Shown piece by piece: positions 1 to 64,000 of a stretch of 64,000 bases of DNA; the first letter of the stretch is position 1, and the number at the start of each line of letters is the position of its first letter. A program made the translations under genes and the position numbers. Origin of the DNA: Sphaerolaimus hirsutus. Taxonomy: Eukaryota > Nematoda > Chromadorea > Monhysterida > Sphaerolaimidae. The stretch lies in NCBI GenBank assembly GCA_964036195.1, contig OZ038455.1, forward strand, positions 4,853,855 to 4,917,854. Direction: 5' to 3'. The notes beneath the pieces were generated by a model. It was not told where the DNA came from and did no database searches. It worked only from the letters and a program-made list of their open reading frames with translations.

Positions 1-122
1 GCCCTGTAAAATGTCAAATATAATGCAAACCGAGTTGCCATTTTGCAGTGGATCTTCCATGACATTTGACACTTTGTATGACATTTGACATTTTACACGG
101 CTTTTTACAGGGTCTGGGATTG
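1..122. repeat. CWG foldback MITE (introner family), partial
   Basis: This is the right-hand part of a foldback element cut by the window edge. It carries the family's repeated CTGTAAAATGTC / GACATTTTACAG inverted motifs and ends in GGGTCTGGGATTGGCAC followed by CAG, the expected 3-bp CWG duplication. It belongs to the family that forms three introns of the fucosyltransferase-like gene at 42-57 kb. Confidence 0.75.
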
Positions 123-293
123 GCACCAGATGTGTTAAATGAATTTGAATGGATTTTCAAGTGATGGGTGAGATTATAATCCGTGGAGGTAAATGTGCAT
201 GTATCATTCTGTGGAAAAACTACACTCATTTAGTTAATTCAATGTAAATATGTACCTAAGCATAGAGTACAAAAGAAATGATGTTCACAAAAA

Positions 294-352
294 TCATGTA
301 GACAAGGATAAATTGTGTCCGTTTGTATGAATTTCAGTCTGTGGCAGCGCAT
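294..352 (-). CDS. LRR gene, candidate terminal exon
   Basis: A 3' splice site (ACATTTTCAG) precedes 352. With the single base carried over from the previous exon the frame reads 18 further codons and stops at TGA (294-296). The phase fits, but the exon is short and weakly supported. Confidence 0.4.
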
Positions 353-3300
353 CTGAAAATGTGCCGGGAAAATTATCTCAGTAAAATGTCAAAAAAAAAT
401 AAAAATAAAACTATTACCTTGCAGTATAGAAATTGCTCTTTGATTCACTTTTATCTTAATCATGATAAGTCTGTGCAGGTGGCCTAGTGCTCTATCAGAA
501 GACAAAATAATGGCTTGATTTTCATCCATTTCACTCATTTGAATCAATTCCAAATGTTGCATCTTTGGGCATCGTTTCACTGCGAGAGAGTGGGTGCCAA
601 TTTGAGAACGGAAGAGGTAAAAAACCGTCTGAGAAGAGAGAAGTAAAATGAGAAGTGAAAAGTGAACTTCTTATTTTAGTTCTGACTTCTAAGTTCTCAG
701 ATGGTGTTTTAATTATATACTTGCTGAATTGGCACCAGATCAAAAAAGTGTAAAATGAGAACATATTGAATGTAATTTTGTACTCACCAAAGTTATTCAC
801 ATCTTTATAACTCAAGTGTTTCCCGCCTACAGCTACTGATTGCAAGGAAGTTTTCCAGCAAGCTGCGATCACTGCCAAAGTTTGCCCATCGAATTTAAGC
901 ATTGATGACTTGGAACGTTGCCAGGATGGCCACACACTTAACGTTTTTACCTGTGAAACAGTTTCCTCAATGGCAAATCCTCATGACAAGTGTATTGTAT
1001 TTTTAATAAATAGCATGCATCAATTCCGCAGGTGGAGACGTAAAAAAGCCATTTTAGAAGTGAGAAGTGCAATGAAAAGAGTGAAACGTGAGAAGTGCAA
1101 TGAGAAGTAATGTTACTTATCATTCCACTTCTCACTGTTCATTTCACTCCACACTGCTCATTTCACTTCTTATTTGACGTCGCACTTCTAAAATGGTTTT
1201 TATACTTCTCCATTTGCAGAATTGGCAACAGGGAGCAGTCCCAGACCCTGTAAAATGCCCTGTAAAATGTCAAATTGTCAGATATTTTACGTTTTTACTA
1301 CTTTTACTAGTTTCCGTTTTTACCACAAAAATACGCCACTCGTCGAATTTCGCCGCGGCAGAGAATTGTAAATTCCGGTCCCTTTGCGCTTCTAATTGCG
1401 TGCGTAATTAAATAAATAATTGTTTTTATGGTACGGGGATTTTACACGCAAATCAGGAACGGCGCCAGTACCCCTTGGGGTCCTGACAGTTCCTGAGGAC
1501 GGACACGGCAACTTACCAATCCTTTTTCGTAACTGCTGCCGGCGGTTTACTTCGATTAATTGTTAATAAGCCATAATTAAAGTAAAGCCGAAATTAATAA
1601 AATTCAAATTAAAATTTAAAGCAGTTAGTATGCTTCAGGGGGACCAAGTTGGTTTCACGGGAACTTTATTTAGCAATATATCAGGGTCAATTTCACAATA
1701 GCTCAAGTGAGTCGTATAGCCTCTAGTGGGTGAAAAAAGGTAAAATCAGCGCATTTTATAATCACCAAAAATCTACCATAAGTGAAATGAATACTAAAAC
1801 TGAGACACAACAATTAACCATAATAAGCGAATTATAAGGCGAAATCAATGATCACTGGAAAACTGTTACGTACAAGGCACAAGCAATTTAATTAAATGCG
1901 GGAAAAATAATTAATTAGATAAAGAGGGTACAAATGTAAATTAAACCGAACTTGAAGTAACTGCGATTATCAATGACGTAATTAAAATGCAATTTATCTC
2001 AAAGGTGAGTGTCATAAGCTGGGTTTTTATTCAGAGGTTACGGTACAATTTAGAGCAGGTGGTGTGACACGTGTTATCAACCTGCGCCCCTTTAGGTGAA
2101 AAATATTTTATAGCGTGCCCGACCAAGGCCACAGAAAGAACGCTCATTTGCGGGGGTTGTTCAAGGTTATTGCATTGCCAGGTAAGGGTTGGAACTTTGG
2201 GACTGAACACACGCCACAAAACACTAGCACTTGTGAGTTCACCAATCACCCTGGGTGATGGGAATAATTACTTGGCACTACTGTGCTCTTCACTGTAAAC
2301 TGTGCTCTGCATGTGTCTTGCAGTCGCATGCCGACAATAATTGCCGTTTGCCACTTTTCCACCCATTACCTAGTCCTAAGTAAAAAGCACTTGGTCGGGG
2401 AATTTTCTGAATGTTATCTATCGGGGCGTCTAAGCATTTAACAGAGTCGACACCTGTTAGCTTAACTAGAAACATTAAAGCCTTTCTAGCCCATTCCCAG
2501 ACACTGCACCCTTTTGACCAAAAATGTAAACTTGATAAAGCCTAAAAATTATAGCATTCGTAGGGTGTCAAAAAAAATTTTTTACGGAAAACGGAAACGG
2601 AAACGGAAAAAAATTTTCAGCGGCCGGAAAACGGAACGGAAAACGGAAAAATATTTGCACTTGGCGGAAAACGGAAACGGAAACGGAAAAAAAATTTCAG
2701 CGGCCGGAAAACGGAAAAAGGGGCCGGAAAAACGGAAACGGAAAAATCAAATTTGCGCAGAAATGGAAAAACTTGCTGAAATTTTGCCGCAAAATGGATA
2801 AAATTTGCTGAAATTTTGCTGGAAGTGGAAAAAATTTGCAGTAATTTTGTTGGAAACAAAAATTTTTTTACAACATTGACAATCTGCATGAATTTTTACC
2901 AGTTTGGCTGATCAGAAAACAGAAAGTTGAGCCAGAAAAAGGTAAAATGAGGCGGAAAAATGGGAAATTGAGGCGGAAAATGGAAAAAAAGGCTGAAAAA
3001 CTGGAAATTGAGGCGGAAAACGGAAAAAAGGCGGAAAAACTGAAAATTTAGCCGGAAAACGGAAAATGAGCCGGAAAAACGGAAACGGAAAAAAAAGTTG
3101 CCGGAAAACGGAACGGAAAACGGAAAAAAAATTTCAGCAGCCGGAAAACGGAACGGAAAACGGAAAAAATTTGCCTGCGGAAAACGGAAACGGAAAACGG
3201 AAAACGGAAATTTGACACCCTAAGCATTCGAAAGTACATATTGGGAAATGCATTTAAAAAGCAAACGAAAGTAATTACTCAATTAACTAAAAATGCAGGT

Positions 3301-6300
3301 AACCTAATTAGCTTAATTAATGAAACATGAAATGAAAAATTATCATCACACGGGAAATAATTACGTAATTAACGGAAAGAAATTAATTAATAAATTCATG
3401 GCCGCAGTAGTGTCCATTCGGGCGTACCGTCCTGGGGCTGCGGCTTCGTTGGCGGATTTGCAGTGCACAGCGAACCGCACGTTCACTGTGACTTCCCTGT
3501 GCACCGCGGGCCGTCATTCGGTCGCACATGGTCGTTCTCGAGTCGTCGGAGTGTCTGCACAGAATTGTCGTTACGTTTTTACGCATGATTGGCTAGCCAT
3601 ATTTCCACCTACAATCCCACCAGCCATAAATTTTTTACCTCCGGGCTAAAAACGACATGTTCAGAAAAAGTGTTTTGCACCGTTTTTTGATTATTCAAAA
3701 ATCATGCCTTCTCTGCATTTTTCGGTGGACGGCTGTGGCAGTCACATGCCCTGGGGGTGCAAATATGGCTCGTCTTCATTTGAATTATGGCATCAGCTTT
3801 CTGCCGTGCCGGCTTTTTGTGCTCGAACCTTCGAAATTTTGGTTCCCGCTCAGGGCTCGATGTGAGAACAAGTTTTTTCTTTTTTAGATTTTTTTTTTTT
3901 GGAAACCAATTAATCAGGCTACTAATCTGTGTTATTTCACAGCATCGTGCCACTGTTGGATGGGCAGTTTGGAATCAACATTCAAGTTACCTGCTCGACC
4001 GACATGTCGCAGTCCGTGCGTGTGAAAATTGATCGTCGACAAGATTTTCTAATTGTTTTCATGGAATATTAACAAGTATGTTTTTTAATTACTGATTTTT
4101 TTGTTACGGAGTTGTCTGTTTCTCCTGATAGCGAAAGTTGTGCATGAATTATTACATCTTAAAACTTTTATAATTGGGTTTAGGTCAAAAATTGTTTCGT
4201 ATCAATTTTCACAATTACCATTTTCCATGTGGTGTTCTACCTGTTGCGCTGGAGCCTCCTCCGGTGGCAGTGGGATGGCCTCGACCGCGTCATGGTGCTC
4301 GGGCGGCGGCGAGGGGGGCTCGGCGACGTTCTGCAGTGCCATGGCCGCCATGTCGTTGCTAATGGGGGAATATTCTTCATTAGGGCGGTAAACTGGCTCG
4401 ACAACGGGCACCACTTCCTCCAACACCGGCACACCTTCCTCCCGCGCGTCTGCGGAGGAGTCAGAGCCCGCGGTGGCGGTTTCAATGTCGGATAAACATT
4501 CCGCCTGCAGTTCTTCTTCAAGGGCCGGGTATCTATCCGGTCCGACTAGTTCTTTCAAGTCAGCCCGCGGGCGCCATTCCGGTGGCCAAAATCCCAACAC
4601 ATTTCCCCAGATTTGGCCTGATTCGTAAGAGTAAATCCGGTCGGCCTTGTGCTCGACCGTCAGAAACCGGTGGAAAAAGGTTGACCACAAGAAGGTTTCA
4701 TAGAATTTCTCCAGTGCTTGCATCATGTCCTTGTAGTTTAGGTCACGCAGTTCTCTGTATCGAGTGTTGAAGATGGCTCTGGCACTGCCCTTCAAGAGCA
4801 ATTTTACCAGCGGCTTCCGCTCCTGTAATTTTATGCGCAGCGCATCACATACCGTATCCCAGCTCCTTCTCCAGTCCCTGAAACCCTCATTTGGCTTGCC
4901 GCGAAAATATCCACATTGTTGTGCTAGGGCTGTAATGACTGCCGCATTGCTTTGTTCTAATTGCCAATTTTGTCCCGGGTCCGTGGGCCTTGCCACTTCG
5001 GACGTAGCTGACGAGCTTCTTGAAGACGCCGGCGAGCGGGATCGAGCGCGTCGCTGCGTAACAGTTCTCACCTGGTTTGTTCCAGCTGCCGACGGGGGCG
5101 CCGCTGGTACCGTTGATGACTGTAAAGGCGCTGTTTGACCATTGGTCAGCACTATCGGCTGCTGGCCACTGGCCGGTGAATTTCCTCCCAGCGTCGCGTT
5201 CTGATTTTGTAGGGCTTGATTATGCTGCTGGTACGCAGTCGTCAGGTCAACTATATCATCGCCATGTAAGCTGTGGTGCGCTTCGAATTCCTGCAAATAA
5301 TGTTCCACCCTAGGTACCTCGGCGACTGGGTCACTTCCCCATAAATTCATAGCAATTTTAATTAGTGTCACCATACGCAAGTCCCCCGGTTCACCATTCT
5401 GTGAGAATGCGCCAACCGGTCTCGCCTGACTCATCATGTTTGCCCATTTCTTTGCGGCTTCACATGCCTTTTTGGGTGTCCATTGTGCACAGGTTGGCGT
5501 TGTTTGCACCGGGTCCAGATCCATTATGGTAGCTTGGTAAATTAAATTCGCATTAGTGACCTTTGCGTACCTGTCTTCCAGCGCCGGAGCCGCCGTCTGG
5601 TTCGCGCCGTTGTTTGTCATTCTGCTTGCGGGGCTGTTAATAATTATCACTGGGGGGTTACTTGAAATTTCAGTCTTAATTAACTGGCGTCTAGCCTTTG
5701 CAGTTGCGCTCTGCGATCTCGACTGGTCGCTCGATAAATTCCGACTGCTGTTACCTGACACGTCTCTCGGCGTCGAAGTGCTCTTCGGTGGGCTTAACTG
5801 CAGCGCCGGGGAAGTGTCTCCGCTCTGCGCCGCTGTCTCCAATAATTCCGCTACGGTATTTTCAATCACGGGAAATTGATCTGCAGTAGCTCCCAGCTCA
5901 GCTGCAATCAAAGGGTAATCACGTTGAATCGACGGCTGCCCTAGAGGCTCGCTATCACCAACGTATCCGTCTGAACCGACTTCAGAACCCGATCGCACTC
6001 CAGGCGATATGGATGAGCTGCCCGCGCTCCAACCCAGTGTCCTCCGAAGCTTAGACCACTTACCTGTCTTTCCTGCTTCCTTTCCTGCAGCTTGTCTGCT
6101 TGTCCCAGGCGCTTCTTCAGCTTCTGCGCTGGACGTTAGCTGCCGTGCCGCTGCCGGTACAGCTGGCGTCTTCCACTGACTAAAACTGTCTGGCGCAGGC
6201 CCTGCGCCTTCAACCGTTGATAACCTGATTACCGGTGTATCCTCAGCTGTCTGTCCAGACCAGCGTTGACTTTCACTCTCCTCTAGCGCTTCCGGCGCGT

Positions 6301-8813
6301 CTGTTTCAGGGTTAACCGAATCGTTCGACTCACTGTCTTCTGCTTGACCCTCAGTGGAAGTTGTGCGTCCACTTCTTGCCCAGCCTTCTGTTGTCGCGCG
6401 CGTCTTCGTGCTTGTTTTTGCTTCTCCAACGCAGCGTGCCAAACTTGTTCTATGGTGTCCCCTTGTAAGCTTGCTGGCCCCCTCGATCTCAATTCCCTTT
6501 GGGGTGATTCGTTATCCGTGAAGCCGTTTTTTGTAGAGGCGTTGATCAGGCGCCCCAGACAGAAAACTTTATGGCTTGCTTAGGAAACCACTCGCTACGC
6601 TACCAGTTGTCAGATATTTTACGTTTTTACTAATTTTACTAGTTTCCGTTTTTACCACAAAAATACGCCACTCGTCGAATTTCGCCGCGGCAGAGAATTG
6701 TAAATTCCGGTCCCTTTGCGCTTCTAATTGCGTGCGTAATTAAATAAATAATTGTTTTTATGGTACGGGGATTTTACACGCAAATCAGGAACGGCGCCAG
6801 TACCCCTTGGGGTCCTGACAGTTCCTGAGGACGGACACGGCAACTTACCAATCCTTTTTCGTAACTGCTGCCGGTGGTTTACTTCGATTAATTGTTAATA
6901 AGCCGTAATTAAAGTAAAGCCGAAATTAATAAAATTCAAATTAAAATTTAAAGCAGTTAGTATGCTTCAGGGGGACCAAGTTGGTTTCATGGGAACTTTA
7001 TTTAGCAATATATCAGGGTCAATTTCACAATAGCTCAAGTGAGTCGTATAGCCTCTAGTGGGTGAAAAAAGGTAAAATCAGCGCATTTTATAATCACCAA
7101 AAATCTACCATAAGTGAAATGAATACTAAAACTGAGACACAACAATTAACCATAATAAGCGAATTATAAGGCGAAATCAATGATCACTGGAAAACTGTTA
7201 CGTACAAGGCACAAGCAATTTAATTAAATGCGGGAAAAATAATTAATTAGATAAAGAGGGTACAAATGTAAATTAAACCGAACTTGAAGTAACTGCGATT
7301 ATCAATGACGTAATTAAAATGCAATTTATCTCAAAGGTGAGTGTCATAAGCTGGGTTTTTATTCAGAGGTTACGGTACAATTTAGAGCAGGTGGTGTGAC
7401 ACGTGTTATCAACCTGCGCCCCTTTAGGTGAAAAATATTTTATAGCGTGCCCGACCAAGGCCACAGAAAGAACGCTCATTTGCGGGGGTTGTTCAAGGTT
7501 ATTGCATTGCCGGGTAAGGGTTGGAACTTTGGGACTGAACACACGCCACAAAACACTAGCACTTGTGAGTGCACCAATTACCCTGGGTGATGGGAATAAT
7601 TACTTGGCACTACTGTGCTCTTCACTGTAAACTGTGCTCTGCATGTGTCTTGCAGTCGCATGCCGACAATAATTGCCGTTTGCCACTTTTCCACCCATTA
7701 CCTAGTCCTAAGTAAAAAGCACTTGGTCGGGGAATTTTCTGAATGTTATCTATCGGGGCGTCTAAGCATTTAACAGAGTCGACACCTGTTAGCTTAACTA
7801 GAAACATTAAAGCCTTTCTAGCCCATTCCCAGACACTGCACCCTTTTGACCAAAAATGTAAACTTGATAAAGCCTAAAAATTATAGCATTCGAAAGTACA
7901 TATTGGGAAATGCATTTAAAAAGCAAACGAAAGTAATTACTCAATTAACTAAAAATGCAGGTAACCTAATTAGCTTAATTAATGAAACATGAAATGAAAA
8001 ATTATCATCACACGGGAAATAATTACGTAATTAACGGAAAGAAATTAATTAATAAATTCATGGCCGCAGTAGTGTCCATTCGGGCGTACCGTCCTGGGGC
8101 TGCGGCTTCGTTGGCGGATTTGCAGTGCACAGCGAACCGCACGTTCACTGTGACTTCCCTGTGCACCGCGGGCCGTCATTCGGTCGCACATGGTCGTTCT
8201 CGAGTCGTCGGAGTGTCTGCACAGAATTGTCGTTACGTTTTTACGCATGATTGGCTAGCCATATTTCCACCTACAAAATGTCGTGCAAAGTATCAAAAGT
8301 CATGTGAATTGTCCTGTAAAATCGCAACCGAGTTGCCATTTTCCACGGCATTTCACATGACTTTTGACACTTTGCACGACATTTGACATTTTACAGGACA
8401 TTTTTACCAGTATTACCTTTTTACAACCCTGTCCCAGAGACCAGGCAACGGCAGAATTGAGTGGAAAATTTTGAGATTGATAAATAATGTGCTCCATCTT
8501 GGGACAGTGTCTGCTGACAAACCACATCGATCTGAGAGGGTTTTTTCGAGTGATTTTTTCAATGTTTCAGTTGAAAAAAAACTTAAAAACCAATGTTTTT
8601 AAAAAGTAACCTGTCAGTCAAGGCGGGATCACAATTGACAACTTTTATAAAAATCAGTTTAGGGCATTTTGACAGAATTGTGTCAAAATGTTTGTCCAAA
8701 CTTCCCTTGGGGGTGGATACCGAATAATTTCCTTGAATTTCGGAATTAGTAATTGATTGAAATGATATCGCCGCAGTGGAATGCGAACAACGAGATGCCA
8801 ATGCTTTTATTTC
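294..8813 (-). CDS. LRR-repeat protein gene (F-box/LRR-like), 3' part, five exons
   Basis: Five minus-strand exons join in a continuous frame: 8813-8611, 8531-8417, 950-788, 579-418 and 352-294. The intron phases match at every junction (2, 0, 1, 1). The product has spaced leucine-rich repeat-like units with repeated 'CPK' motifs (SKCPKLIFI, SRHCPKMEHI, KRCPKMQHLEL) and the junction GCKK/VKTLSV fits an LRR strand consensus. Such spacing is usual in F-box/LRR or AMN1-like proteins, but no F-box is visible. Exons upstream of 8813 were not found, so the N-terminus is missing. Element 1 and a foldback MITE sit in the intron 8416-951. The family assignment is an inference from the repeat pattern. 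Confidence 0.6.
418..579 (-). CDS. LRR gene exon
   Basis: A 162-nt exon with acceptor CTCTCGCAG and donor GTAATA. It enters and leaves in phase 1. It encodes an LRR-like unit around CPKMQHLELIQM. The entry phase matches the exit phase of the 788-950 exon. Confidence 0.6.
788..950 (-). CDS. LRR gene exon
   Basis: A 163-nt exon with acceptor TTTCACAG and a consensus donor GTGAGT. It enters in phase 0 and leaves in phase 1. It encodes VKTLSVW followed by LAVIAACWKTSLQSVAV, a typical LRR alternation. Confidence 0.6.
1243..1275. repeat. Foldback MITE left end, split by element 1
   Basis: The left end, CAG then GGAGCAGTCCCAGACCC and CTGTAAAATG motifs, is the CWG foldback family. The element resumes at 8276 on the other side of element 1, so element 1 inserted into this MITE. 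Confidence 0.7.
1276..3613 (-). repeat. Element 1 LTR, left copy (3' LTR of the minus-strand element)
   Basis: The LTR is 2338 bp because it carries a 662-bp hAT-like insertion plus its 8-bp duplication (2561-3230). Without these it is 1668 bp, exactly the length of the partner LTR at 6608-8275. It starts TGTCAG and ends CTACA. Confidence 0.92.
2561..3222. mobile_element. hAT-like MITE inserted in the LTR, rich in GGAAAACGG repeats
   Basis: The terminal inverted repeats are TAGGGTGTCAAA and TTTGACACCCTA. The flanking 8-bp duplication is AGCATTCG (2553-2560 and 3223-3230). The partner LTR (7880-7890) has an uninterrupted single AGCATTCG. The interior is degenerate arrays of (GGAAAAC)GGAAACGG. 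An 8-bp duplication and TAGGG ends point to the hAT superfamily. No transposase is present. The open frames across it are products of the low-complexity repeat. Confidence 0.85.
3614..4201 (-). other. Element 1: region between helicase tail and 3' LTR
   Basis: A non-coding stretch closely matching 13563-14140 of element 2. It holds the polypurine-tract position next to the LTR (minus-strand GGCTGGTGGGAT), which is a weak tract. I see no ORF that differs from chance. Confidence 0.6.
4202..6442 (-). pseudogene. Element 1 fused ORF: Gag N-terminal half joined to helicase C-terminal tail
   Basis: A 746-codon open frame. The first ~565 codons match Gag of element 2 up to the capsid segment ending MQALEKFYE. 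It then passes in frame at about 4700 into the helicase C-terminus (LWSTFFHRFL...) and ends with the same acidic, proline-rich tail as the helicase ORF. A 4-base length difference near 6350 puts the true Gag N-terminus (6492-6350) in another frame, so the leader part is frameshifted. The zinc knuckle, protease and all enzymatic domains are absent. The junction has a few filler bases and no obvious long microhomology. Confidence 0.85.
6443..6607 (-). other. Element 1 leader with PBS-like site
   Basis: Directly inside the 5' LTR the minus strand reads AC then TGGTAGCGTAGCGAGTGG, the same as in element 2. TGG two bases after the LTR is the usual primer-binding-site position. Confidence 0.6.
6608..8275 (-). 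repeat. Element 1 LTR, right copy (5' LTR)
   Basis: A 1668-bp LTR starting TGTCAG and ending CTACA on the plus strand. It is nearly identical to 1276-3613 minus the hAT insertion. Confidence 0.92.
8276..8400. repeat. Foldback MITE, continuation after element 1
   Basis: It contains the family's internal ACCGAGTTGCCATTTT segment and inverted GTCAAAAGTCATGTG / CACATGACTTTTGAC arms. Together with 1243-1275 it is the MITE that element 1 interrupted. It lies at the donor side of the LRR gene intron. Confidence 0.65.
8417..8531 (-). CDS. LRR gene exon
   Basis: A 115-nt exon with acceptor CCCTCTCAG and donor GTAATA. It enters in phase 2 and leaves in phase 0. It encodes SRHCPKMEHI and ends GCKK. 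The intron before it (8610-8532) is only 79 bp. Confidence 0.6.
8611..8813 (-). CDS. LRR gene exon
   Basis: A 203-nt exon with acceptor AATTCATTTCAG and donor GTTACT. It enters in phase 0 and leaves in phase 2. It encodes EIKALASRC and later LSKCPKLIFIKVV, an LRR-like unit. Confidence 0.55.
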
Positions 8814-9036
8814 CTGAAATGAATTTAAACGAATTGCCTTGACCGCCGTCGGTCAAAAAAGCAAAATTTGCTGGTAGCAGTCGCGCACCCTGTGCAGTCA
8901 AATGTCATACACATTTGTCAATGTTCATTCAGTGTCAAATTTTCAGTGAAAATTTCAGAAAAAGAATCTTTTCTTTTTGTTTTGATCGACATTTGAGGTG
9001 GCATTTGACACTATTAGACTTTACATGGCTCGAGAC

Positions 9037-10247
9037 TAGTGATGGAAAAGCGCCATGGCGCTGGCGCCTGGCGCTAGCGCCAAAGCAAAAAGCGCCATGG
9101 CGCTTTTGGCGCTTGGCGCCTTTTTGCTGTGGCGCCATTGGCGCTTGGCGCTGGGGTTTGGAAAAGCGCCATGGCGCTTTTGGCGCTTGGCGCTATGACG
9201 CCGTGGCGCCATTGGCGCTTGGCGCTAGTGTTTTAAAAAGCGCCAAAAAAGCGCCAAGAAGTTTACTCAAAATTCATCATTATTTTATGCAGAAAAACCT
9301 GTTAAGTATAATTTACATAAGTATATGTGCTACTGTCAGTGTATTCCCGGAGAATATACCCTATTCTTGATTACTTTATAAACAATTTCCTTGTGATTGC
9401 ATGGGTATTCAACATTTGTCCCATCTAATCAGAATTATGTAAGACCATATGTGACTATTCATCTGACTCGTAACACTCTACACATAGGTTTTAGCTCAAT
9501 CGCTATACTGAGCTCGTTCCTTGCAGTTTTGTTTGAGCAGGGTCAAAGGACCCTGAAAAGTGTGAAGTTGAGTAATAAACATCATCCAATATTTCATAAA
9601 TACAACTTCGTTAAGTGTCATGCGAAATGTCAAAAGTTCAATCAAAAATTATTCTTTTTTATTTTGATTAACATTTTACATCACATTTACTTCTTGACAT
9701 TTGACACTTGATTTTACAGGGTGTGGAATCACTTTCTGAAGCCATTCAAACAATGGCAATCCAAAATTTGAAACCTCAAAATCCTATGTTCAAAAGTGAC
9801 TAGCACAACTCGAAACTGCAATATTCTTATAGAAAAATCGAAATTCCAAAAGTAATTTTAAAAAAACCCTAAAAATCTTAGCACTTTTTACAGATGGTGT
9901 GCTATACTTAAGCCCAAACACCCAGCTGCAAAATATCAAGACAAAAATAACAAAAGTAACTGCAGTTGACTTGTATCTTGCGCCAAAAACAAATTAATAG
10001 CAGTGCATAAGCATGGCTGCATATTAGAGAAGCAAAAAATTTTTGGCGCTGGCGCTATTGGCGCTTGGCGCCAATATCCTCTGGCGCCATTGGCGCTTGG
10101 CGCCGTGGTCTAGAAAAGCGCCATGGCGCTTTTGGCGCTTGGCGCCATTTTGCTCTGGCGCCATTGGCGCTTGGCGCTGGGGTTCGGAAAAGCGCCATGG
10201 CGCTTTTGGCGCTTGGCGCCAAAGTCCTGGCGCTTTTTCCATCACTA
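9037..10247. mobile_element. hAT-like foldback element with GCGCC-rich arms
   Basis: The ends are TAGTGATGGAAAAGCGCC and GGCGCTTTTTCCATCACTA. The 8-bp duplication CTCGAGAC is at 9029-9036 and 10248-10255. Both arms are arrays of GCGCCATGGCGC / TTGGCGCC palindromes. The loop (about 9261-10035) is AT-rich with no gene. The 8-bp duplication suggests hAT mobilisation. Confidence 0.85.
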
Positions 10248-10255
10248 CTCGAGAC

Positions 10256-11038
10256 CATGGTTGGTTTTAGTAAAATTCTTTTTACTAAAATTGTATTTTA
10301 TTTTTATTAAAATTGTATTTTATTTTTATTTTTTTCATGTTTCATTTTATTTTATTTTATTCTGAAATGTCATTAATAAAATGAAATGAAACCATTTTAC
10401 AAAAATTTTACAAATATTTTCCAAAAATTTTACAAAAAATCGGAATCTTGGATGCAAGGCCATAAAACGATGTCCACACTAGAAGCATGCAGATGAATAC
10501 AAAAAATTTTAATGTATTTTTTTTAAGACTTGTGACATGGGTTGCGACATAGGTATAATATCTTGAATTTTGACCCTCACAGGGGCCGGATAGATATGTA
10601 GCTAATTGCTCCTCCCAAGGGAAAGATTGCTAAAAATTTGTTTGCTTGTTTTTTAGGGGGTGGGGGCTTGCGGGGTTCAATACAAAGGCTTTTTAAAGGT
10701 ATGGAACGAAGAAAATGGGAAGAAAATCACATAAATTAGTGATTTTTCAGGTGAAAATATATCAAAAGATGTGAAAATTTGCAATTTTGAGCAAAAATAT
10801 TTTTCAATTACAACAATGAAAGCCACAACAAGCACCAGTTCTGCAAACTGGCAGCTAGAATATTAAGCAAGAGGATAGAAAACTTTTATAGAATTTTACA
10901 GACACACGAGTTTTTGTAAAATTTTAGTAAAATTGTATTTTTATTTTATCAATTTTCCATTTTATTTTATTTTATTCTTCAATTTTCCGTTTTATTTTTA
11001 TTTTATTTTTATTTTTTTCTGGGATTTTGCCAACCCTG
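10256..11038. mobile_element. hAT-like non-autonomous element, CAGGGTTGG/CCAACCCTG family
   Basis: The ends are CATGGTTGG (a variant of CAGGGTTGG) and CCAACCCTG. It is flanked by the same 8-bp CTCGAGAC at 10248-10255 and 11039-11046. The interior near both ends is made of TTTTATTTTATT and TTTTACAAAAATTTTAC runs. Two more copies are at 43556-44577 and 53819-54579. Confidence 0.8.
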
Positions 11039-11046
11039 CTCGAGAC

Positions 11047-11180
11047 GGCTATTTACACAGGTCCCGGCCGGGGACCGGGACCCGGCAAAAAATAATTTTT
11101 TTCAAAAGTTGATAATTGGTGTCTATGTGTTATTTGCATGTTAATTAGGTGAATTATCACCAAATTAGCATGCACAAAAT
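11047..11180. repeat. Truncated copy of the GGCTATTTACACAG foldback MITE
   Basis: It matches the left arm of the palindromic element at 36041-36357, including the CCGGGACCCGGCAAAAAATAA block and the ATTTGCATGTTAAT stretch. No matching right arm is seen. The stretch 11181-11410 shows no recognisable feature. Confidence 0.65.
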
Positions 11181-11410
11181 TTTTGCAAAATGGTTACATG
11201 CTCTGATGTATTTTCTTTGGGGGAGTGTCAAATTTTTGTTGGATTTGTCTGAATTTTTGCATGCGTATACTCCTGCATGTAGTGAGCGCGCATGCAAAAT
11301 TTCAGCTCAGGGCGATAAGCAGTTCTTATTTTTTTAACGCTATTATTTTTGTTAATCACTATATTTTTCTATAGTGCATGTAATCTTGCCGGGGTCCGGT
11401 CCCCGGCAAT

Positions 11411-11665
11411 ATCGAAATGTCCCCGGTCGGGGCCAAACGACCCCGGTGAGAAAATTTTTTTTTCAGTATACAACAAATTTTGGTCCCCGACCGGGGTCGT
11501 TTGGCCCCGGTACCACACGAAAATTTATGGCAATTTTTGATGCTTTGTGGTTATTGTCCCCGGTCGGGGCCAAACGACCCCGGTGAGAAAATTTTTTTTC
11601 TGTATACAACAAATTTTGGTCCCCGACCGGGGTCGTTTGGCCCCAGTACCACACGAAAATTTATA
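11411..11665. repeat. 138-bp tandem duplication with CCCCGG palindromes
   Basis: Two nearly identical units start at about 11418 and 11556. Each has GTCCCCGGTCGGGGCC, the inverted copy GACCGGGGTCGTTTGGCCCC and an AT-rich linker (AAATTTTTTTTC..GTATACAACAAATTTTG). Confidence 0.75.
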
Positions 11666-11685
11666 TTATATAAATAAATTATAAA

Positions 11686-11887
11686 CCGTATTTGCTTGAA
11701 TAATCCCCCTGGGGGATTATTATTTCATCAGACTTTTTTCAGGGGGGATTATTCAAGGGGGGAATTATTCGAGGGGGGGATAATTATTTCGTCAAAGTTA
11801 TCCAGCGTGTTTATATCAATTCATTTTGCAAAATACGCTTTTTCCAAGATAGGTTAATGTTACATTTTTGCTCAAATTTCACACTTC
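11686..11887. repeat. TA-type MITE, left part, interrupted by element 2
   Basis: It starts CCGTATTTGCTTGAATAATC. The matching right end (CAAGCAAATACGG, 29744-29756) lies beyond element 2. It belongs to the CCGTATT(T/A)CC family that is common in this window. Confidence 0.75.
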
Positions 11888-13562
11888 TGTCAGATATTTT
11901 ACGTTTTTACTAATTTTACTAGTTTCCGTTTTTACCACAAAAATACGCCACTCGTCGAATTTTGCCGCGGCAGAGAATTGTAAATTCCGGTCCCTTTGCG
12001 CTTCTAATTGCGTGCGTAATTAAATAAATAATTGTTTTTATGGTACGGGGATTTTACACGCAAATCAGGAACAGCGCCAGTACCCCTTGGGGTCCTGACA
12101 GTTCCTGAGGACGGACACGGCAACTTACCAATCCTTTTTCGTAACTGCTGCCGGCGGTTTACTTCGATTAATTGTTAATAAGTCGTAATTAAAGTAAAGC
12201 CGAAATTAATAAAATTAAAATTAAAATTTAAGCAGTTAGTATGCTTCAGGGGGACCAAGTTGGTTTCACGGGAACTTTATTTAGCAATATATCAGAGTCA
12301 ATTTCACAATAGCTCAAGTGAGTCGTATAGCCTCTAGTGGGTGAAAAAATGTAAAATCAGCGCGTTTTATAATCACCAAAATCTACCATAAACAAAATGA
12401 ATACTAAAATCAAAGACACAACAATTAGCCATAATAAGCGAATTAATAAGGCAAATTCAATGATCACTGGAAAACCGTAAACATAGCGTACAAGGCACAA
12501 GTAAATTAATTAAATGCGGGAAAAATATCTAATTAAATAAAACGGTTACAAATATGAATTAAACCGAGTGTAAAGTAACTGTAATTACCATTGACGTAAT
12601 TAAAACACAATTTATCTCGTAGGTGAGTGTCGGGAACTGGGTTTCTATTCAGAGGTTACGGTACAGTCGAGAGCAGGTGGTGTGACACGTGTTATCAACC
12701 TGCGCCCCTTTAGGTGAAAAATATTTTTATAGCGCGCCCGACCAAGGCCGCAGAAAGAATGCTCATTTGCGGGGGTTGTTCAAGGTTATTGCATTGCCGG
12801 GTAAGGGTTGGAACTTTGGGACTAAACACACGCCACAAAACACTAGCACTTGTGAGTTCACCAATCACCCTGGGTGATGGGAATAATTAATTGGCACTAC
12901 TGTGCTCTTCACTGTAAACTGTGCTCTGCATGTGTCTTGCAGTCGCATGCCGACAATAATTGCCGTTTGCCACTTTTCCACCCATTACCTAGTCCTAAGT
13001 AAAAAGCACTTGGTCGGGGAATTTTCTGAATGTTATCTATCGGGGCGTCTGAGCATTTAACAGAGTCAACACCTGTTAGCTTAACTAGAAACATTAAAGT
13101 CTTTCTAACCCATTCCCAGACACTGCACCCTTTTGACCAAAAATGTAAACTTGATAAAACCTAAAAATTATAACATTCGAAAGTACCTGTTGGGAAATGC
13201 ATTTAAAAAGAAAACGGAAGTAGTCACTTAATTAACTAACAATGCGGGTAACCTAATTAGCTTAATTAATGAAACATGAAATGAAAAATTATCATCACAC
13301 GGGAAATAACTAAATAATTAACGGAAAAGAAACAATTAATAAATTCATGGCCGCAGTAGTGTCCATTCGGGCGTACCGTCCTGGGGCTGCGGCTTCGTTG
13401 GCGGATTTGCAGTGCACAGCGAACCGCACGTTCACTGTGACTTCCCTGTGCACCGCGGGTCGTCATTCGGTCGCACATGGTCGTTCTCGAGTCGTCGGAG
13501 TGTCTGCGCAAAATTGTCGTTACGTTTTTACGCATGATTAGTTAGCCATATTTCTACCTACA
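11888..13562 (-). repeat. Element 2 LTR, left copy (3' LTR)
   Basis: A 1675-bp LTR equal in length to 27757-29431. I count about four substitutions (near 12073, 12390, 12738 and 12759). A minus-strand AATAAA at 12276-12281 is a candidate polyadenylation signal. Confidence 0.93.
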
Positions 13563-14140
13563 ATCCCACCAGCCATTAATTTTTTACCTCCGGGCTAAAA
13601 ACGACATGTTCAGAAAAAGTGTTTTGCGCCGTTTTTTTGGTTATTCAAAAATCATGCCTTCTCTGCATTTTTCGGTGGACGGCTGTGGCAGTCACATGCC
13701 CTGGGGGTGCAAATATGGCTCGTCTTCATTCGAATTATGGCATCAGCTTTCCGCCGTGCCGGCTTTTTGTGCTCGAAAGTTCGAAATTTTGGTTCCCGCT
13801 CAGGGCTCGATGTGAGAAAAAGTTTTTTCTTTTTTGATTTGGTAACTAATTAATCAGACTACTAATCTGTGTTATTTCACAGCATCGTGCCACTGTTGGA
13901 TGGGCAGTTTGGAATCAACATTCGAGTTACCTGCTCGACCGACATGTCGCAGTCCGTGCGTGTGAAAATTGATCGTCGACAAGATTTTCTAATTGTTTTC
14001 ATGGAATATTAACAAGTATGTTTTTTAATTACTGGTTTTTGTTACAAGGTTGTCTGTTTCTCCTGATGACAAAAAGTTGTACATGAATTATTACATTGAA
14101 ACTTTGATAACTGGTTTTTTTTGACAAAAATTGTCTCGTA
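13563..14140 (-). other. Element 2: region between helicase ORF and 3' LTR
   Basis: Non-coding, and conserved with 3614-4201 of element 1. The minus strand next to the LTR reads GGCTGGTGGGAT, a poor polypurine tract. Confidence 0.55.
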
Positions 14141-17100
14141 TCAATTTTCACAATTACCATTTTCCATGTGGTGTTCTACCTGTTGCGCTGGAGCCTCCTC
14201 CGGTGGCAGTGGGATGGCCTCGACCGCGTCGTGGTGCTCGGGCGGCGGCGAGGGGGGCTCGGCTACGTTCTGCAGTGCCATGGCCGCCATGTCGTTGCTA
14301 ATGGGGGAATATTCTTCATTAGTGCGGTAAACTGGTTCGACAACGGGCACCACTTCCTCCAACACCGGCACGCCCTCCTCCCGCGCGTCTGCGGAGGAGT
14401 CAGAGCCCGCGGTGGCGGTTTCAATGTCAGACAAACATTCCGCCTGCAGTTCTTCTTCGAGGGCCGGGTATCTGTCCGGTCCGACTAGTTCTTTCAAGTC
14501 GGCCCGCGGGCGCCATTCCGGAGGCCAAAATCCCAACACGTTTCCCCAAATTTGGCCTGACTCGTAAGAGTAAATCCGGTCGGCTTTGTGCTCGACCGTC
14601 AGAAACCGGTGGAAAAAGGTTGACCACAACATGGTCTCGGCGTTGGCCACTACGATGCACACACATTTGGCGCGGGAGGTGGCTACGTTTCCCCGGGGCA
14701 ACTCCGCTACAAATCCAACTCTACCGTACGCCTTCTTGGGGTCGGCATCCAGCTGGGCGGAGTCGGTAGGCGGGCTGCCGCGCACGCAGGAAATGATGAC
14801 CACTTCCGCTTCACGGGCCTGTGCTTTGTCGGCAGTGATCACGCGGGTGGCCCAGTAGGCCGCGTCGTGTTCTGTATGGGCTACTAGTCGACTGATTAGG
14901 GCACGCACCTGCGCCGCATAAAAACAGACAATTAGCAAACTAGCGGGATCGGTAAGATCTGCCCAGGGCAGGGTGGGATCTTCTTTCACTGTGGCCACGA
15001 GGTAGTCGTACAGGTGCAGGATGATGCGCAGCTCCTTCTTGTTGATAATGGACATGCCCTCTTTTGATTCGCAGCCCTGGTGCACCAGCGTCGATGACAG
15101 CATGACGCCATCCTCGAAGTCGCCAGGTGCGGGCAACATGGTGGCGCCGTGCGCTGCAGTGTCGTTGTAGGCGCGTAGCAGTCCGTTGTACGCCGCCACT
15201 GAGTTGGCCTGAATGAGCTGGCGATGCCCGCGGAACACAGTTTCCAAGTGAACCACGGGACATAGTTGGTATTGAGTGAGCCTATCAATGAGGGTGGGGT
15301 CGGGTTTCAGGACAGGCTCCACCCAGTCTTGCACGCGAATCATACGCGTCAATTGTTTACTGTCTCCAAATAGAAGTAGCATGCCGTTCACTGGGAGCTG
15401 AGCCGCCTGAACCACGCTAATTACTGCAGCGTCAGACGCCAAAGACGCTTCGTCAATAATTACCGCACACGCAGTCACACTTTTTATACGGGCGTCGTGG
15501 GCGGAGTCTAAAGTGACATGGATTTGACCGGGCTGCACCACTTCCAAGAACACCCGGTGCAACCTGACCGTAGCCCTGACATATTTAGACAGCGCCCTAC
15601 GCAGCACCTTACCCCAAAATCCCTGGTCAGCTAAACTAGCCTCACCAGCCCGGGCGCCCGCCACGCCTGCCTCGAAGTCATCGAATGGCTGCTCGTCTCC
15701 GTCTTCGGCGGTGAGAAATGGCACTTGTTCGGTCAGCTGTGCGCGTATGACGGCGTCGTCCGTGCAGTTGTTGATAATTTCGTCCACCAGCTCGTAGTCC
15801 TTCTTGGCGCCGTCGTACTTTTCCAGCGCTGCCGTCCATTCGGGGCTGAGGCGGACGATGTTGTGGCCGGTTCGCTGTGCTAGGGTGTGCAGGGTTGGCA
15901 ATTGGGTCGCGGGGGTGGTATTATAAGTGGGGTCAGTTTCCCACATGGGGCTCAAAACGCGCACCGGAAATGCCGCTCTTAATTTCAAAAATTCTTCAAA
16001 ACCCTCCAGTTTTTGCATTTCAGAAAATGGCGTATCAGGCATAGCGGTCCATTTCGCGCGCTCCCGCAACAAAACTTCCAAAGCCCCAAAAATATCCCGC
16101 TGCCCTAATTTATTCAGATTGGTCAGGGCCCTGCGCGCGCCTTCGTCAGCCGCCGAGTTGACCGTGCACGTGATGAGCGTCGAATGGTATTTGGCGTTCG
16201 GCTGCTTGTCCGATGGCAAGTCGGAGCCCGCGCGCACCCTGGGTCTCGAGTTATAATAATTATAGCCGCGTGAACACACATACGCCAGTTGATTTTGTGT
16301 GGTCGTCTTCCCGGACCCGAAAGGCGAGTCACACATAATCAAAAGGGGTTTGCGCATTCGCACGGCTGTGATCACAGCTCCTAAAACTTCTACCTGTCCT
16401 TGTTGTGGCAAAAACTCACCTAATTTGGCCTGAATCATTTGTTCATTTTTTCCCCTGAACAATGATTCGTACAACTCATTAGCCTCGCGGCTAATTAGCG
16501 CCCAGTCAGTTTCGTCATCCAGCAGACGCAAATTCAATATCACAGCTAATTGGATTTGCGCCTCCAGGGTGAGTACTTTTGACCCCTGAACCACTTTTGG
16601 CACCCAGCCGACCGGCGCTTTGTTCAGGGCGGCTTGCAGCGACCGCATGGTTCGGTCGTAATTGGGCGAGTCGTTCGAGCCGCGCACCATGTATCTTCCA
16701 CTCTCCAGGGTTCGGGGCAGTGCTGATTGCGACGCCGCCATGTCCAACTTCGCACGCAGCATTGTAGTGGTTGGCTCTGATTCCACGCTGGTAATTCTGA
16801 CGGATAGATTGGGGCTGCCCGCCGCTGGTTTGTCTTCGTCCGGTCTGGCCAGCACCAAGCTCAACACCGACATGGGCGTCGCCTGGTTCAACAGCTGTGT
16901 CTGCGTATTTACCCGCTCCAGCAAACGCACGCGCTGCTCTTCTGGTCCTTCGAAAGTGTCAGCTTGTAATTCTTCTGGGTCCGGGCGGCGCACCATAATA
17001 TCGCATGCAGTGCCCTGCGGCGTGTGCTCCCAGGACACATGTGCGCACACATCCGTTGCGCGTTTCGCCCGAAACCGCAAAAATGACTCGTTATAGCAGT

Positions 17101-18112
17101 GGGCCGCTGCTAAAATACCCAATTTATACCTGAGAAACGCGTCCATGTTGTCTCGGTTCTCTGTGTCTGGCTGGATGCCCGTTGTGCTGATGTCCTCGGC
17201 TGTGGCGACCTGCAGCCCGTACGCATGGCCGTAGAATTTGTCGCCGAACACGTCCAAATCGTTCAGGTCGTGATATTCGACGTGGGCCAGCCCCAACTGC
17301 CCAGCACTCAAATTTTCTACTCTGCTGTCACTCACGTATTCTCTGTGCAAAATGACCAACTTTTCCGGCCCGGCATCGCCCCGCTCCGCCGCGCCCAGCG
17401 GTTCCAGATTTTTGTAATTCGACAGAGTGAAGGCCGCTCGCAGCCGCGCCGTTTTCCAGTCGCTCGTGTAGGGCTGGTAGCCGGAAGTGTCGCCGCGCGT
17501 CAATGTACGTGCCGCTTGAGTGACGCGCCGCGTGCCCTGCGTACTCACGACCACGGGGGCGGCAACGTTTAAGGGGCACTTTGTCTGATTACCCCATATC
17601 GCGACACCGGTAAACTCCCAGTACCTGGGATTTTCTATTTTTTGTGCGATTGCGGTCGCCGAGAAACGCATCCCGTGGCGCACCAGGGGCAGAAACATCG
17701 AGGGGTGTTGTTTCTGAATTCTCGCGCACAAATCCACCAGCTGGGTGGTCCGTTTGTCCCTAGCCGCCTTGGCCCGCTTATTCGAATAATAAAAATACGG
17801 ATAGGCTTCATCCGCATTCACCCACTGCTCGTTTTCGCTGAGTATCGCCATCGTCTGCTCAGAAATTCTCACATGGCACTGATACTCAACATGCCCGTCG
17901 GCGCCCGAGTCAATATACACCCTATCTACCCAACCTTCGAATTTCCCTCTGCTGGGGTAGATTTCCGGTCCATTTTGCATCTGCTGCGCGCGGTAAAGTT
18001 GTCGCGGGGGGATGGTTCCGCCGCCGCAGGCGCCATGTGTATTTGTCTCCTTGGACTTGATGGGCGGGGCGTCTGCACCTTCAAATGGGCGTTTGCGAGA
18101 GGCCGAAGCCAT
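14141..18112 (-). CDS. Element 2 SF1 (UPF1/DNA2-like) helicase ORF
   Basis: A 1323-codon ORF starting at ATG (18112-18110). Visible helicase motifs: Walker A SPFGSGKTTT near residue 600, motif II VIIDEAS near 884, motif III FGDSKQL near 914, a VVIISCVRG strand near 1104, and motif VI RGNVATSRAK near 1138. The motif II and motif VI forms are those of superfamily 1B helicases of the UPF1/DNA2/NAM7 type. These are ATP-driven, usually 5'-3', RNA or DNA unwinding enzymes. Residues 1-590 match nothing I recognise. The C-terminal ~170 residues are acidic and proline-rich, and the same tail is kept in element 1. The ORF lies between integrase and the 3' LTR, the usual env position, and a strong splice acceptor lies 112 nt upstream. 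The frame is intact. Confidence 0.88.
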   Translation of the reverse strand: MASASRKRPFEGADAPPIKSKETNTHGACGGGTIPPRQLYRAQQMQNGPEIYPSRGKFEGWVDRVYIDSGADGHVEYQCHVRISEQTMAILSENEQWVNADEAYPYFYYSNKRAKAARDKRTTQLVDLCARIQKQHPSMFLPLVRHGMRFSATAIAQKIENPRYWEFTGVAIWGNQTKCPLNVAAPVVVSTQGTRRVTQAARTLTRGDTSGYQPYTSDWKTARLRAAFTLSNYKNLEPLGAAERGDAGPEKLVILHREYVSDSRVENLSAGQLGLAHVEYHDLNDLDVFGDKFYGHAYGLQVATAEDISTTGIQPDTENRDNMDAFLRYKLGILAAAHCYNESFLRFRAKRATDVCAHVSWEHTPQGTACDIMVRRPDPEELQADTFEGPEEQRVRLLERVNTQTQLLNQATPMSVLSLVLARPDEDKPAAGSPNLSVRITSVESEPTTTMLRAKLDMAASQSALPRTLESGRYMVRGSNDSPNYDRTMRSLQAALNKAPVGWVPKVVQGSKVLTLEAQIQLAVILNLRLLDDETDWALISREANELYESLFRGKNEQMIQAKLGEFLPQQGQVEVLGAVITAVRMRKPLLIMCDSPFGSGKTTTQNQLAYVCSRGYNYYNSRPRVRAGSDLPSDKQPNAKYHSTLITCTVNSAADEGARRALTNLNKLGQRDIFGALEVLLRERAKWTAMPDTPFSEMQKLEGFEEFLKLRAAFPVRVLSPMWETDPTYNTTPATQLPTLHTLAQRTGHNIVRLSPEWTAALEKYDGAKKDYELVDEIINNCTDDAVIRAQLTEQVPFLTAEDGDEQPFDDFEAGVAGARAGEASLADQGFWGKVLRRALSKYVRATVRLHRVFLEVVQPGQIHVTLDSAHDARIKSVTACAVIIDEASLASDAAVISVVQAAQLPVNGMLLLFGDSKQLTRMIRVQDWVEPVLKPDPTLIDRLTQYQLCPVVHLETVFRGHRQLIQANSVAAYNGLLRAYNDTAAHGATMLPAPGDFEDGVMLSSTLVHQGCESKEGMSIINKKELRIILHLYDYLVATVKEDPTLPWADLTDPASLLIVCFYAAQVRALISRLVAHTEHDAAYWATRVITADKAQAREAEVVIISCVRGSPPTDSAQLDADPKKAYGRVGFVAELPRGNVATSRAKCVCIVVANAETMLWSTFFHRFLTVEHKADRIYSYESGQIWGNVLGFWPPEWRPRADLKELVGPDRYPALEEELQAECLSDIETATAGSDSSADAREEGVPVLEEVVPVVEPVYRTNEEYSPISNDMAAMALQNVAEPPSPPPEHHDAVEAIPLPPEEAPAQQVEHHMENGNCEN

Positions 18113-18338
18113 TATAATTATAACAATGTGATAAAATAATTAATTACGAAGTTTTATGAACGGGGAAAGTAATAAGAACTCGTGCGGTCCAGTTGCCCGT
18201 GGGCAAAAGGGGTGCACGAGCTTCCTAAAAACACACGCACACTTTCACACACACTTCATACCTGTTATACCTGGTTCCGTGTTGTTTGACGCGACGGCGA
18301 TGGTCGTAACGGCTAATTAATCGGCTAATTAATCAATT
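18113..18338 (-). promoter_or_regulatory. pol-helicase spacer with candidate 3' splice site
   Basis: A 226-nt spacer. On the minus strand, GTGTGCGTGTGTTTTTAG/GAAG (acceptor at 18225/18224) is a pyrimidine-rich 3' splice site 112 nt before the helicase ATG. Helicase mRNA could therefore be made by splicing, as env mRNA is in retroviruses. This is an inference. Confidence 0.45.
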
Positions 18339-21300
18339 TTAGTCGTCGCCGTATAAGTCACTGTAAGAAGGGGGAATTAAATATTCACTGGTTGCTTTGC
18401 AGCGGTCTGCATGAACTACATAAATTTTCTTATTAATATTGTTGAACAAAGTCACTAATGGGTGGGCATAATCAATACACTCGTACGGGCCAATGAAGCG
18501 AGGCGCGAATTTCTTACTAGGGCCCGTCAACTGAGTAATACGCGGCGTGTATACGCGTACCACTTGCCCGCGTTGCACATTCAATCGGCGCGCACGGCGA
18601 TTGGCGTAAAATTGCTCTTTTTGCTGCGCCTTTGCTAAAGCGGTGTGCACTGCTTCGCGTGCTGTGGTCAGACGCGCGCCTAATTCATTTATAAGAGCGC
18701 GCTTATGCGGCAATGAGGGCAATGCCTCGGTGTCAGGGGGAGGCTCGATCATACGCTCCCACATGGACGCAGCAGGCTTGCCAAATAGCAACGCATAGGG
18801 GGTGGTTTGCAAGGAAGGGTGTTTTGACGTATTGTACGCATGTACAGCGGCGCCTAAATGTATGTCCCAATCGTCATGTGTGCGATTTACGTAGTGAGAT
18901 ACTATTTCCATCAGAACACCATTCCTACGTTCCACCATTCCGTTGCTCTTGGGGGTGTACGCAAATGATGTATGTTGGGTCGCGTTCAAATATTGTAAAA
19001 GCTTGGCAAAAGTGCCCTCGGTAAAGCTAGGGGCGTTATCACTGAGTATAATGGCCGGCACACTAAATATCGGCAAAATGTGCAACAGAAATGCAAATGA
19101 TACTGTGTCTTGTTTTATGTCGGGAACGGGCACAGCAATTCCAAAACGTGTGCACTGATCAACAAATACTAACACATGTCGGTTTCTGCGTTTCGTGGTC
19201 AGTAAAGGTCCTATTGCGTCTACTGCTATCACATCACCTGGCCTTTTGGCTACCTGGCGGCACACCATTTGAGTTCGCATTGCCGCTCTGAGACCTTTCT
19301 TGGCGTTGCACGAAGGGCAGGTGGCAACCCAGCGCGCACTTTCTGGCCGCATTCCTGGGAACCACGCGAATTCCTGTAATCTTTCAAATGTTTTTATTAT
19401 TCCTAAATGGCCCGCCGTGGGGTGATTGTGAGCTAATTCTAACACAAATGGAACTAATTCCGATGGAATACACACTGGGTCGTATAATTGTACACCTGGT
19501 ATCTGGGACGTTCCCGCTTGGCGACGTAACAGGCCGTATTGATCAATAAAATACGGTGCGGCGCTGTAAAAATTATCCGCGCGACACACTTCTATAGTTG
19601 TGGCTATGTATGGTTCTTCTGCTTGTAGCCGCTTTAATTTGTCAACCGGAGTCATGGGGGGTAGCGCCATGATCGTACTGCGCTTGTTTACACTCGTCAA
19701 ACCCGGAACAACTTCATTTCCGGCTCCTGAACCACCAGCCATTGTTCCGGTTCCAGGCGCTTCCGCATTCCGCTGCCGCTCTCGCAGCCCGGGTGACTCC
19801 GCCTCTTTTCGCCCGCGCGTCCGGTCGCTGATTGGTCGCAGTAACTCCGCCTCCTCGTTTACGCTGATTGGCTGGTACGCTGCCCTGCTCGCCGCAGCTA
19901 CCGTAACCTGCTTATCGTGCGGGATAGCGATTTCACGGCACGTAACTTGTGCGAACTGCTCAAAAGCCTCATCCAGGTCCTTTTTCTCGTCGAATACCAC
20001 TGGTGCGTCTTGTCTTCTGGATAATGCATCTGCTAATTCGTTGCTTTTTCCCCGCAAATGCTTGAACGTGATTTGGTACGGCGTAATTGCTAAAGCGAAC
20101 TTGTGCAGCATGGCGTGCGGGGTAGTCTCTAAATTAGGATTCTTTACCCACGAAATACTCTTGGCGTCAGTCCAGACTTCAAAGGGCCGTCCCGCCAGAT
20201 AACAATGCCAATTACGTATGCTTTCGTAGATTGCACACGCTTCCAGGGAAATCGCTGGCCATTTGCTTTGGGTTGCGCCTAACTTCCGGCTGTAAAAGGC
20301 ACATGCATGTAGTATTTTCTCGTCCTCCGCTCGTTGTGCTAGCACGCCTGCAACAGCGATTTTAGAGGCGTCTGTGATAATTATAAACATACGTTTAGGA
20401 TCGGGAAATTGCAGACATGGGCTTCCTAACAGTGCTTCCTTGAGCTTATGGAAAGCGTCCAGTGCCTTGGGTTTCGATGTCAAATCCACCGGGGTGTCGC
20501 TATTGTAATTTTCTCTTGGTCCCGTACGCGTGAGATTTGACAAGGGTACAGCTAGCTCTGCGCATCTGTGAATCATGCGTCTGAAAAAACCGATAGCTCC
20601 CAGAAATCCTTTGACCTCTTTTACGGTAGTGGGTACCGGCCAGTCCTGAATTATGTGCCGTTTATCATCTGGTACGCACACGCCGTCACGGCCAATCATA
20701 AATCCCAGAAAACGTACAGCTGTGACGCGTGCGAAGAAACACTTTTTTGGGCTAATTTTGAAATTATTCCTAATTAATCTTTCCAATACCTGCCCTATGT
20801 CATATAAATGTGTTTCCCAGGTTGCACTATAAATCAGTAAATCGTCGATGTATAATAACACATTTCGATGTATTAAGCCGGCCATAGCTAATTCAAAACA
20901 GCGCTGCGCTAAACTGGGTGAGCATTTTAATCCCATTGGTAAACGTTTCAGTTGAAATTGTCCAAAAACATTCCTGAATGACGTGATGTGTCAATCATCT
21001 GGATGCAAAGCAATGTTATAGAAAGCTTGATTTATGTCAGCACTGCTAAAAATACTTGCAGCTACATAAAGATTCGACTGTTTCATCTAAGCGGGGTAAT
21101 GGGAATTGGGGAGCGTGCAAAACAGCGTTCAGGCGTCTGTAATCAATTACCATCCGCTTCGATCCATCCGGTTTGGATACCACCAACGTGGGGGCACAAT
21201 ACGGGCTCGTACTGGGTTCCACGATGTCGTGCTCGATGAGGCATCTCAAATGATTTTCTAAGTATTGCTGATCATCCAGACTCAACCGGTACATTCTGCA

Positions 21301-21530
21301 TGCAATTGGTTTTTTATCCACTAATTGCAACCGGTAGTCCACTAATTCGCTGTAGCCGATGTCGTACTTATGCCGGGCAAAAGCTTCTTTGTACTGCAAA
21401 ATCACCTTTTTCAGTTCCTCTCTGCGTTCGTCCGTCAACGTTTCTGGCACGGTGAATTCCATCACGTGTCCATCTGGACATGCAACTTGCAGTGGGGGTC
21501 CTAATTTGTCTTCGGCTACTTTGGGGGGGG
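18339..21530 (-). pseudogene. pol: Element 2 pol: RT, RNase H, integrase (frameshift and stop in this copy)
   Basis: RT starts in the -1 frame at the C8 run near 21530. The frame is broken by an extra base in a five-T run (21048-21052) and by an in-frame TGA (20991-20993). From 20990 it is open to TAA after YGDD at 18339. Visible parts: RT YIDD near 20838; RNase H ITDAS near 20380; integrase zinc finger HNHPTAGH..CPSC near 19440-19300; DDE residues in AVDAIGPL, LSDNAPSF and VERRNG (19220-18930); and the C-terminal GPY motif near 18485. The order RT-RH-IN and GPY identify a Ty3/gypsy or retrovirus-type pol. Both breaks look recent. Confidence 0.9.
21516..21530 (-). promoter_or_regulatory. Candidate -1 ribosomal frameshift site (C8 run)
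   Basis: On the minus strand the Gag-protease frame ends GAA CCC CCC CCA AAG TAG. The RT frame is the -1 frame across the same run. C CCC CCA fits the X XXY YYZ slippery pattern. Alternatively the C8 run has changed length by mutation in this copy. Confidence 0.5.
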
Positions 21531-24500
21531 TTCAGTCGCTTGAACCTGTCGACACACATCTCTGTCATAGCACTGCTTCACCCATTCAGCGGGGGGGTCT
21601 CCAGGTTTCACCTTCAGCACGCAGTCCACTGGTTCGACCACTGCAATGCGCTGTCCTACCTGTAGCACTACGGGCTGGTTTCGCACATTTGCACATCTCA
21701 CCTGAAACACGGGGGCACTGGTTTCATACGCCGCTGAAGCGGCCATAACTCCACAGCGTTCGCCTACCGTATCCAATCCCATGACCGTAAATAACTTTTC
21801 ATCCATGGGGGCAGATAATTTCGCCGTCACTAGCGCTTCATGTCTAGCCAGAATTTCTATTTTTTCGTTCACAATAGCGTAAATTCTGCGCTGCTGCACT
21901 TCCGGGTCGGGGTTGTCAAACGGAATTATCGCGTTAGCCGTAGGGATTCGTAGTTCCCTTGCAGGTAGGTCTACCACCATGTGCCGCAGGACGTCTGCGC
22001 CAATTAGGATTTCACCTGCTAATCCGTTCACTGCCTGAAACACAATCCCGAAGGTGTGGTTTCCCATGGTTACCGGTATTTCCATCTGTCCCAATACCAA
22101 AAGTTTCGAATCTGCTGCACACCTGAGGGCTCCAATAGGTGAAACTTCATCATGCTTAGTAGCCTTTTCCTTGTGCCGCATCAGCACGTCTCTGTTGCAT
22201 AATGAACGCATGGCGCCTGTGTCCAGAAGACATCTTCGATATTCTCTCCCATCGATGGTTATGGTAATGGATGGGCTGTAGTACACATGCACGATTTCTT
22301 CACGTCGGTTGGCTACTTGATGGATGTTATCTCTTTCTTCCGTCGAGAAAGTGATCATGCACACCGATTCTTCTTCCAGATCACATTTTCTGTTGATACT
22401 GTATTGTATAGCGGGAAAACGACGCGCGCCCGTGAGTGCGGGCATGCCACTTGGCATTCCCACGCACGGGTTAATTACCGTTCTTACCTTTACCTGTTCG
22501 CTAGGGCGGTCCTCGGCCAATTCGACAATAATATTGGACTTTTCTTCCGTCTTTGGTCGCCTTTTGATTTTTTCCTTTGCTCTGTTCACCAGAGTCACGG
22601 CCGTTTCCGGCGCTGCGGCCATGAGCGCGGCTAGTAAATACTGCATGGTGACCAGTGCACATATCAGATAAATCCATACTTGTAGCCGGGTGCGCCAAGT
22701 GTCAAAATCCCACCATCCCAGCGCCAATACCGATTTTGCCAAGGTTCGATGCCTTTGCATGTGTGATTCCACCTTCGGCTCCGCCCCCTGCGTAATTTGC
22801 CGCACGATTGAATATGCATGACACACGTCATTTAGGGTGGTTGTCGGCAATAATTCTGACAAGTTATACATGGTCGTGGCGGCAAAAATCTGATGATGTA
22901 CATCTTTGACCTTTTCCTGTTGCCATTTCTGCGGGAAACTGTGGGTGTTATACATAGGTAAATGTTCCAGGCCGCCTACTTCCGGTAGATATTTGTACCA
23001 CTGTCCATTTAACATTACCACACGATTGTGCGCATTGGTGCATGATCCCGGGATCGCTTGAAAATGCAAAATGTTTGTCAACCTATTCATGTGCAACGTC
23101 ACATTTTGCCCGTGTACACTAACTTGCACAGGTACTGTTTCATAGCATTCTGGAGACTTTTTCTCTTTCATTATCTCGTACGTTTTTACCGCAAAACATT
23201 TGTGAACCAAAAATCCGTCCGGCGCGGGTTTGGCAATTATTTCATTATCATTCATGTACCAGCGGGCTGTCGTAGTTGCGTGTTCGCTCATAGCCAGGCG
23301 CACAAATTCTTGGAAGTGTTGCACATTCTTGCAGGTGGCTACGGCCTGTGCGCACATGGTTTGTTCTGCTGTTTCGTATACCGCCTGCATGCTGGCTGCT
23401 AATTGGCCTGCGCTCACTATTCCCAGCGTGGGTCGACCTTGCGCTCGTTTTTGTCTGACGCTTCGAATCACTGCCTTTTCAAATGGGGCCACTACTATAT
23501 CCTGATCCGATTTCCATAGTTTGATGCCGCATGATTCAACCTCTTCATGCGCTCTGAAAGACAGTGATAGTGTGTGATCATCGGCTAGCCAGATACTCTG
23601 TCTAATGCGTCCATGCATTTCGCGCCATTTTTCATAAGGGCATTCCGCCTTCGGGTTCGGTTTCCATGTTAATTGGCTGCCGTCTTCTAGTGTGCATGCA
23701 CCCATTTCATAATTGCACTTGCTAACCTCACCCAGCGTGCTTTGCATGGTGTTAGCTCCATATCTCATTCGTACTTCCCCTCGAAACAGCCCACAGTGTG
23801 GCGTCGTTTCACTCACCCATTTGCAACAGTACAATCCATGTCCTGAGTAGCTAACATTGGTGGGGTATTGGGTGTCCCATGCGTTGTCCAAATCACTCAC
23901 AGGGGTCATAGGCCCATTATTGCATTTATGATATTTAATCATGCCTTCGCACTCGGCGGCGCCCACAGATCGGGGGTTAGAATCAAACTTTTCCAGCGTG
24001 ACGTCGCCCCAGAAGTTCTGATACGTCCTTGCCGTTCTGGTAGAGGCCACACACCTGTGCGCTGCCGCACGATATTCTACCATATTTCGTTTGTAGATGG
24101 TCAGTGTCAATTTTCGAGGCCGTTCTAATGATGCCGTAGTGTCCACAATAGCCGTGCAATTTGGTAGGGGGGGGTACGTGTATAAATCGTAGTGATCCGT
24201 CAAGTCACTGCAGAGCAGTGGAAACGAGGGCATGGTAGTCGCGCCCGCACCCGGCAGCAAAGCTAATCCCATTATAATTAACCCAATTGCCAATACAAAA
24301 AACAGTGACTGTGCGACCTGGGGCATGTAGGGGGGTTCTGAGTACGCACGCGGCGCGGGGCGCACCCCTTCCTCAGTAGACAGAAAACCCATATACCTGT
24401 CTATCTGGTTGCTGGAGCCAGTACGCGGCGGCAGGGCGGCCGGCGTGGCGTACAAAAACGGGTCCAGACTGATATTCATGAGCACGTCCAAGGGCACCTC

Positions 24501-27500
24501 AGTCAGCGTGTCCGAGTGGTCGTCTGCAGGGCAATTAGGCCACAACGTACAGTCCGTTTCTCTCAAATCATGCATTCCAATCCTGCGTAGAAAGGCCAGC
24601 CAGGTAGTTCGAAACAGGTAACCTTTCTCGGTTCGCATGTATGCCCATGGTTTGATCCAGAATTCCCGCTCTTGCGCGAGCACATGCATTCCCGTAGTGC
24701 GCTGTTGTTCTTCGGGTGACTCTGGAACCAGTTCGTCAGGTTCATCTGCCTCTAATTCCAAGCCTTGCATCACAGGGATTAATTTATTAACGGGACGTAT
24801 CATCATGCAACGATCATCTTCGCACACATGCATGGTCATTCCAGTCGTACTGGTCACTCGCGTGGGGTTCAGCGACTCTACGTGGGGGTTGCTTACCTGT
24901 ACCGGTTGCATGTTATATTGTTGCATGCGCCCATCCGGTCCCATAGCCATCCAATTTGCTGGCGGCGTTTGATAAGCCATCATCTGCGGTTGCATGTTCA
25001 TATCGCCAGCCCTCTGTACCGTCTGCGCCGGCTGCACAGGCATCGGCTGCGCTGGTTGCCATTGCGGGTATGCATATTGCATGGGCATCATACCTGGTTG
25101 CATCGCTTGGGCTTGATCATTTCTCTGATAGCCACCACGTTGTCCTCCGCCGCGCCCACGTCCATTTCCTCTGGATGCTCCGCCGCCGCGGCTCCTTTTG
25201 AAATACTGTTCCCTTTGTTCTGGAGTTAGTTTAGGACACTCATATCTGATGTGCTCTTCAGAGCCACATTCCCAACATCCTTTGTCAAATTTTCGTGGGG
25301 GCAATTTAGGGGGGTCCCTATTCAATCCCAAAAGTTTACCTTCCAACGCGCCCAGTTGCGCTAATTTCTTCGCTATCTCTTGGTGCACAGAGTCGAATTT
25401 GGCAACACTCTCAGTCATTTTCTGTTCCATTGTCTCTAACGTCTTGTCGGCCTGGGACGGCAGTCCAGCCATGGCGGGCATGTTTAGCGCCATCAACCTG
25501 TCCATTACCTTGTCTGTAGCGCTGGCAACCACATCCTGTTTGGATTTTTCTCCCTTATTCTGGCTCTGTTCTGCTTCCAGAAAGCTCTCTTGTGCGCGTG
25601 CGTTGTCAACCATCTCTTTCCAAGTGATAGACGCCGTGACAGGTACATTGCGCCGAATTTCATTTCTCAGCCCTCCATGAAATTTTATCATGCATGTGTC
25701 ACCTCGTTTTTCATGACCCATGCCTGGATAGGCGCGTTTTATCAATTTTTCCAAACGTACCGCCCATTCCAGTACCGACTCATCTGCGCCCTGTCGCGTC
25801 TCAAAAATCTCTCTCTGTGCATGATGTTTGTCATTTGGGTTTTCATAGAACTTCTCCAGTGCCTGCATCATGTCCTTGTAGTTCAGGTCACGCAGTTCTC
25901 TGTATCGAGTGTTGAAAATGGCTCTAGCACTGCCTTTCAAAAACAATTTTACCAGCGGCTTCCGCTCCTGTAATTTTATGCGCAGCGCATCACATACCGT
26001 ATCCCAGCTCCTTCTCCAGTCCCTGAAACCCTCATTTGGTTTGCCGCGAAAATATCCACATTGTTGTGCTAGGGCTGTAATGACCGCCGCATTGCTTTGT
26101 TCTAATTGCCAATTTTGTCCCGGGTCCGTGGGCCGCACCACTTCAGATGTAGCTGACGAGCTTCTTGAAGACGCCGGCGAGCGGGATCGAGCGCGTCGCT
26201 GCGTAACAGTTCTCACCTGGTTTGTTCCAGCTGCCGACGAGGGCGCCGCTGGTACCGTTGATGACTGTAAAGGCGCTGTTTGACCATTGGTCAGCACTAT
26301 CGGCTGCTGGCCACTGGCCGGTGAATTTCCTCCCAGCGTCGCGTTCTGATTTTGTAGGGCTTGATTATGTTGCTGGTACGCAGTCGTCAGGTCAACTATA
26401 TCATCGCCATGTGCGCTGTGGTGCGCTTCGAATTCCTGCAGAAAATGTTCCACCCTAGGTACCTCGGCGACTGGGTCACTTCCCCATAAATTCATAGCAA
26501 TTTTAATTAGCGCCACCATACGTAAATCCCCTGGTTCACCATTCTGTGAGAAAGCGCCAATCGGTCTCGCCTGACTCATCATGTTTGCCCATTTCTTTGC
26601 AGCCGCACATGCCTTTTTAGGTGTCCATTGTGCACAGGTTGGCGTTGTTTGCACCGGGTCCAGGTCCATTATGGTAGCTTGGTAAATTAAATTCGCATTA
26701 TTGACCTTTGCGTACCTGTCTTCCAGCGCCGGAGCCGCCGTCTGGTTTGCGCCATTGTTTGTCATTCTGCTAGCAGAACTGCTAATAATTATCACGGGGG
26801 GTTTACTTGAGAATTCGGTCTTAATTAACTGGCGTCTAGCCTTTGCAGTTGCGCTCTGCGATCTCGACTGGTCGCTCGATAAGTTCCGACTGCTGTTGCC
26901 TGACACGTCTCTCGGCGTCGACGTGCTCTTCGGAGGGCTTAACTGCAGCGCCGGGGAAGTGTCTCCACTCTGTGCCGCTGTCTCCAACAGTTCCTCTACG
27001 GTATTTTCAATCACGGGAAATTGATCTGCAGTAGCTCCAAGCTCAGCTGCAATCAAAGGATAATCACGTTGAATCGACGGCTGCCCTAGAGGCTCGCTGT
27101 CACCAACGTATCCGTCTGAACCGACTTCAGAACCCGATCGCACTCCAGGCGATATGGATGAGCTGCCCGCGCTCCAACCCAATGTCCTCCGAAGCTTAGA
27201 CCACTTACCTGTCTTTCCTGCTTCCTTTCCTGCAGCTCGTCTGCTTGTCCCAGGCGCTTCTTCGGCTTCTGCGCTGGACGTTAGCTGCCGTGCCGCTGCC
27301 GGTACAGCTGGCGTCTTCCACTGACTGAAACTGTCTGGCGCAGGCCCTGCACCTTCAACCGTTGATAACCTGATTACCGGGGTGTCCTCAGCTGTCTGTC
27401 CAGACCAGCGTTGACTTTCACTCTCCTCTAGCGCTTCCGGCGCTTCTGTTTCAGGGTTAACCGAATCGTTCGACTCACTGTCTCCTGCTTGACTCTCAGC

Positions 27501-27641
27501 TGCAGCAAGTTGTGCGTCCACTTCTTGCCCAGCCTTCTGTTGTCGCGCGCGCCTTCGTGCTTGTTTTTGCTTCTCCAACGCAGCGTGCCAAACTTGTTCT
27601 ATGGTGTCCCCTTGTAAGCTTGCTGGCCCCCTCGATCTCAA
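21516..27641 (-). CDS. gag: Element 2 Gag - envelope-like glycoprotein - aspartic protease polyprotein
   Basis: About 2041 codons in one frame. Order: low-complexity Ser/Glu-rich N-terminus (1-490); capsid-like region (~530-710); CCHC zinc knuckle CWECGSEEHIRYEC (~788-801); RGG-rich and Gln/Pro-rich linkers (~815-950); hydrophobic segment FFVLAIGLIIMGLALL (~1110), acting as signal or membrane anchor; a Cys-rich ectodomain with N-glycosylation sites and a furin-like RQKR near 1394; a second membrane span WIYLICALVTMQYLLAALM (~1655-1676); and a retropepsin domain with LLDTGA (~1807) and ILIGADVL. Stop is TAG 21516-21518, directly after a C8 run. The frame has no ATG before codon ~293; the first listed codon is TTG. 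A glycoprotein between Gag and protease is not the usual order. Confidence 0.85.
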   Translation of the reverse strand: MRSRGPASLQGDTIEQVWHAALEKQKQARRRARQQKAGQEVDAQLAAAESQAGDSESNDSVNPETEAPEALEESESQRWSGQTAEDTPVIRLSTVEGAGPAPDSFSQWKTPAVPAAARQLTSSAEAEEAPGTSRRAAGKEAGKTGKWSKLRRTLGWSAGSSSISPGVRSGSEVGSDGYVGDSEPLGQPSIQRDYPLIAAELGATADQFPVIENTVEELLETAAQSGDTSPALQLSPPKSTSTPRDVSGNSSRNLSSDQSRSQSATAKARRQLIKTEFSSKPPVIIISSSASRMTNNGANQTAAPALEDRYAKVNNANLIYQATIMDLDPVQTTPTCAQWTPKKACAAAKKWANMMSQARPIGAFSQNGEPGDLRMVALIKIAMNLWGSDPVAEVPRVEHFLQEFEAHHSAHGDDIVDLTTAYQQHNQALQNQNATLGGNSPASGQQPIVLTNGQTAPLQSSTVPAAPSSAAGTNQVRTVTQRRARSRSPASSRSSSATSEVVRPTDPGQNWQLEQSNAAVITALAQQCGYFRGKPNEGFRDWRRSWDTVCDALRIKLQERKPLVKLFLKGSARAIFNTRYRELRDLNYKDMMQALEKFYENPNDKHHAQREIFETRQGADESVLEWAVRLEKLIKRAYPGMGHEKRGDTCMIKFHGGLRNEIRRNVPVTASITWKEMVDNARAQESFLEAEQSQNKGEKSKQDVVASATDKVMDRLMALNMPAMAGLPSQADKTLETMEQKMTESVAKFDSVHQEIAKKLAQLGALEGKLLGLNRDPPKLPPRKFDKGCWECGSEEHIRYECPKLTPEQREQYFKRSRGGGASRGNGRGRGGGQRGGYQRNDQAQAMQPGMMPMQYAYPQWQPAQPMPVQPAQTVQRAGDMNMQPQMMAYQTPPANWMAMGPDGRMQQYNMQPVQVSNPHVESLNPTRVTSTTGMTMHVCEDDRCMMIRPVNKLIPVMQGLELEADEPDELVPESPEEQQRTTGMHVLAQEREFWIKPWAYMRTEKGYLFRTTWLAFLRRIGMHDLRETDCTLWPNCPADDHSDTLTEVPLDVLMNISLDPFLYATPAALPPRTGSSNQIDRYMGFLSTEEGVRPAPRAYSEPPYMPQVAQSLFFVLAIGLIIMGLALLPGAGATTMPSFPLLCSDLTDHYDLYTYPPLPNCTAIVDTTASLERPRKLTLTIYKRNMVEYRAAAHRCVASTRTARTYQNFWGDVTLEKFDSNPRSVGAAECEGMIKYHKCNNGPMTPVSDLDNAWDTQYPTNVSYSGHGLYCCKWVSETTPHCGLFRGEVRMRYGANTMQSTLGEVSKCNYEMGACTLEDGSQLTWKPNPKAECPYEKWREMHGRIRQSIWLADDHTLSLSFRAHEEVESCGIKLWKSDQDIVVAPFEKAVIRSVRQKRAQGRPTLGIVSAGQLAASMQAVYETAEQTMCAQAVATCKNVQHFQEFVRLAMSEHATTTARWYMNDNEIIAKPAPDGFLVHKCFAVKTYEIMKEKKSPECYETVPVQVSVHGQNVTLHMNRLTNILHFQAIPGSCTNAHNRVVMLNGQWYKYLPEVGGLEHLPMYNTHSFPQKWQQEKVKDVHHQIFAATTMYNLSELLPTTTLNDVCHAYSIVRQITQGAEPKVESHMQRHRTLAKSVLALGWWDFDTWRTRLQVWIYLICALVTMQYLLAALMAAAPETAVTLVNRAKEKIKRRPKTEEKSNIIVELAEDRPSEQVKVRTVINPCVGMPSGMPALTGARRFPAIQYSINRKCDLEEESVCMITFSTEERDNIHQVANRREEIVHVYYSPSITITIDGREYRRCLLDTGAMRSLCNRDVLMRHKEKATKHDEVSPIGALRCAADSKLLVLGQMEIPVTMGNHTFGIVFQAVNGLAGEILIGADVLRHMVVDLPARELRIPTANAIIPFDNPDPEVQQRRIYAIVNEKIEILARHEALVTAKLSAPMDEKLFTVMGLDTVGERCGVMAASAAYETSAPVFQVRCANVRNQPVVLQVGQRIAVVEPVDCVLKVKPGDPPAEWVKQCYDRDVCRQVQATEPPPK

Positions 27642-27736
27642 TTCCCTTTGGGGTGACTCGTTATCCGTGAAGCCGTTTTTTGTAGAGGCGTTGATCAGGC
27701 GCCCCAGACAGAAAACTTTATGGCTTGCTTAGGAAA

Positions 27737-27754
27737 CCACTCGCTACGCTACCA
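27737..27754 (-). promoter_or_regulatory. Element 2 primer-binding-site candidate
   Basis: Two bases after the 5' LTR the minus strand reads TGGTAGCGTAGCGAGTGG. TGGTAGC would pair with the GCTACCA 3' end of eukaryotic initiator-Met tRNA. The rest matches only partly, so the primer tRNA is uncertain. Confidence 0.5.
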
Positions 27755-27756
27755 GT

Positions 27757-29431
27757 TGTCAGATATTTTACGTTTTTACTAATTTTACTAGTTTCCGTTT
27801 TTACCACAAAAATACGCCACTCGTCGAATTTTGCCGCGGCAGAGAATTGTAAATTCCGGTCCCTTTGCGCTTCTAATTGCGTGCGTAATTAAATAAATAA
27901 TTGTTTTTATGGTACGGGGATTTTACACGCAAATCAGGAACGGCGCCAGTACCCCTTGGGGTCCTGACAGTTCCTGAGGACGGACACGGCAACTTACCAA
28001 TCCTTTTTCGTAACTGCTGCCGGCGGTTTACTTCGATTAATTGTTAATAAGTCGTAATTAAAGTAAAGCCGAAATTAATAAAATTAAAATTAAAATTTAA
28101 GCAGTTAGTATGCTTCAGGGGGACCAAGTTGGTTTCACGGGAACTTTATTTAGCAATATATCAGAGTCAATTTCACAATAGCTCAAGTGAGTCGTATAGC
28201 CTCTAGTGGGTGAAAAAATGTAAAATCAGCGCGTTTTATAATCACCAAAATCTACCATAAACGAAATGAATACTAAAATCAAAGACACAACAATTAGCCA
28301 TAATAAGCGAATTAATAAGGCAAATTCAATGATCACTGGAAAACCGTAAACATAGCGTACAAGGCACAAGTAAATTAATTAAATGCGGGAAAAATATCTA
28401 ATTAAATAAAACGGTTACAAATATGAATTAAACCGAGTGTAAAGTAACTGTAATTACCATTGACGTAATTAAAACACAATTTATCTCGTAGGTGAGTGTC
28501 GGGAACTGGGTTTCTATTCAGAGGTTACGGTACAGTCGAGAGCAGGTGGTGTGACACGTGTTATCAACCTGCGCCCCTTTAGGTGAAAAATATTTTTATA
28601 GCGCGCCTGACCAAGGCCGCAGAAAGAACGCTCATTTGCGGGGGTTGTTCAAGGTTATTGCATTGCCGGGTAAGGGTTGGAACTTTGGGACTAAACACAC
28701 GCCACAAAACACTAGCACTTGTGAGTTCACCAATCACCCTGGGTGATGGGAATAATTAATTGGCACTACTGTGCTCTTCACTGTAAACTGTGCTCTGCAT
28801 GTGTCTTGCAGTCGCATGCCGACAATAATTGCCGTTTGCCACTTTTCCACCCATTACCTAGTCCTAAGTAAAAAGCACTTGGTCGGGGAATTTTCTGAAT
28901 GTTATCTATCGGGGCGTCTGAGCATTTAACAGAGTCAACACCTGTTAGCTTAACTAGAAACATTAAAGTCTTTCTAACCCATTCCCAGACACTGCACCCT
29001 TTTGACCAAAAATGTAAACTTGATAAAACCTAAAAATTATAACATTCGAAAGTACCTGTTGGGAAATGCATTTAAAAAGAAAACGGAAGTAGTCACTTAA
29101 TTAACTAACAATGCGGGTAACCTAATTAGCTTAATTAATGAAACATGAAATGAAAAATTATCATCACACGGGAAATAACTAAATAATTAACGGAAAAGAA
29201 ACAATTAATAAATTCATGGCCGCAGTAGTGTCCATTCGGGCGTACCGTCCTGGGGCTGCGGCTTCGTTGGCGGATTTGCAGTGCACAGCGAACCGCACGT
29301 TCACTGTGACTTCCCTGTGCACCGCGGGTCGTCATTCGGTCGCACATGGTCGTTCTCGAGTCGTCGGAGTGTCTGCGCAAAATTGTCGTTACGTTTTTAC
29401 GCATGATTAGTTAGCCATATTTCTACCTACA
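27757..29431 (-). repeat. Element 2 LTR, right copy (5' LTR)
   Basis: A 1675-bp LTR that is the partner of 11888-13562. It starts TGTCAG and ends CTACA, followed by the CTTC target duplication. Confidence 0.93.
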
Positions 29432-29756
29432 CTTCATTGAAATTCAATTTATCAAACACCTAAATATGGTCAGCGTCAGCGTCAGTGTACATTGATTGTG
29501 TACAATGTTGCACATTCCATTGCATTGATGCACACCGGATGTACTGCATTTCCATTCGATGAATCAAACCGGACATGTGTTTTTTGCTTGGTCTGGCGTC
29601 ATCGATTGTCTTTTTTAAGATGAGCAGTATTTTTAGTTCATTCATGGGGGGGGATTATTCAAGAGGGGGAAATAATTTTTTCCTCACGCGTCCAACAGGG
29701 GGGGATTATTCGAGGGGGGGAATTTTTCAAGGGGGGGATTAATCAAGCAAATACGG
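29432..29756. repeat. TA-type MITE, right part, after element 2
   Basis: It contains GGGGGATTATTC blocks and ends CAAGCAAATACGG, the inverted copy of the 11686 start. With 11686-11887 it reconstitutes a MITE of about 520 bp. Confidence 0.75.
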
Positions 29757-30250
29757 TATTAATATATTAACGTGTTACGATTTTATGACCATAGCGAACG
29801 GCAAACACTGTCCAGGGACTTTTTACATGCTGTTGTACATTGGCTGATTTTGATGTCATTAAAGTATGTTGGGGTTTGGGGTCTGGGCTATGACCAAAAA
29901 TTATTGTTTGCTCAAATAATCCCCCAGTCCTGAGATAAGGGGGGTCTATACAAAGGTGTTCATTTTGTATGCCTAATCTGGACATTGATTTTGAAGCTTA
30001 AAAAGTTGGTCATTTATGGGCTGTTTTGGATTGGTCAACACTTAAAATCACCATGACAGCGTGCAGATACAATTTTTGTGGTTGGATTAGTGATGTGTAA
30101 ATTTCATATGGTGATTTGATCCAGTTGAATGAAAATGCATGCAATTTCAGAACTCAATATCTCAGCCATTTCTCAACCGATTTTCACCAATAAACACTTC
30201 AAATGATCATAATCACCTGGAGCTTCCATATTTATGTTCTGATTCTCAGC
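29757..30250. other. Intergenic sequence with a diverged repeat
   Basis: No gene is seen. 29880-30220 resembles 32880-33140 (shared AATATCTC..CCGATTTTCAC..GAACACTT type blocks), so both are copies of an unclassified repeat. Confidence 0.4.
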
Positions 30251-30618
30251 TGCCATTCCTAGACCCTGTAAAAGACCCTGAAAAGTGTCAAAGACCCTGT
30301 AAAATGTCATGTGTCATGTAAAATACCCTGTAAAGTGTCATGTGTATCCAAATCTTTTCTTATCATATCCAAATCTTATGTTTTTGTATTCAAATCTTAC
30401 CGTTTACATAAAATTTGGATACAAAAACATAAGATTTGGATACAAAAACATAAGATTTGGATACACATGGTACTTTACAGGGTCTCTTACATGACATTTG
30501 ACAATTAACTGGGTCTTTTACATGACACATGACGCTTTACAGGGTTTTACATGACACATGACATTTTACAGGGTCTTTGACACTTTACAGGGTCTTTTAA
30601 AGGGTCTGGGAGTGCCCC
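30249..30618. repeat. CWG foldback MITE
   Basis: Flanked by CAG on both sides. Ends are CTGCCATTCCTAGACCC and GGGTCTGGGAGTGCCCC. The arms repeat CTGTAAAATGTC, and the loop carries inverted ATCCAAATCTTATG / CATAAGATTTGGAT blocks. It lies outside any recognised gene. Confidence 0.75.
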
Positions 30619-30964
30619 CAGCATGTGGTCTATGCCCATTTCTAGTTTACACACTATTATTATTTTCCATATGGCCTGCAGAAACATTTTTTGATCTCTA
30701 AATGATTGAGATTGTGATTTATGATGATCTGTGGTGCACAGCAATAATTACTTTGAATGGCTATGTAAGTGACAGATTATTCTTACAATTGTTTTTTTAC
30801 AATGGGGTATTTATTGTGGCATAAACTGTATTTTGCAATGGGACACACTTGTAAATTGAAAAAGTTCACATTGATGCGATTGAGTAGTCAATGTTCGATT
30901 AATCAAGTGGAGCATTTGATGTTTGCATGTGTTTTACTCTGCTCCAACATAATATGCACATGTA

Positions 30965-31163
30965 GCGATGGAAAAGCGCCATGGCGCTTTTGGCGCCTGG
31001 CGCTAGCGCCAAAGCAAAAAGTGCCATGGCGCTTTTGGCATGTGGCACTAAAATGCTCTGGCGCCATTGGCGCTTGGCGCCGGCATCTGAGAAAGCGCCA
31101 TGGTGCTTTTGGCGCTTGGTGCCATTTTCTGGTGGCGCTATTGGCGCCTGGCGCCAGCATTTA
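30965..31163. repeat. GCGCC foldback element, truncated
   Basis: It begins TAGCGATGGAAAAGCGCC and continues with GCGCCATGGCGC palindromes. No CCATCACTA end is found on the right. Confidence 0.6.
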
Positions 31164-32485
31164 AAATGGTGTGTTGACCGTAGTGGAATGGATGGATAGA
31201 GAATACAGAGAAATAACAATTAGGAGTAATTTGTCCATATTTATTTCATGCACTGTGTTATTTATCCGCACAAACTATTTCTATTCATGCACTATATTAT
31301 TTTACCACAACTAATCTTCAGTTTTCATACACTATATTATTTCTCCATGGAAAATATTTGAGTAAGAAAGTGTCTTATAAGTTATTGTAGGATTATTGAG
31401 AATATTCAGGTTAAAAGGTCAATTATGTTATAATTAGGTTTATGGATATAAAATTAGGCTCATTCGACTCACCATAATTTTCTGGTTATTATTATATATA
31501 TGTACATTTGTATGGTTTACATGTAAAATGGAAGCATCAAACCTTGTTATAATATATTTTCTTTACTTTACTTTACATACTTTACATTCTTTGAACGAGC
31601 GTCCTAATAGAGAAATGGTGCCCTGCATATTTGACTAGCATATACTTTACATAGCCCTTGGCGTAGACATATTCAATTAACTTCGCAATACTCTATTCAC
31701 ATATATATTTGACATGTTTTATATATGGAATCTCATGCCAATTTCAACTATGACATTCATTTACCTTGATTAAACCCCAATTTGCTCAACTATCAAATAC
31801 ACATTTTTAGGAAGTGATTATTATACTTAATTCATACCCTGCTCTGCTTATATTTAGGAACAGTTTACAACACTATTTACAGTTTCCAACTCTATCAAAT
31901 TAGTTTCCAAACTGTGTCAATGTTTTCTGACAAATTGGAATAGATTAGTAACTCGCCTGAGTTTGCCAATTTAGCGCCCCACAAGATAAATACAAAAGTA
32001 ATAAGTAGATTTACAAAAGTAAGATTTTGATACACAGTTGAGACTTGACTTTACATTTGACTTTACATCTGATAGTGTTCATGACAATTGACACTTTACC
32101 TTGCATTAGACTAATTTTACATTTGACACTTTACTTAACAAGGCTTGGGACTGCCACCAGGTCTGAGTAAGCTGGGGAAATAATACCCTCTGGAAATACC
32201 CCCACCCAAAGTGAGTGTAAAGAGGATGTAAATTAACTGTATTTTGTGATCTGTGTTATGCAGAACACATGTAAAAATATGACTGAGTTACATTAGGACA
32301 AGGATTATTATGCGATCTATATTTTATATGTATTTGGATACTTATCTTTACATTATGGTTAGCGTCTGAGTCAGGGGTATCCAGGATTTTGTTCCTCTGA
32401 GGGGTTCGGTAGATAGCACATCACTCCTCCCAGGGATTGATAGCTGAAAATACTGTTTGGGACATCGTGCCACATAATAAAACCA
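31164..32485. other. AT-rich intergenic sequence
   Basis: No gene is visible. 32040-32158 is the right half of a CWG foldback MITE, ending GGGACTGCCAC followed by CAG. Confidence 0.4.
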
Positions 32486-32494
32486 CATTTTGAC

Positions 32495-32690
32495 TTTGGC
32501 GCTGGCGCCATTGGCGCTTGGCGCCATACCCTCCTGGTGCCATTGGTGAAATCCAGAAAAACGCCATGGCACATTTGGCGCTTGGCACTAAAACGCTCTG
32601 GCTCCATTGGTGCTTGGCGCCATGGTTAGGAAAAGCACCATGGCGCTTTTGGCTCTTGGCACTTAAAACCTGGCACTTTTTCCATCACTA
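32495..32690. repeat. GCGCC foldback element, left-truncated
   Basis: GCGCC palindromes end at right in CTTTTTCCATCACTA. The left TAGTGATGG end is missing. Confidence 0.6.
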
Positions 32691-33232
32691 AACACATGGT
32701 TTCTGCATGGTACTTTTACAAAGTGCAGAAAACTTTTAACCTACATGTTTCATTGTCAAAATTGAAACAGCTACTCAATTGAGCCCTCAATAAATTCCAC
32801 TTTGAATACCCCCACCCATAGGGGATTTTGGGGTTAGCATTTTGGGGGGGGGGTTAACCTGCCGGCGCGTGCTAATAACTCGGGAACCGCTTGGCGAAAA
32901 ATGTTGAAATTTGGATATGATATAGTTCTAGGTTGGGGCTACGCACCATTTTGACGATTTTTTTCTACGACCCCCCAGACCGGAAATAGGGGGGGTCTAT
33001 AAAAACACTGTCATTTGCGTTTTTTTGGGTGTCGCCGAGAACATGCAAACTTTGAACATCAATATCTCGGTCATTTGTGAACCGATTTTCACTGATGAAC
33101 ACTTAAAATGATCAGAACAACATGTAGATATCATTTTTATCCACAGTTTATTTGTATGCATTTTCATTATGACATTTTAATTCATGAGTTCACATTATTT
33201 GCTTGTATGGGAAATCTGCTGCAAAATACGGA

Positions 33233-33432
33233 NNNNNNNNNNNNNNNNNNNNNNNNNNNNNNNNNNNNNNNNNNNNNNNNNNNNNNNNNNNNNNNNNNNN
33301 NNNNNNNNNNNNNNNNNNNNNNNNNNNNNNNNNNNNNNNNNNNNNNNNNNNNNNNNNNNNNNNNNNNNNNNNNNNNNNNNNNNNNNNNNNNNNNNNNNNN
33401 NNNNNNNNNNNNNNNNNNNNNNNNNNNNNNNN
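33233..33432. other. Assembly gap, 200 N
   Basis: Exactly 200 Ns, directly before the 39-bp minisatellite. The true array length is therefore unknown. Confidence 1.
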
Positions 33433-35165
33433 ACTAGGAAATGGCGCCATTTTTATTTAGTGGTGCCATGGATATGGAAACGGCGCCATTTTTATGGAGT
33501 GGCGCCATTTCCTAGTCCATGACACCACTCATAAAAATGGCGCCATTCCTTAGTCCATGGCACCACTCCATAAAAATGGCGCCGTTTCCTAGTCCATGGC
33601 GCCAATCTGTAAAAATGGCGCCGTTTCCTAGTCCATGGCGCCACTCCATAAAAATGGTGCCGTTTCATAGTCCATGGCGCCACTCCATAAAAATGGCACC
33701 ATTTCCGAGTCCATGGTGCCAGTCCATAAAAATGACGCCATTTTGAAGTCCATGGCGCCACTCCATAAAAATGGCGCCGTTTCCGAGTCCATGGCGCCAC
33801 TCCATAAAAATGGCGCCATTTCCAAGTCCATGGCACCACTCCATAAAAATGGCGCTGTTTCTGACTCCATGGCGCCACTCCATAAAATCAGCGCCATTTC
33901 AGAGCCCATGGCGCCACTCCTAAAAATGGTGCTGTTTCCGAGTCCATGGTGCACTCCATAAAAATGGCGCCGTTTCCGAGTCCATGGCGCCACTCCACGA
34001 AAATGGCGCCGTTTCCGAGTTTGTGGCGCCACTCCATAAAAATGGCACCCCATGGCGCCACTCCATAAAAATGGCGCTGTTTCTGAGTCCATGGCGCCAG
34101 TCCATAAAAATGGCGCCATTTTCGAGTCCATGGCGCCACTCCATAAAAATGGCGCCGTTTCCGAGTCCATGGCGCCAGTCCATAAAAATGGCGCCATTTC
34201 TGAGTCCATGGCGCCACTCCATAACAATGGCGCCGTTTCCGAGTCCATGGCGCCACTCCACGAAAATGGCGCCGTTTCCGAGTCCATGGCGCCACTCCAT
34301 AAAAATGGCGCCATTTCCAAGTCCATGGCGCCACTCCATAAAAATGGCGCTGTTTCTGACTCCATGGCGCCACTCCATAAAATCAGCGCCATTTCAGAGC
34401 CCATGGCGCCACTCCTAAAAATGGTGCTGTTTCCGAGTCCATGGTGCCACTCCATAATAATGGAGCCGTTTCCGAGTCCATGGCGCCACTCCACGAAAAC
34501 GGCGCCGTTTCCGAGTTTGTGGCGCCACTCCATAAAAGTGGCACCCCATGGCGCCACTCCATAAAAATGGCGCTGTTTCTGAGTCCATGGCGCCAGTCAT
34601 AAAAATGGCGCCATTTTGAGTCTCTGGCGCCACTCCATAAAAATGGCGCCGTTTCCGAGTCCATGGCGCCAGTCCATAAAAATGGCGCCATTTCCGAGTC
34701 CATGGCGCCACTCCATAAAAATGGCGCCGTTTCCGAGTCCATGGCGCCACTCCACGAAAATGGCGCCGTTTCCGAGTTTGTGGCGCCACTCCATAAAAAT
34801 GGCACCCCATGGCGCCACTCCATAAAAATGGCGCTGTTTCTGAGTCCATGGCGCCAGTCCATAAAAATGGCGCCATTTTCGAGTCCATGGCGCCACTCCA
34901 TAAAAATGGCGCCGTTTCCGAGTCCATGGAGCCAGTCCATAAAAATGGCGCCATTTCCGAGTCCATGGCGCCACTCCATAAAAATGGCGCCGTTTCCGAG
35001 TCCATGGCGCCACTCCATAAAAATGGTGCTGTTTCTGAGTCCAGCGCGCCACTCCATAAAAATGGCGCCATTTTGGAGTCCATGGCGCCACTCCAAAAAA
35101 ATGGGGTCGTTTCCGAGTCCATGGCGCACTCCATAAAAATGGCGCTGTAATGGCGCCGTTTGGAG
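33433..35165. repeat. 39-bp minisatellite with GCGCC motifs and higher-order structure
   Basis: The unit is close to ACTCCATAAAAATGGCGCC plus GTTTCCGAGTCCATGGC with one further C, 39 bp. Because 39 is a multiple of three, long reading frames appear in several frames on both strands (13-residue repeats such as MAPLHKNGAVSES). They are by-products. Variant units (GAGTTTGTGGCGCC then GGCACCCCATGGCGCC) recur near 34020, 34513 and 34774, showing larger duplications inside the array. Confidence 0.92.
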
Positions 35166-35705
35166 CCACTACATGAAAAGGCATAATTTCCCCACCATTA
35201 ATGCTATACATAGCAAGTCCTTTGTGTAGTATGCCAGCATCAATATATGAATTTTAACACCTTATAGATACGGTATGATGAGGTGGAACAGGTAATAAAT
35301 AGAAAGTGGAGATACCGACATTCGAGTGAAATTTCACCCGAAACTCGTTATCTCACTGAATCTGCTGAGGTGATGTCAAAAAACTCATCATAACTATGAG
35401 TATATATTCCGGCCAGAGGGTTTAAAATATGGAAAATGTAGACAAATTCATAAGCTTTTCAAAAAGTTTTGGGCAAGACTTGTCACTTTAAAGTTGCCTG
35501 CTCGGGCCAACTTAGAAATTTCAAATGCAATTTGAAAAAACCCAAAATGATGGACTTAACGACATTCGGAACTAGATGCCTCATTTAGAGGGGAGGATTT
35601 CGAGGAAATACAGTATCTGAGTAAAATATCTATGTAAAATAATTACATACATGGCCAAAAATTGCTCAAATAGGCAATAAGGCACATGAACACCGCGGCG
35701 TAATT
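35166..35705. other. Intergenic sequence
   Basis: Nothing recognisable is seen apart from AT-rich sequence. Confidence 0.4.
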
Positions 35706-35711
35706 ATCATT

Positions 35712-35932
35712 CTCTGGCGCTTTTTTGGCGCTTTAAAAAATGTAGCGCCAAGCGCCATGGCGCCACTGGAAAGTAGCGCCAAGCGCCAAAAGCGCCATGG
35801 CGCTTTTCGGAAACACGGCGCCAAGCGCCAATAGCGCCACAGCATTTTTGCGCCAAGCGCCAAAAGCGCCATGGCGCTTTTTGCTTTGGCACTAGCGCGA
35901 GGCGCCAGCGCCATGGCGCTTTCACATCACTA
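35712..35932. repeat. GCGCC foldback element, left-truncated
   Basis: GCGCCAAAAAAGCGCC-type palindromes end at GCGCTTTCACATCACTA. It matches the arms of 9037-10247. Confidence 0.65.
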
Positions 35933-36040
35933 CCTTGAAGTGGTTTTTGCTTTTTATGCAACCCAAAAAAAATTAATTACGTTTTCTGTACTCGCATATT
36001 TTCAAAAAGTACGCGAGTAAGTGAGTAGCAGTTTATTTTC

Positions 36041-36357
36041 GGCTATTTACACAGCCGGGACCCGGCAAAAAATAATTTTTAGTCAAAAGTGAATAATTGG
36101 CGTGTATGGTTATTTGCATGTTAATAAGGTGAATTATCACCAGATTAGCATGCACAAATTTTTGCCAAGACGGTCACACCCGCCCAAAGAATATGCATTG
36201 GCGGGTATAACCGTCTTGCAAAAGTTTTGTGCATGCTAATTTGGTGATAATTCACCTTATTAACATGCAAATAACCCATACACGCCAATTATTCACTTTT
36301 GAAAACAATTATTTTTTGACGGGTCCCGGCCCCCGGCCGGGACCTGTGTAAATAGCC
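36041..36357. mobile_element. Near-perfect palindromic MITE (GGCTATTTACACAG ends)
   Basis: A 317-bp inverted repeat running from GGCTATTTACACAG to CTGTGTAAATAGCC. The two arms match almost along their whole length, around a centre at about 36195, so single strands would fold into a long hairpin. A truncated relative is at 11047. Confidence 0.8.
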
Positions 36358-36518
36358 TATATTTTCTGGGAGGAAACGTCAACGTATTTATGCAGTACTC
36401 GAGTATACGTATTTATCCAGTAAACGTAAATACGTTTAAAAATATTGGCTAAATGGGTTCACGGACTTATCTAATTTATTACTTTTTTCCCACACAACAA
36501 ATTTGCTGCAAAAGTGTA

Positions 36519-37572
36519 CCGTATTTCCTCGAAATACCCCCGGGGGGTGATTGTTTCATATTGGTCTCGAGAGGGGGGGGGGGGGTCAAACGAGGGGGAG
36601 GGTATTTTGAGGGGGGGGGGTTTATTTCACAAGAAATTTTTTGAATCCCAGTACGAAATTGATGTCTGAAACGTACGCAGACATCGAAAAATACAACAAA
36701 AACCGCCATTTATAAAGTTATGTAGACTAATATTGGTAAAGTCGGCAGACGTATCGCCCTACAAACATTTGCGTCAGTCTCTCCAGTGGAGAGTGCATGA
36801 CGGCATTAGGTATTGTGACGCTATATTTTAACCATTGGAATTTTAAACTTGGCCCTTAGTCCAGTTACCAGTTGCGTATTATACAAATGAGAGTGAAAAC
36901 TGAAAGTTAGCTAAAAATCGTTAAAATTTGCTTCGCTTTGCCAATTTCCACCTTCATAATCGCTATTTTTTTATATGCATGGTTATATAGCTATTGTGAG
37001 CCTATTTTATTCATATCAATAGTGGATTTCGAAATTTTGGCCGGCTGCCAAGTTCTCTTCTGTTGGAATGGAGCCAACGAATGAAAAATAAAATAAAAAC
37101 AAAAACAGTAGTTTGAACGGTAAAACGGTAGTTTGAACGGTCAAATTCTTTACGAGCAAAGTTGAAAATGTAGATAACTAGGGCGCGGCACGCACGGACG
37201 CAGCGAAACGTCCATTTTTCTTTTAATATGATTTTCTTTTTCAATTTCTAGCGTCCGCGTGGAACACAAGTTTTGTTGTTCGCTCTATTCACAAGCGAAT
37301 TCTAACTCTCCGATTTTGTAGGGTGAAATGTCGGCCGACTTTACGTAGATGGTATAAACACTGTTCTAACGTGATTCCGACATTGTTTTAACGTGTGTTC
37401 TGCACTACGCAGAACACAAACTGCAGTATTTGGCATGTACGTTCTCTTTACACTCAATTTGGGGGGGGGTATTTCGAGGGGGGTGATTGTTTCATAGTGG
37501 TCTCCAGAGGGGGGGGGGTCAAACGAGGGGGGGGGGGTATTCGAGGGGGGGGGGTTATTCGAGGAAATACGG
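36519..37572. mobile_element. TA-type MITE hosting a second MITE
   Basis: The ends are CCGTATTTCCTCGAAATACC and CGAGGAAATACGG, with TA on both sides. The G-rich arms (GGGGGGTATTTCGAGG) flank a core interrupted by the 603-bp element 36739-37341. Confidence 0.85.
36739..37341. mobile_element. 603-bp mariner-like MITE (AAGTCGGC ends), nested
   Basis: Inverted ends are AAGTCGGCAGACGTATCGCC and the reverse complement of AAGTCGGCCGACATTTCACC. TA lies on both sides. The same host MITE at 49467-49921 has the uninterrupted sequence TATTGGTACGTAGATGG at this point, proving a TA target duplication. A second copy is at 48065-48671. Confidence 0.88.
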
Positions 37573-37826
37573 TATTTGCCAACGTGTAGTCTGATTCAAA
37601 GTTTACTTGTCGACCTCGTATCCAATTTTTTCATAATTTTTTTACAAATTGTAGAAAAATGGAAAGCAAACTTATATTGACAAACAAAGGCAAAATGTCA
37701 AAACATCAATTTATGGATGGTCATAACTAAATTTTTTCCAATTGTGGACTTGAAAATGTGACGTCTAATTTCTAGAATCACTGATTTTAGAACTTCTTCA
37801 TATGAAAAAAACATCGACAAAAGTAC

Positions 37827-37918
37827 CTGATTTGCATACGCAATGAACAACGCGGCCAGAATAATCAAACAAATGCACACGGTCGCTTTCACCCATTGGA
37901 TTCCTTTTTTTGCACCAT
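37827..37918 (-). pseudogene. Degenerate copy of fucosyltransferase-like exon 1
   Basis: It matches the first exon at 57244-57342, including the membrane span ATVCICLIILAALFIAYANQ and the donor CAG/GTACTT. One base is missing after the MVQKKE start, so ATG (37918) runs into TGA. Flanking sequence on both sides is duplicated too (about 37590-38290 versus 56950-57400 and 58080-58360). None of the later exons are found to its left, so it is a partial duplicate. Confidence 0.75.
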
Positions 37919-38299
37919 GGCCAAAGTCCCTTATTATTTTTTCATGCCATTTTTAAATGGATTTCATGCCACTTTCATGCCACTTTCAAATTCAGTGTTT
38001 CGTTTCTGGTTTGCAATGTGTGCAGACAGATGAGTGCAGGTATTAAAGCTTTTTGTTTGTGGATATTTAAAAGGTAAATAATTGTGCATTTGATCAGATT
38101 AAATTTTTCTCCACAACCGATCTCAAAGTGCTGCAAACTTGAAACTTTTACACACGTTTTGTATTGTATTCTAACTTTTTGCACACAATTTGCTGTAAGA
38201 CCACTGGGCTGCATCTTTAGCAATGTGATTGTACAAACTAGTTTTCACCGTGACTTTTGTGAAAACTGAAATGGCCAAAAATGGCAACATGTTCCATCC

Positions 38300-39160
38300 A
38301 GTTTTCCACTAATAAATGCTGTATATTTTCAGTTTTTGCAAGTCACTAGTTTGCCACTGTGTTGAATGTGAAAATGCCCTTTGCCCTAATGTGAAAAATG
38401 TGAAAATGAAAATGGTGACATCACCATCATGTAGTTTTCAGTTTGGGTGTGACAAAGATGCAAACTGTTTTAGTAAATTTTAGCTGTCCTGTGGTGAATG
38501 GTATTGTCAGGTTTTAGTGTACAAAGCATCTCTCAACCTTATAACATACTTTTCTGAAATATAACATGGCATTGTAACTAGGGTTCACCGATGTTTTTTT
38601 TAAACGTTTTTGCCGAATGTCCGAAAAGAAAAAGTCAGAAAAGTTTTTTTTTAAACATGGGCCAAAATTTTTAGTACTAAGCACTACGTATTTTGCAAAG
38701 TTTTTGTGTGCAAGCGTGCAATTGTACACACAAATTGACATTATTAGTTGTTTTCATTGGTTTTGTGGCATTTTTAGTATCGAAGCATCCATTTCTATGT
38801 GCTACCATGGGTTAATAAGCCGTCACATGTTGCTGTAGTCAGGGATGCAGCAGAGTTCACACATTTTATACATTCACATGTTCCCACATAATACATAAAG
38901 TCAAGATAATAAAAATCACACACAAAAAATTCACACACTCCCATATTCTGCTGTTCTACAATGGAACAGCTTTTAACACACTATGTAGCAGTGTGCTGCA
39001 ATGTGTGAAATTGTATAGATTCACACACAGCAGAAGGTCAATATTTAGGTGATTAGGTGATCTCTGTATGCTGAAAACTATAGTGCCATCACATTACAGT
39101 GTGGGTCAAATAGCAATGTGAGAGCATGTGTTACATTGTGAGAGCAATGTAATCACAGCA
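38300..39160. other. AT-rich sequence without recognised gene
   Basis: It contains diverged repeat fragments (ACTAGTTTTCACCGTGAC at about 38237) shared with 46015-46251 and 58307. No coding signal is seen. Confidence 0.4.
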
Positions 39161-39164
39161 AAAA

Positions 39165-39560
39165 ATGGGTGTGTGGATGCGCGGTGAAGCGTCGGGAAGT
39201 GTCTTCACGCCAGACACTTCCCGAACGCTTCACCAAGCTCCCAGCGCTTCCATACACATCACGAAAATCTGCGTGAAGGCACTTCACGCTTCTTAATATG
39301 GCGCTCTCACGCAAATGTATACGCGGGGGAAGCGTGTGGAAGCGCCAGCACCGGGAAGTGTCTTCCACATGTTTGGATGCGCGTGAAGCGCGTGGTGAAG
39401 ATAGGTGAAGCGTGTGGAAGACACTTCACCCAGAATCTCGTGATGTTGGTGGAAGCGTGTGGAAGCGCGCCGCTTCGCTGCAAGCCGGGAGCTGCAAGCC
39501 TGGCTGTAGTATATAATATTGGGGTAATGTGCTTCCATGTACCTCCAGTGTGTAACTTCA
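39165..39560. repeat. GAAGCG / CGCTTC palindromic cluster
   Basis: Many direct and inverted copies of GTGAAGCGTGTGGAAG and CTTCCACACGCTTCAC fold on each other. It has the layout of the GCGCC foldbacks but a different motif. It produces chance open frames on both strands. Confidence 0.6.
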
Positions 39561-39599
39561 CTCCCAAAGTAACAACCTCCTTTTATAACCTAGTTTGAT

Positions 39600-40875
39600 C
39601 ACTATTCAGTGCCAAACTTTACCTGAAGTCACAAAAATTTACTATAAGGCGATATACAAACATGTTGACAAAAATGGATATTTTTGACACAAATCACCAC
39701 TTACAATACTATCCTGTGGCTTCACAGCCATTATATGGTCATATATAACATCACAGAGTATTGCCACTGTCTGACATACCTACCTATATATGTTTCCACC
39801 AGGTCATATCTGGGAACTTTTTTTTTTCTTTTTTCGGAAAAAAAACGTTTTTTTTATAAAAAAACATGGAGTATAAAAAGGTTTTTTTCCAACCCTAATT
39901 GTAAAAAAAATACAAATTTGATGTGCTCAAAAATGATATACAGTAAGTGATAACTAAGCTTACCAATTGTGAAAACCAGCGACTAGGGCTTCAAACAAGA
40001 TTATTTTTATACTTGAGTAACAGCAGCCACCAAATTTTTCCATTCAAGTCAGTGAGTCGAATCAGCTGAGTCAGTAAAAATTTAGTCTTGAGTCAAGCGA
40101 AAATCTTGAGTCTCAAGTCTAGTCAGATGCATTACCTTTTGGCATGATCCGTGCAAAAGATTTAGACACTGATTTCTCTACCAATGTTTTCACACACACC
40201 AATGAAGTCGAAATGGCAACAGCTCATTTAAATATCATGATAAACCAAAACTTTAACTTTTTGTCACACATCTTCACTTTTTTCACTTTTAGTTTTCTAG
40301 AATGACGTCTCTGTCAACTCCGGTTGACACAGATCATAAACGACTGCTTCTATTTAGATAAACGCGTTGAAAGCTGATTTAGGAGTTCGATAAAAACAAC
40401 GCACACATTTAGGAACAGCGAAATCCAGGGGCTGGTAGGGGGGGGGCGGTGTGGGGGGTTACCCCCCCCCCCAAACGCTCCAGCTATATATCTATCCCGG
40501 AGGCCGCTCAGCTATCTATTTATCCCGAGGCAAAATGCTACTATTCCCTGAACCCCCCCCCCAAATCGCCAGCCAAATATCTATCTAACTTGGAGCGATT
40601 TTTGATAAATTTACCCTAATTTTCACTCAAAATCACTACTTTTCATACCTATTTATATATTTTCACCATCAAAATCATCAATGTGTATGTCTCATCGCAC
40701 ATTTTCAGCTATTTTTGGCTATTTATGTGCTTATGTACCTATTCGTACCTACTCTTAACATATTTGTAGCTATGTTTCACCTATTTTTAGTGATTTTCCC
40801 CCTTGTTAGGTTCAAAACCTCAAAAAAGCCTATATATTGAACCCGCCCCAAACACCTCCGTACAGACTAGCTGGT
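39600..40875. other. Non-coding sequence with low-complexity tracts
   Basis: It includes T-rich runs (39820-39900) and a C/G-run palindrome with CTATATATCTATCCCGGAGG blocks (40435-40600). No gene was found. Confidence 0.4.
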
Positions 40876-40879
40876 TCAA

Positions 40880-41935
40880 TGTAGCCCTTCCACATTATCT
40901 TACTGTTGTATAGTGGTGTTATAGAATTGCTCGCTGCTGCAAACACCAGTGAGGGTCTTTGCCACAACATATCTGTACTTCCAAATATTGGATACCGTTG
41001 GTTTCAGATATGTATGATATTTCTTCTGAACCTTGATCACCGATTTTAAGCATCCATTTTCTCGGCTCCCGCATAGATGTGCCCCATCGTGACACCTCAC
41101 TTTTTGATGGGTTTATTGACACACTCTACTGCCATGCCCACTCACTGAAGATTGACATTAATTGTTCAAGATCACTGTCTTTCCTGACCAGCAGCACGAT
41201 GTCATCAGCAAAGAATAATGCTGGGATTTTACTCAGATTCCACCCACATTTGGCACCGAGACTGCTTACAAGTAATTTATCTGCCAGGTCATGCATGTAG
41301 ATGGCATATAGTGTTGGGCTTAACGCACATCCTTGTGCCACCCCCATGGGGTAATCAAGCGGTTGTGTCTCATACCCCCCATATGTCATTACAGCATTGG
41401 TTTTTTTGTAGACATTTGATATCACCATGATTATTTAATCTGGTATACACATATGTTTCATTTTGTACTGCAGTTTATTTGTATTCACTCTGTCAAAAGC
41501 TTTGACCAAGTCCATGAAGCATGTGATAAATTCATTGCCATTTGCTCGAGCATAATTGTAGCATTTTTTCATGATTTGGATATTGTCTAATGTCCTTCTG
41601 CCTGGTCTGAATCCCCCCTGCATTTTTGTCAGTGCATCAGTTTCTTCCAACCAGCATGTCAAGCATCTATTAAGTATTGACATGTATACCTTTTTTATGT
41701 TAGAGGATAGGCCCAACATCCTGTAATTTTTCAGGTTACCTCTGGCACCTTTTTGTGGAGAAGTATCATTCTGCATGTGGCCACAATTTGGGGAATTTCA
41801 CCACCTTCAAACCACTCATTGTATATTGCAACCAGTTCCTGTATGTGCTTCTCTTCTAGTAGTTTTAGGTGGTACCCCTGTGGTCCCATGTGATTTATTA
41901 TTCTTCAGAGCATGTATTGCATTCTATATTTCTAT
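40880..41935 (-). pseudogene. LINE (non-LTR retrotransposon) reverse transcriptase fragment
   Basis: The minus strand encodes LINE RT motifs: GGFRPGRRTLDNIQIM (41620-41570), DLVKAFDRV (41510-41480), VAQGCALSPTLYAIYMHDL (41350-41290) and FADDIVLL (41215-41190), followed by thumb-like sequence to about 40900. Frames change near 41750, 41430 and 41120, and both ends are truncated. No endonuclease or 3' tail is visible, so the clade cannot be fixed. Confidence 0.85.
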
Positions 41936-42202
41936 GGCCATAATTTTTTGTTCTAAATATTTTGCTTGTTTATGTGATGATTCAATCTTTTTTATTTCTG
42001 TATTTTTCAGACTGCACTCTTTTGCACCTGGGTTTTCTTGCATGCTTTTTTAGTTCTTGCTTTATTTTCATATCAATGGATACATACAAATAGCTCCAAA
42101 AATATGAAAACAGTCATCAATTATCACATTTCATCATCAATAGTAGCACCACAGACATCTTTATACTCAAAAAATAACATTCAAACAAAGCTAATCTAAA
42201 GC
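41936..42202. other. Region downstream of the fucosyltransferase-like gene
   Basis: Probable 3' flank of the gene ending at 42203. No clear feature is seen. Confidence 0.35.
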
Positions 42203-42332
42203 TTAAGCTTCTAAAAGCACCCAGTGTTTGGGGAAAAAGTCATCCTTAGAAAACTGCTGTTCCAATGGGCTGTTTGGTCTAACCCAAGGCTTCTGGTATG
42301 TGGTATGGCCATTTGCCAAGAAAGCTGCAAAC
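42203..42332 (-). CDS. GT11 gene exon 11 (terminal)
   Basis: 130 nt, phase 2 entry, stop TAA at 42203-42205. It encodes FAAFLANG and the C-terminal FFPKHWVLLEA, typical of GT11 C-termini. It begins directly after the MITE intron's CTG. Confidence 0.85.
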
Positions 42333-45300
42333 CAGGGAGCACTCCAAGACCCTGTAAAAGGCCTGGTAAAATGTAAAATGTCATGCAAAGTGTCAAAAGT
42401 CATTGAAAATGCCTGAGTTCAACCGAGTTGCCATTTTGCAGGGACTTTTCCATGACTTTTGACACTTTTCATGACATTTGACATTTTACAGAGCTCTTTA
42501 CAGGGTCTGGGAGTGGAACCAGCTGAATGTGCCAGTGGTGCCTGCAGGTTGAGATGTTTGTGGAGTTTTTTAAAGGATTTCTTCTTGAAAATGTTTGCAC
42601 TTACAAAGTTGAGTTGATCAAGACTGGGAGTGGATAATGAATCATGCCAAGAAGTTGATGGGTCCAATGTATTGGTCATAGCACTTAACAGGAAAAAGAT
42701 CGATGAGTAAACATAAGAGTTCAAGAGGAAGTTTAAAACTGAATTTTGATTTTGACAAAATGTTGATAGTTCAGCATGGTTGGAAGGCATCAGAAAAGTA
42801 CCCAAAATGTTCTCTAAAGCTGAAGTTACATTTTATTCCATTAAAAATGCTAAGCAAACATGTTTTGAAAAACTGCTGTGTAAGCCAGCTGGGCAAAGGT
42901 TGTGAGATCTCTCAAAAACAACCCGATCAAACTCAATAACAGTGTAGAGTTCACACAAACATAAAATAATGCAACAATATGAAATCTCGCTCACACTCAC
43001 TAATCGTATGATTGCACTGCGCCAAAATGCACAAATCCACAATAGCATCTTTATGCGGTTCCATTATTATAACATCAGTGTCATTTGGCATCGCATCTCT
43101 GGGGGCACGCACTCCCAGACCCTGTAAAATCCCCATAAAGTGTGAAATGTCATGCAAAGTGTCAAAAGTCATGTAAAATGCCCTGCCCTTGCAGGACATT
43201 TTCCATGTCTTTTGACACTTTGCATGACATTTGACACTTTACATGGCATTTTACAGGGTCTGGGACTGGCACCTGTTCCATTCTTCTTCATTTCCCAACA
43301 CAATGAAACGGATACACGGGGTGTCAGTCAATCTAAGGTATAAATTGTTTGTGCAATTTTTGATGTAATGAAGAATCAAGTGTGAAATATAAATGACACG
43401 ATTTTATGCTGCTGTAAAACAGAAAATTATAAAAGTCAATCTGTGAGTTGTAAAAGTCAATGTGTGACACTTTTTTTGCTTCATTTCTTAATGAGTGCTG
43501 GCACTGGGCTTTTATGAGTTTGGTGCCATGCCCAGTATCCATATTGTCTCATGGGCAGGGTTGGTTTTATAAAAATTCATTTTTGTAAAAGTTGTATAAA
43601 AATTTTATTTTATTTTAATTTTATTTTTGTTTCATTTTTTTTTTTTTTTTTTATTCCCAAAAGTCAATAATATAATAAAATGACACATTTTACAAAAAAA
43701 TACAAAAATTTTACAAAAATTTTACAAAAAATCATTAACATGCATGCAAGGCCAGAAAAATGTTATAATTAGACCTATACATGAAAAACAAATTTTTCCC
43801 TTACTTTTCAAAAGTTGCATGCAGTATGTATTGTTAGCTAGCTGCAAGTGTAAAGTTACAATTTTTGATAAGAATGGTTTTCATTTTCAGTAGAAGGACT
43901 ACTGGAGTGTGCTGGGCACATTTGTAAAATGTCATGCAAAGTGTCAATTGTCATGACAAATGTAAAGTAAAGTATCAATTGTCAGGCAAAATGTCAAGTG
44001 TCATGTAAAATTTCAAGCAATGTGGCAATTGTCATGACAAATGTCATGCAAAGTGTAAATTGTGTATCCAAATCTTGTGTTTTTGTATCCATAGTATGTT
44101 TTATATCCAAATCTTATGTTGTTGTATCCAAATGTTCACATAAGATTCAGAGTCAACAACAACATAATTTGGATACAAAACATAAGATTTCAAAATAAAA
44201 CATGAGATTTGAACACAATTTGCTTGATAATTGATACATTAATTTTTACATGTCATGACAATTTACACTTTACTTTACATTTGTCATGACATTGAACCCT
44301 TGGCATGACATTTTACATGACATTTGACACTTAACAATGCTTGGGACTGCCCCCAGTTCCATGAATAAACAGGTAGATACTCTAGCAATGAGACAAAATT
44401 TTACAAAATCTTTTATACAAGTTTTTATACAATTTTACAAAAATTTTACAAAAATTTGAATTTTTATACAATTTTTATTTTTATTCTTAAATTTTCCATT
44501 TTATTTTATTTTATTCTTGAATATTCCATTTTATTTTTATTTTATTTTTATTTTTTTCTGAGATTTTGCCAACCCTGCTCACAGGACACACCGCATCTCT
44601 GCTGGAAGAGGTGTTGATCTGGCAAGTGAGGCACCAGTGAACTGGGCCAATAGTGGATCCGGAATGTGAGTGAATGTGATTCAGTGATTTTGTGATCAAC
44701 TGTCCTATTTATATGCTATTCATGTGGCTGTAACGTGGGTGTTTTCTCACCTAGCTCAAGTGGAGAGATGGGTGCAATGCGGCACGGATGTGGCACATTG
44801 AAATGCTGAAATGGGCACAATGAGGTGCGCAAATGCGGCACATTGAAGTGTCAGGAGTGTGGAGGTGAACTCGTTGTGTTGAGTGAGACTCGTTATTAAG
44901 CCGGAATTACCGCTCAGAGGCGTTTGACGTGAAATGATGACGTCGTAAAATTGATTACATCAAAATAGACAAAGGTACAGCATTGAAATTTCAGAATTAG
45001 ATAGTTCTAGTAATTGTGTGTAATGTCCCAAAAAATTTATCAAATAATCATTATTTAAGTACCATATATCCTTGAAAAAAAAACCCTTGAATAATACCCC
45101 CCTTGAATAACACCCCCCTGTTGCCCAGGTGAGGAAAAAATAACGCCCCCCCTTGAATAACTCCCCCCTCTTGAATAAGTCCCCCCTGTGGGTAAAACGA
45201 TCGATGAGCAACACATGAAAATGAAAACCAGACACACAGAAAAATAAAGCTATGTCTGGGCTGATTCATCGAATGCAAATGGGGTTTGGTGTGTGAACGA

Positions 45301-48300
45301 AAAATACAAAAGAATGTTAGCCTGCAGCCAGGACAGCACAGCAGATACATTTTGTGTACGCAGCGTATGCATACCTACACTGCATGCCAATGAACACGAA
45401 TTTTAGGATGGATACATTGTTTTTGTTCTTGTTGAACTGGTCATTTTCTGCATTAGATGTGTTGACGGAATGCATACAAACAATGAATAAAGTGCAAGTT
45501 TTCCTGGAAGTTCTGAGGAAAAAATACCCCCCCCCCCCTTAAATAGTACCCCCCCTTGAATAACTCCCCCCCCAAAACCTCTGATGAAATAATAACGCCC
45601 CTGAAGTCTTATTCAAGGATATATGGTAGTTATTAATTTAACGTCAAAATTTTTTGGTGATGTAAAATGTTTGATGTGAAATGTTGACGTAGAATGTGTA
45701 AATTTTGACATAAAATTAATAACTTGTGATAATAATTATTTTGTAATTTTTTAGGACATTACACACAATTACTAGAACTATCAAATTCTGAAATTTCAAT
45801 GCTGTTCCTATGTCTATTTTGATGTAATCAATTTTATGACATCATCATTTCACGTCAAACGCCGCTGAGCCGTAGTAATTCCGGCTTAACAACAGCTTGT
45901 CTGTTTGAAGTCTCGTAAAACCCAATTAAGCACTAAAAAATACAAAAGATGACACGCCATGCAAGTGAAATGCCCTGACACTTTTCATGGGAATATGATA
46001 CCAACCACAATGGCCCACACACACTAGTTTTCACCGTGACCGATGTGAAAACTGAAATGGCGACATGGCAACATCCAGCCTACTCTTATTCTATGCTATA
46101 TGCGTTTTAGTTTTAAAAATTTTCTATTTTAACTTTCATTAATTTACATTCCAATTAAAATAAAATAAAATCATTCAACCATGTTCATTAATTTGCATTT
46201 GGAAAATTTTCGGTTTTCACATGAAGTCACTGTGAAAACTAGTGTGTGTAGGCACATTGGTGCTGTAAAAATGACAAAAAAACAGTTGCTGCATACAGTG
46301 CTTTTTTGCTTTGGCACTAGCTAGTGTTGGGAACAATCATCATGGTGTGCATCACTAAACTCAGTGTACTTCTTGTGAGATAATTTTGTTCCAGTTAGGT
46401 TTCAATACTTATGTCAAAAATTGAATTCCTCAACTTAGAATTGACTTGTAAAAGATAAAAACCACTCAATTTTCTCATGACTAACCTTTGCCTAAAATAC
46501 TGCACAGCCTTGTGTAAATATGATGACATTGCAGCCTGATGTCCAAATTTATATTTGTCAGGGGGCAGTCCCAGACCCTGTAAAGTGTAAAAAACCCTGT
46601 AAAGTTTAAAAGACCCTGTAAAATGGCATGTGTGATGTTAAGTAAAGTGTCAAATGTCATGTAAAGGACCCTTTAAAATGTCAAGTGTGATTTAAAAGAC
46701 CTTGTAAAGTGCATGTGTACCCAAATATTGTTGTATCAAATCCAAATCTTATGTTTTTATACAAATCTTATGTCTAAAAGTCAGATTTGGATATGATACT
46801 ATAAGATCTAGACACAGGTTTTTTACATGTTATAATGTGTGAGTGACACTTTACAGGGTCCTTAACATGACACCTGACATTTTGCAGGGTCTTAATCACT
46901 TTTCAGGGGGGTTTTCTGGGTCTGGGACTGGCACCAGGTAGTGCAAAATCGCCCCTTCGACAGTGCACGCCCACATATGTGCACATTTCTGGGAGTGGAG
47001 TTTCAGATGATTAGCCTGACAGGTTTTTCTGTATTGGTAGTCATTGTACCGTATTACCTCGAATTATCCCCCCCTTGAATTAACCCCCCCTCGAAATACC
47101 CCCCCTAAATTTCGGCTGAGGAAATAATAAACCCCCCCCTCGAAATACCCCCCTAAAATTGAGTGTAAAGAGAACGCACATGACAAATACCGCAGTTTGT
47201 TATCTGTACAAGTCAGAACACACGTTAAGACTGATGATTGAGTGATGTTAGGGAAGGATTTATGTGTATATACAGTTATATATGCCTAAAAACACATATA
47301 CGTCTATGTAAACGCTTGATTTTCCCACGTCTGAGTATGCGGAATTTCTGAAAATTTCTGGCGAAATAATAGACCCCCCCTCGAATAACCCCCCCTCTCG
47401 AATTATCCCCCCCCCCCCTCAAATTTTGCTGGCGAAATAATAAACCCCCTGGGGGTATTTCGAGGTAATACGGTAGTTCTATTGTGTGGTTGCCTTTATC
47501 ATTTTTTGAACTAAAAGTTACAATCACTTTGCGAATAATGGATTTTATTTTACATTTGATCATTTTTGCATTGCATTTTTACAGTCAATCTAACTGTGAC
47601 CGCGACCATTTACGCTGAGTTTTGGACATGACTTAGGTATTGATTGACATATTGTCCATGACAAATTGGAGACCTGTATCAATATTAGTGATGGAAAAGC
47701 GCCAGGAAAAATGGCGCCAGGCGCCAATGGCGCCATCTGAAAAAAAGGCACCGGGCGCCGAAGGGCGCCAGAAACAATAGCGCCAGGGGCCAAAATGGCG
47801 CCAAAAAAATTCAGAATTTCAGCCTGTATATCACCACGGAAGCATTTGTAGAAGAGCAACGTGCTGTATCATTTTCTGATGGTGACTCAAGCCACAAAAC
47901 TCATTTTATCATCAATATTGTATACCATACTTCCTAGAAACACCCTCAGGGGTTTGTTTTTTCACCAACAAATTTTGAGGGGGTTAAATAAATTGTCTAT
48001 TATTTTGCCAGAACTTTCAAGATATTGTATTATCTATTCATTACTTAAGGTCATTACCTACATAAAGTCGGCAGACGTATCGCCCTACAAAGATTTGCGT
48101 CAAACTCTCCAGTGGAGAGTGCATGACGGCATTAGGTATTGTGACACAATATTTTAACCATTGGAATAGATTGGGTCACATACGAAAACTTGGTCCTTAT
48201 CCCAGTTACCAGTTGCGTATTATACAAATGAGAGTGAAAACTGAAAGTTAGCTAAAAATCGTTAAAATTTGCTTCGCTTTGCCAATTTCCACATTCATAA

Positions 48301-51300
48301 TCGCTATTTTTGTTTGTATACATGGTTATATAGCTATTGTGAGCCTATTTTATTCATATTAACAGCGGATTTCGAAATTTTGGTCGGTTGCCAAGTTCTC
48401 TTCTGTTGGAACGTAGCCAACGAATGAAAGATAAAATAAAAACAAAAACGGTAGTTTGAACGGTCAAATTGCATGTTGCAATAGGCAATGTTGAAAATGT
48501 AGATAACTAGGGCGTGGCACGCACGGACGCAGCGAAACGTCCATTTTTCTTTTAATATGAAATACCTTTTCAATTTCTAGCGTCCGCGTGGGACACAAGT
48601 TTCGTTGTTCGCTCTATTCACGAGCGAGTTCTAACTCTCCGATTTTGTAGGGTGAAATGTCCGCCGACTTTTACCGTATTTGCTTGAATAATTCTACCCC
48701 TTTAATAGTTCCCCCTCAAGAAGGTCTGGCAAAAAATAATTTCAGTGGGCAATTATTCAAACAAATACAGAATATAAGTATGTCGCGCCCCTACCTAAGC
48801 AACTACTGTGTTTCCTTTGATAAACCCCCCTCAAAATACCCCCAGATCTGAGAAAGCTGTGGAAATAATAGACCCCGAACGGTATTTCATGGAAATAGGT
48901 ACATAATCAATTGTGTAAGGGCTGTCGATCAAATCAATTTAGATTGACATTTTTCTAATTGTCATACTTGAAGATTTGCAGTTTATGTGGTATGTATTAA
49001 ACAATCAACATGAGCCTAAACGTGCAATGCTGGCAAAAAATACAATGGTGGATGTCTTTAATATCACCTAAATGGCATAATTCAGCAGAAAAGGCAGTTG
49101 AATATATCCAAAAATAACCGTTCATCCCGGTATCCTGGCGCCGTTTCTGGCGCCATCCAAAACAATGGCGCCGGGCGCCAAATTGGCGCCAGCGAAAATG
49201 GCGCCAAGCGCCAATGGCGCCATTCGAAACAATGGCGCCAGGCGCCAGATGGCACCACAAAAAAGGACGCCAAGCGCCAATGGCGCCATGGCGCTGGCGC
49301 ACTTTGGCGCCATTAAATGGCGCCAGCGCCATGGCGCCATTCCATCACTAATCAATATTAGCATTCAAAATATCCCTAGGGATCTATTTTTTATTCAAAA
49401 ATATCTTAAATTTATTGATATTTTCTTCAGGATTTCCAAATTTAATTTTTTTTATAAATATAATTACCGTATTTCCTCGAAATACCCCCCGGGGGGTGAT
49501 TGTTTCATAGTGGTCCCGAGAGGGGGGGGGGTTAAACGAGGGGGGGGGTATTTCGAGGGGGGGGGGGGGTTATTGTTTCACAAGAAAATTTTTGAAAACC
49601 AAGTACAAAATTGTCGTCTGAAACGTACGCAGACGTCGAAAAATGCAACAAAAACCGCCATTTATAAGGTTCTGTAGACTAATATTGGTACGTAGATGGT
49701 ATAAACACTGTTCTAAAATGATTCCGACATTGTTTTAACGTGTGTTCTGCACTACGCAGAACACAAACTGCAGTATTTGTCATGTACGTTCTCTTTACAC
49801 TCAATTTGGGGGGGTATTTCGAGGGGGGGGGTGATTGTTTCATAGTGGTCTCGAGAGGGGGGGGGGGGTCAAACGAGGGGGGGGGGTATTTCGAGGGGGG
49901 GGGTATTTCGAGGAAATACGGTAGGTAGATTTCAGCTTATTTGTGTAACTTTTGTCCAAAGAAACATTCAGGTATATTAACTTTCACACACCTGGAACTG
50001 CATTCTCTGGCAGCGTGCCATTTACAGATGCCAGTAATCGATTCTGGCATTTTGCCAGGATGTGTGGTTTGAAGGTGAATTCTCGCCTGCGAGAAACGTA
50101 TTTACCCTAAATCCTCGAATAAGACCCCAGGGGAGTTATTTTTTCCTCAGACGTTTTGGAGGGGGGAGTTATTCAAGGGGGGAGTTATTCGAGGGGGGAG
50201 TTATTCAAGGGGGGAGTTATTCGAGGGGGGAGTTATTATTTCCTCAGGAAACTTGGACTTGATTCATTGTATGGATGCAGCATGTAAACTCGTTAAATTC
50301 AGGTATTTCACCGTCCAATAACAACAAAACGATGTGTATACACTGCATACACATTATGTATCTGCTGTCGCTGTCATAGGCTACTATTCTTTTATAGTTT
50401 TGTATTGTATTCTTTTCATCCGAGGGAGGAGTTTTTAAGAGGGGGGAGTTATTCAAGGGGGGAGTTATTTTTTCCTCACCGCGCCAGCAGGGGGGACTTA
50501 TTCAAGGGGGGAGTTATTCGAGGGGGGGGTCTTATTCGAGGATTTGCGGTATATATTTTGAGAAATTGTTAAGTGCTGCCAGAAAAACGCTGCGTATTTA
50601 TGTTGGGGAGAGGGATACTTGACGACTTGACGTCATTTTAAAAAAGGTATTTTTTTGCAGGTCTGGGTTTGGAAATCAAGCCTTGAAAAGATTGAGTTCT
50701 ATGAGAAGGAATAAAAAGTGAAAACAGTAATGCAGCGCCTGCATAATTACACTGTAAACAGAATCCTTCTAGAAACTGAAAATTGGTAGAACTGTTTTTG
50801 CAAGAATAGTGACGTTCAATAGCATTTTTAGAATTCCTTGTTTGTTGTCAAAATGTCAAAAAATTATTCATTAAAATAAAAAAATCAGTCTATTAAAAAC
50901 AGTTTCAAAAATGTGCAGTTTTCTAGAAAGAGTCAGTTTACAGAATAAGACATTATAATATTCTTAAACAATGTTAATTGTCTAAATTTACTGCTGAAAG
51001 TTCCTTTGAAATTTATTCTAACCTTCTCACTTCATCTAATGTATTTTCAAAATATTTGAATGCAGCCAAATATCCGTTTAGAATAACGTCAGTGCCATTG
51101 TGCACCACATAGAAGTGCTTGTTAGCAGAGCAGCACGTTGACTCTGATAGAATCAGGGGTTTATCAAAGGTACTCTGTGAAAATTTAGAAAAAAAATTGC
51201 AGGGTACATACATGCAAGGTTTTGTAGCATATCAATATACCCATGTAGGTATTTCAATATGACGATGGCAAACCCTCTGAAGAAAGGTGCTAATTTGTAA

Positions 51301-54300
51301 GTGTCTTTAAAAAAATTAACTTTAGAATTAATTCCAAAAATGCTCGAAATTGCTATCGTTACACTTTATGGCAATAACCCAATTTTTTTAGTTTTGTCAG
51401 CTAGGCCCCGGATTGACCACCTATTTCCTCGAAATACATCCAGGGGGTTCATTATTAAAGCAGAAAATTTTGAGGGGAGGGGGGTTCGAGGTTTATTGTT
51501 TAATTGCAATTCCAATTGCGATTGAGGCCTCTACTTCTAAAAGTCGACAAGTCCACAAAATGTGATTTTGAGTAAATCGCATGTTAAGTTTCCGATTCAA
51601 TTCCAGGCCCGCGGTGCGTGTCCAATTTGGCTCTCTCATGTTTTCCATTAAGTTCCATATGTTGACAATAAAGTGCCAAATTTTCAGCCCCTGCTCTCAA
51701 CCTATATGTGAAAAATGGTGTCCATAAATTTCCATTCGGTCAGAGCAAAACTGTTTTTGGGAGGGAAATGGACCTGTCGCCTTCTTGGACTTGAGAAGAT
51801 TTTTGTTCCCGGCGACAACGTAGCTGCCTTATGGGCAATTTATGGACTTGTCGACTTTTAGAAGTAGCTGTCCATGATGGACAAATCACATTTCTTGCTA
51901 TTTTTTCCGTAAAAAAGGACGAAGAGGATGGACTTGTCGACTTCTTGCTCTAAACTAAGTGGACTTGTCGACTTCTTGCCCGAAATTTTTGCATTTTTCA
52001 CAAAAAATGTCAAATTTGGCACTTTGCCATATGGGCATGTGAGGTCAAAAAATTTATGGAAATGATAAAAAATGTGCGGAAGTAGCCCCAGATGACGTTT
52101 CCGGGCCTAACTCGAAATTTTCATATTTTGGACTTGTCGACTTTTAGGAGTCTGCAGCATAATCCAAGTGCGCATAATCCAAGCAGGCATAATCCAAGCA
52201 CAAAATGGGGCATAATCCAAGCATAAGTGCAGCATAATCCAAACAAAATGCTGCATAATCCAAGCAAAACACTCCTACCCAAAATGGAGCATAATCCAAG
52301 CAAAAACCAGGCGTAATCCAAGTACCCCTCACCTAACACTCTGCATATATGTACTATTTATGTATTCTATGGGGTCAATTTTTTTGTGTAACTAATAGCC
52401 AATGTCAGTGCAATTAAGAGGAATCAACATCAATTTTGTATGGAATCTTATTTGTATTCCTAAATACTTTTATTACATATTGTTGCATTGTATATTTCCG
52501 ACATAACAAATTATATTACCATATTACCTCTAATATAAGGTATACCTAATATTGTTTTCATCAGATTTTTTGAGCCAAATGTTATGCCATATATTAGAGG
52601 GTACCATCAATTATTTTCACCAGATTTTAAAGAAATTTGACCAACAGTGAACAATGATACAATTCATTTTTGCAAATTGGAATGTACAATACATTACCTT
52701 ATATTACCTTATATTAGAGGGATGCCTTATATTGGTGGTAATACGGTATATATATGTATATTTCTACTATATGAATACATTCTAAAAAGAATCAGCAACA
52801 ACACAACTGTAATGCACACTGTAATTTATGCCATTGACCTATGTGTGAACTTTGCACACCCCTAATAATGCTGCATGCACATTTGCACTGTACTGTACTT
52901 AAATAAATAATTACATAAGACCAGTGCTTGCTTGGATTATGCTTGGATTATGCCTCATTTCTGCTTGGATTATGCTGCACTTGGCGGCACAAAAATTGCA
53001 TGTAACCTTACACCAATAGTGCTTGGATTGTGCGCAAAAATTGCTTGGATTATGCCTGATTGGATCATGCGCACTTGGATTTTGAGCTTTAAATCGCATG
53101 TTAAGTTTCCGATTCAATTCCAGGCCCGCGGTGCGTGTCCAATTTGGCTCTCTCATGTTTTCCATTAAGTTCCATATGTTGACAATAAAGTGCCAAATTT
53201 TCAGCCCCTGCTCTCAACCTATATGTGAAAAATGGTGTCCATAAATTTCCATTCGGTCAGAGCAAAACTGTTTTTGGGAGGGAAATGGACCTGTCGCCTT
53301 CTTGCACTTGAGAAGATTTTTGTTCCCGGCGAGAACGTAGCTGCCTTATGGGCAATTTATGGACTTGTCGACTTTTAGAAGTAGCTGTCCATGATGGACA
53401 AATCACATTTCTTGCTATTTTTTCCGTAAAAAAGGACGAAGAGGATGGACTTGTCGACTTCTTGCTCTAAACTAAGTGGACTTGTCGACTTCTTGCCCGA
53501 AATTTTTGCATTTTTCACAAAAAAATGTCAAATTTGGCACTTTGCCATATGGGCATGTGAGGTCAAAAAATTTATGGAAATGATAAAAAATGTGCGGAAG
53601 TAGCCCCAGATGACGTTTCCGGGCCTAACTCGAAATTTTCATATTTTGGACTTGTCGACTTTTAGAAGTAGACGCCTCAATTTAATTGCATCGAAATTCC
53701 ATTGTTTTATGACAATTGGCAAAATTCAGCGTTTTGAACGCTTTTAAACAAAAGATGATGTTGCATTGATATGGAAGGCATTGCAATGAATAATTTCGTC
53801 TAATTTATGAATCGGGTCCAGGGTTGGCAAAATCTCATAAAAGAATAAAAATAAAATTAAAATAAAATGGAAAATTGAAGAATAAAATAAAATAAAATAA
53901 AATGGAAAATTTCAAAATAAAAATAAAAATTGTATAAAAATTCGAATTTTTGTAAATTTTTTGTAAAATTGTATACAAATTCATATTTTTGTAAAAATTG
54001 TATAAAAATTCATATATTTTGTGAAAAAATTTTTCTGTTGTTTATAGTTCAACCTGGTCATTCGCGGAGCTGGGGCAGTCCCAAGCCATGTAAAGTGTCA
54101 AAATGTCATATGAAAGTGTCAATTTTCATGAAAATGTTAAGTAAAGTGTCAATTATCATTACAAATATAAATTAAAGTGGAAACTGTAAAGCAAATTTAT
54201 CCAAATATTACTTTTGTATCCAAATCTTGTTGTTTTTGTAACCAAATCTTATGTGAACATTTGGATACAAAAACATAACACATAAACTAGCTAACAATAC

Positions 54301-57300
54301 CTACTGCATGCAACTTTTGCAAAGCAATGCCAAAATTTGTCACACGTTTTTCATGTTTAGGTCGAATTATCACATTTTTCTGACCTTGCCTGCAAGATTC
54401 TGATTTTTTGTAAAATTTCTGTAAAATTTTTGTAAAATGGTCCATTTTATTTTTTTATTATTATTTTCGAATAAAATAAAATAAAATAAAATGAAACAAG
54501 AATAAAATAAAAATAAAATACATTTTTATACAATTTTTATACAATTTGTATACAAATGATTTTTATAAAACCAACCCTGATCTGGTCGATCAAATTTGCG
54601 CGGCAGTCGATCATTATATTTACCGTATTTCCTCGAAATACAAAGGGGACTTATTTTTTTGAGTGAAAATTCAAAGTGCCGTATTACCTCGAATTAACCC
54701 CCTCCCCCTTGAATTAACCCCCTCCCTCGAAATACCCCCCTAAATTTCGGCTGAGGAAATAATAACCCCCCCTCGAAATACCCCCCCTAAGATTGAGTGT
54801 AACGTGAACGTACGTGACAAATACCGCAGTTTGTGATCTGTACTATGCAGAACACACGTTAAAACTGATGATTAAGTGACGTTAGGGAAGGGTTTTTGTG
54901 TATATACAGTTATATATGCCTATAAACACATATACGTTCACATATACACATACACATATAAACACACATATAAACACTATGTAATTGTTCGATTTTTCTA
55001 CGTCTGCGTATGGGGAATTTCCGGAAATTTCTGGCGAAATAATAGACCCCCCCCCCCCCTCGAATGAACCCCCCCTCGAATTACCCCCCCCTCAAATTTT
55101 GCTGGCGAAATAATACACCCCCTGGGGGTATTTCGAGGTAATACGGTGGGTGTATTTCGAGTAAAAACGGTATTCATTTGCATTTTCCGGCCAATTAAAT
55201 TCGGGCCCAGCTGTCAGAAAGGATAACTAACAGGTTTATTCTCTACTAGAGGTATGCTTAACTCAAACCAATCATACAGCATAGATTTATGTTCGAAATC
55301 AACAAATGGGTCAATTTTGTGATATCTGGAAAGTCCATATAAACTGGCATAGACCATCATAGCATTTCCCACCCCGTGGTTGTGTGGGTCATAAAGAGTA
55401 ATGTGATTTGAGGAATTCTGCATTAGGGATTATATTGGTTTGTTATACTTAGAATTGGAATTTGGTAAAAATGTCAATTCTTATGTTTTCTTGAATTGTT
55501 TGTCGTGCATGGTGAACATGGTGCTGATTTTCAAAATTTTGATCCTTATTTAGCAGTTAGAAATGGAAAAATTCACAGTTCTATATTTGCTTGATGTCAC
55601 TCCCTTCATTATAAAGATGGCATTTATTTAGAGATAAATGTAATATTATTTAGAAGTGATCAATGATCTAATGCATTTATCTAGGTACTGATGTAAATAT
55701 TCTTTTGTTCAATATCCAATCAAATATATCAAATGTACACAAAACACCAGAAATGAAAACACTCACAAACACTTCATATGGCTTCACAGGATGATCCCTT
55801 TCCCATGCACGTGTCTGCAATTTCTGCTGATTTATGCTCATTTCAGTAATTTCTAATGCACTTATTTTGTGTTCAGTTGAATTGCCAGCAATTCTCACTG
55901 TCAAATTTGCAGTGCCACTTCTCAATTTTCCAAACATCTTCAAGGAGTTCAATACATGCCTTTGAAAGCCTTGCTGGATCGATGTTACCCCCATTTGAGG
56001 TTGAACCTGCGTAATCAAAAGTGAGTAAAAGTAAATGTGAAAGTCGTCGCTTTCCATACCCGTCGCAACTTCAATCAGTTCCGTTGCCATTTTTTGCAAC
56101 CATTTTAATTAGTTTGACTCGTTTTTCTTTGCTTTTTTGCATGCCCTCAATTTTTCGAAATGAGATTTTCTGTACTCGCGAACTTTCAAAAAAGTACGCG
56201 TAAAGATGCGTACAGGTATGTTTCTGGAGGAAACGCGTACGTATTTACTCAGTACTCTAGAATAAGGGAGTACTCTAATATACCGTATTACCTCGAAATA
56301 CCCCCATGGGGGTTTATTATTTCGCCAGCAAAATTTGAGGGGGGGTTAATTCGAGGGGGGGGTTTATTCGAGGGGGGGTTTTATTTTTTTGCCAAAAAAT
56401 TTCGTGGAATTCGTAGTAAAGAATATGCGTTTTCTTACACAAAAACGGTAATAAATGTGAGAATATAGGTTATATTGGGGCTATAGATGTACATCTGTAC
56501 ACAAATGAGCGTATAAGAGTAGCTGCGATGCAAATAAGTAGTAATAAATACATCATGTACATTGCATACATGATGTACATCATTCCTGAGGGGGGGTATT
56601 TCGAGGGGGGGGGTTTATTATTTCCCCAGCCCATTTTGAGGGGGGGTTAATTCGAGGGGGGGGTTAATTCAAGGGGGGGGACAATTCGAGGTAATACGGT
56701 AGTAAATACGTTTCAACAACTATGTCCAAAAAAGGCGTTATAAAGGTGCAAAAAAATCCAGTAAGACGTCCGACAAACAGATGGACTTATCGACAACTAT
56801 CTTTGCAACAACTTTTGTTGTCCCTAATCCTGGAAAAATTGCCATATGAACTTTTTTTGGACCTTTTGGCTTTCATCATGGTTCGTGGACTTATCAAATT
56901 GATTACTATTTTCCCAACGACAAATTTGCTACAAAAGTGGATTTGTCAACGTGTAGTCTGATTCAGATTTGACTTGCCGACCTCTTATCCAATTTTTCTG
57001 TAAATTTTTGACAAATTGTAGAAAAATGGCAGCAAGGTTATATTGACAATTGATTGGAAAATGTCAAAACTTCAATTTATGGTCGTCAATTTGGTCAAGT
57101 CGTAAGTGGTCAATTTATCGACTTGTAACTGATTTCGCCAATTGTGTCTTGAAACTATCAAAAATTTGACGTCTAATTTTTAGAATCCCTGATTTTTAGA
57201 ACTTCTTCCCGCGATAAACAAAGCAAAATAGCGACAAAAGTACCTGATTTGCATACGCAATGAACAACGCGGCCAGAACAATTAAACAAATGCATACGGT

Positions 57301-57342
57301 AGCTTTCCACCATTTGAATTCCTTTTTTTGCACCATGGCCAT
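42203..57342 (-). CDS. GT11-family alpha-1,2-fucosyltransferase-like gene, 11 exons
   Basis: Exons (minus strand): 57342-57244, 56006-55767, 55417-55232, 51174-51023, 50087-49992, 46988-46935, 46558-46486, 43332-43273, 43098-43001, 42541-42520 and 42332-42203. Every phase fits, and the sum is 1210 nt, or 1209 (402 residues plus stop) without one extra base in exon 5. The product has a short cytoplasmic tail, a single membrane span (residues ~13-31), a glycosylated stem (NLT, NST), and GT11 motifs: VGNAMMVYASLYGLSR, VHCRRGDF (donor-binding HxRRxD-like), ILAQCNHTI, GTFSW..FAAF and FFPKHW. Such enzymes add fucose to galactose in the Golgi from GDP-fucose. Introns 6, 8 and 10 are single foldback MITEs. 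The extra base in exon 5 is either a sequencing error or a disabling mutation. Confidence 0.85.
42333..42519 (-). mobile_element. Intron 10 = CWG foldback MITE (introner), GT..TG ends
   Basis: It starts GTTCCACTCCCAGACCC and ends GGAGTGCTCC followed by CTG. The exon before it also ends CTG, so the 3-bp duplication is CTG. The length is 187 bp, not a multiple of three. Removing MITE plus one CTG restores the TGTFSW/WFAAF frame. The 3' end is CTG, not CAG. Confidence 0.85.
42520..42541 (-). CDS. GT11 gene exon 10 (22 nt micro-exon)
   Basis: The acceptor is CTCAACCTGCAG. It has phase 1 entry and phase 2 exit and encodes TTGTFS plus partial codons, the conserved GTFG-type turn after CNHTI. Confidence 0.8.
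43001..43098 (-). CDS. GT11 gene exon 9
   Basis: 98 nt, phase 2 entry, phase 1 exit, with donor GTGAGTG. It encodes DVIIMEPHKDAIVD and LCILAQCNHTI, the strongest GT11 C-terminal-lobe motif. Confidence 0.88.
43099..43272 (-). mobile_element. Intron 8 = CWG foldback MITE (introner), GT..AG ends
   Basis: It starts GTGCCAGTCCCAGACCC and ends CGTGCCCC followed by CAG. The preceding exon ends CAG, the 3-bp duplication. The length is 174 bp. The arms carry CTGTAAAATG / CATTTTACAG inverted motifs. The intron begins at the first base of the MITE and ends with the duplicated CAG, so it is both transposon and intron. Confidence 0.9.
43273..43332 (-). CDS. GT11 gene exon 8
   Basis: 60 nt, acceptor ATACCTTAG, phase 2 on both sides. 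It encodes CIRFIVLGNEEEWNR, matching the GT11 strand before the CNHT motif. Confidence 0.87.
43556..44577. mobile_element. hAT-like element, CAGGGTTGG/CCAACCCTG family, in intron 7
   Basis: Imperfect 8-bp duplication CTCATGGG / CTCACAGG. The AT-rich ends have TTTTACAAAAATTTTAC runs. It hosts a foldback fragment at about 43910-44356 that ends GGGACTGCCCC followed by CAG. Confidence 0.75.
44892..45893. mobile_element. Foldback DNA element in intron 7
   Basis: Long inverted arms run from GTTATTAAGCCGGAATTAC to its counterpart ending CCGGCTTAACAAC. They share GCGTTTGACGTGAAATGATG and about 150 bp beyond. A TA-type MITE (45062-45626) sits in the loop. Confidence 0.75.
45062..45626. mobile_element. 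TA-type MITE (CCATATATCC ends), nested
   Basis: TA on both sides. The ends are CCATATATCCTTGAA and TTCAAGGATATATGG, with C-rich arms (CCCCCCTTGAATAA). Confidence 0.8.
46015..46251. repeat. Foldback repeat CACACACTAGTTTTCAC
   Basis: Inverted ends CACACACTAGTTTTCAC and GTGAAAACTAGTGTGTG with an AT-rich loop. Fragments recur at 38237 and 58307. Confidence 0.65.
46486..46558 (-). CDS. GT11 gene exon 7
   Basis: 73 nt, phase 1 entry, phase 2 exit, donor GTTAGT. It encodes KYKFGHQAAMSSYLHKAVQY, the GT11 segment following the RRGD motif. It starts directly after the MITE intron. Confidence 0.87.
46559..46934 (-). mobile_element. Intron 6 = CWG foldback MITE (introner), GT..TG ends
   Basis: It starts GTGCCAGTCCCAGACCC and ends GGGACTGCCCC followed by CTG. 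The preceding exon ends CTG. The length is 376 bp (one more than a multiple of three). Exact removal joins RRGDFALP to DKYKFGH. The loop carries the same ATCCAAATCTTATG inverted blocks as the 30249 copy. The 3' end is CTG rather than CAG. Confidence 0.88.
46935..46988 (-). CDS. GT11 gene exon 6
   Basis: 54 nt, acceptor CCACTCCCAG, phase 1 on both sides. It encodes MCTYVGVHCRRGDFALP, containing the GDP-fucose-binding HxRRGD-type motif. Confidence 0.9.
47049..47463. mobile_element. TA-type MITE (CCGTATTACC ends)
   Basis: TA on both sides. The ends are CCGTATTACCTCGAATTATC and CGAGGTAATACGG with C-rich arms. It lies in intron 5. Confidence 0.8.
48065..48671. mobile_element. Second copy of the 603-bp mariner-like MITE
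   Basis: It is aligned end to end with 36739-37341, sharing AAGTCGGCAGACGTATCGCC and the CCGCCGACTT end. TA precedes it and TTA follows it. Confidence 0.82.
48674..48770. repeat. Short TA-type MITE
   Basis: It begins CCGTATTTGCTTGAATAATT and ends CAAACAAATACAG, directly next to the 48065 MITE. Confidence 0.6.
49467..49921. mobile_element. TA-type MITE (empty-site copy)
   Basis: The ends are CCGTATTTCCTCGAAATACC and CGAGGAAATACGG, with TA on both sides. It is the same subfamily as 36519-37572 but without the nested 603-bp element. Confidence 0.85.
49992..50087 (-). CDS. GT11 gene exon 5 (one extra base)
   Basis: 96 nt, acceptor GTTTCTCGCAG, donor GTGTGTG, phase 2 entry. It encodes EFTFKPHILAKCQN. 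With 96 nt the exit phase (2) does not match exon 6 (phase 1). With one base fewer near 50040/50041 the phase fits, and the continuation LLASVNGTLPENAV resembles the GT11 family better. Confidence 0.8.
50105..50549. mobile_element. TA-type MITE in intron 4
   Basis: The ends are CCCTAAATCCTCGAATAAG and CTTATTCGAGGATTTGCGG, with TA on both sides and GGGGGGAGTTATTC arms. Confidence 0.78.
51023..51174 (-). CDS. GT11 gene exon 4
   Basis: 152 nt, acceptor TTTTCACAG after a T-rich tract, phase 0 entry, phase 2 exit, donor GTTAGA. It encodes VILNGYLAAFKYFENTLDEV, matching the GYFQSWKYF-type GT11 block. Confidence 0.88.
51408..51500. repeat. TA-type MITE fragment
   Basis: CTATTTCCTCGAAATACATC followed by a G-rich arm. 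Only one end is recognisable. Confidence 0.5.
51524..53678. mobile_element. GACTTGTCGAC-family element with duplicated core, in intron 3
   Basis: The inverted ends are GAGGCCTCTACTTCTAAAAG and CTTTTAGAAGTAGACGCCTC, each followed by GTCGACAAGTCCA or its complement. Two near-identical direct copies of the ~570-bp core (about 51567-52140 and 53085-53668) flank a second foldback (52155-53075). A single-core copy is at 60035-60644. Confidence 0.75.
52155..53075. repeat. GCATAATCCAAG foldback cluster
   Basis: A left cluster of direct GCATAATCCAAG copies (52155-52325) and a right cluster of the inverted CTTGGATTATGC (52920-53075) surround an AT-rich loop. It is nested inside the 51524-53678 element. 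Confidence 0.75.
53819..54579. mobile_element. hAT-like element, CAGGGTTGG/CCAACCCTG family, in intron 3
   Basis: 8-bp duplication ATCGGGTC / ATCTGGTC. AT-rich arms as in the 10256 and 43556 copies. A partial CWG foldback (GGGCAGTCCCAAGCC) sits inside at 54067-54290. Confidence 0.78.
54623..55170. mobile_element. TA-type MITE with a second copy nested inside
   Basis: The outer ends are CCGTATTTCCTCGAAATAC and TTCGAGTAAAAACGG with TA. The inner copy 54679-55146 (CCGTATTACC..GGTAATACGG) is flanked by TG on both sides. Confidence 0.7.
55232..55417 (-). CDS. GT11 gene exon 3
   Basis: 186 nt, acceptor CCTAATGCAG, phase 0 on both sides, donor GTTAGT. It encodes HGVGNAMMVYASLYGLSR, the GT11 N-terminal motif (GxGN..YASLYG). 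Confidence 0.9.
55767..56006 (-). CDS. GT11 gene exon 2 (stem region)
   Basis: 240 nt, acceptor GATTACGCAG, donor GTGAGT, phase 0 on both sides. It encodes a luminal stem-like segment with N-glycosylation sites NLT and NST. It is not conserved with known proteins I recognise. It is assigned by phase and position between exons 1 and 3. Confidence 0.7.
56283..56699. mobile_element. TA-type MITE in intron 1
   Basis: TA on both sides. Ends are CCGTATTACCTCGAAATACC and CGAGGTAATACGG, with GGGGGGTTAATTCGAG arms. Confidence 0.8.
57244..57342 (-). CDS. GT11 gene exon 1 (membrane anchor)
   Basis: 99 nt from ATG 57342 to donor CAG/GTACTT, phase 0 exit. It encodes a basic cytoplasmic tail (MAMVQKKEFKWWK) and the hydrophobic span ATVCICLIVLAALFIAYA, the layout of a type II Golgi glycosyltransferase. 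A second ATG lies two codons in. Confidence 0.8.
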
Positions 57343-57576
57343 AGTCTCTTATTATTTTTTCATGCCAGTTTTCAATGGACCACCATTATACACAACGACT
57401 GAGTTCCTATAATTTCTTTTTTCAGCCGAAAATTTTTTCATCAATCGACAAAAAATCGTGATATTAACATGCGTAAGATGGCCCGATGGGTGAATGGAGT
57501 TTTGTCACATTCCATAAATTTAGGTAGAAAGTGAGAATTGTGCTACCTGCATACAAAAATATACCCTAGGTAAGTA

Positions 57577-58005
57577 AGGGTGATTTACAGCATGGCGACA
57601 AACAGGAGCTGAAGCGACAAATTCAGTGGTGACAAATTACAAATACTCAAGAACGCTTAGATATATCCTCCATCCCTAGATTGACATGTTGAAAGCACTA
57701 ACCGATATCTACATCGTGACGAAAAATTATCCAAAAAGCTCTGGTGGTTTTTAAAATAGAAATCTACCTATAGGTATAATATATTAAAAATTTCGCGATT
57801 TGTCGGCAACATTTCTTATTGGAATTGCCAACAAATAGCGAAATTTTAATTTTAAATGTATATTTCGGGAACCACTGCATCTTTTTCGATATTTGATGTA
57901 TATATCGATTAGTGCTTTCAACATGTCAATTTGGGGATGGATATGAATTTCGTTACTGAATTTGTCGCTTCAGCTACTATTTGTCATTACGCTGTAGATC
58001 ACCCT
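57577..58005. mobile_element. 429-bp foldback MITE upstream of the GT11 gene
   Basis: TA on both sides. Inverted arms of about 50 bp start AGGGTGATTTACAGC and share GCTGAAGCGACAAATTCAG. It is absent from the duplicated upstream region at 37.9-38.3 kb. Confidence 0.78.
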
Positions 58006-58508
58006 TAAGACTAAAACTCATAAAAATGCAATATTTACGTTCTGGCGGCATGATGTGGTGAAAAACTTTTTTTTCGTTTGTGATCTGCACTATGTGTAGA
58101 TGATGGGTGCAGCCATTGAAGGTAATTTTTGTGGGTATATGAAAAGCAAATAATTGTGCATTTAACTACATTAAATTTTTCTCCAAAAACGATCTCAAAG
58201 TGCTGCAAACTTGAATTTTTTAGACACGTTTTGTTGGATTTTGACTTTTTGCACACAATTTGCTGTAAGACAACTGAGCTGCATCATAAACAATGTGTTT
58301 ACACAGACTAGTTTTCACTGTGACCTTTGTAAAAACTGAAATGGCTTAAAATGGTAACATGTTACCATCTTTTTCCCGCTAATGAATGCTGTTTATGTTC
58401 AGTTTTCACAAATGGCATGAATTTCCATGCGGTGGTTTTGGCAAGTGACTAGTTTATCACTGTGTTCACCTAATGCGAAAATTAAAATGGTGACATTGCA
58501 ATCACCTA

Positions 58509-58768
58509 CCGTATTTCCTCGAATTACCCCCCTGGGGTTTATTTTTTAAGATTGAAAATTTTGAGAGATCAACGTGAAAATGCAACAATAACCACCATTT
58601 GCAAGTTTTTACACACTTATATAAGGATGTAGATGGTATAAACGATGTTCTAACATAACACAGTAAGTGTTTTGAGCGTCTGTTATGCATTTCCTGGACC
58701 ACAATATCATAGTGCCCATTTTGAGGGGGGGGGGGTATTTCGAGGGGGGGTATTTCGAGGAAATACGG
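58509..58768. mobile_element. TA-type MITE
   Basis: TA on both sides. Ends are CCGTATTTCCTCGAATTACC and CGAGGAAATACGG. Confidence 0.78.
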
Positions 58769-59029
58769 TAGTCTTCATTTTGGGTGTGACAAAGACATAC
58801 TTAACTGTATTAGTAATTTTTTATTTATGTCATACAGCAATGAATGTGGAACAACTGTGGAAAACTGTACCAGGGTATTTCAGCCAGGAAAGCATAAAAA
58901 TGTATGGGTATTTTATGAATGTGTAGGTGTAAGTAACACACATTTATACCCATATACTCCGGTATTTTGTGTAAGCATAAATACGCATTCGCAACTCTGC
59001 CACCCATTCTCATAACAAGAATAATATTC

Positions 59030-59735
59030 ATAAAAAATTCAAAAATCCGAAACAATTCTTAGAAAAAAATTCGAAATTCAAACTGTCATTTCTGGAAAAA
59101 AACGCTTTTGAATTATAACATTTTTTCTGGGGGTTCGCAATTTTAGCTATCGCAAAGGATGACTGATGTTTCCAAGCGTGTCCACGTTCTGAAATTCTGT
59201 GAGCATGTTTGCTTAACAACTGATAAACTCTGCACGAATTCGATAGGCATATTTTTAGTTCTTCCAAAATAATGCTGTAAAAAGAACTTCTAAAAACGTA
59301 ACAGGTATACCCGGCGGACAGCACACCTAATATGAAAACCTACCACAATTTAATGAATAAAATTTTGTGATAAATTTCGTAATTAATCATTCCATAGTAA
59401 AAATTAAATATTATTATGAAAAAAAAACTGTAAAAATGTTGGTTCATTATTCAGATGGGTTATGGTGGGTTTTCATACTAAGTGTGATGTCCGCCGAGTA
59501 TAACAAAATGGCGATACCGTTCCAAGTAGGTAAATATGTGAGTGACAAGAAACATGAAAATGAAAGTGCTTTTGTCTACTAGGATTGGGGGCGTCAAGAA
59601 CAATGATTCTATCCACGTTCTATCAACTTCTATGAATCCACGGTCAGAAATTTTCTGGTATTTTTTTTGTAGTGCAGAAATACTTGCGACCGAACACAAA
59701 ACCCCATTGAACGCCACCCGCATAATTCTCTCAGC
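59030..59735 (-). other. Possible exons of an unknown minus-strand gene
   Basis: Open frames at 59723-59580 (VAFNGVLCSVASISALQKKY region) and 59305-59130 (after acceptor TTACGTTTTTAG; LLSKHAHRISERGHAWKH region) have coding-like composition. No family is recognised and the splice links are not proven. They may belong with 60800-61190. Confidence 0.25.
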
Positions 59736-59852
59736 AAATAACTGATAACAGGGTTACCTATGTTGAATATTGTGCACATGCCACGTTTTTTATGAACCCC
59801 CTTCAAAAAAACACCCTCCAGTCGGGGCTAATTACGGAAGTGAAGTTATGCT

Positions 59853-59950
59853 TACCGTATTTCCTCGAATTACCCCCGGGTGGTTATTTTTTCATAAAAG
59901 CATTCTTTAAATCAGAAATTTCATTTTAGAATAATTCGAAAATGCTTACG
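59853..59950. repeat. TA-type MITE, one end
   Basis: It begins CCGTATTTCCTCGAATTACC. No matching right end was found before the 60035 element. Confidence 0.5.
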
Positions 59951-60034
59951 GTCAAATCTCAGAAAAATATTCGAAACTTCATGATATCACCGTTTTTTCC
60001 TTCATTTTTATACGAGATAAAAAGCGAAAAAATG

Positions 60035-60644
60035 GAGGCGTCTACTTCTAAAAGTTGACAAGTCCACAAAATGTGATTTTGAGTAAATCGCATTTTAAAT
60101 TTCCGATCCAATTCCAGGCCCGTGGTGCGTGTCCAATTTGACTCTCTCATGCTTTCCATTAAGTTCCATATGTTGACAATAAAGTGTCAAATTTTCAGCC
60201 CCTGTTCTCAACCTTTATGTGAAAAATGGGTGTTCATAAATTTCCATTCGGTCAGAGCAAAACTGTTTTTGGGAGGGAAATGGACCTGTCGCCTTCTTGC
60301 ACTTGAGAAGATTTTTGTCCCCGGCGACAACGAAGCTGCCTTTTGGGCAATTTATGGACTTGTCGACTTTTAGAATTAGCTGTCCATGATGGACATACCA
60401 CATTTATTGCTATTTTTTCCCATAAAAAAGGACGAAGAGGATGGACTTGTCGACTTCTTGCCCAAATTTTTTGCATTTTTCCCCAAAAATGTCAAATTTG
60501 GCACTATGTCATATGGGCATGTGACGTCAGAAAATTATTAGGAAAATGATGAAACATGTGCGGAAGTAGCCCCAGATGACGTTTCCGGGCCTAACTCGAA
60601 ATTTTCATATTTTGAACTTGTCGACTTTTAGAATTGGACGCCTC
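60035..60644. mobile_element. GACTTGTCGAC-family element, single-core copy
   Basis: 610 bp with ends GAGGCGTCTACTTCTAAAAG and CTTTTAGAATTGGACGCCTC. The core matches both cores in 51524-53678. Confidence 0.8.
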
Positions 60645-60799
60645 AATCGTATCACACGTTTCTGATTGAAAAATCGTCAAAACCACATGTTCCTACTGTT
60701 CTTCCTCTGCTTGAACATTCGATCAATATCTGCAAAAAAATCCATTTTTAATGTCAAAAAAACACAGGAACCCCCCCCCCCCAAAAAAAAAACCAACTG

Positions 60800-61190
60800 T
60801 CTCAGAACTTTCGGGACATTCAAAGTCTACCATCCGCCATCTATTTGCATTTTCTCTGTCATTTCCCACAGTTTGCCATTCAATTGAGTCACTTTTCAAT
60901 GGGCAAAGACTGAATTCAGTGTCGCAACACAACCGCCAAACCGCCCCCTTAGAAGGGCTGTCGTAAAAGTTCAGAGACACCTCAATTTTGTGATTTTTGA
61001 ATTTTTCAGGCACAAATATTTGGACCGCGGCTCGCCCATATGGCAGTGGGAGATCGATGGCCAGAAAGTGACTTCCGGATTCTGAAAAATATGAATATTT
61101 GGAGTGGGGAAAATAAGATTCAACGAGCGACAATTGATAAGGCACCATAAATGCTTGAATCGATTTGAAATTGACGGATATTTGCTCTAT
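60800..61190 (-). CDS. Hypothetical exon, unknown protein
   Basis: An open frame with non-repetitive, protein-like composition (YFSESGSHFLAIDLPLPYGR; VSLNFYDSPSKGAVWRLCCD; WRMVDFECP). It reads through an in-frame ATG at about 61148 and ends near the C-run at 60770. No family is recognised. The Cys and aromatic pattern suggests a secreted or luminal beta-rich domain, but that is a guess. Confidence 0.4.
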
Positions 61191-61632
61191 ACAATTTTAT
61201 GTAATGAAACAGTCACTTGAAACTCATTACGCAATGTTGGCACTGAGCCAAAAATATGTTCATGTCGCGAAAGTCAAAAATAAAGTTCAAACTACAAAAA
61301 TCAACCGTGAACTGAACGAAATCCATCTGTTCAAATTGGAAATTAACACATAAATAATAAATCATACAGCTAAGTGGAACAAAATTCTATACTGAAAAGT
61401 AAATTGACATTTTTTATACCTTTACAGTAATACATCGTCCTGTGTTTTTGTGTCTGAGGGCCATTCTAGTTTACCTATTTGTCTGACTGACTCATTGTTT
61501 TTCTGTGTTTCCAATTTCTGTGTTTTCGCCATCACTCTTTGTGATAGGCTTGAAGCTTGAAAATGACGTTCACTTCAAACATTTGTTTATTTGAAGTTCA
61601 ACGTGGATGAAATATAGGCAACATCACATTTA
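61191..61632. other. Non-coding sequence
   Basis: Nothing recognisable is seen. Confidence 0.35.
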
Positions 61633-61846
61633 CCGTATTTCCTCGAAATACCCCCCGGGGGGTGATTGTTTCATAGTGGTCCCGAGAGGGGCGGAGGGTT
61701 AAACGATGGTATGTACACTGTTCTAACGTGACACCGACATTGTTTTAACGTGTGTTCTGCAGTACACAGAACACAAACTACAGTTATTGTCATGTACGTT
61801 CCCTTTACACTCAATTTGGGGGGGGGGGTATTTCGAGGAAATACAG
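61633..61846. mobile_element. TA-type MITE, internally deleted
   Basis: TA on both sides. Ends are CCGTATTTCCTCGAAATACC and CGAGGAAATACAG. It shares the TGTTTTAACGTGTGTTCTGC core with 37390 and 49730. Confidence 0.78.
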
Positions 61847-61894
61847 TATTCATAAACACTGTTTTTTTCTTTGTGTATTTTTCCGTGTTTTACG

Positions 61895-62065
61895 GGCCAG
61901 GCCTCCTACGCACGAACGCCCGGCGTGCACAAACGCCCGGCAGGCACAAAATCGAGCCCGCCACACACAAATGCCCGGTACGCACAATCTGATGCTCTGT
62001 GCATACTGGGCATTTGTGCATACCGGTCATTTGTGTGTACCACTCATTTGTGCGTACCGGGCAGG
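61895..62065. repeat. Foldback cluster of GCACAAACGCCCGG motifs
   Basis: GCACAAACGCCCGG / GCACAAATGCCCGG copies are followed by inverted TGGGCATTTGTGC and CATTTGTGCGTACCGGGC. It has the same cluster architecture as the GCGCC and GCATAATCCAAG foldbacks. Confidence 0.55.
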
Positions 62066-62384
62066 GGATTTTCACACGCCCCCACTTGGTGTTTGCCCCC
62101 ATACATGAGCACCTGGATGCTTCCAAAAAACTCTGGCGTCATGGCATTTGGGGGAATTTGGCGCTGGCCACAATTTTTTTGATTACCAGCCGCAAACTGC
62201 CAGCGTAATGATCGCTTAATTATGAAATAAAGTATTTGTTTGTCACATGACTTTTCATTTTATTACTCGAAAAAAGCGCCAAAAGCGGTAAAAAGATTGA
62301 AAAATCAAATGAAAAACTTTTTTAAAAGTGTTTTAAGCCATTTTTGCAGTTAAGTAGACAAAATCCTTCAGTATGAGAATTTTT

Positions 62385-62500
62385 TACAATCCCAATCCCG
62401 AAAAATGCCAATCCCAAGCCGATCCCGATCCTGAAAGGTCAATCCCGATCCCGAAATCTCAAAAGCCAATCCCAATCCTGATACCGAAAGGTCAATCCCG
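62385..62500. repeat. CAATCCCGATCCCGAAA minisatellite, runs into gap
   Basis: Short degenerate repeats of AATCCCGATCC(C/T)GAAA end at the second N gap. Confidence 0.75.
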
Positions 62501-62700
62501 NNNNNNNNNNNNNNNNNNNNNNNNNNNNNNNNNNNNNNNNNNNNNNNNNNNNNNNNNNNNNNNNNNNNNNNNNNNNNNNNNNNNNNNNNNNNNNNNNNNN
62601 NNNNNNNNNNNNNNNNNNNNNNNNNNNNNNNNNNNNNNNNNNNNNNNNNNNNNNNNNNNNNNNNNNNNNNNNNNNNNNNNNNNNNNNNNNNNNNNNNNNN
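62501..62700. other. Assembly gap, 200 N
   Basis: Exactly 200 Ns, between two unrelated tandem repeats. Confidence 1.
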
Positions 62701-63665
62701 TAACCAGTTAACATTTATCACCCAAAAGTTATTATTTGGCATTTATCACTTGATATTAGCCACTTGACATTTATCACCTGGCAAATCATCACTTGACATT
62801 TATCACCTGAATGTTATCACTTGACATTTCTGACTTAACATATCCCACTTGGAATTAACCACTTGACACTGACCACTAACTAAACACTTGAATTACTTGT
62901 AACAGGTGAAACACTGTTAGAACTAAACACTTCATCAGAAAGAAATTCATCACCTGAAAGTGAGTGCATGACATTTTTGAATTGACATTGCCCATATCAT
63001 ATTGGTTTTTGTTACTTGGTATGGTTATCACTTGGTTTTTGTTACTTGGTATTGTTATCACTTGAGGGTTACACTTGACATTTCTGACCTGACATCACCC
63101 ACTTGACATTGATTGATTTATATTTTCCACTTGACACTGAACATTTGGCACTAAGCACTTGACATTGATCACCTTAAAGTTATCACTTGCCATTTATGAT
63201 TTCATATTACCCACTTCACATTAACTACTTGGCATTGATCACTTGTCTCATAACAATTGACCTTTGAATTGAAATTATCACTTGTCATTTCTGACTTGAT
63301 ATAAACCACATGACATTTATTATATAAAATATCCTATTGACATTTGTCACATGAAAGTTGTCACTTGACATTACACACTTGACATTGAGCAATTGACTTT
63401 GCCATTTGGTGCTGATATCATCTGAAAGTTATTACTTGACATTTCTGACTACAATATATCACTTCACATTGATAACTTAAAATAAACCACATGACACTGA
63501 CCACTTGGCACTAAACACTTGACATTTATCACCTGAAAGTTTTTGCTTGATATTTCTGAATTCACATTGATCACTTGACCTTGATAACTTGGCATTCACC
63601 ACTTGAGAATGACCACTCGGCACTATCAGTTGATATTTATCACTTGAAAATTATCACTTAACCTT
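62701..63665. repeat. Degenerate (TCACTTGACATT)n minisatellite
   Basis: Nearly 1 kb of diverged units such as CACTTGACATTTATCACCTG and AAAGTTATCACTTGACATTT. No protein-coding signal is seen. 63666-64000 shows nothing recognisable. Confidence 0.8.
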
Positions 63666-64000
63666 GGGCTAGGGGCCACAAACATTCTATGGCCATGAAA
63701 AAAATGAGCAAAAAATACAAGGACTAAATATGCTTTGCTTTTTTTCACTGACATTGCTATTGGAATTGAAAATTTTATATTCAATATTTGGTGGCTGGTT
63801 ATTCTTCAATAAAGAGACACTTTTTAAAAAATTTGGACCCCTCAATCTTTTTTCCCAAGAGCACATGAACCTACTAACGGAAATGTATGTCCGCAAACTT
63901 AGGCCCCATTTTTGTGGACATATTCTGGACACTAGGTACAATTCAGAACATCTCACTTGTTCTAATGATGTCATTGGTAACATCACACTTGTACTTTAAA

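Follow-up and report, generated by a model that had tools for sequence, protein, structure and literature searches.

Foldback MITEs in Sphaerolaimus hirsutus appear to form an introner family that seems to yield both GT-TG and GT-AG introns

Among 3,325 eukaryotic genomes surveyed, introners turned up in just two animal groups (PMC9860276). The introner case detailed there is an intron-making element that carries a GT and takes its acceptor from the target site duplication (TSD), as the family described here appears to do; that case is given as having 4-bp TSDs and no terminal inverted repeats (TIRs), whereas the present family, found in an animal, has a 3-bp CWG TSD, clear TIRs, and a hairpin, and roughly every second target gives TG in place of AG. 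Two introner classes of the alga Micromonas, IE-B and IE-D, are likewise repeated introns with GT-TG borders (PMC3879977). They have 25 and 6 members, whereas the present MITE family numbers thousands, and its AG and TG versions would come from the same element via one target letter. The nonconventional or hairpin introns of euglenids (PMC6221363) and the introns of Amoebophrya (PMC7789003) are similar to ours in that inverted repeats join the exon ends and direct repeats lie at the borders; their borders are variable, whereas the present family has GT fixed at the 5′ end and its direction matters. A point against TG use in the present family is that TG acceptors in humans always have an AG next to them (PMC2374985).

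We analyzed a window of 64,000 nt, which contains on the minus strand a GT11 gene (alpha-1,2-fucosyltransferase-like) at 42203..57342, with its likely start Met at 57342 and its stop codon at 42205-42203. The initial annotation had proposed that introns 6, 8, and 10 of this gene are each one copy of the same inverted-repeat MITE plus one CWG duplicate, and that their removal restores the protein. Both claims held, and we located the borders, all on the minus strand. Introner copy 1 (intron 6) is a 373-nt element, GTGCC...GCCCC, at 46562..46934, lying between a CTG that forms the last bases of exon 6 (46935..46937) and a second CTG, the putative TG acceptor, at 46559..46561. Copy 2 (intron 8) occupies 43102..43272 (171 nt), with CAG at the end of exon 8 (43273..43275) and again as the AG acceptor (43099..43101); it ends with GTGCGTGCCCC, which is slightly altered. 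Copy 3 (intron 10) is a 184-nt element, GTTCC...CTCC, at 42336..42519, with CTG at the end of exon 10 (42520..42522) and, as the putative TG acceptor, at 42333..42335. Predicted hairpins have energies of -121.8 kcal/mol (z -18.1) for copy 2 and -94.6 kcal/mol (z -13.0) for copy 3. With the three elements removed and the other introns joined by hand at borders read by eye, the GT11 protein matched Pfam Glyco_transf_11 (PF01531, E 5.8e-30). A protein database search with it gave one distant match, and the alignment to a distant GT11 protein had zero gaps at any of the three element junctions. The removed lengths are 376, 174, and 187 nt, as claimed; the claim that they disrupt the frame is correct for 376 and 187 but not for 174, which keeps the frame, although the retained element would carry an in-frame stop. 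Two of the three element-introns end in CTG and would be GT-TG introns, a feature that the initial annotation did not remark on.

The genome also carries a paralogue of this GT11 gene (L069) that shares the three introns, each holding the same MITE; the 3′ TSD copy is TTG in its intron 6 and CTG in its intron 10. Across the exons compared, the two genes are identical at 400 of 421 nt, without indels (pN/pS 0.37), and their elements are 87-91% identical with 18-57 gapped positions. Selection on the protein thus continued once the TG-type insertions were in place, and both copies keep TG. Finding the same introns without MITE similarity in distant relatives had been named as evidence that would count against an introner origin; since the introns of L069 hold the same MITE, this comparison, which covers a paralogue only, does not speak against that reading.

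Within the window, a 19-nt pattern of the element end matched 11 times with ≤3 mismatches, compared to 0 in 100 shuffles. A 22-nt end pattern, searched in the whole genome with ≤2 mismatches, gave 9,249 and 9,248 matches on the two strands, near-equal counts as expected from copies with one end per strand, and 0 and 0 for the reversed-pattern control; the family size is roughly 9,000 copies in the 348-Mb genome. Most element calls are 113 to about 400 nt. As a correction to the initial annotation, the element ends are asymmetric, with GTGCC on the left and usually GCCCC on the right. TIRs, a fixed-length TSD, high copy number, and no coding capacity (judged by length alone) identify the elements as DNA-transposon MITEs. 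The proposed CWG duplication was borne out by elements chosen without regard to TSD: of 66 TSD-unselected elements outside the window, 58 begin with GT and do not end in AC, and these include 15 with CAG/CAG and 15 with CTG/CTG. The target consensus is close to ACCWGGT, a palindromic Harbinger-type target, with the 3-bp CWG duplicated within it. PIF/Harbinger MITEs with a CWG target, such as zebrafish Harbinger3, have this same 3-bp CWG duplication inside ACCWGGT, and to our knowledge none of them has been described as an introner. The genome has at least 163 matches to the DDE_Tnp_4 transposase (PF13359); for the 15 matches listed on one contig, a comparison by eye found none with exact family ends on both sides within 5 kb. 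The earlier attribution to a PIF/Harbinger-type transposase is thus favored by the likeness of the target site and by the presence of DDE_Tnp_4, but no transposase copy was tied to the element ends.

Removing the element and one TSD copy restored the protein in 17 insertions, the 3 in GT11 and 14 in other hosts: OSCP1 (two), ETFDH, Na,K-ATPase (two, one at the C-terminus and one in the N-domain), innexin, AMP-binding, calpain, cyclin Y, CNOT9, BCKDHA, SLC23, a sugar transporter, and a GPCR-like gene. The element's own GT is at the 5′ splice site in 17 of 17. In CNOT9, 100 of 100 residues aligned gap-free across the GT...CTG junction (E 3.5e-51). A retained element would bring an in-frame stop in 14 of the 16 insertions tested (calpain was left out) and a frame shift in the other 2. 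The calpain match to Pfam was under the cut-off when packed and above it when alone (E 1.4e-4), with no PDB match, and the AMP-binding match skips about 19 positions of the profile at some point along its length. No Pfam match above the cut-off was obtained for L112, L115, L117, L067, the first element of L068, L097, L099, L104, L019, L017, L051, or L040. The sample of 17 is partly TSD-selected (for CTG); the TSD-unselected set holds 5 confirmed AG cases and 3 TG cases. Confirmed cases numbered 7 in 30 CTG-left loci versus 2 in 30 CAG-left loci (L031-L060), which were read by eye with no Pfam run as a set and whose 2 cases are OSCP1a and Na,K-ATPase, entered in the tally as L010 and L027.

In these 17 introns and the three of the GT11 paralogue, similarity extends up to both splice borders, as placed by the proteins, and the homology across junctions, with one TSD copy left in the exon, points to introns created within exons. 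MITEs that later filled ordinary old introns would be another source of element-bearing introns, and the element at L096 does lie inside an ordinary intron. We consider this very improbable for the 17 cases, in all of which the borders are the element's first base and the TSD, with zero host intron sequence outside the element and the first TSD copy in the exon. The 17 coding insertions, all GT-first and each interrupting its protein by exactly one element plus one TSD copy, support the introner-like interpretation of the initial annotation.

Given a CWG target, about half of the new introns should end in CTG, not CAG. TG was found at 9 of 17 intron ends and AG at 8 of 17, and the nine lack the AG 3′ end of canonical GT-AG introns. 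The earlier proposal of a terminal GT donor and a target-duplicate acceptor therefore holds for CAG; for CTG it would mean a TG acceptor, a more demanding claim, which had not been spelled out. The GPCR-like case has zero in-frame GT-AG alternatives within about 45-60 nt of its borders, and BCKDHA has a single one over that distance, which adds 12 codons net. Close to the borders of the remaining seven TG cases (OSCP1b, calpain, CNOT9, SLC23, the sugar transporter, and GT11 introns 6 and 10) there are in-frame GT-AG alternatives whose use would exchange, insert, or remove residues; the case for TG use in these seven therefore rests on protein conservation, not on the absence of AG. Alternatives near most TG cases are consistent with splicing of CAG-register copies only, as ordinary GT-AG introners, the CTG copies in genes being recent, unfixed, or harmful, or using different AGs close by, at the cost of minor changes to the protein. 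Young CTG copies could indeed be unfixed or damaging alleles. This explanation also fits the CAG:CTG ratio of 883:610 at the acceptor-side copy versus 744:646 at the donor-side copy (chi-square p 0.0024) and the mismatched TSDs of the TSD-unselected set, which are CTG/CAG in 5 elements and CAG/CTG in 0. It is nevertheless doubtful, because CTG and CAG left ends are similar in number genome-wide (those same 646 and 744; p 0.009), because CTG/CTG copies sit in CNOT9, BCKDHA, OSCP1, and calpain, and because GT11 introns 6 and 10 predate the gene duplication, with TG in both copies and conserved exons. We favor splicing of both CTG and CAG copies, for which the acceptor-side excess and the mismatched TSDs also speak; the excess looks as if TG ends were slowly becoming AG.

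Of 129 element calls, 115 have a CAG 19 nt before the intron end. We rejected this element-internal TTTTACAG as the true acceptor, since splicing there would leave 19 nt behind and put the downstream exon out of frame. The human U2 TG alternative 3′ splice sites, as far as described, have an AG within 28 nt, which the present CAG resembles in distance; the human TG, however, is an alternative beside an AG that is used (PMC2374985).

Pfam was offered both strands for 54 TSD-unselected elements and for elements from 20 CTG-selected loci. All 12 accepted cross-junction matches (8 + 4) were GT-first (2 × 0.5^12 = 0.0005). Three loci count against this bias: L025, where a copy lies GG-first near the N-terminal end of a GDT1 gene, with its junction outside the domain, and L099 and L104, possible coding insertions in the reverse direction, of which L099 would be GC-AG. 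In L010, a composite call of 550 nt gave a CxC5 match on its GG-first strand, which we read as a shifted OSCP1 exon frame; the match was under the cut-off (E 0.0015 packed, 2.5e-5 alone), and counting it would give 12/13 GT-first. We dropped the OrsD, ROS_MUCR, and zinc-finger rows of L011 (GT-first, left CAG, right TTGCAG), VWD in L014, and PDZ in L056, all under the cut-off, as well as DUF6894 on the calpain segment and a one-sided PI3_PI4_kinase match in L096. Open-frame statistics on joined versus shifted flanks showed only a slight surplus of in-frame junctions, and this on either strand, which we ascribed to antisense frames where coding DNA is rich in GC; we relied on homology instead.

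The orientation bias bears on two mechanisms other than the spliceosome. In SOS splicing, paired inverted repeats form an mRNA hairpin that is excised and whose ends are joined by RTCB, with no splice-site dinucleotides; AKAP17A and CAAP1 are further factors. The process is known in animals (review PMC13247085); the very strong predicted hairpins speak for it, and it would explain indifference to CAG versus CTG. It should ignore orientation, however, and gives no reason for the acceptor-copy CAG excess, and we judge it quite improbable. Programmed somatic excision of the DNA, as for IESs, would keep the element out of RNA altogether, and precise TSD-to-TSD removal would restore the protein equally well. 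That it predicts neither the GT-first bias nor the CAG excess, and that copies also occur in ordinary introns (L096), makes it barely credible.

The explanation that we favor is an introner mechanism. A nonautonomous PIF/Harbinger-like MITE would insert near ACCWGGT, duplicating CWG. Landing in a coding exon with GTGCC first, it would yield a transcript with CWG|GTGCC...TTTTACAGGGTCTGGGACTGCCCC-CWG|, in which splicing would run from the element's GT (5′ splice site) to the second CWG (3′ splice site), so that the mRNA is exactly restored. The canonical TTTTACAG would be locked in the hairpin stem, with CWG exposed at the base; its AG may set the 3′ region for the first step, and the exons may then be ligated at the exposed CWG (AG or TG). 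Copies inserted in the CTG register would be born GT-TG and tend toward GT-AG via a T-to-A change. Judged from genomic sequence, this seems to be a DNA-transposon introner family in an animal; the orientation bias and the acceptor-side bias lend indirect support to splicing, and we consider the mechanism as a whole, with GT-TG and GT-AG introns from one family, probable. The broader proposition is evenly poised between true and false: that an animal spliceosome uses TG as a working 3′ splice site of hundreds of one-family introns, with a hairpin that hides AG and presents a target-supplied CWG, and that GT-TG introns arise in large numbers and then evolve to GT-AG.

A family of ~9,000 copies (copies, not introns, being counted) that has landed in CNOT9, cyclin Y, Na,K-ATPase, and OSCP1 would rank as large for an animal. 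Because one target letter sets an AG or TG end, it would provide a natural experiment on the strictness of the spliceosome for AG. If true, TG-to-AG evolution would be a visible route from transposon to ordinary intron, one in which CTG-to-CAG changes let intron optimization be followed. In the conserved genes, CAG/CTG was seen in none, and CTG/CAG was seen in the AMP-binding, cyclin Y, and second Na,K-ATPase genes.

The exons of the GT11 gene were joined by hand from about 57342 to 42203 on the minus strand of the window (C7:4853855-4917854 of the 348,482,957-base assembly). The resulting 287-residue protein matches Pfam Glyco_transf_11 with E 5.8e-30 across residues 17-285. Introns 6, 8, and 10 each consist of exactly one inverted-repeat element (MITE) plus one copy of its CWG target duplication, as the initial annotation had claimed, and a distant GT11 protein aligns to the joined protein without a gap at any of the three junctions. 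Within a GT11 intron, at 43923-44354 and away from the intron borders, lies a longer relative of the MITE with a GGGGGCAGTCCCAAGC end.

From the loci we read, the family ends are GTGCCAGTCCCAGACCCTGTAAAATGCCC and GGGCATTTTACAGGGTCTGGGACTGCCCC. Allowing up to 2 mismatches, we found 9,249 forward and 9,248 reverse end-pattern matches in the genome and 0 for a reversed-pattern control, which corresponds to approximately 9,000 copies if both ends of a copy match. The outermost letters are unlike at the two ends: 49 of 66 elements outside the window that were not selected by target site duplication (TSD; the unselected set) start with GT and end with CC. The target is near ACC[CWG]GGT (160 readings of 86 elements, CAG-selected loci included, 74 of the elements being read on both strands). 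We read this as the palindrome ACCWGGT, which is the target of zebrafish Harbinger. In the 58 elements of the unselected set with a GT start and no AC end, the left/right TSD pairs were CAG/CAG (15), CTG/CTG (15), CTG/CAG (5), CAG/CTG (0), and a scatter of others (23).

To see whether the element makes introns, we left each element and one of its TSD copies out, joined the flanks, and translated, for both strands, frames that stayed open through the junction. After removal of low-complexity translations, the remainder was run against Pfam. For the unselected set, the run comprised 135 translations (74 sense, 61 antisense) from 54 of the 66 elements; a tenth pack (loci L088 and L090 and the window elements) and elements with no passing frame fell outside it. 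Eight cross-junction matches were accepted: OSCP1 (twice), ETFDH, the Na,K-ATPase C-terminus, innexin, AMP-binding, calpain, and a GT11 paralogue at locus L069. OSCP1, innexin, AMP-binding, and calpain scored above the Pfam cut-off when run singly; the innexin exon, which lies outside the window (E 3.2e-7), suggests that the host is an animal. The L069 match, below the cut-off, was accepted as a paralogue of the window gene. Another 51 translations, from 20 loci that were selected by their left CTG, added a GPCR-like gene (above the cut-off singly), BCKDHA (below the Pfam cut-off, PDB E 2.9e-14), cyclin Y, and SLC23. All 12 of these matches have the element's GT end at the 5' side of the coding strand (GT-first). 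Candidates picked by eye from ten more left-CTG loci yielded CNOT9, a sugar transporter, and, through PDB, a Na,K-ATPase N-domain. PDB alignments are ungapped at the junction for BCKDHA, SLC23, cyclin Y, both Na,K-ATPase cases, CNOT9, the sugar transporter, and ETFDH. Counting the window's three and leaving out L069, the total is 17 insertions, 7 of them from loci selected by left CTG. If the element is retained, a stop falls within it in 14 of 16 cases tested (calpain left out), and the frame shifts in the other two. Most sampled family copies gave no coding match. Some copies sit within ordinary introns, as at locus L096.

A few copies did not fit or were set aside. At locus L025, a GDT1 (TMEM165-like) gene carries a GG-first (reverse) copy at 1500-1669 in its N-terminal part; the matched domain of the gene begins past the junction. 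Reversed copies at L099 and L104, neither with a Pfam match, may also lie in coding sequence. On the possible coding strand, the L099 element (reverse strand, 264-450 from that strand's start) begins with GC, and its GC...AG ends are perhaps a rescue by mutation. We dropped a CxC5 row on a GG-first strand, a sub-cut-off match read as a shifted frame of an OSCP1 exon. Locus L011 holds a GT-first 180-nt element near 2124-2303 in a zinc-finger-like frame, with left CAG and right TTGCAG; it is below Pfam cut-offs and uncounted.

Because the target is CWG, the intron ends in AG for CAG targets only. Eight of the 17 insertions end in AG (GT11 intron 8, OSCP1a, ETFDH, Na,K-ATPase C-terminus, innexin, AMP-binding, cyclin Y, Na,K-ATPase N-domain) and nine in TG (GT11 introns 6 and 10, OSCP1b, calpain, GPCR-like, BCKDHA, SLC23, CNOT9, sugar transporter); confirmed cases in the unselected set, L069 counted, were 5 AG and 3 TG. 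The paralogue at L069 (G000:C1:13036043-13040043, on a different contig from the window) carries all three MITE introns at matching places. Its compared exons are identical to those of the window gene at 400 of 421 nt with 0 indels (pN/pS 0.37), and the three elements share 87-91% identity with 18 to 57 gapped positions. Both TG introns retain TG in the paralogue, intron 6 with its right duplicate changed from CTG to TTG and intron 10 with CTG; intron 8 retains AG despite a small shift. Near the GPCR-like junction there is no frame-keeping alternative GT-AG pair, the only one found near the BCKDHA junction adds 12 codons net, and those present in the remaining seven TG cases would alter the conserved residues by exchange, addition, or loss. 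Because TG is kept in L069 and in-frame alternatives are absent or residue-changing, these sequences make it likely, if not proved, that TG is really used as an acceptor.

Exact genome counts gave 744 CAG and 646 CTG at the donor-side TSD copy and 883 CAG and 610 CTG at the acceptor-side copy (odds ratio 1.26, p 0.0024). Since both copies stem from one duplication, this difference points to change from CTG to CAG at the acceptor. Among the conserved-gene cases, left CTG accompanies right CAG in AMP-binding, cyclin Y, and the second Na,K-ATPase, and the reverse occurs in none. Removal by the spliceosome predicts such a shift. SOS splicing, described in a review (PMC13247085), cuts a hairpin from RNA and joins the ends by RTCB with no splice dinucleotides; long hairpins are predicted for the RNAs of introns 8 (-121.8 kcal/mol, z -18.1) and 10 (-94.6 kcal/mol, z -13.0), but the acceptor shift is not predicted by this route, nor by IES-like excision of the DNA in the soma. 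The donor-side CAG excess (p 0.009) could come from weaker purging of CAG copies.

Under spliceosomal removal, the donor would be the element's own GT and the acceptor the second CWG. Of 129 element calls, 115 have a CAG, usually as TTTTACAG, that finishes 19 nt upstream of the intron's 3' end. Because the element's AG is paired within the stem of the predicted fold and the CWG at the stem base is largely open, it may be that the AG marks out the 3' region and that ligation uses the exposed CWG. In a human survey, TG-AG acceptor pairs are limited to a distance of 28 nt, the AG probably acting in the first step and the TG in the second (PMC2374985). In humans, TG acceptors occur as alternative sites and never as constitutive ones (PMC2374985), so constitutive TG in the MITE introns would be a real difference.

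DNA-transposon introners are already known, some carrying GT with an acceptor borrowed from the TSD, and a survey of 3,325 genomes placed introners in two animal groups (PMC9860276); GT-TG introners of Micromonas have 25 and 6 members (PMC3879977), and the tunicate Fritillaria is a known case of non-canonical splicing (PMC13326754). No family like the present one appeared among the open-access papers listed on introners and Harbinger, or on introners and intron gain since 2023; one may have been published elsewhere.

The genome holds at least 163 PF13359 (DDE_Tnp_4) matches, a lower bound because 150 of 306 candidates were scored. By eye, none of the 15 matches listed on contig C1 has exact family ends on both sides within 5 kb; one has a 171-nt family copy about 3.3 kb off on one side. 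Dozens of DDE_Tnp_4 copies have near-equal scores, and their shared match takes 633 nt to cover about 147 profile positions and includes four TGA. These copies are perhaps a recently spread family whose transposase domain carries one common insert or intron (about 190 nt).

Other repeats in the window were noted by eye. A second repeat family, rich in CCCCCCTTGAATAA / CTCGAAATACCCCCC units, has many copies (45069-45604, 47057-47448, 49500-49920, 50150-50560, 54720-55170, 56290-56700), and a LINE-type reverse transcriptase fragment lies immediately downstream of the GT11 gene (41000-41800, minus strand). Very long minus-strand ORFs of 1332, 883, 2070, and 769 aa at 14141-27728 and 4202-6511 resemble parts of a large retroelement.
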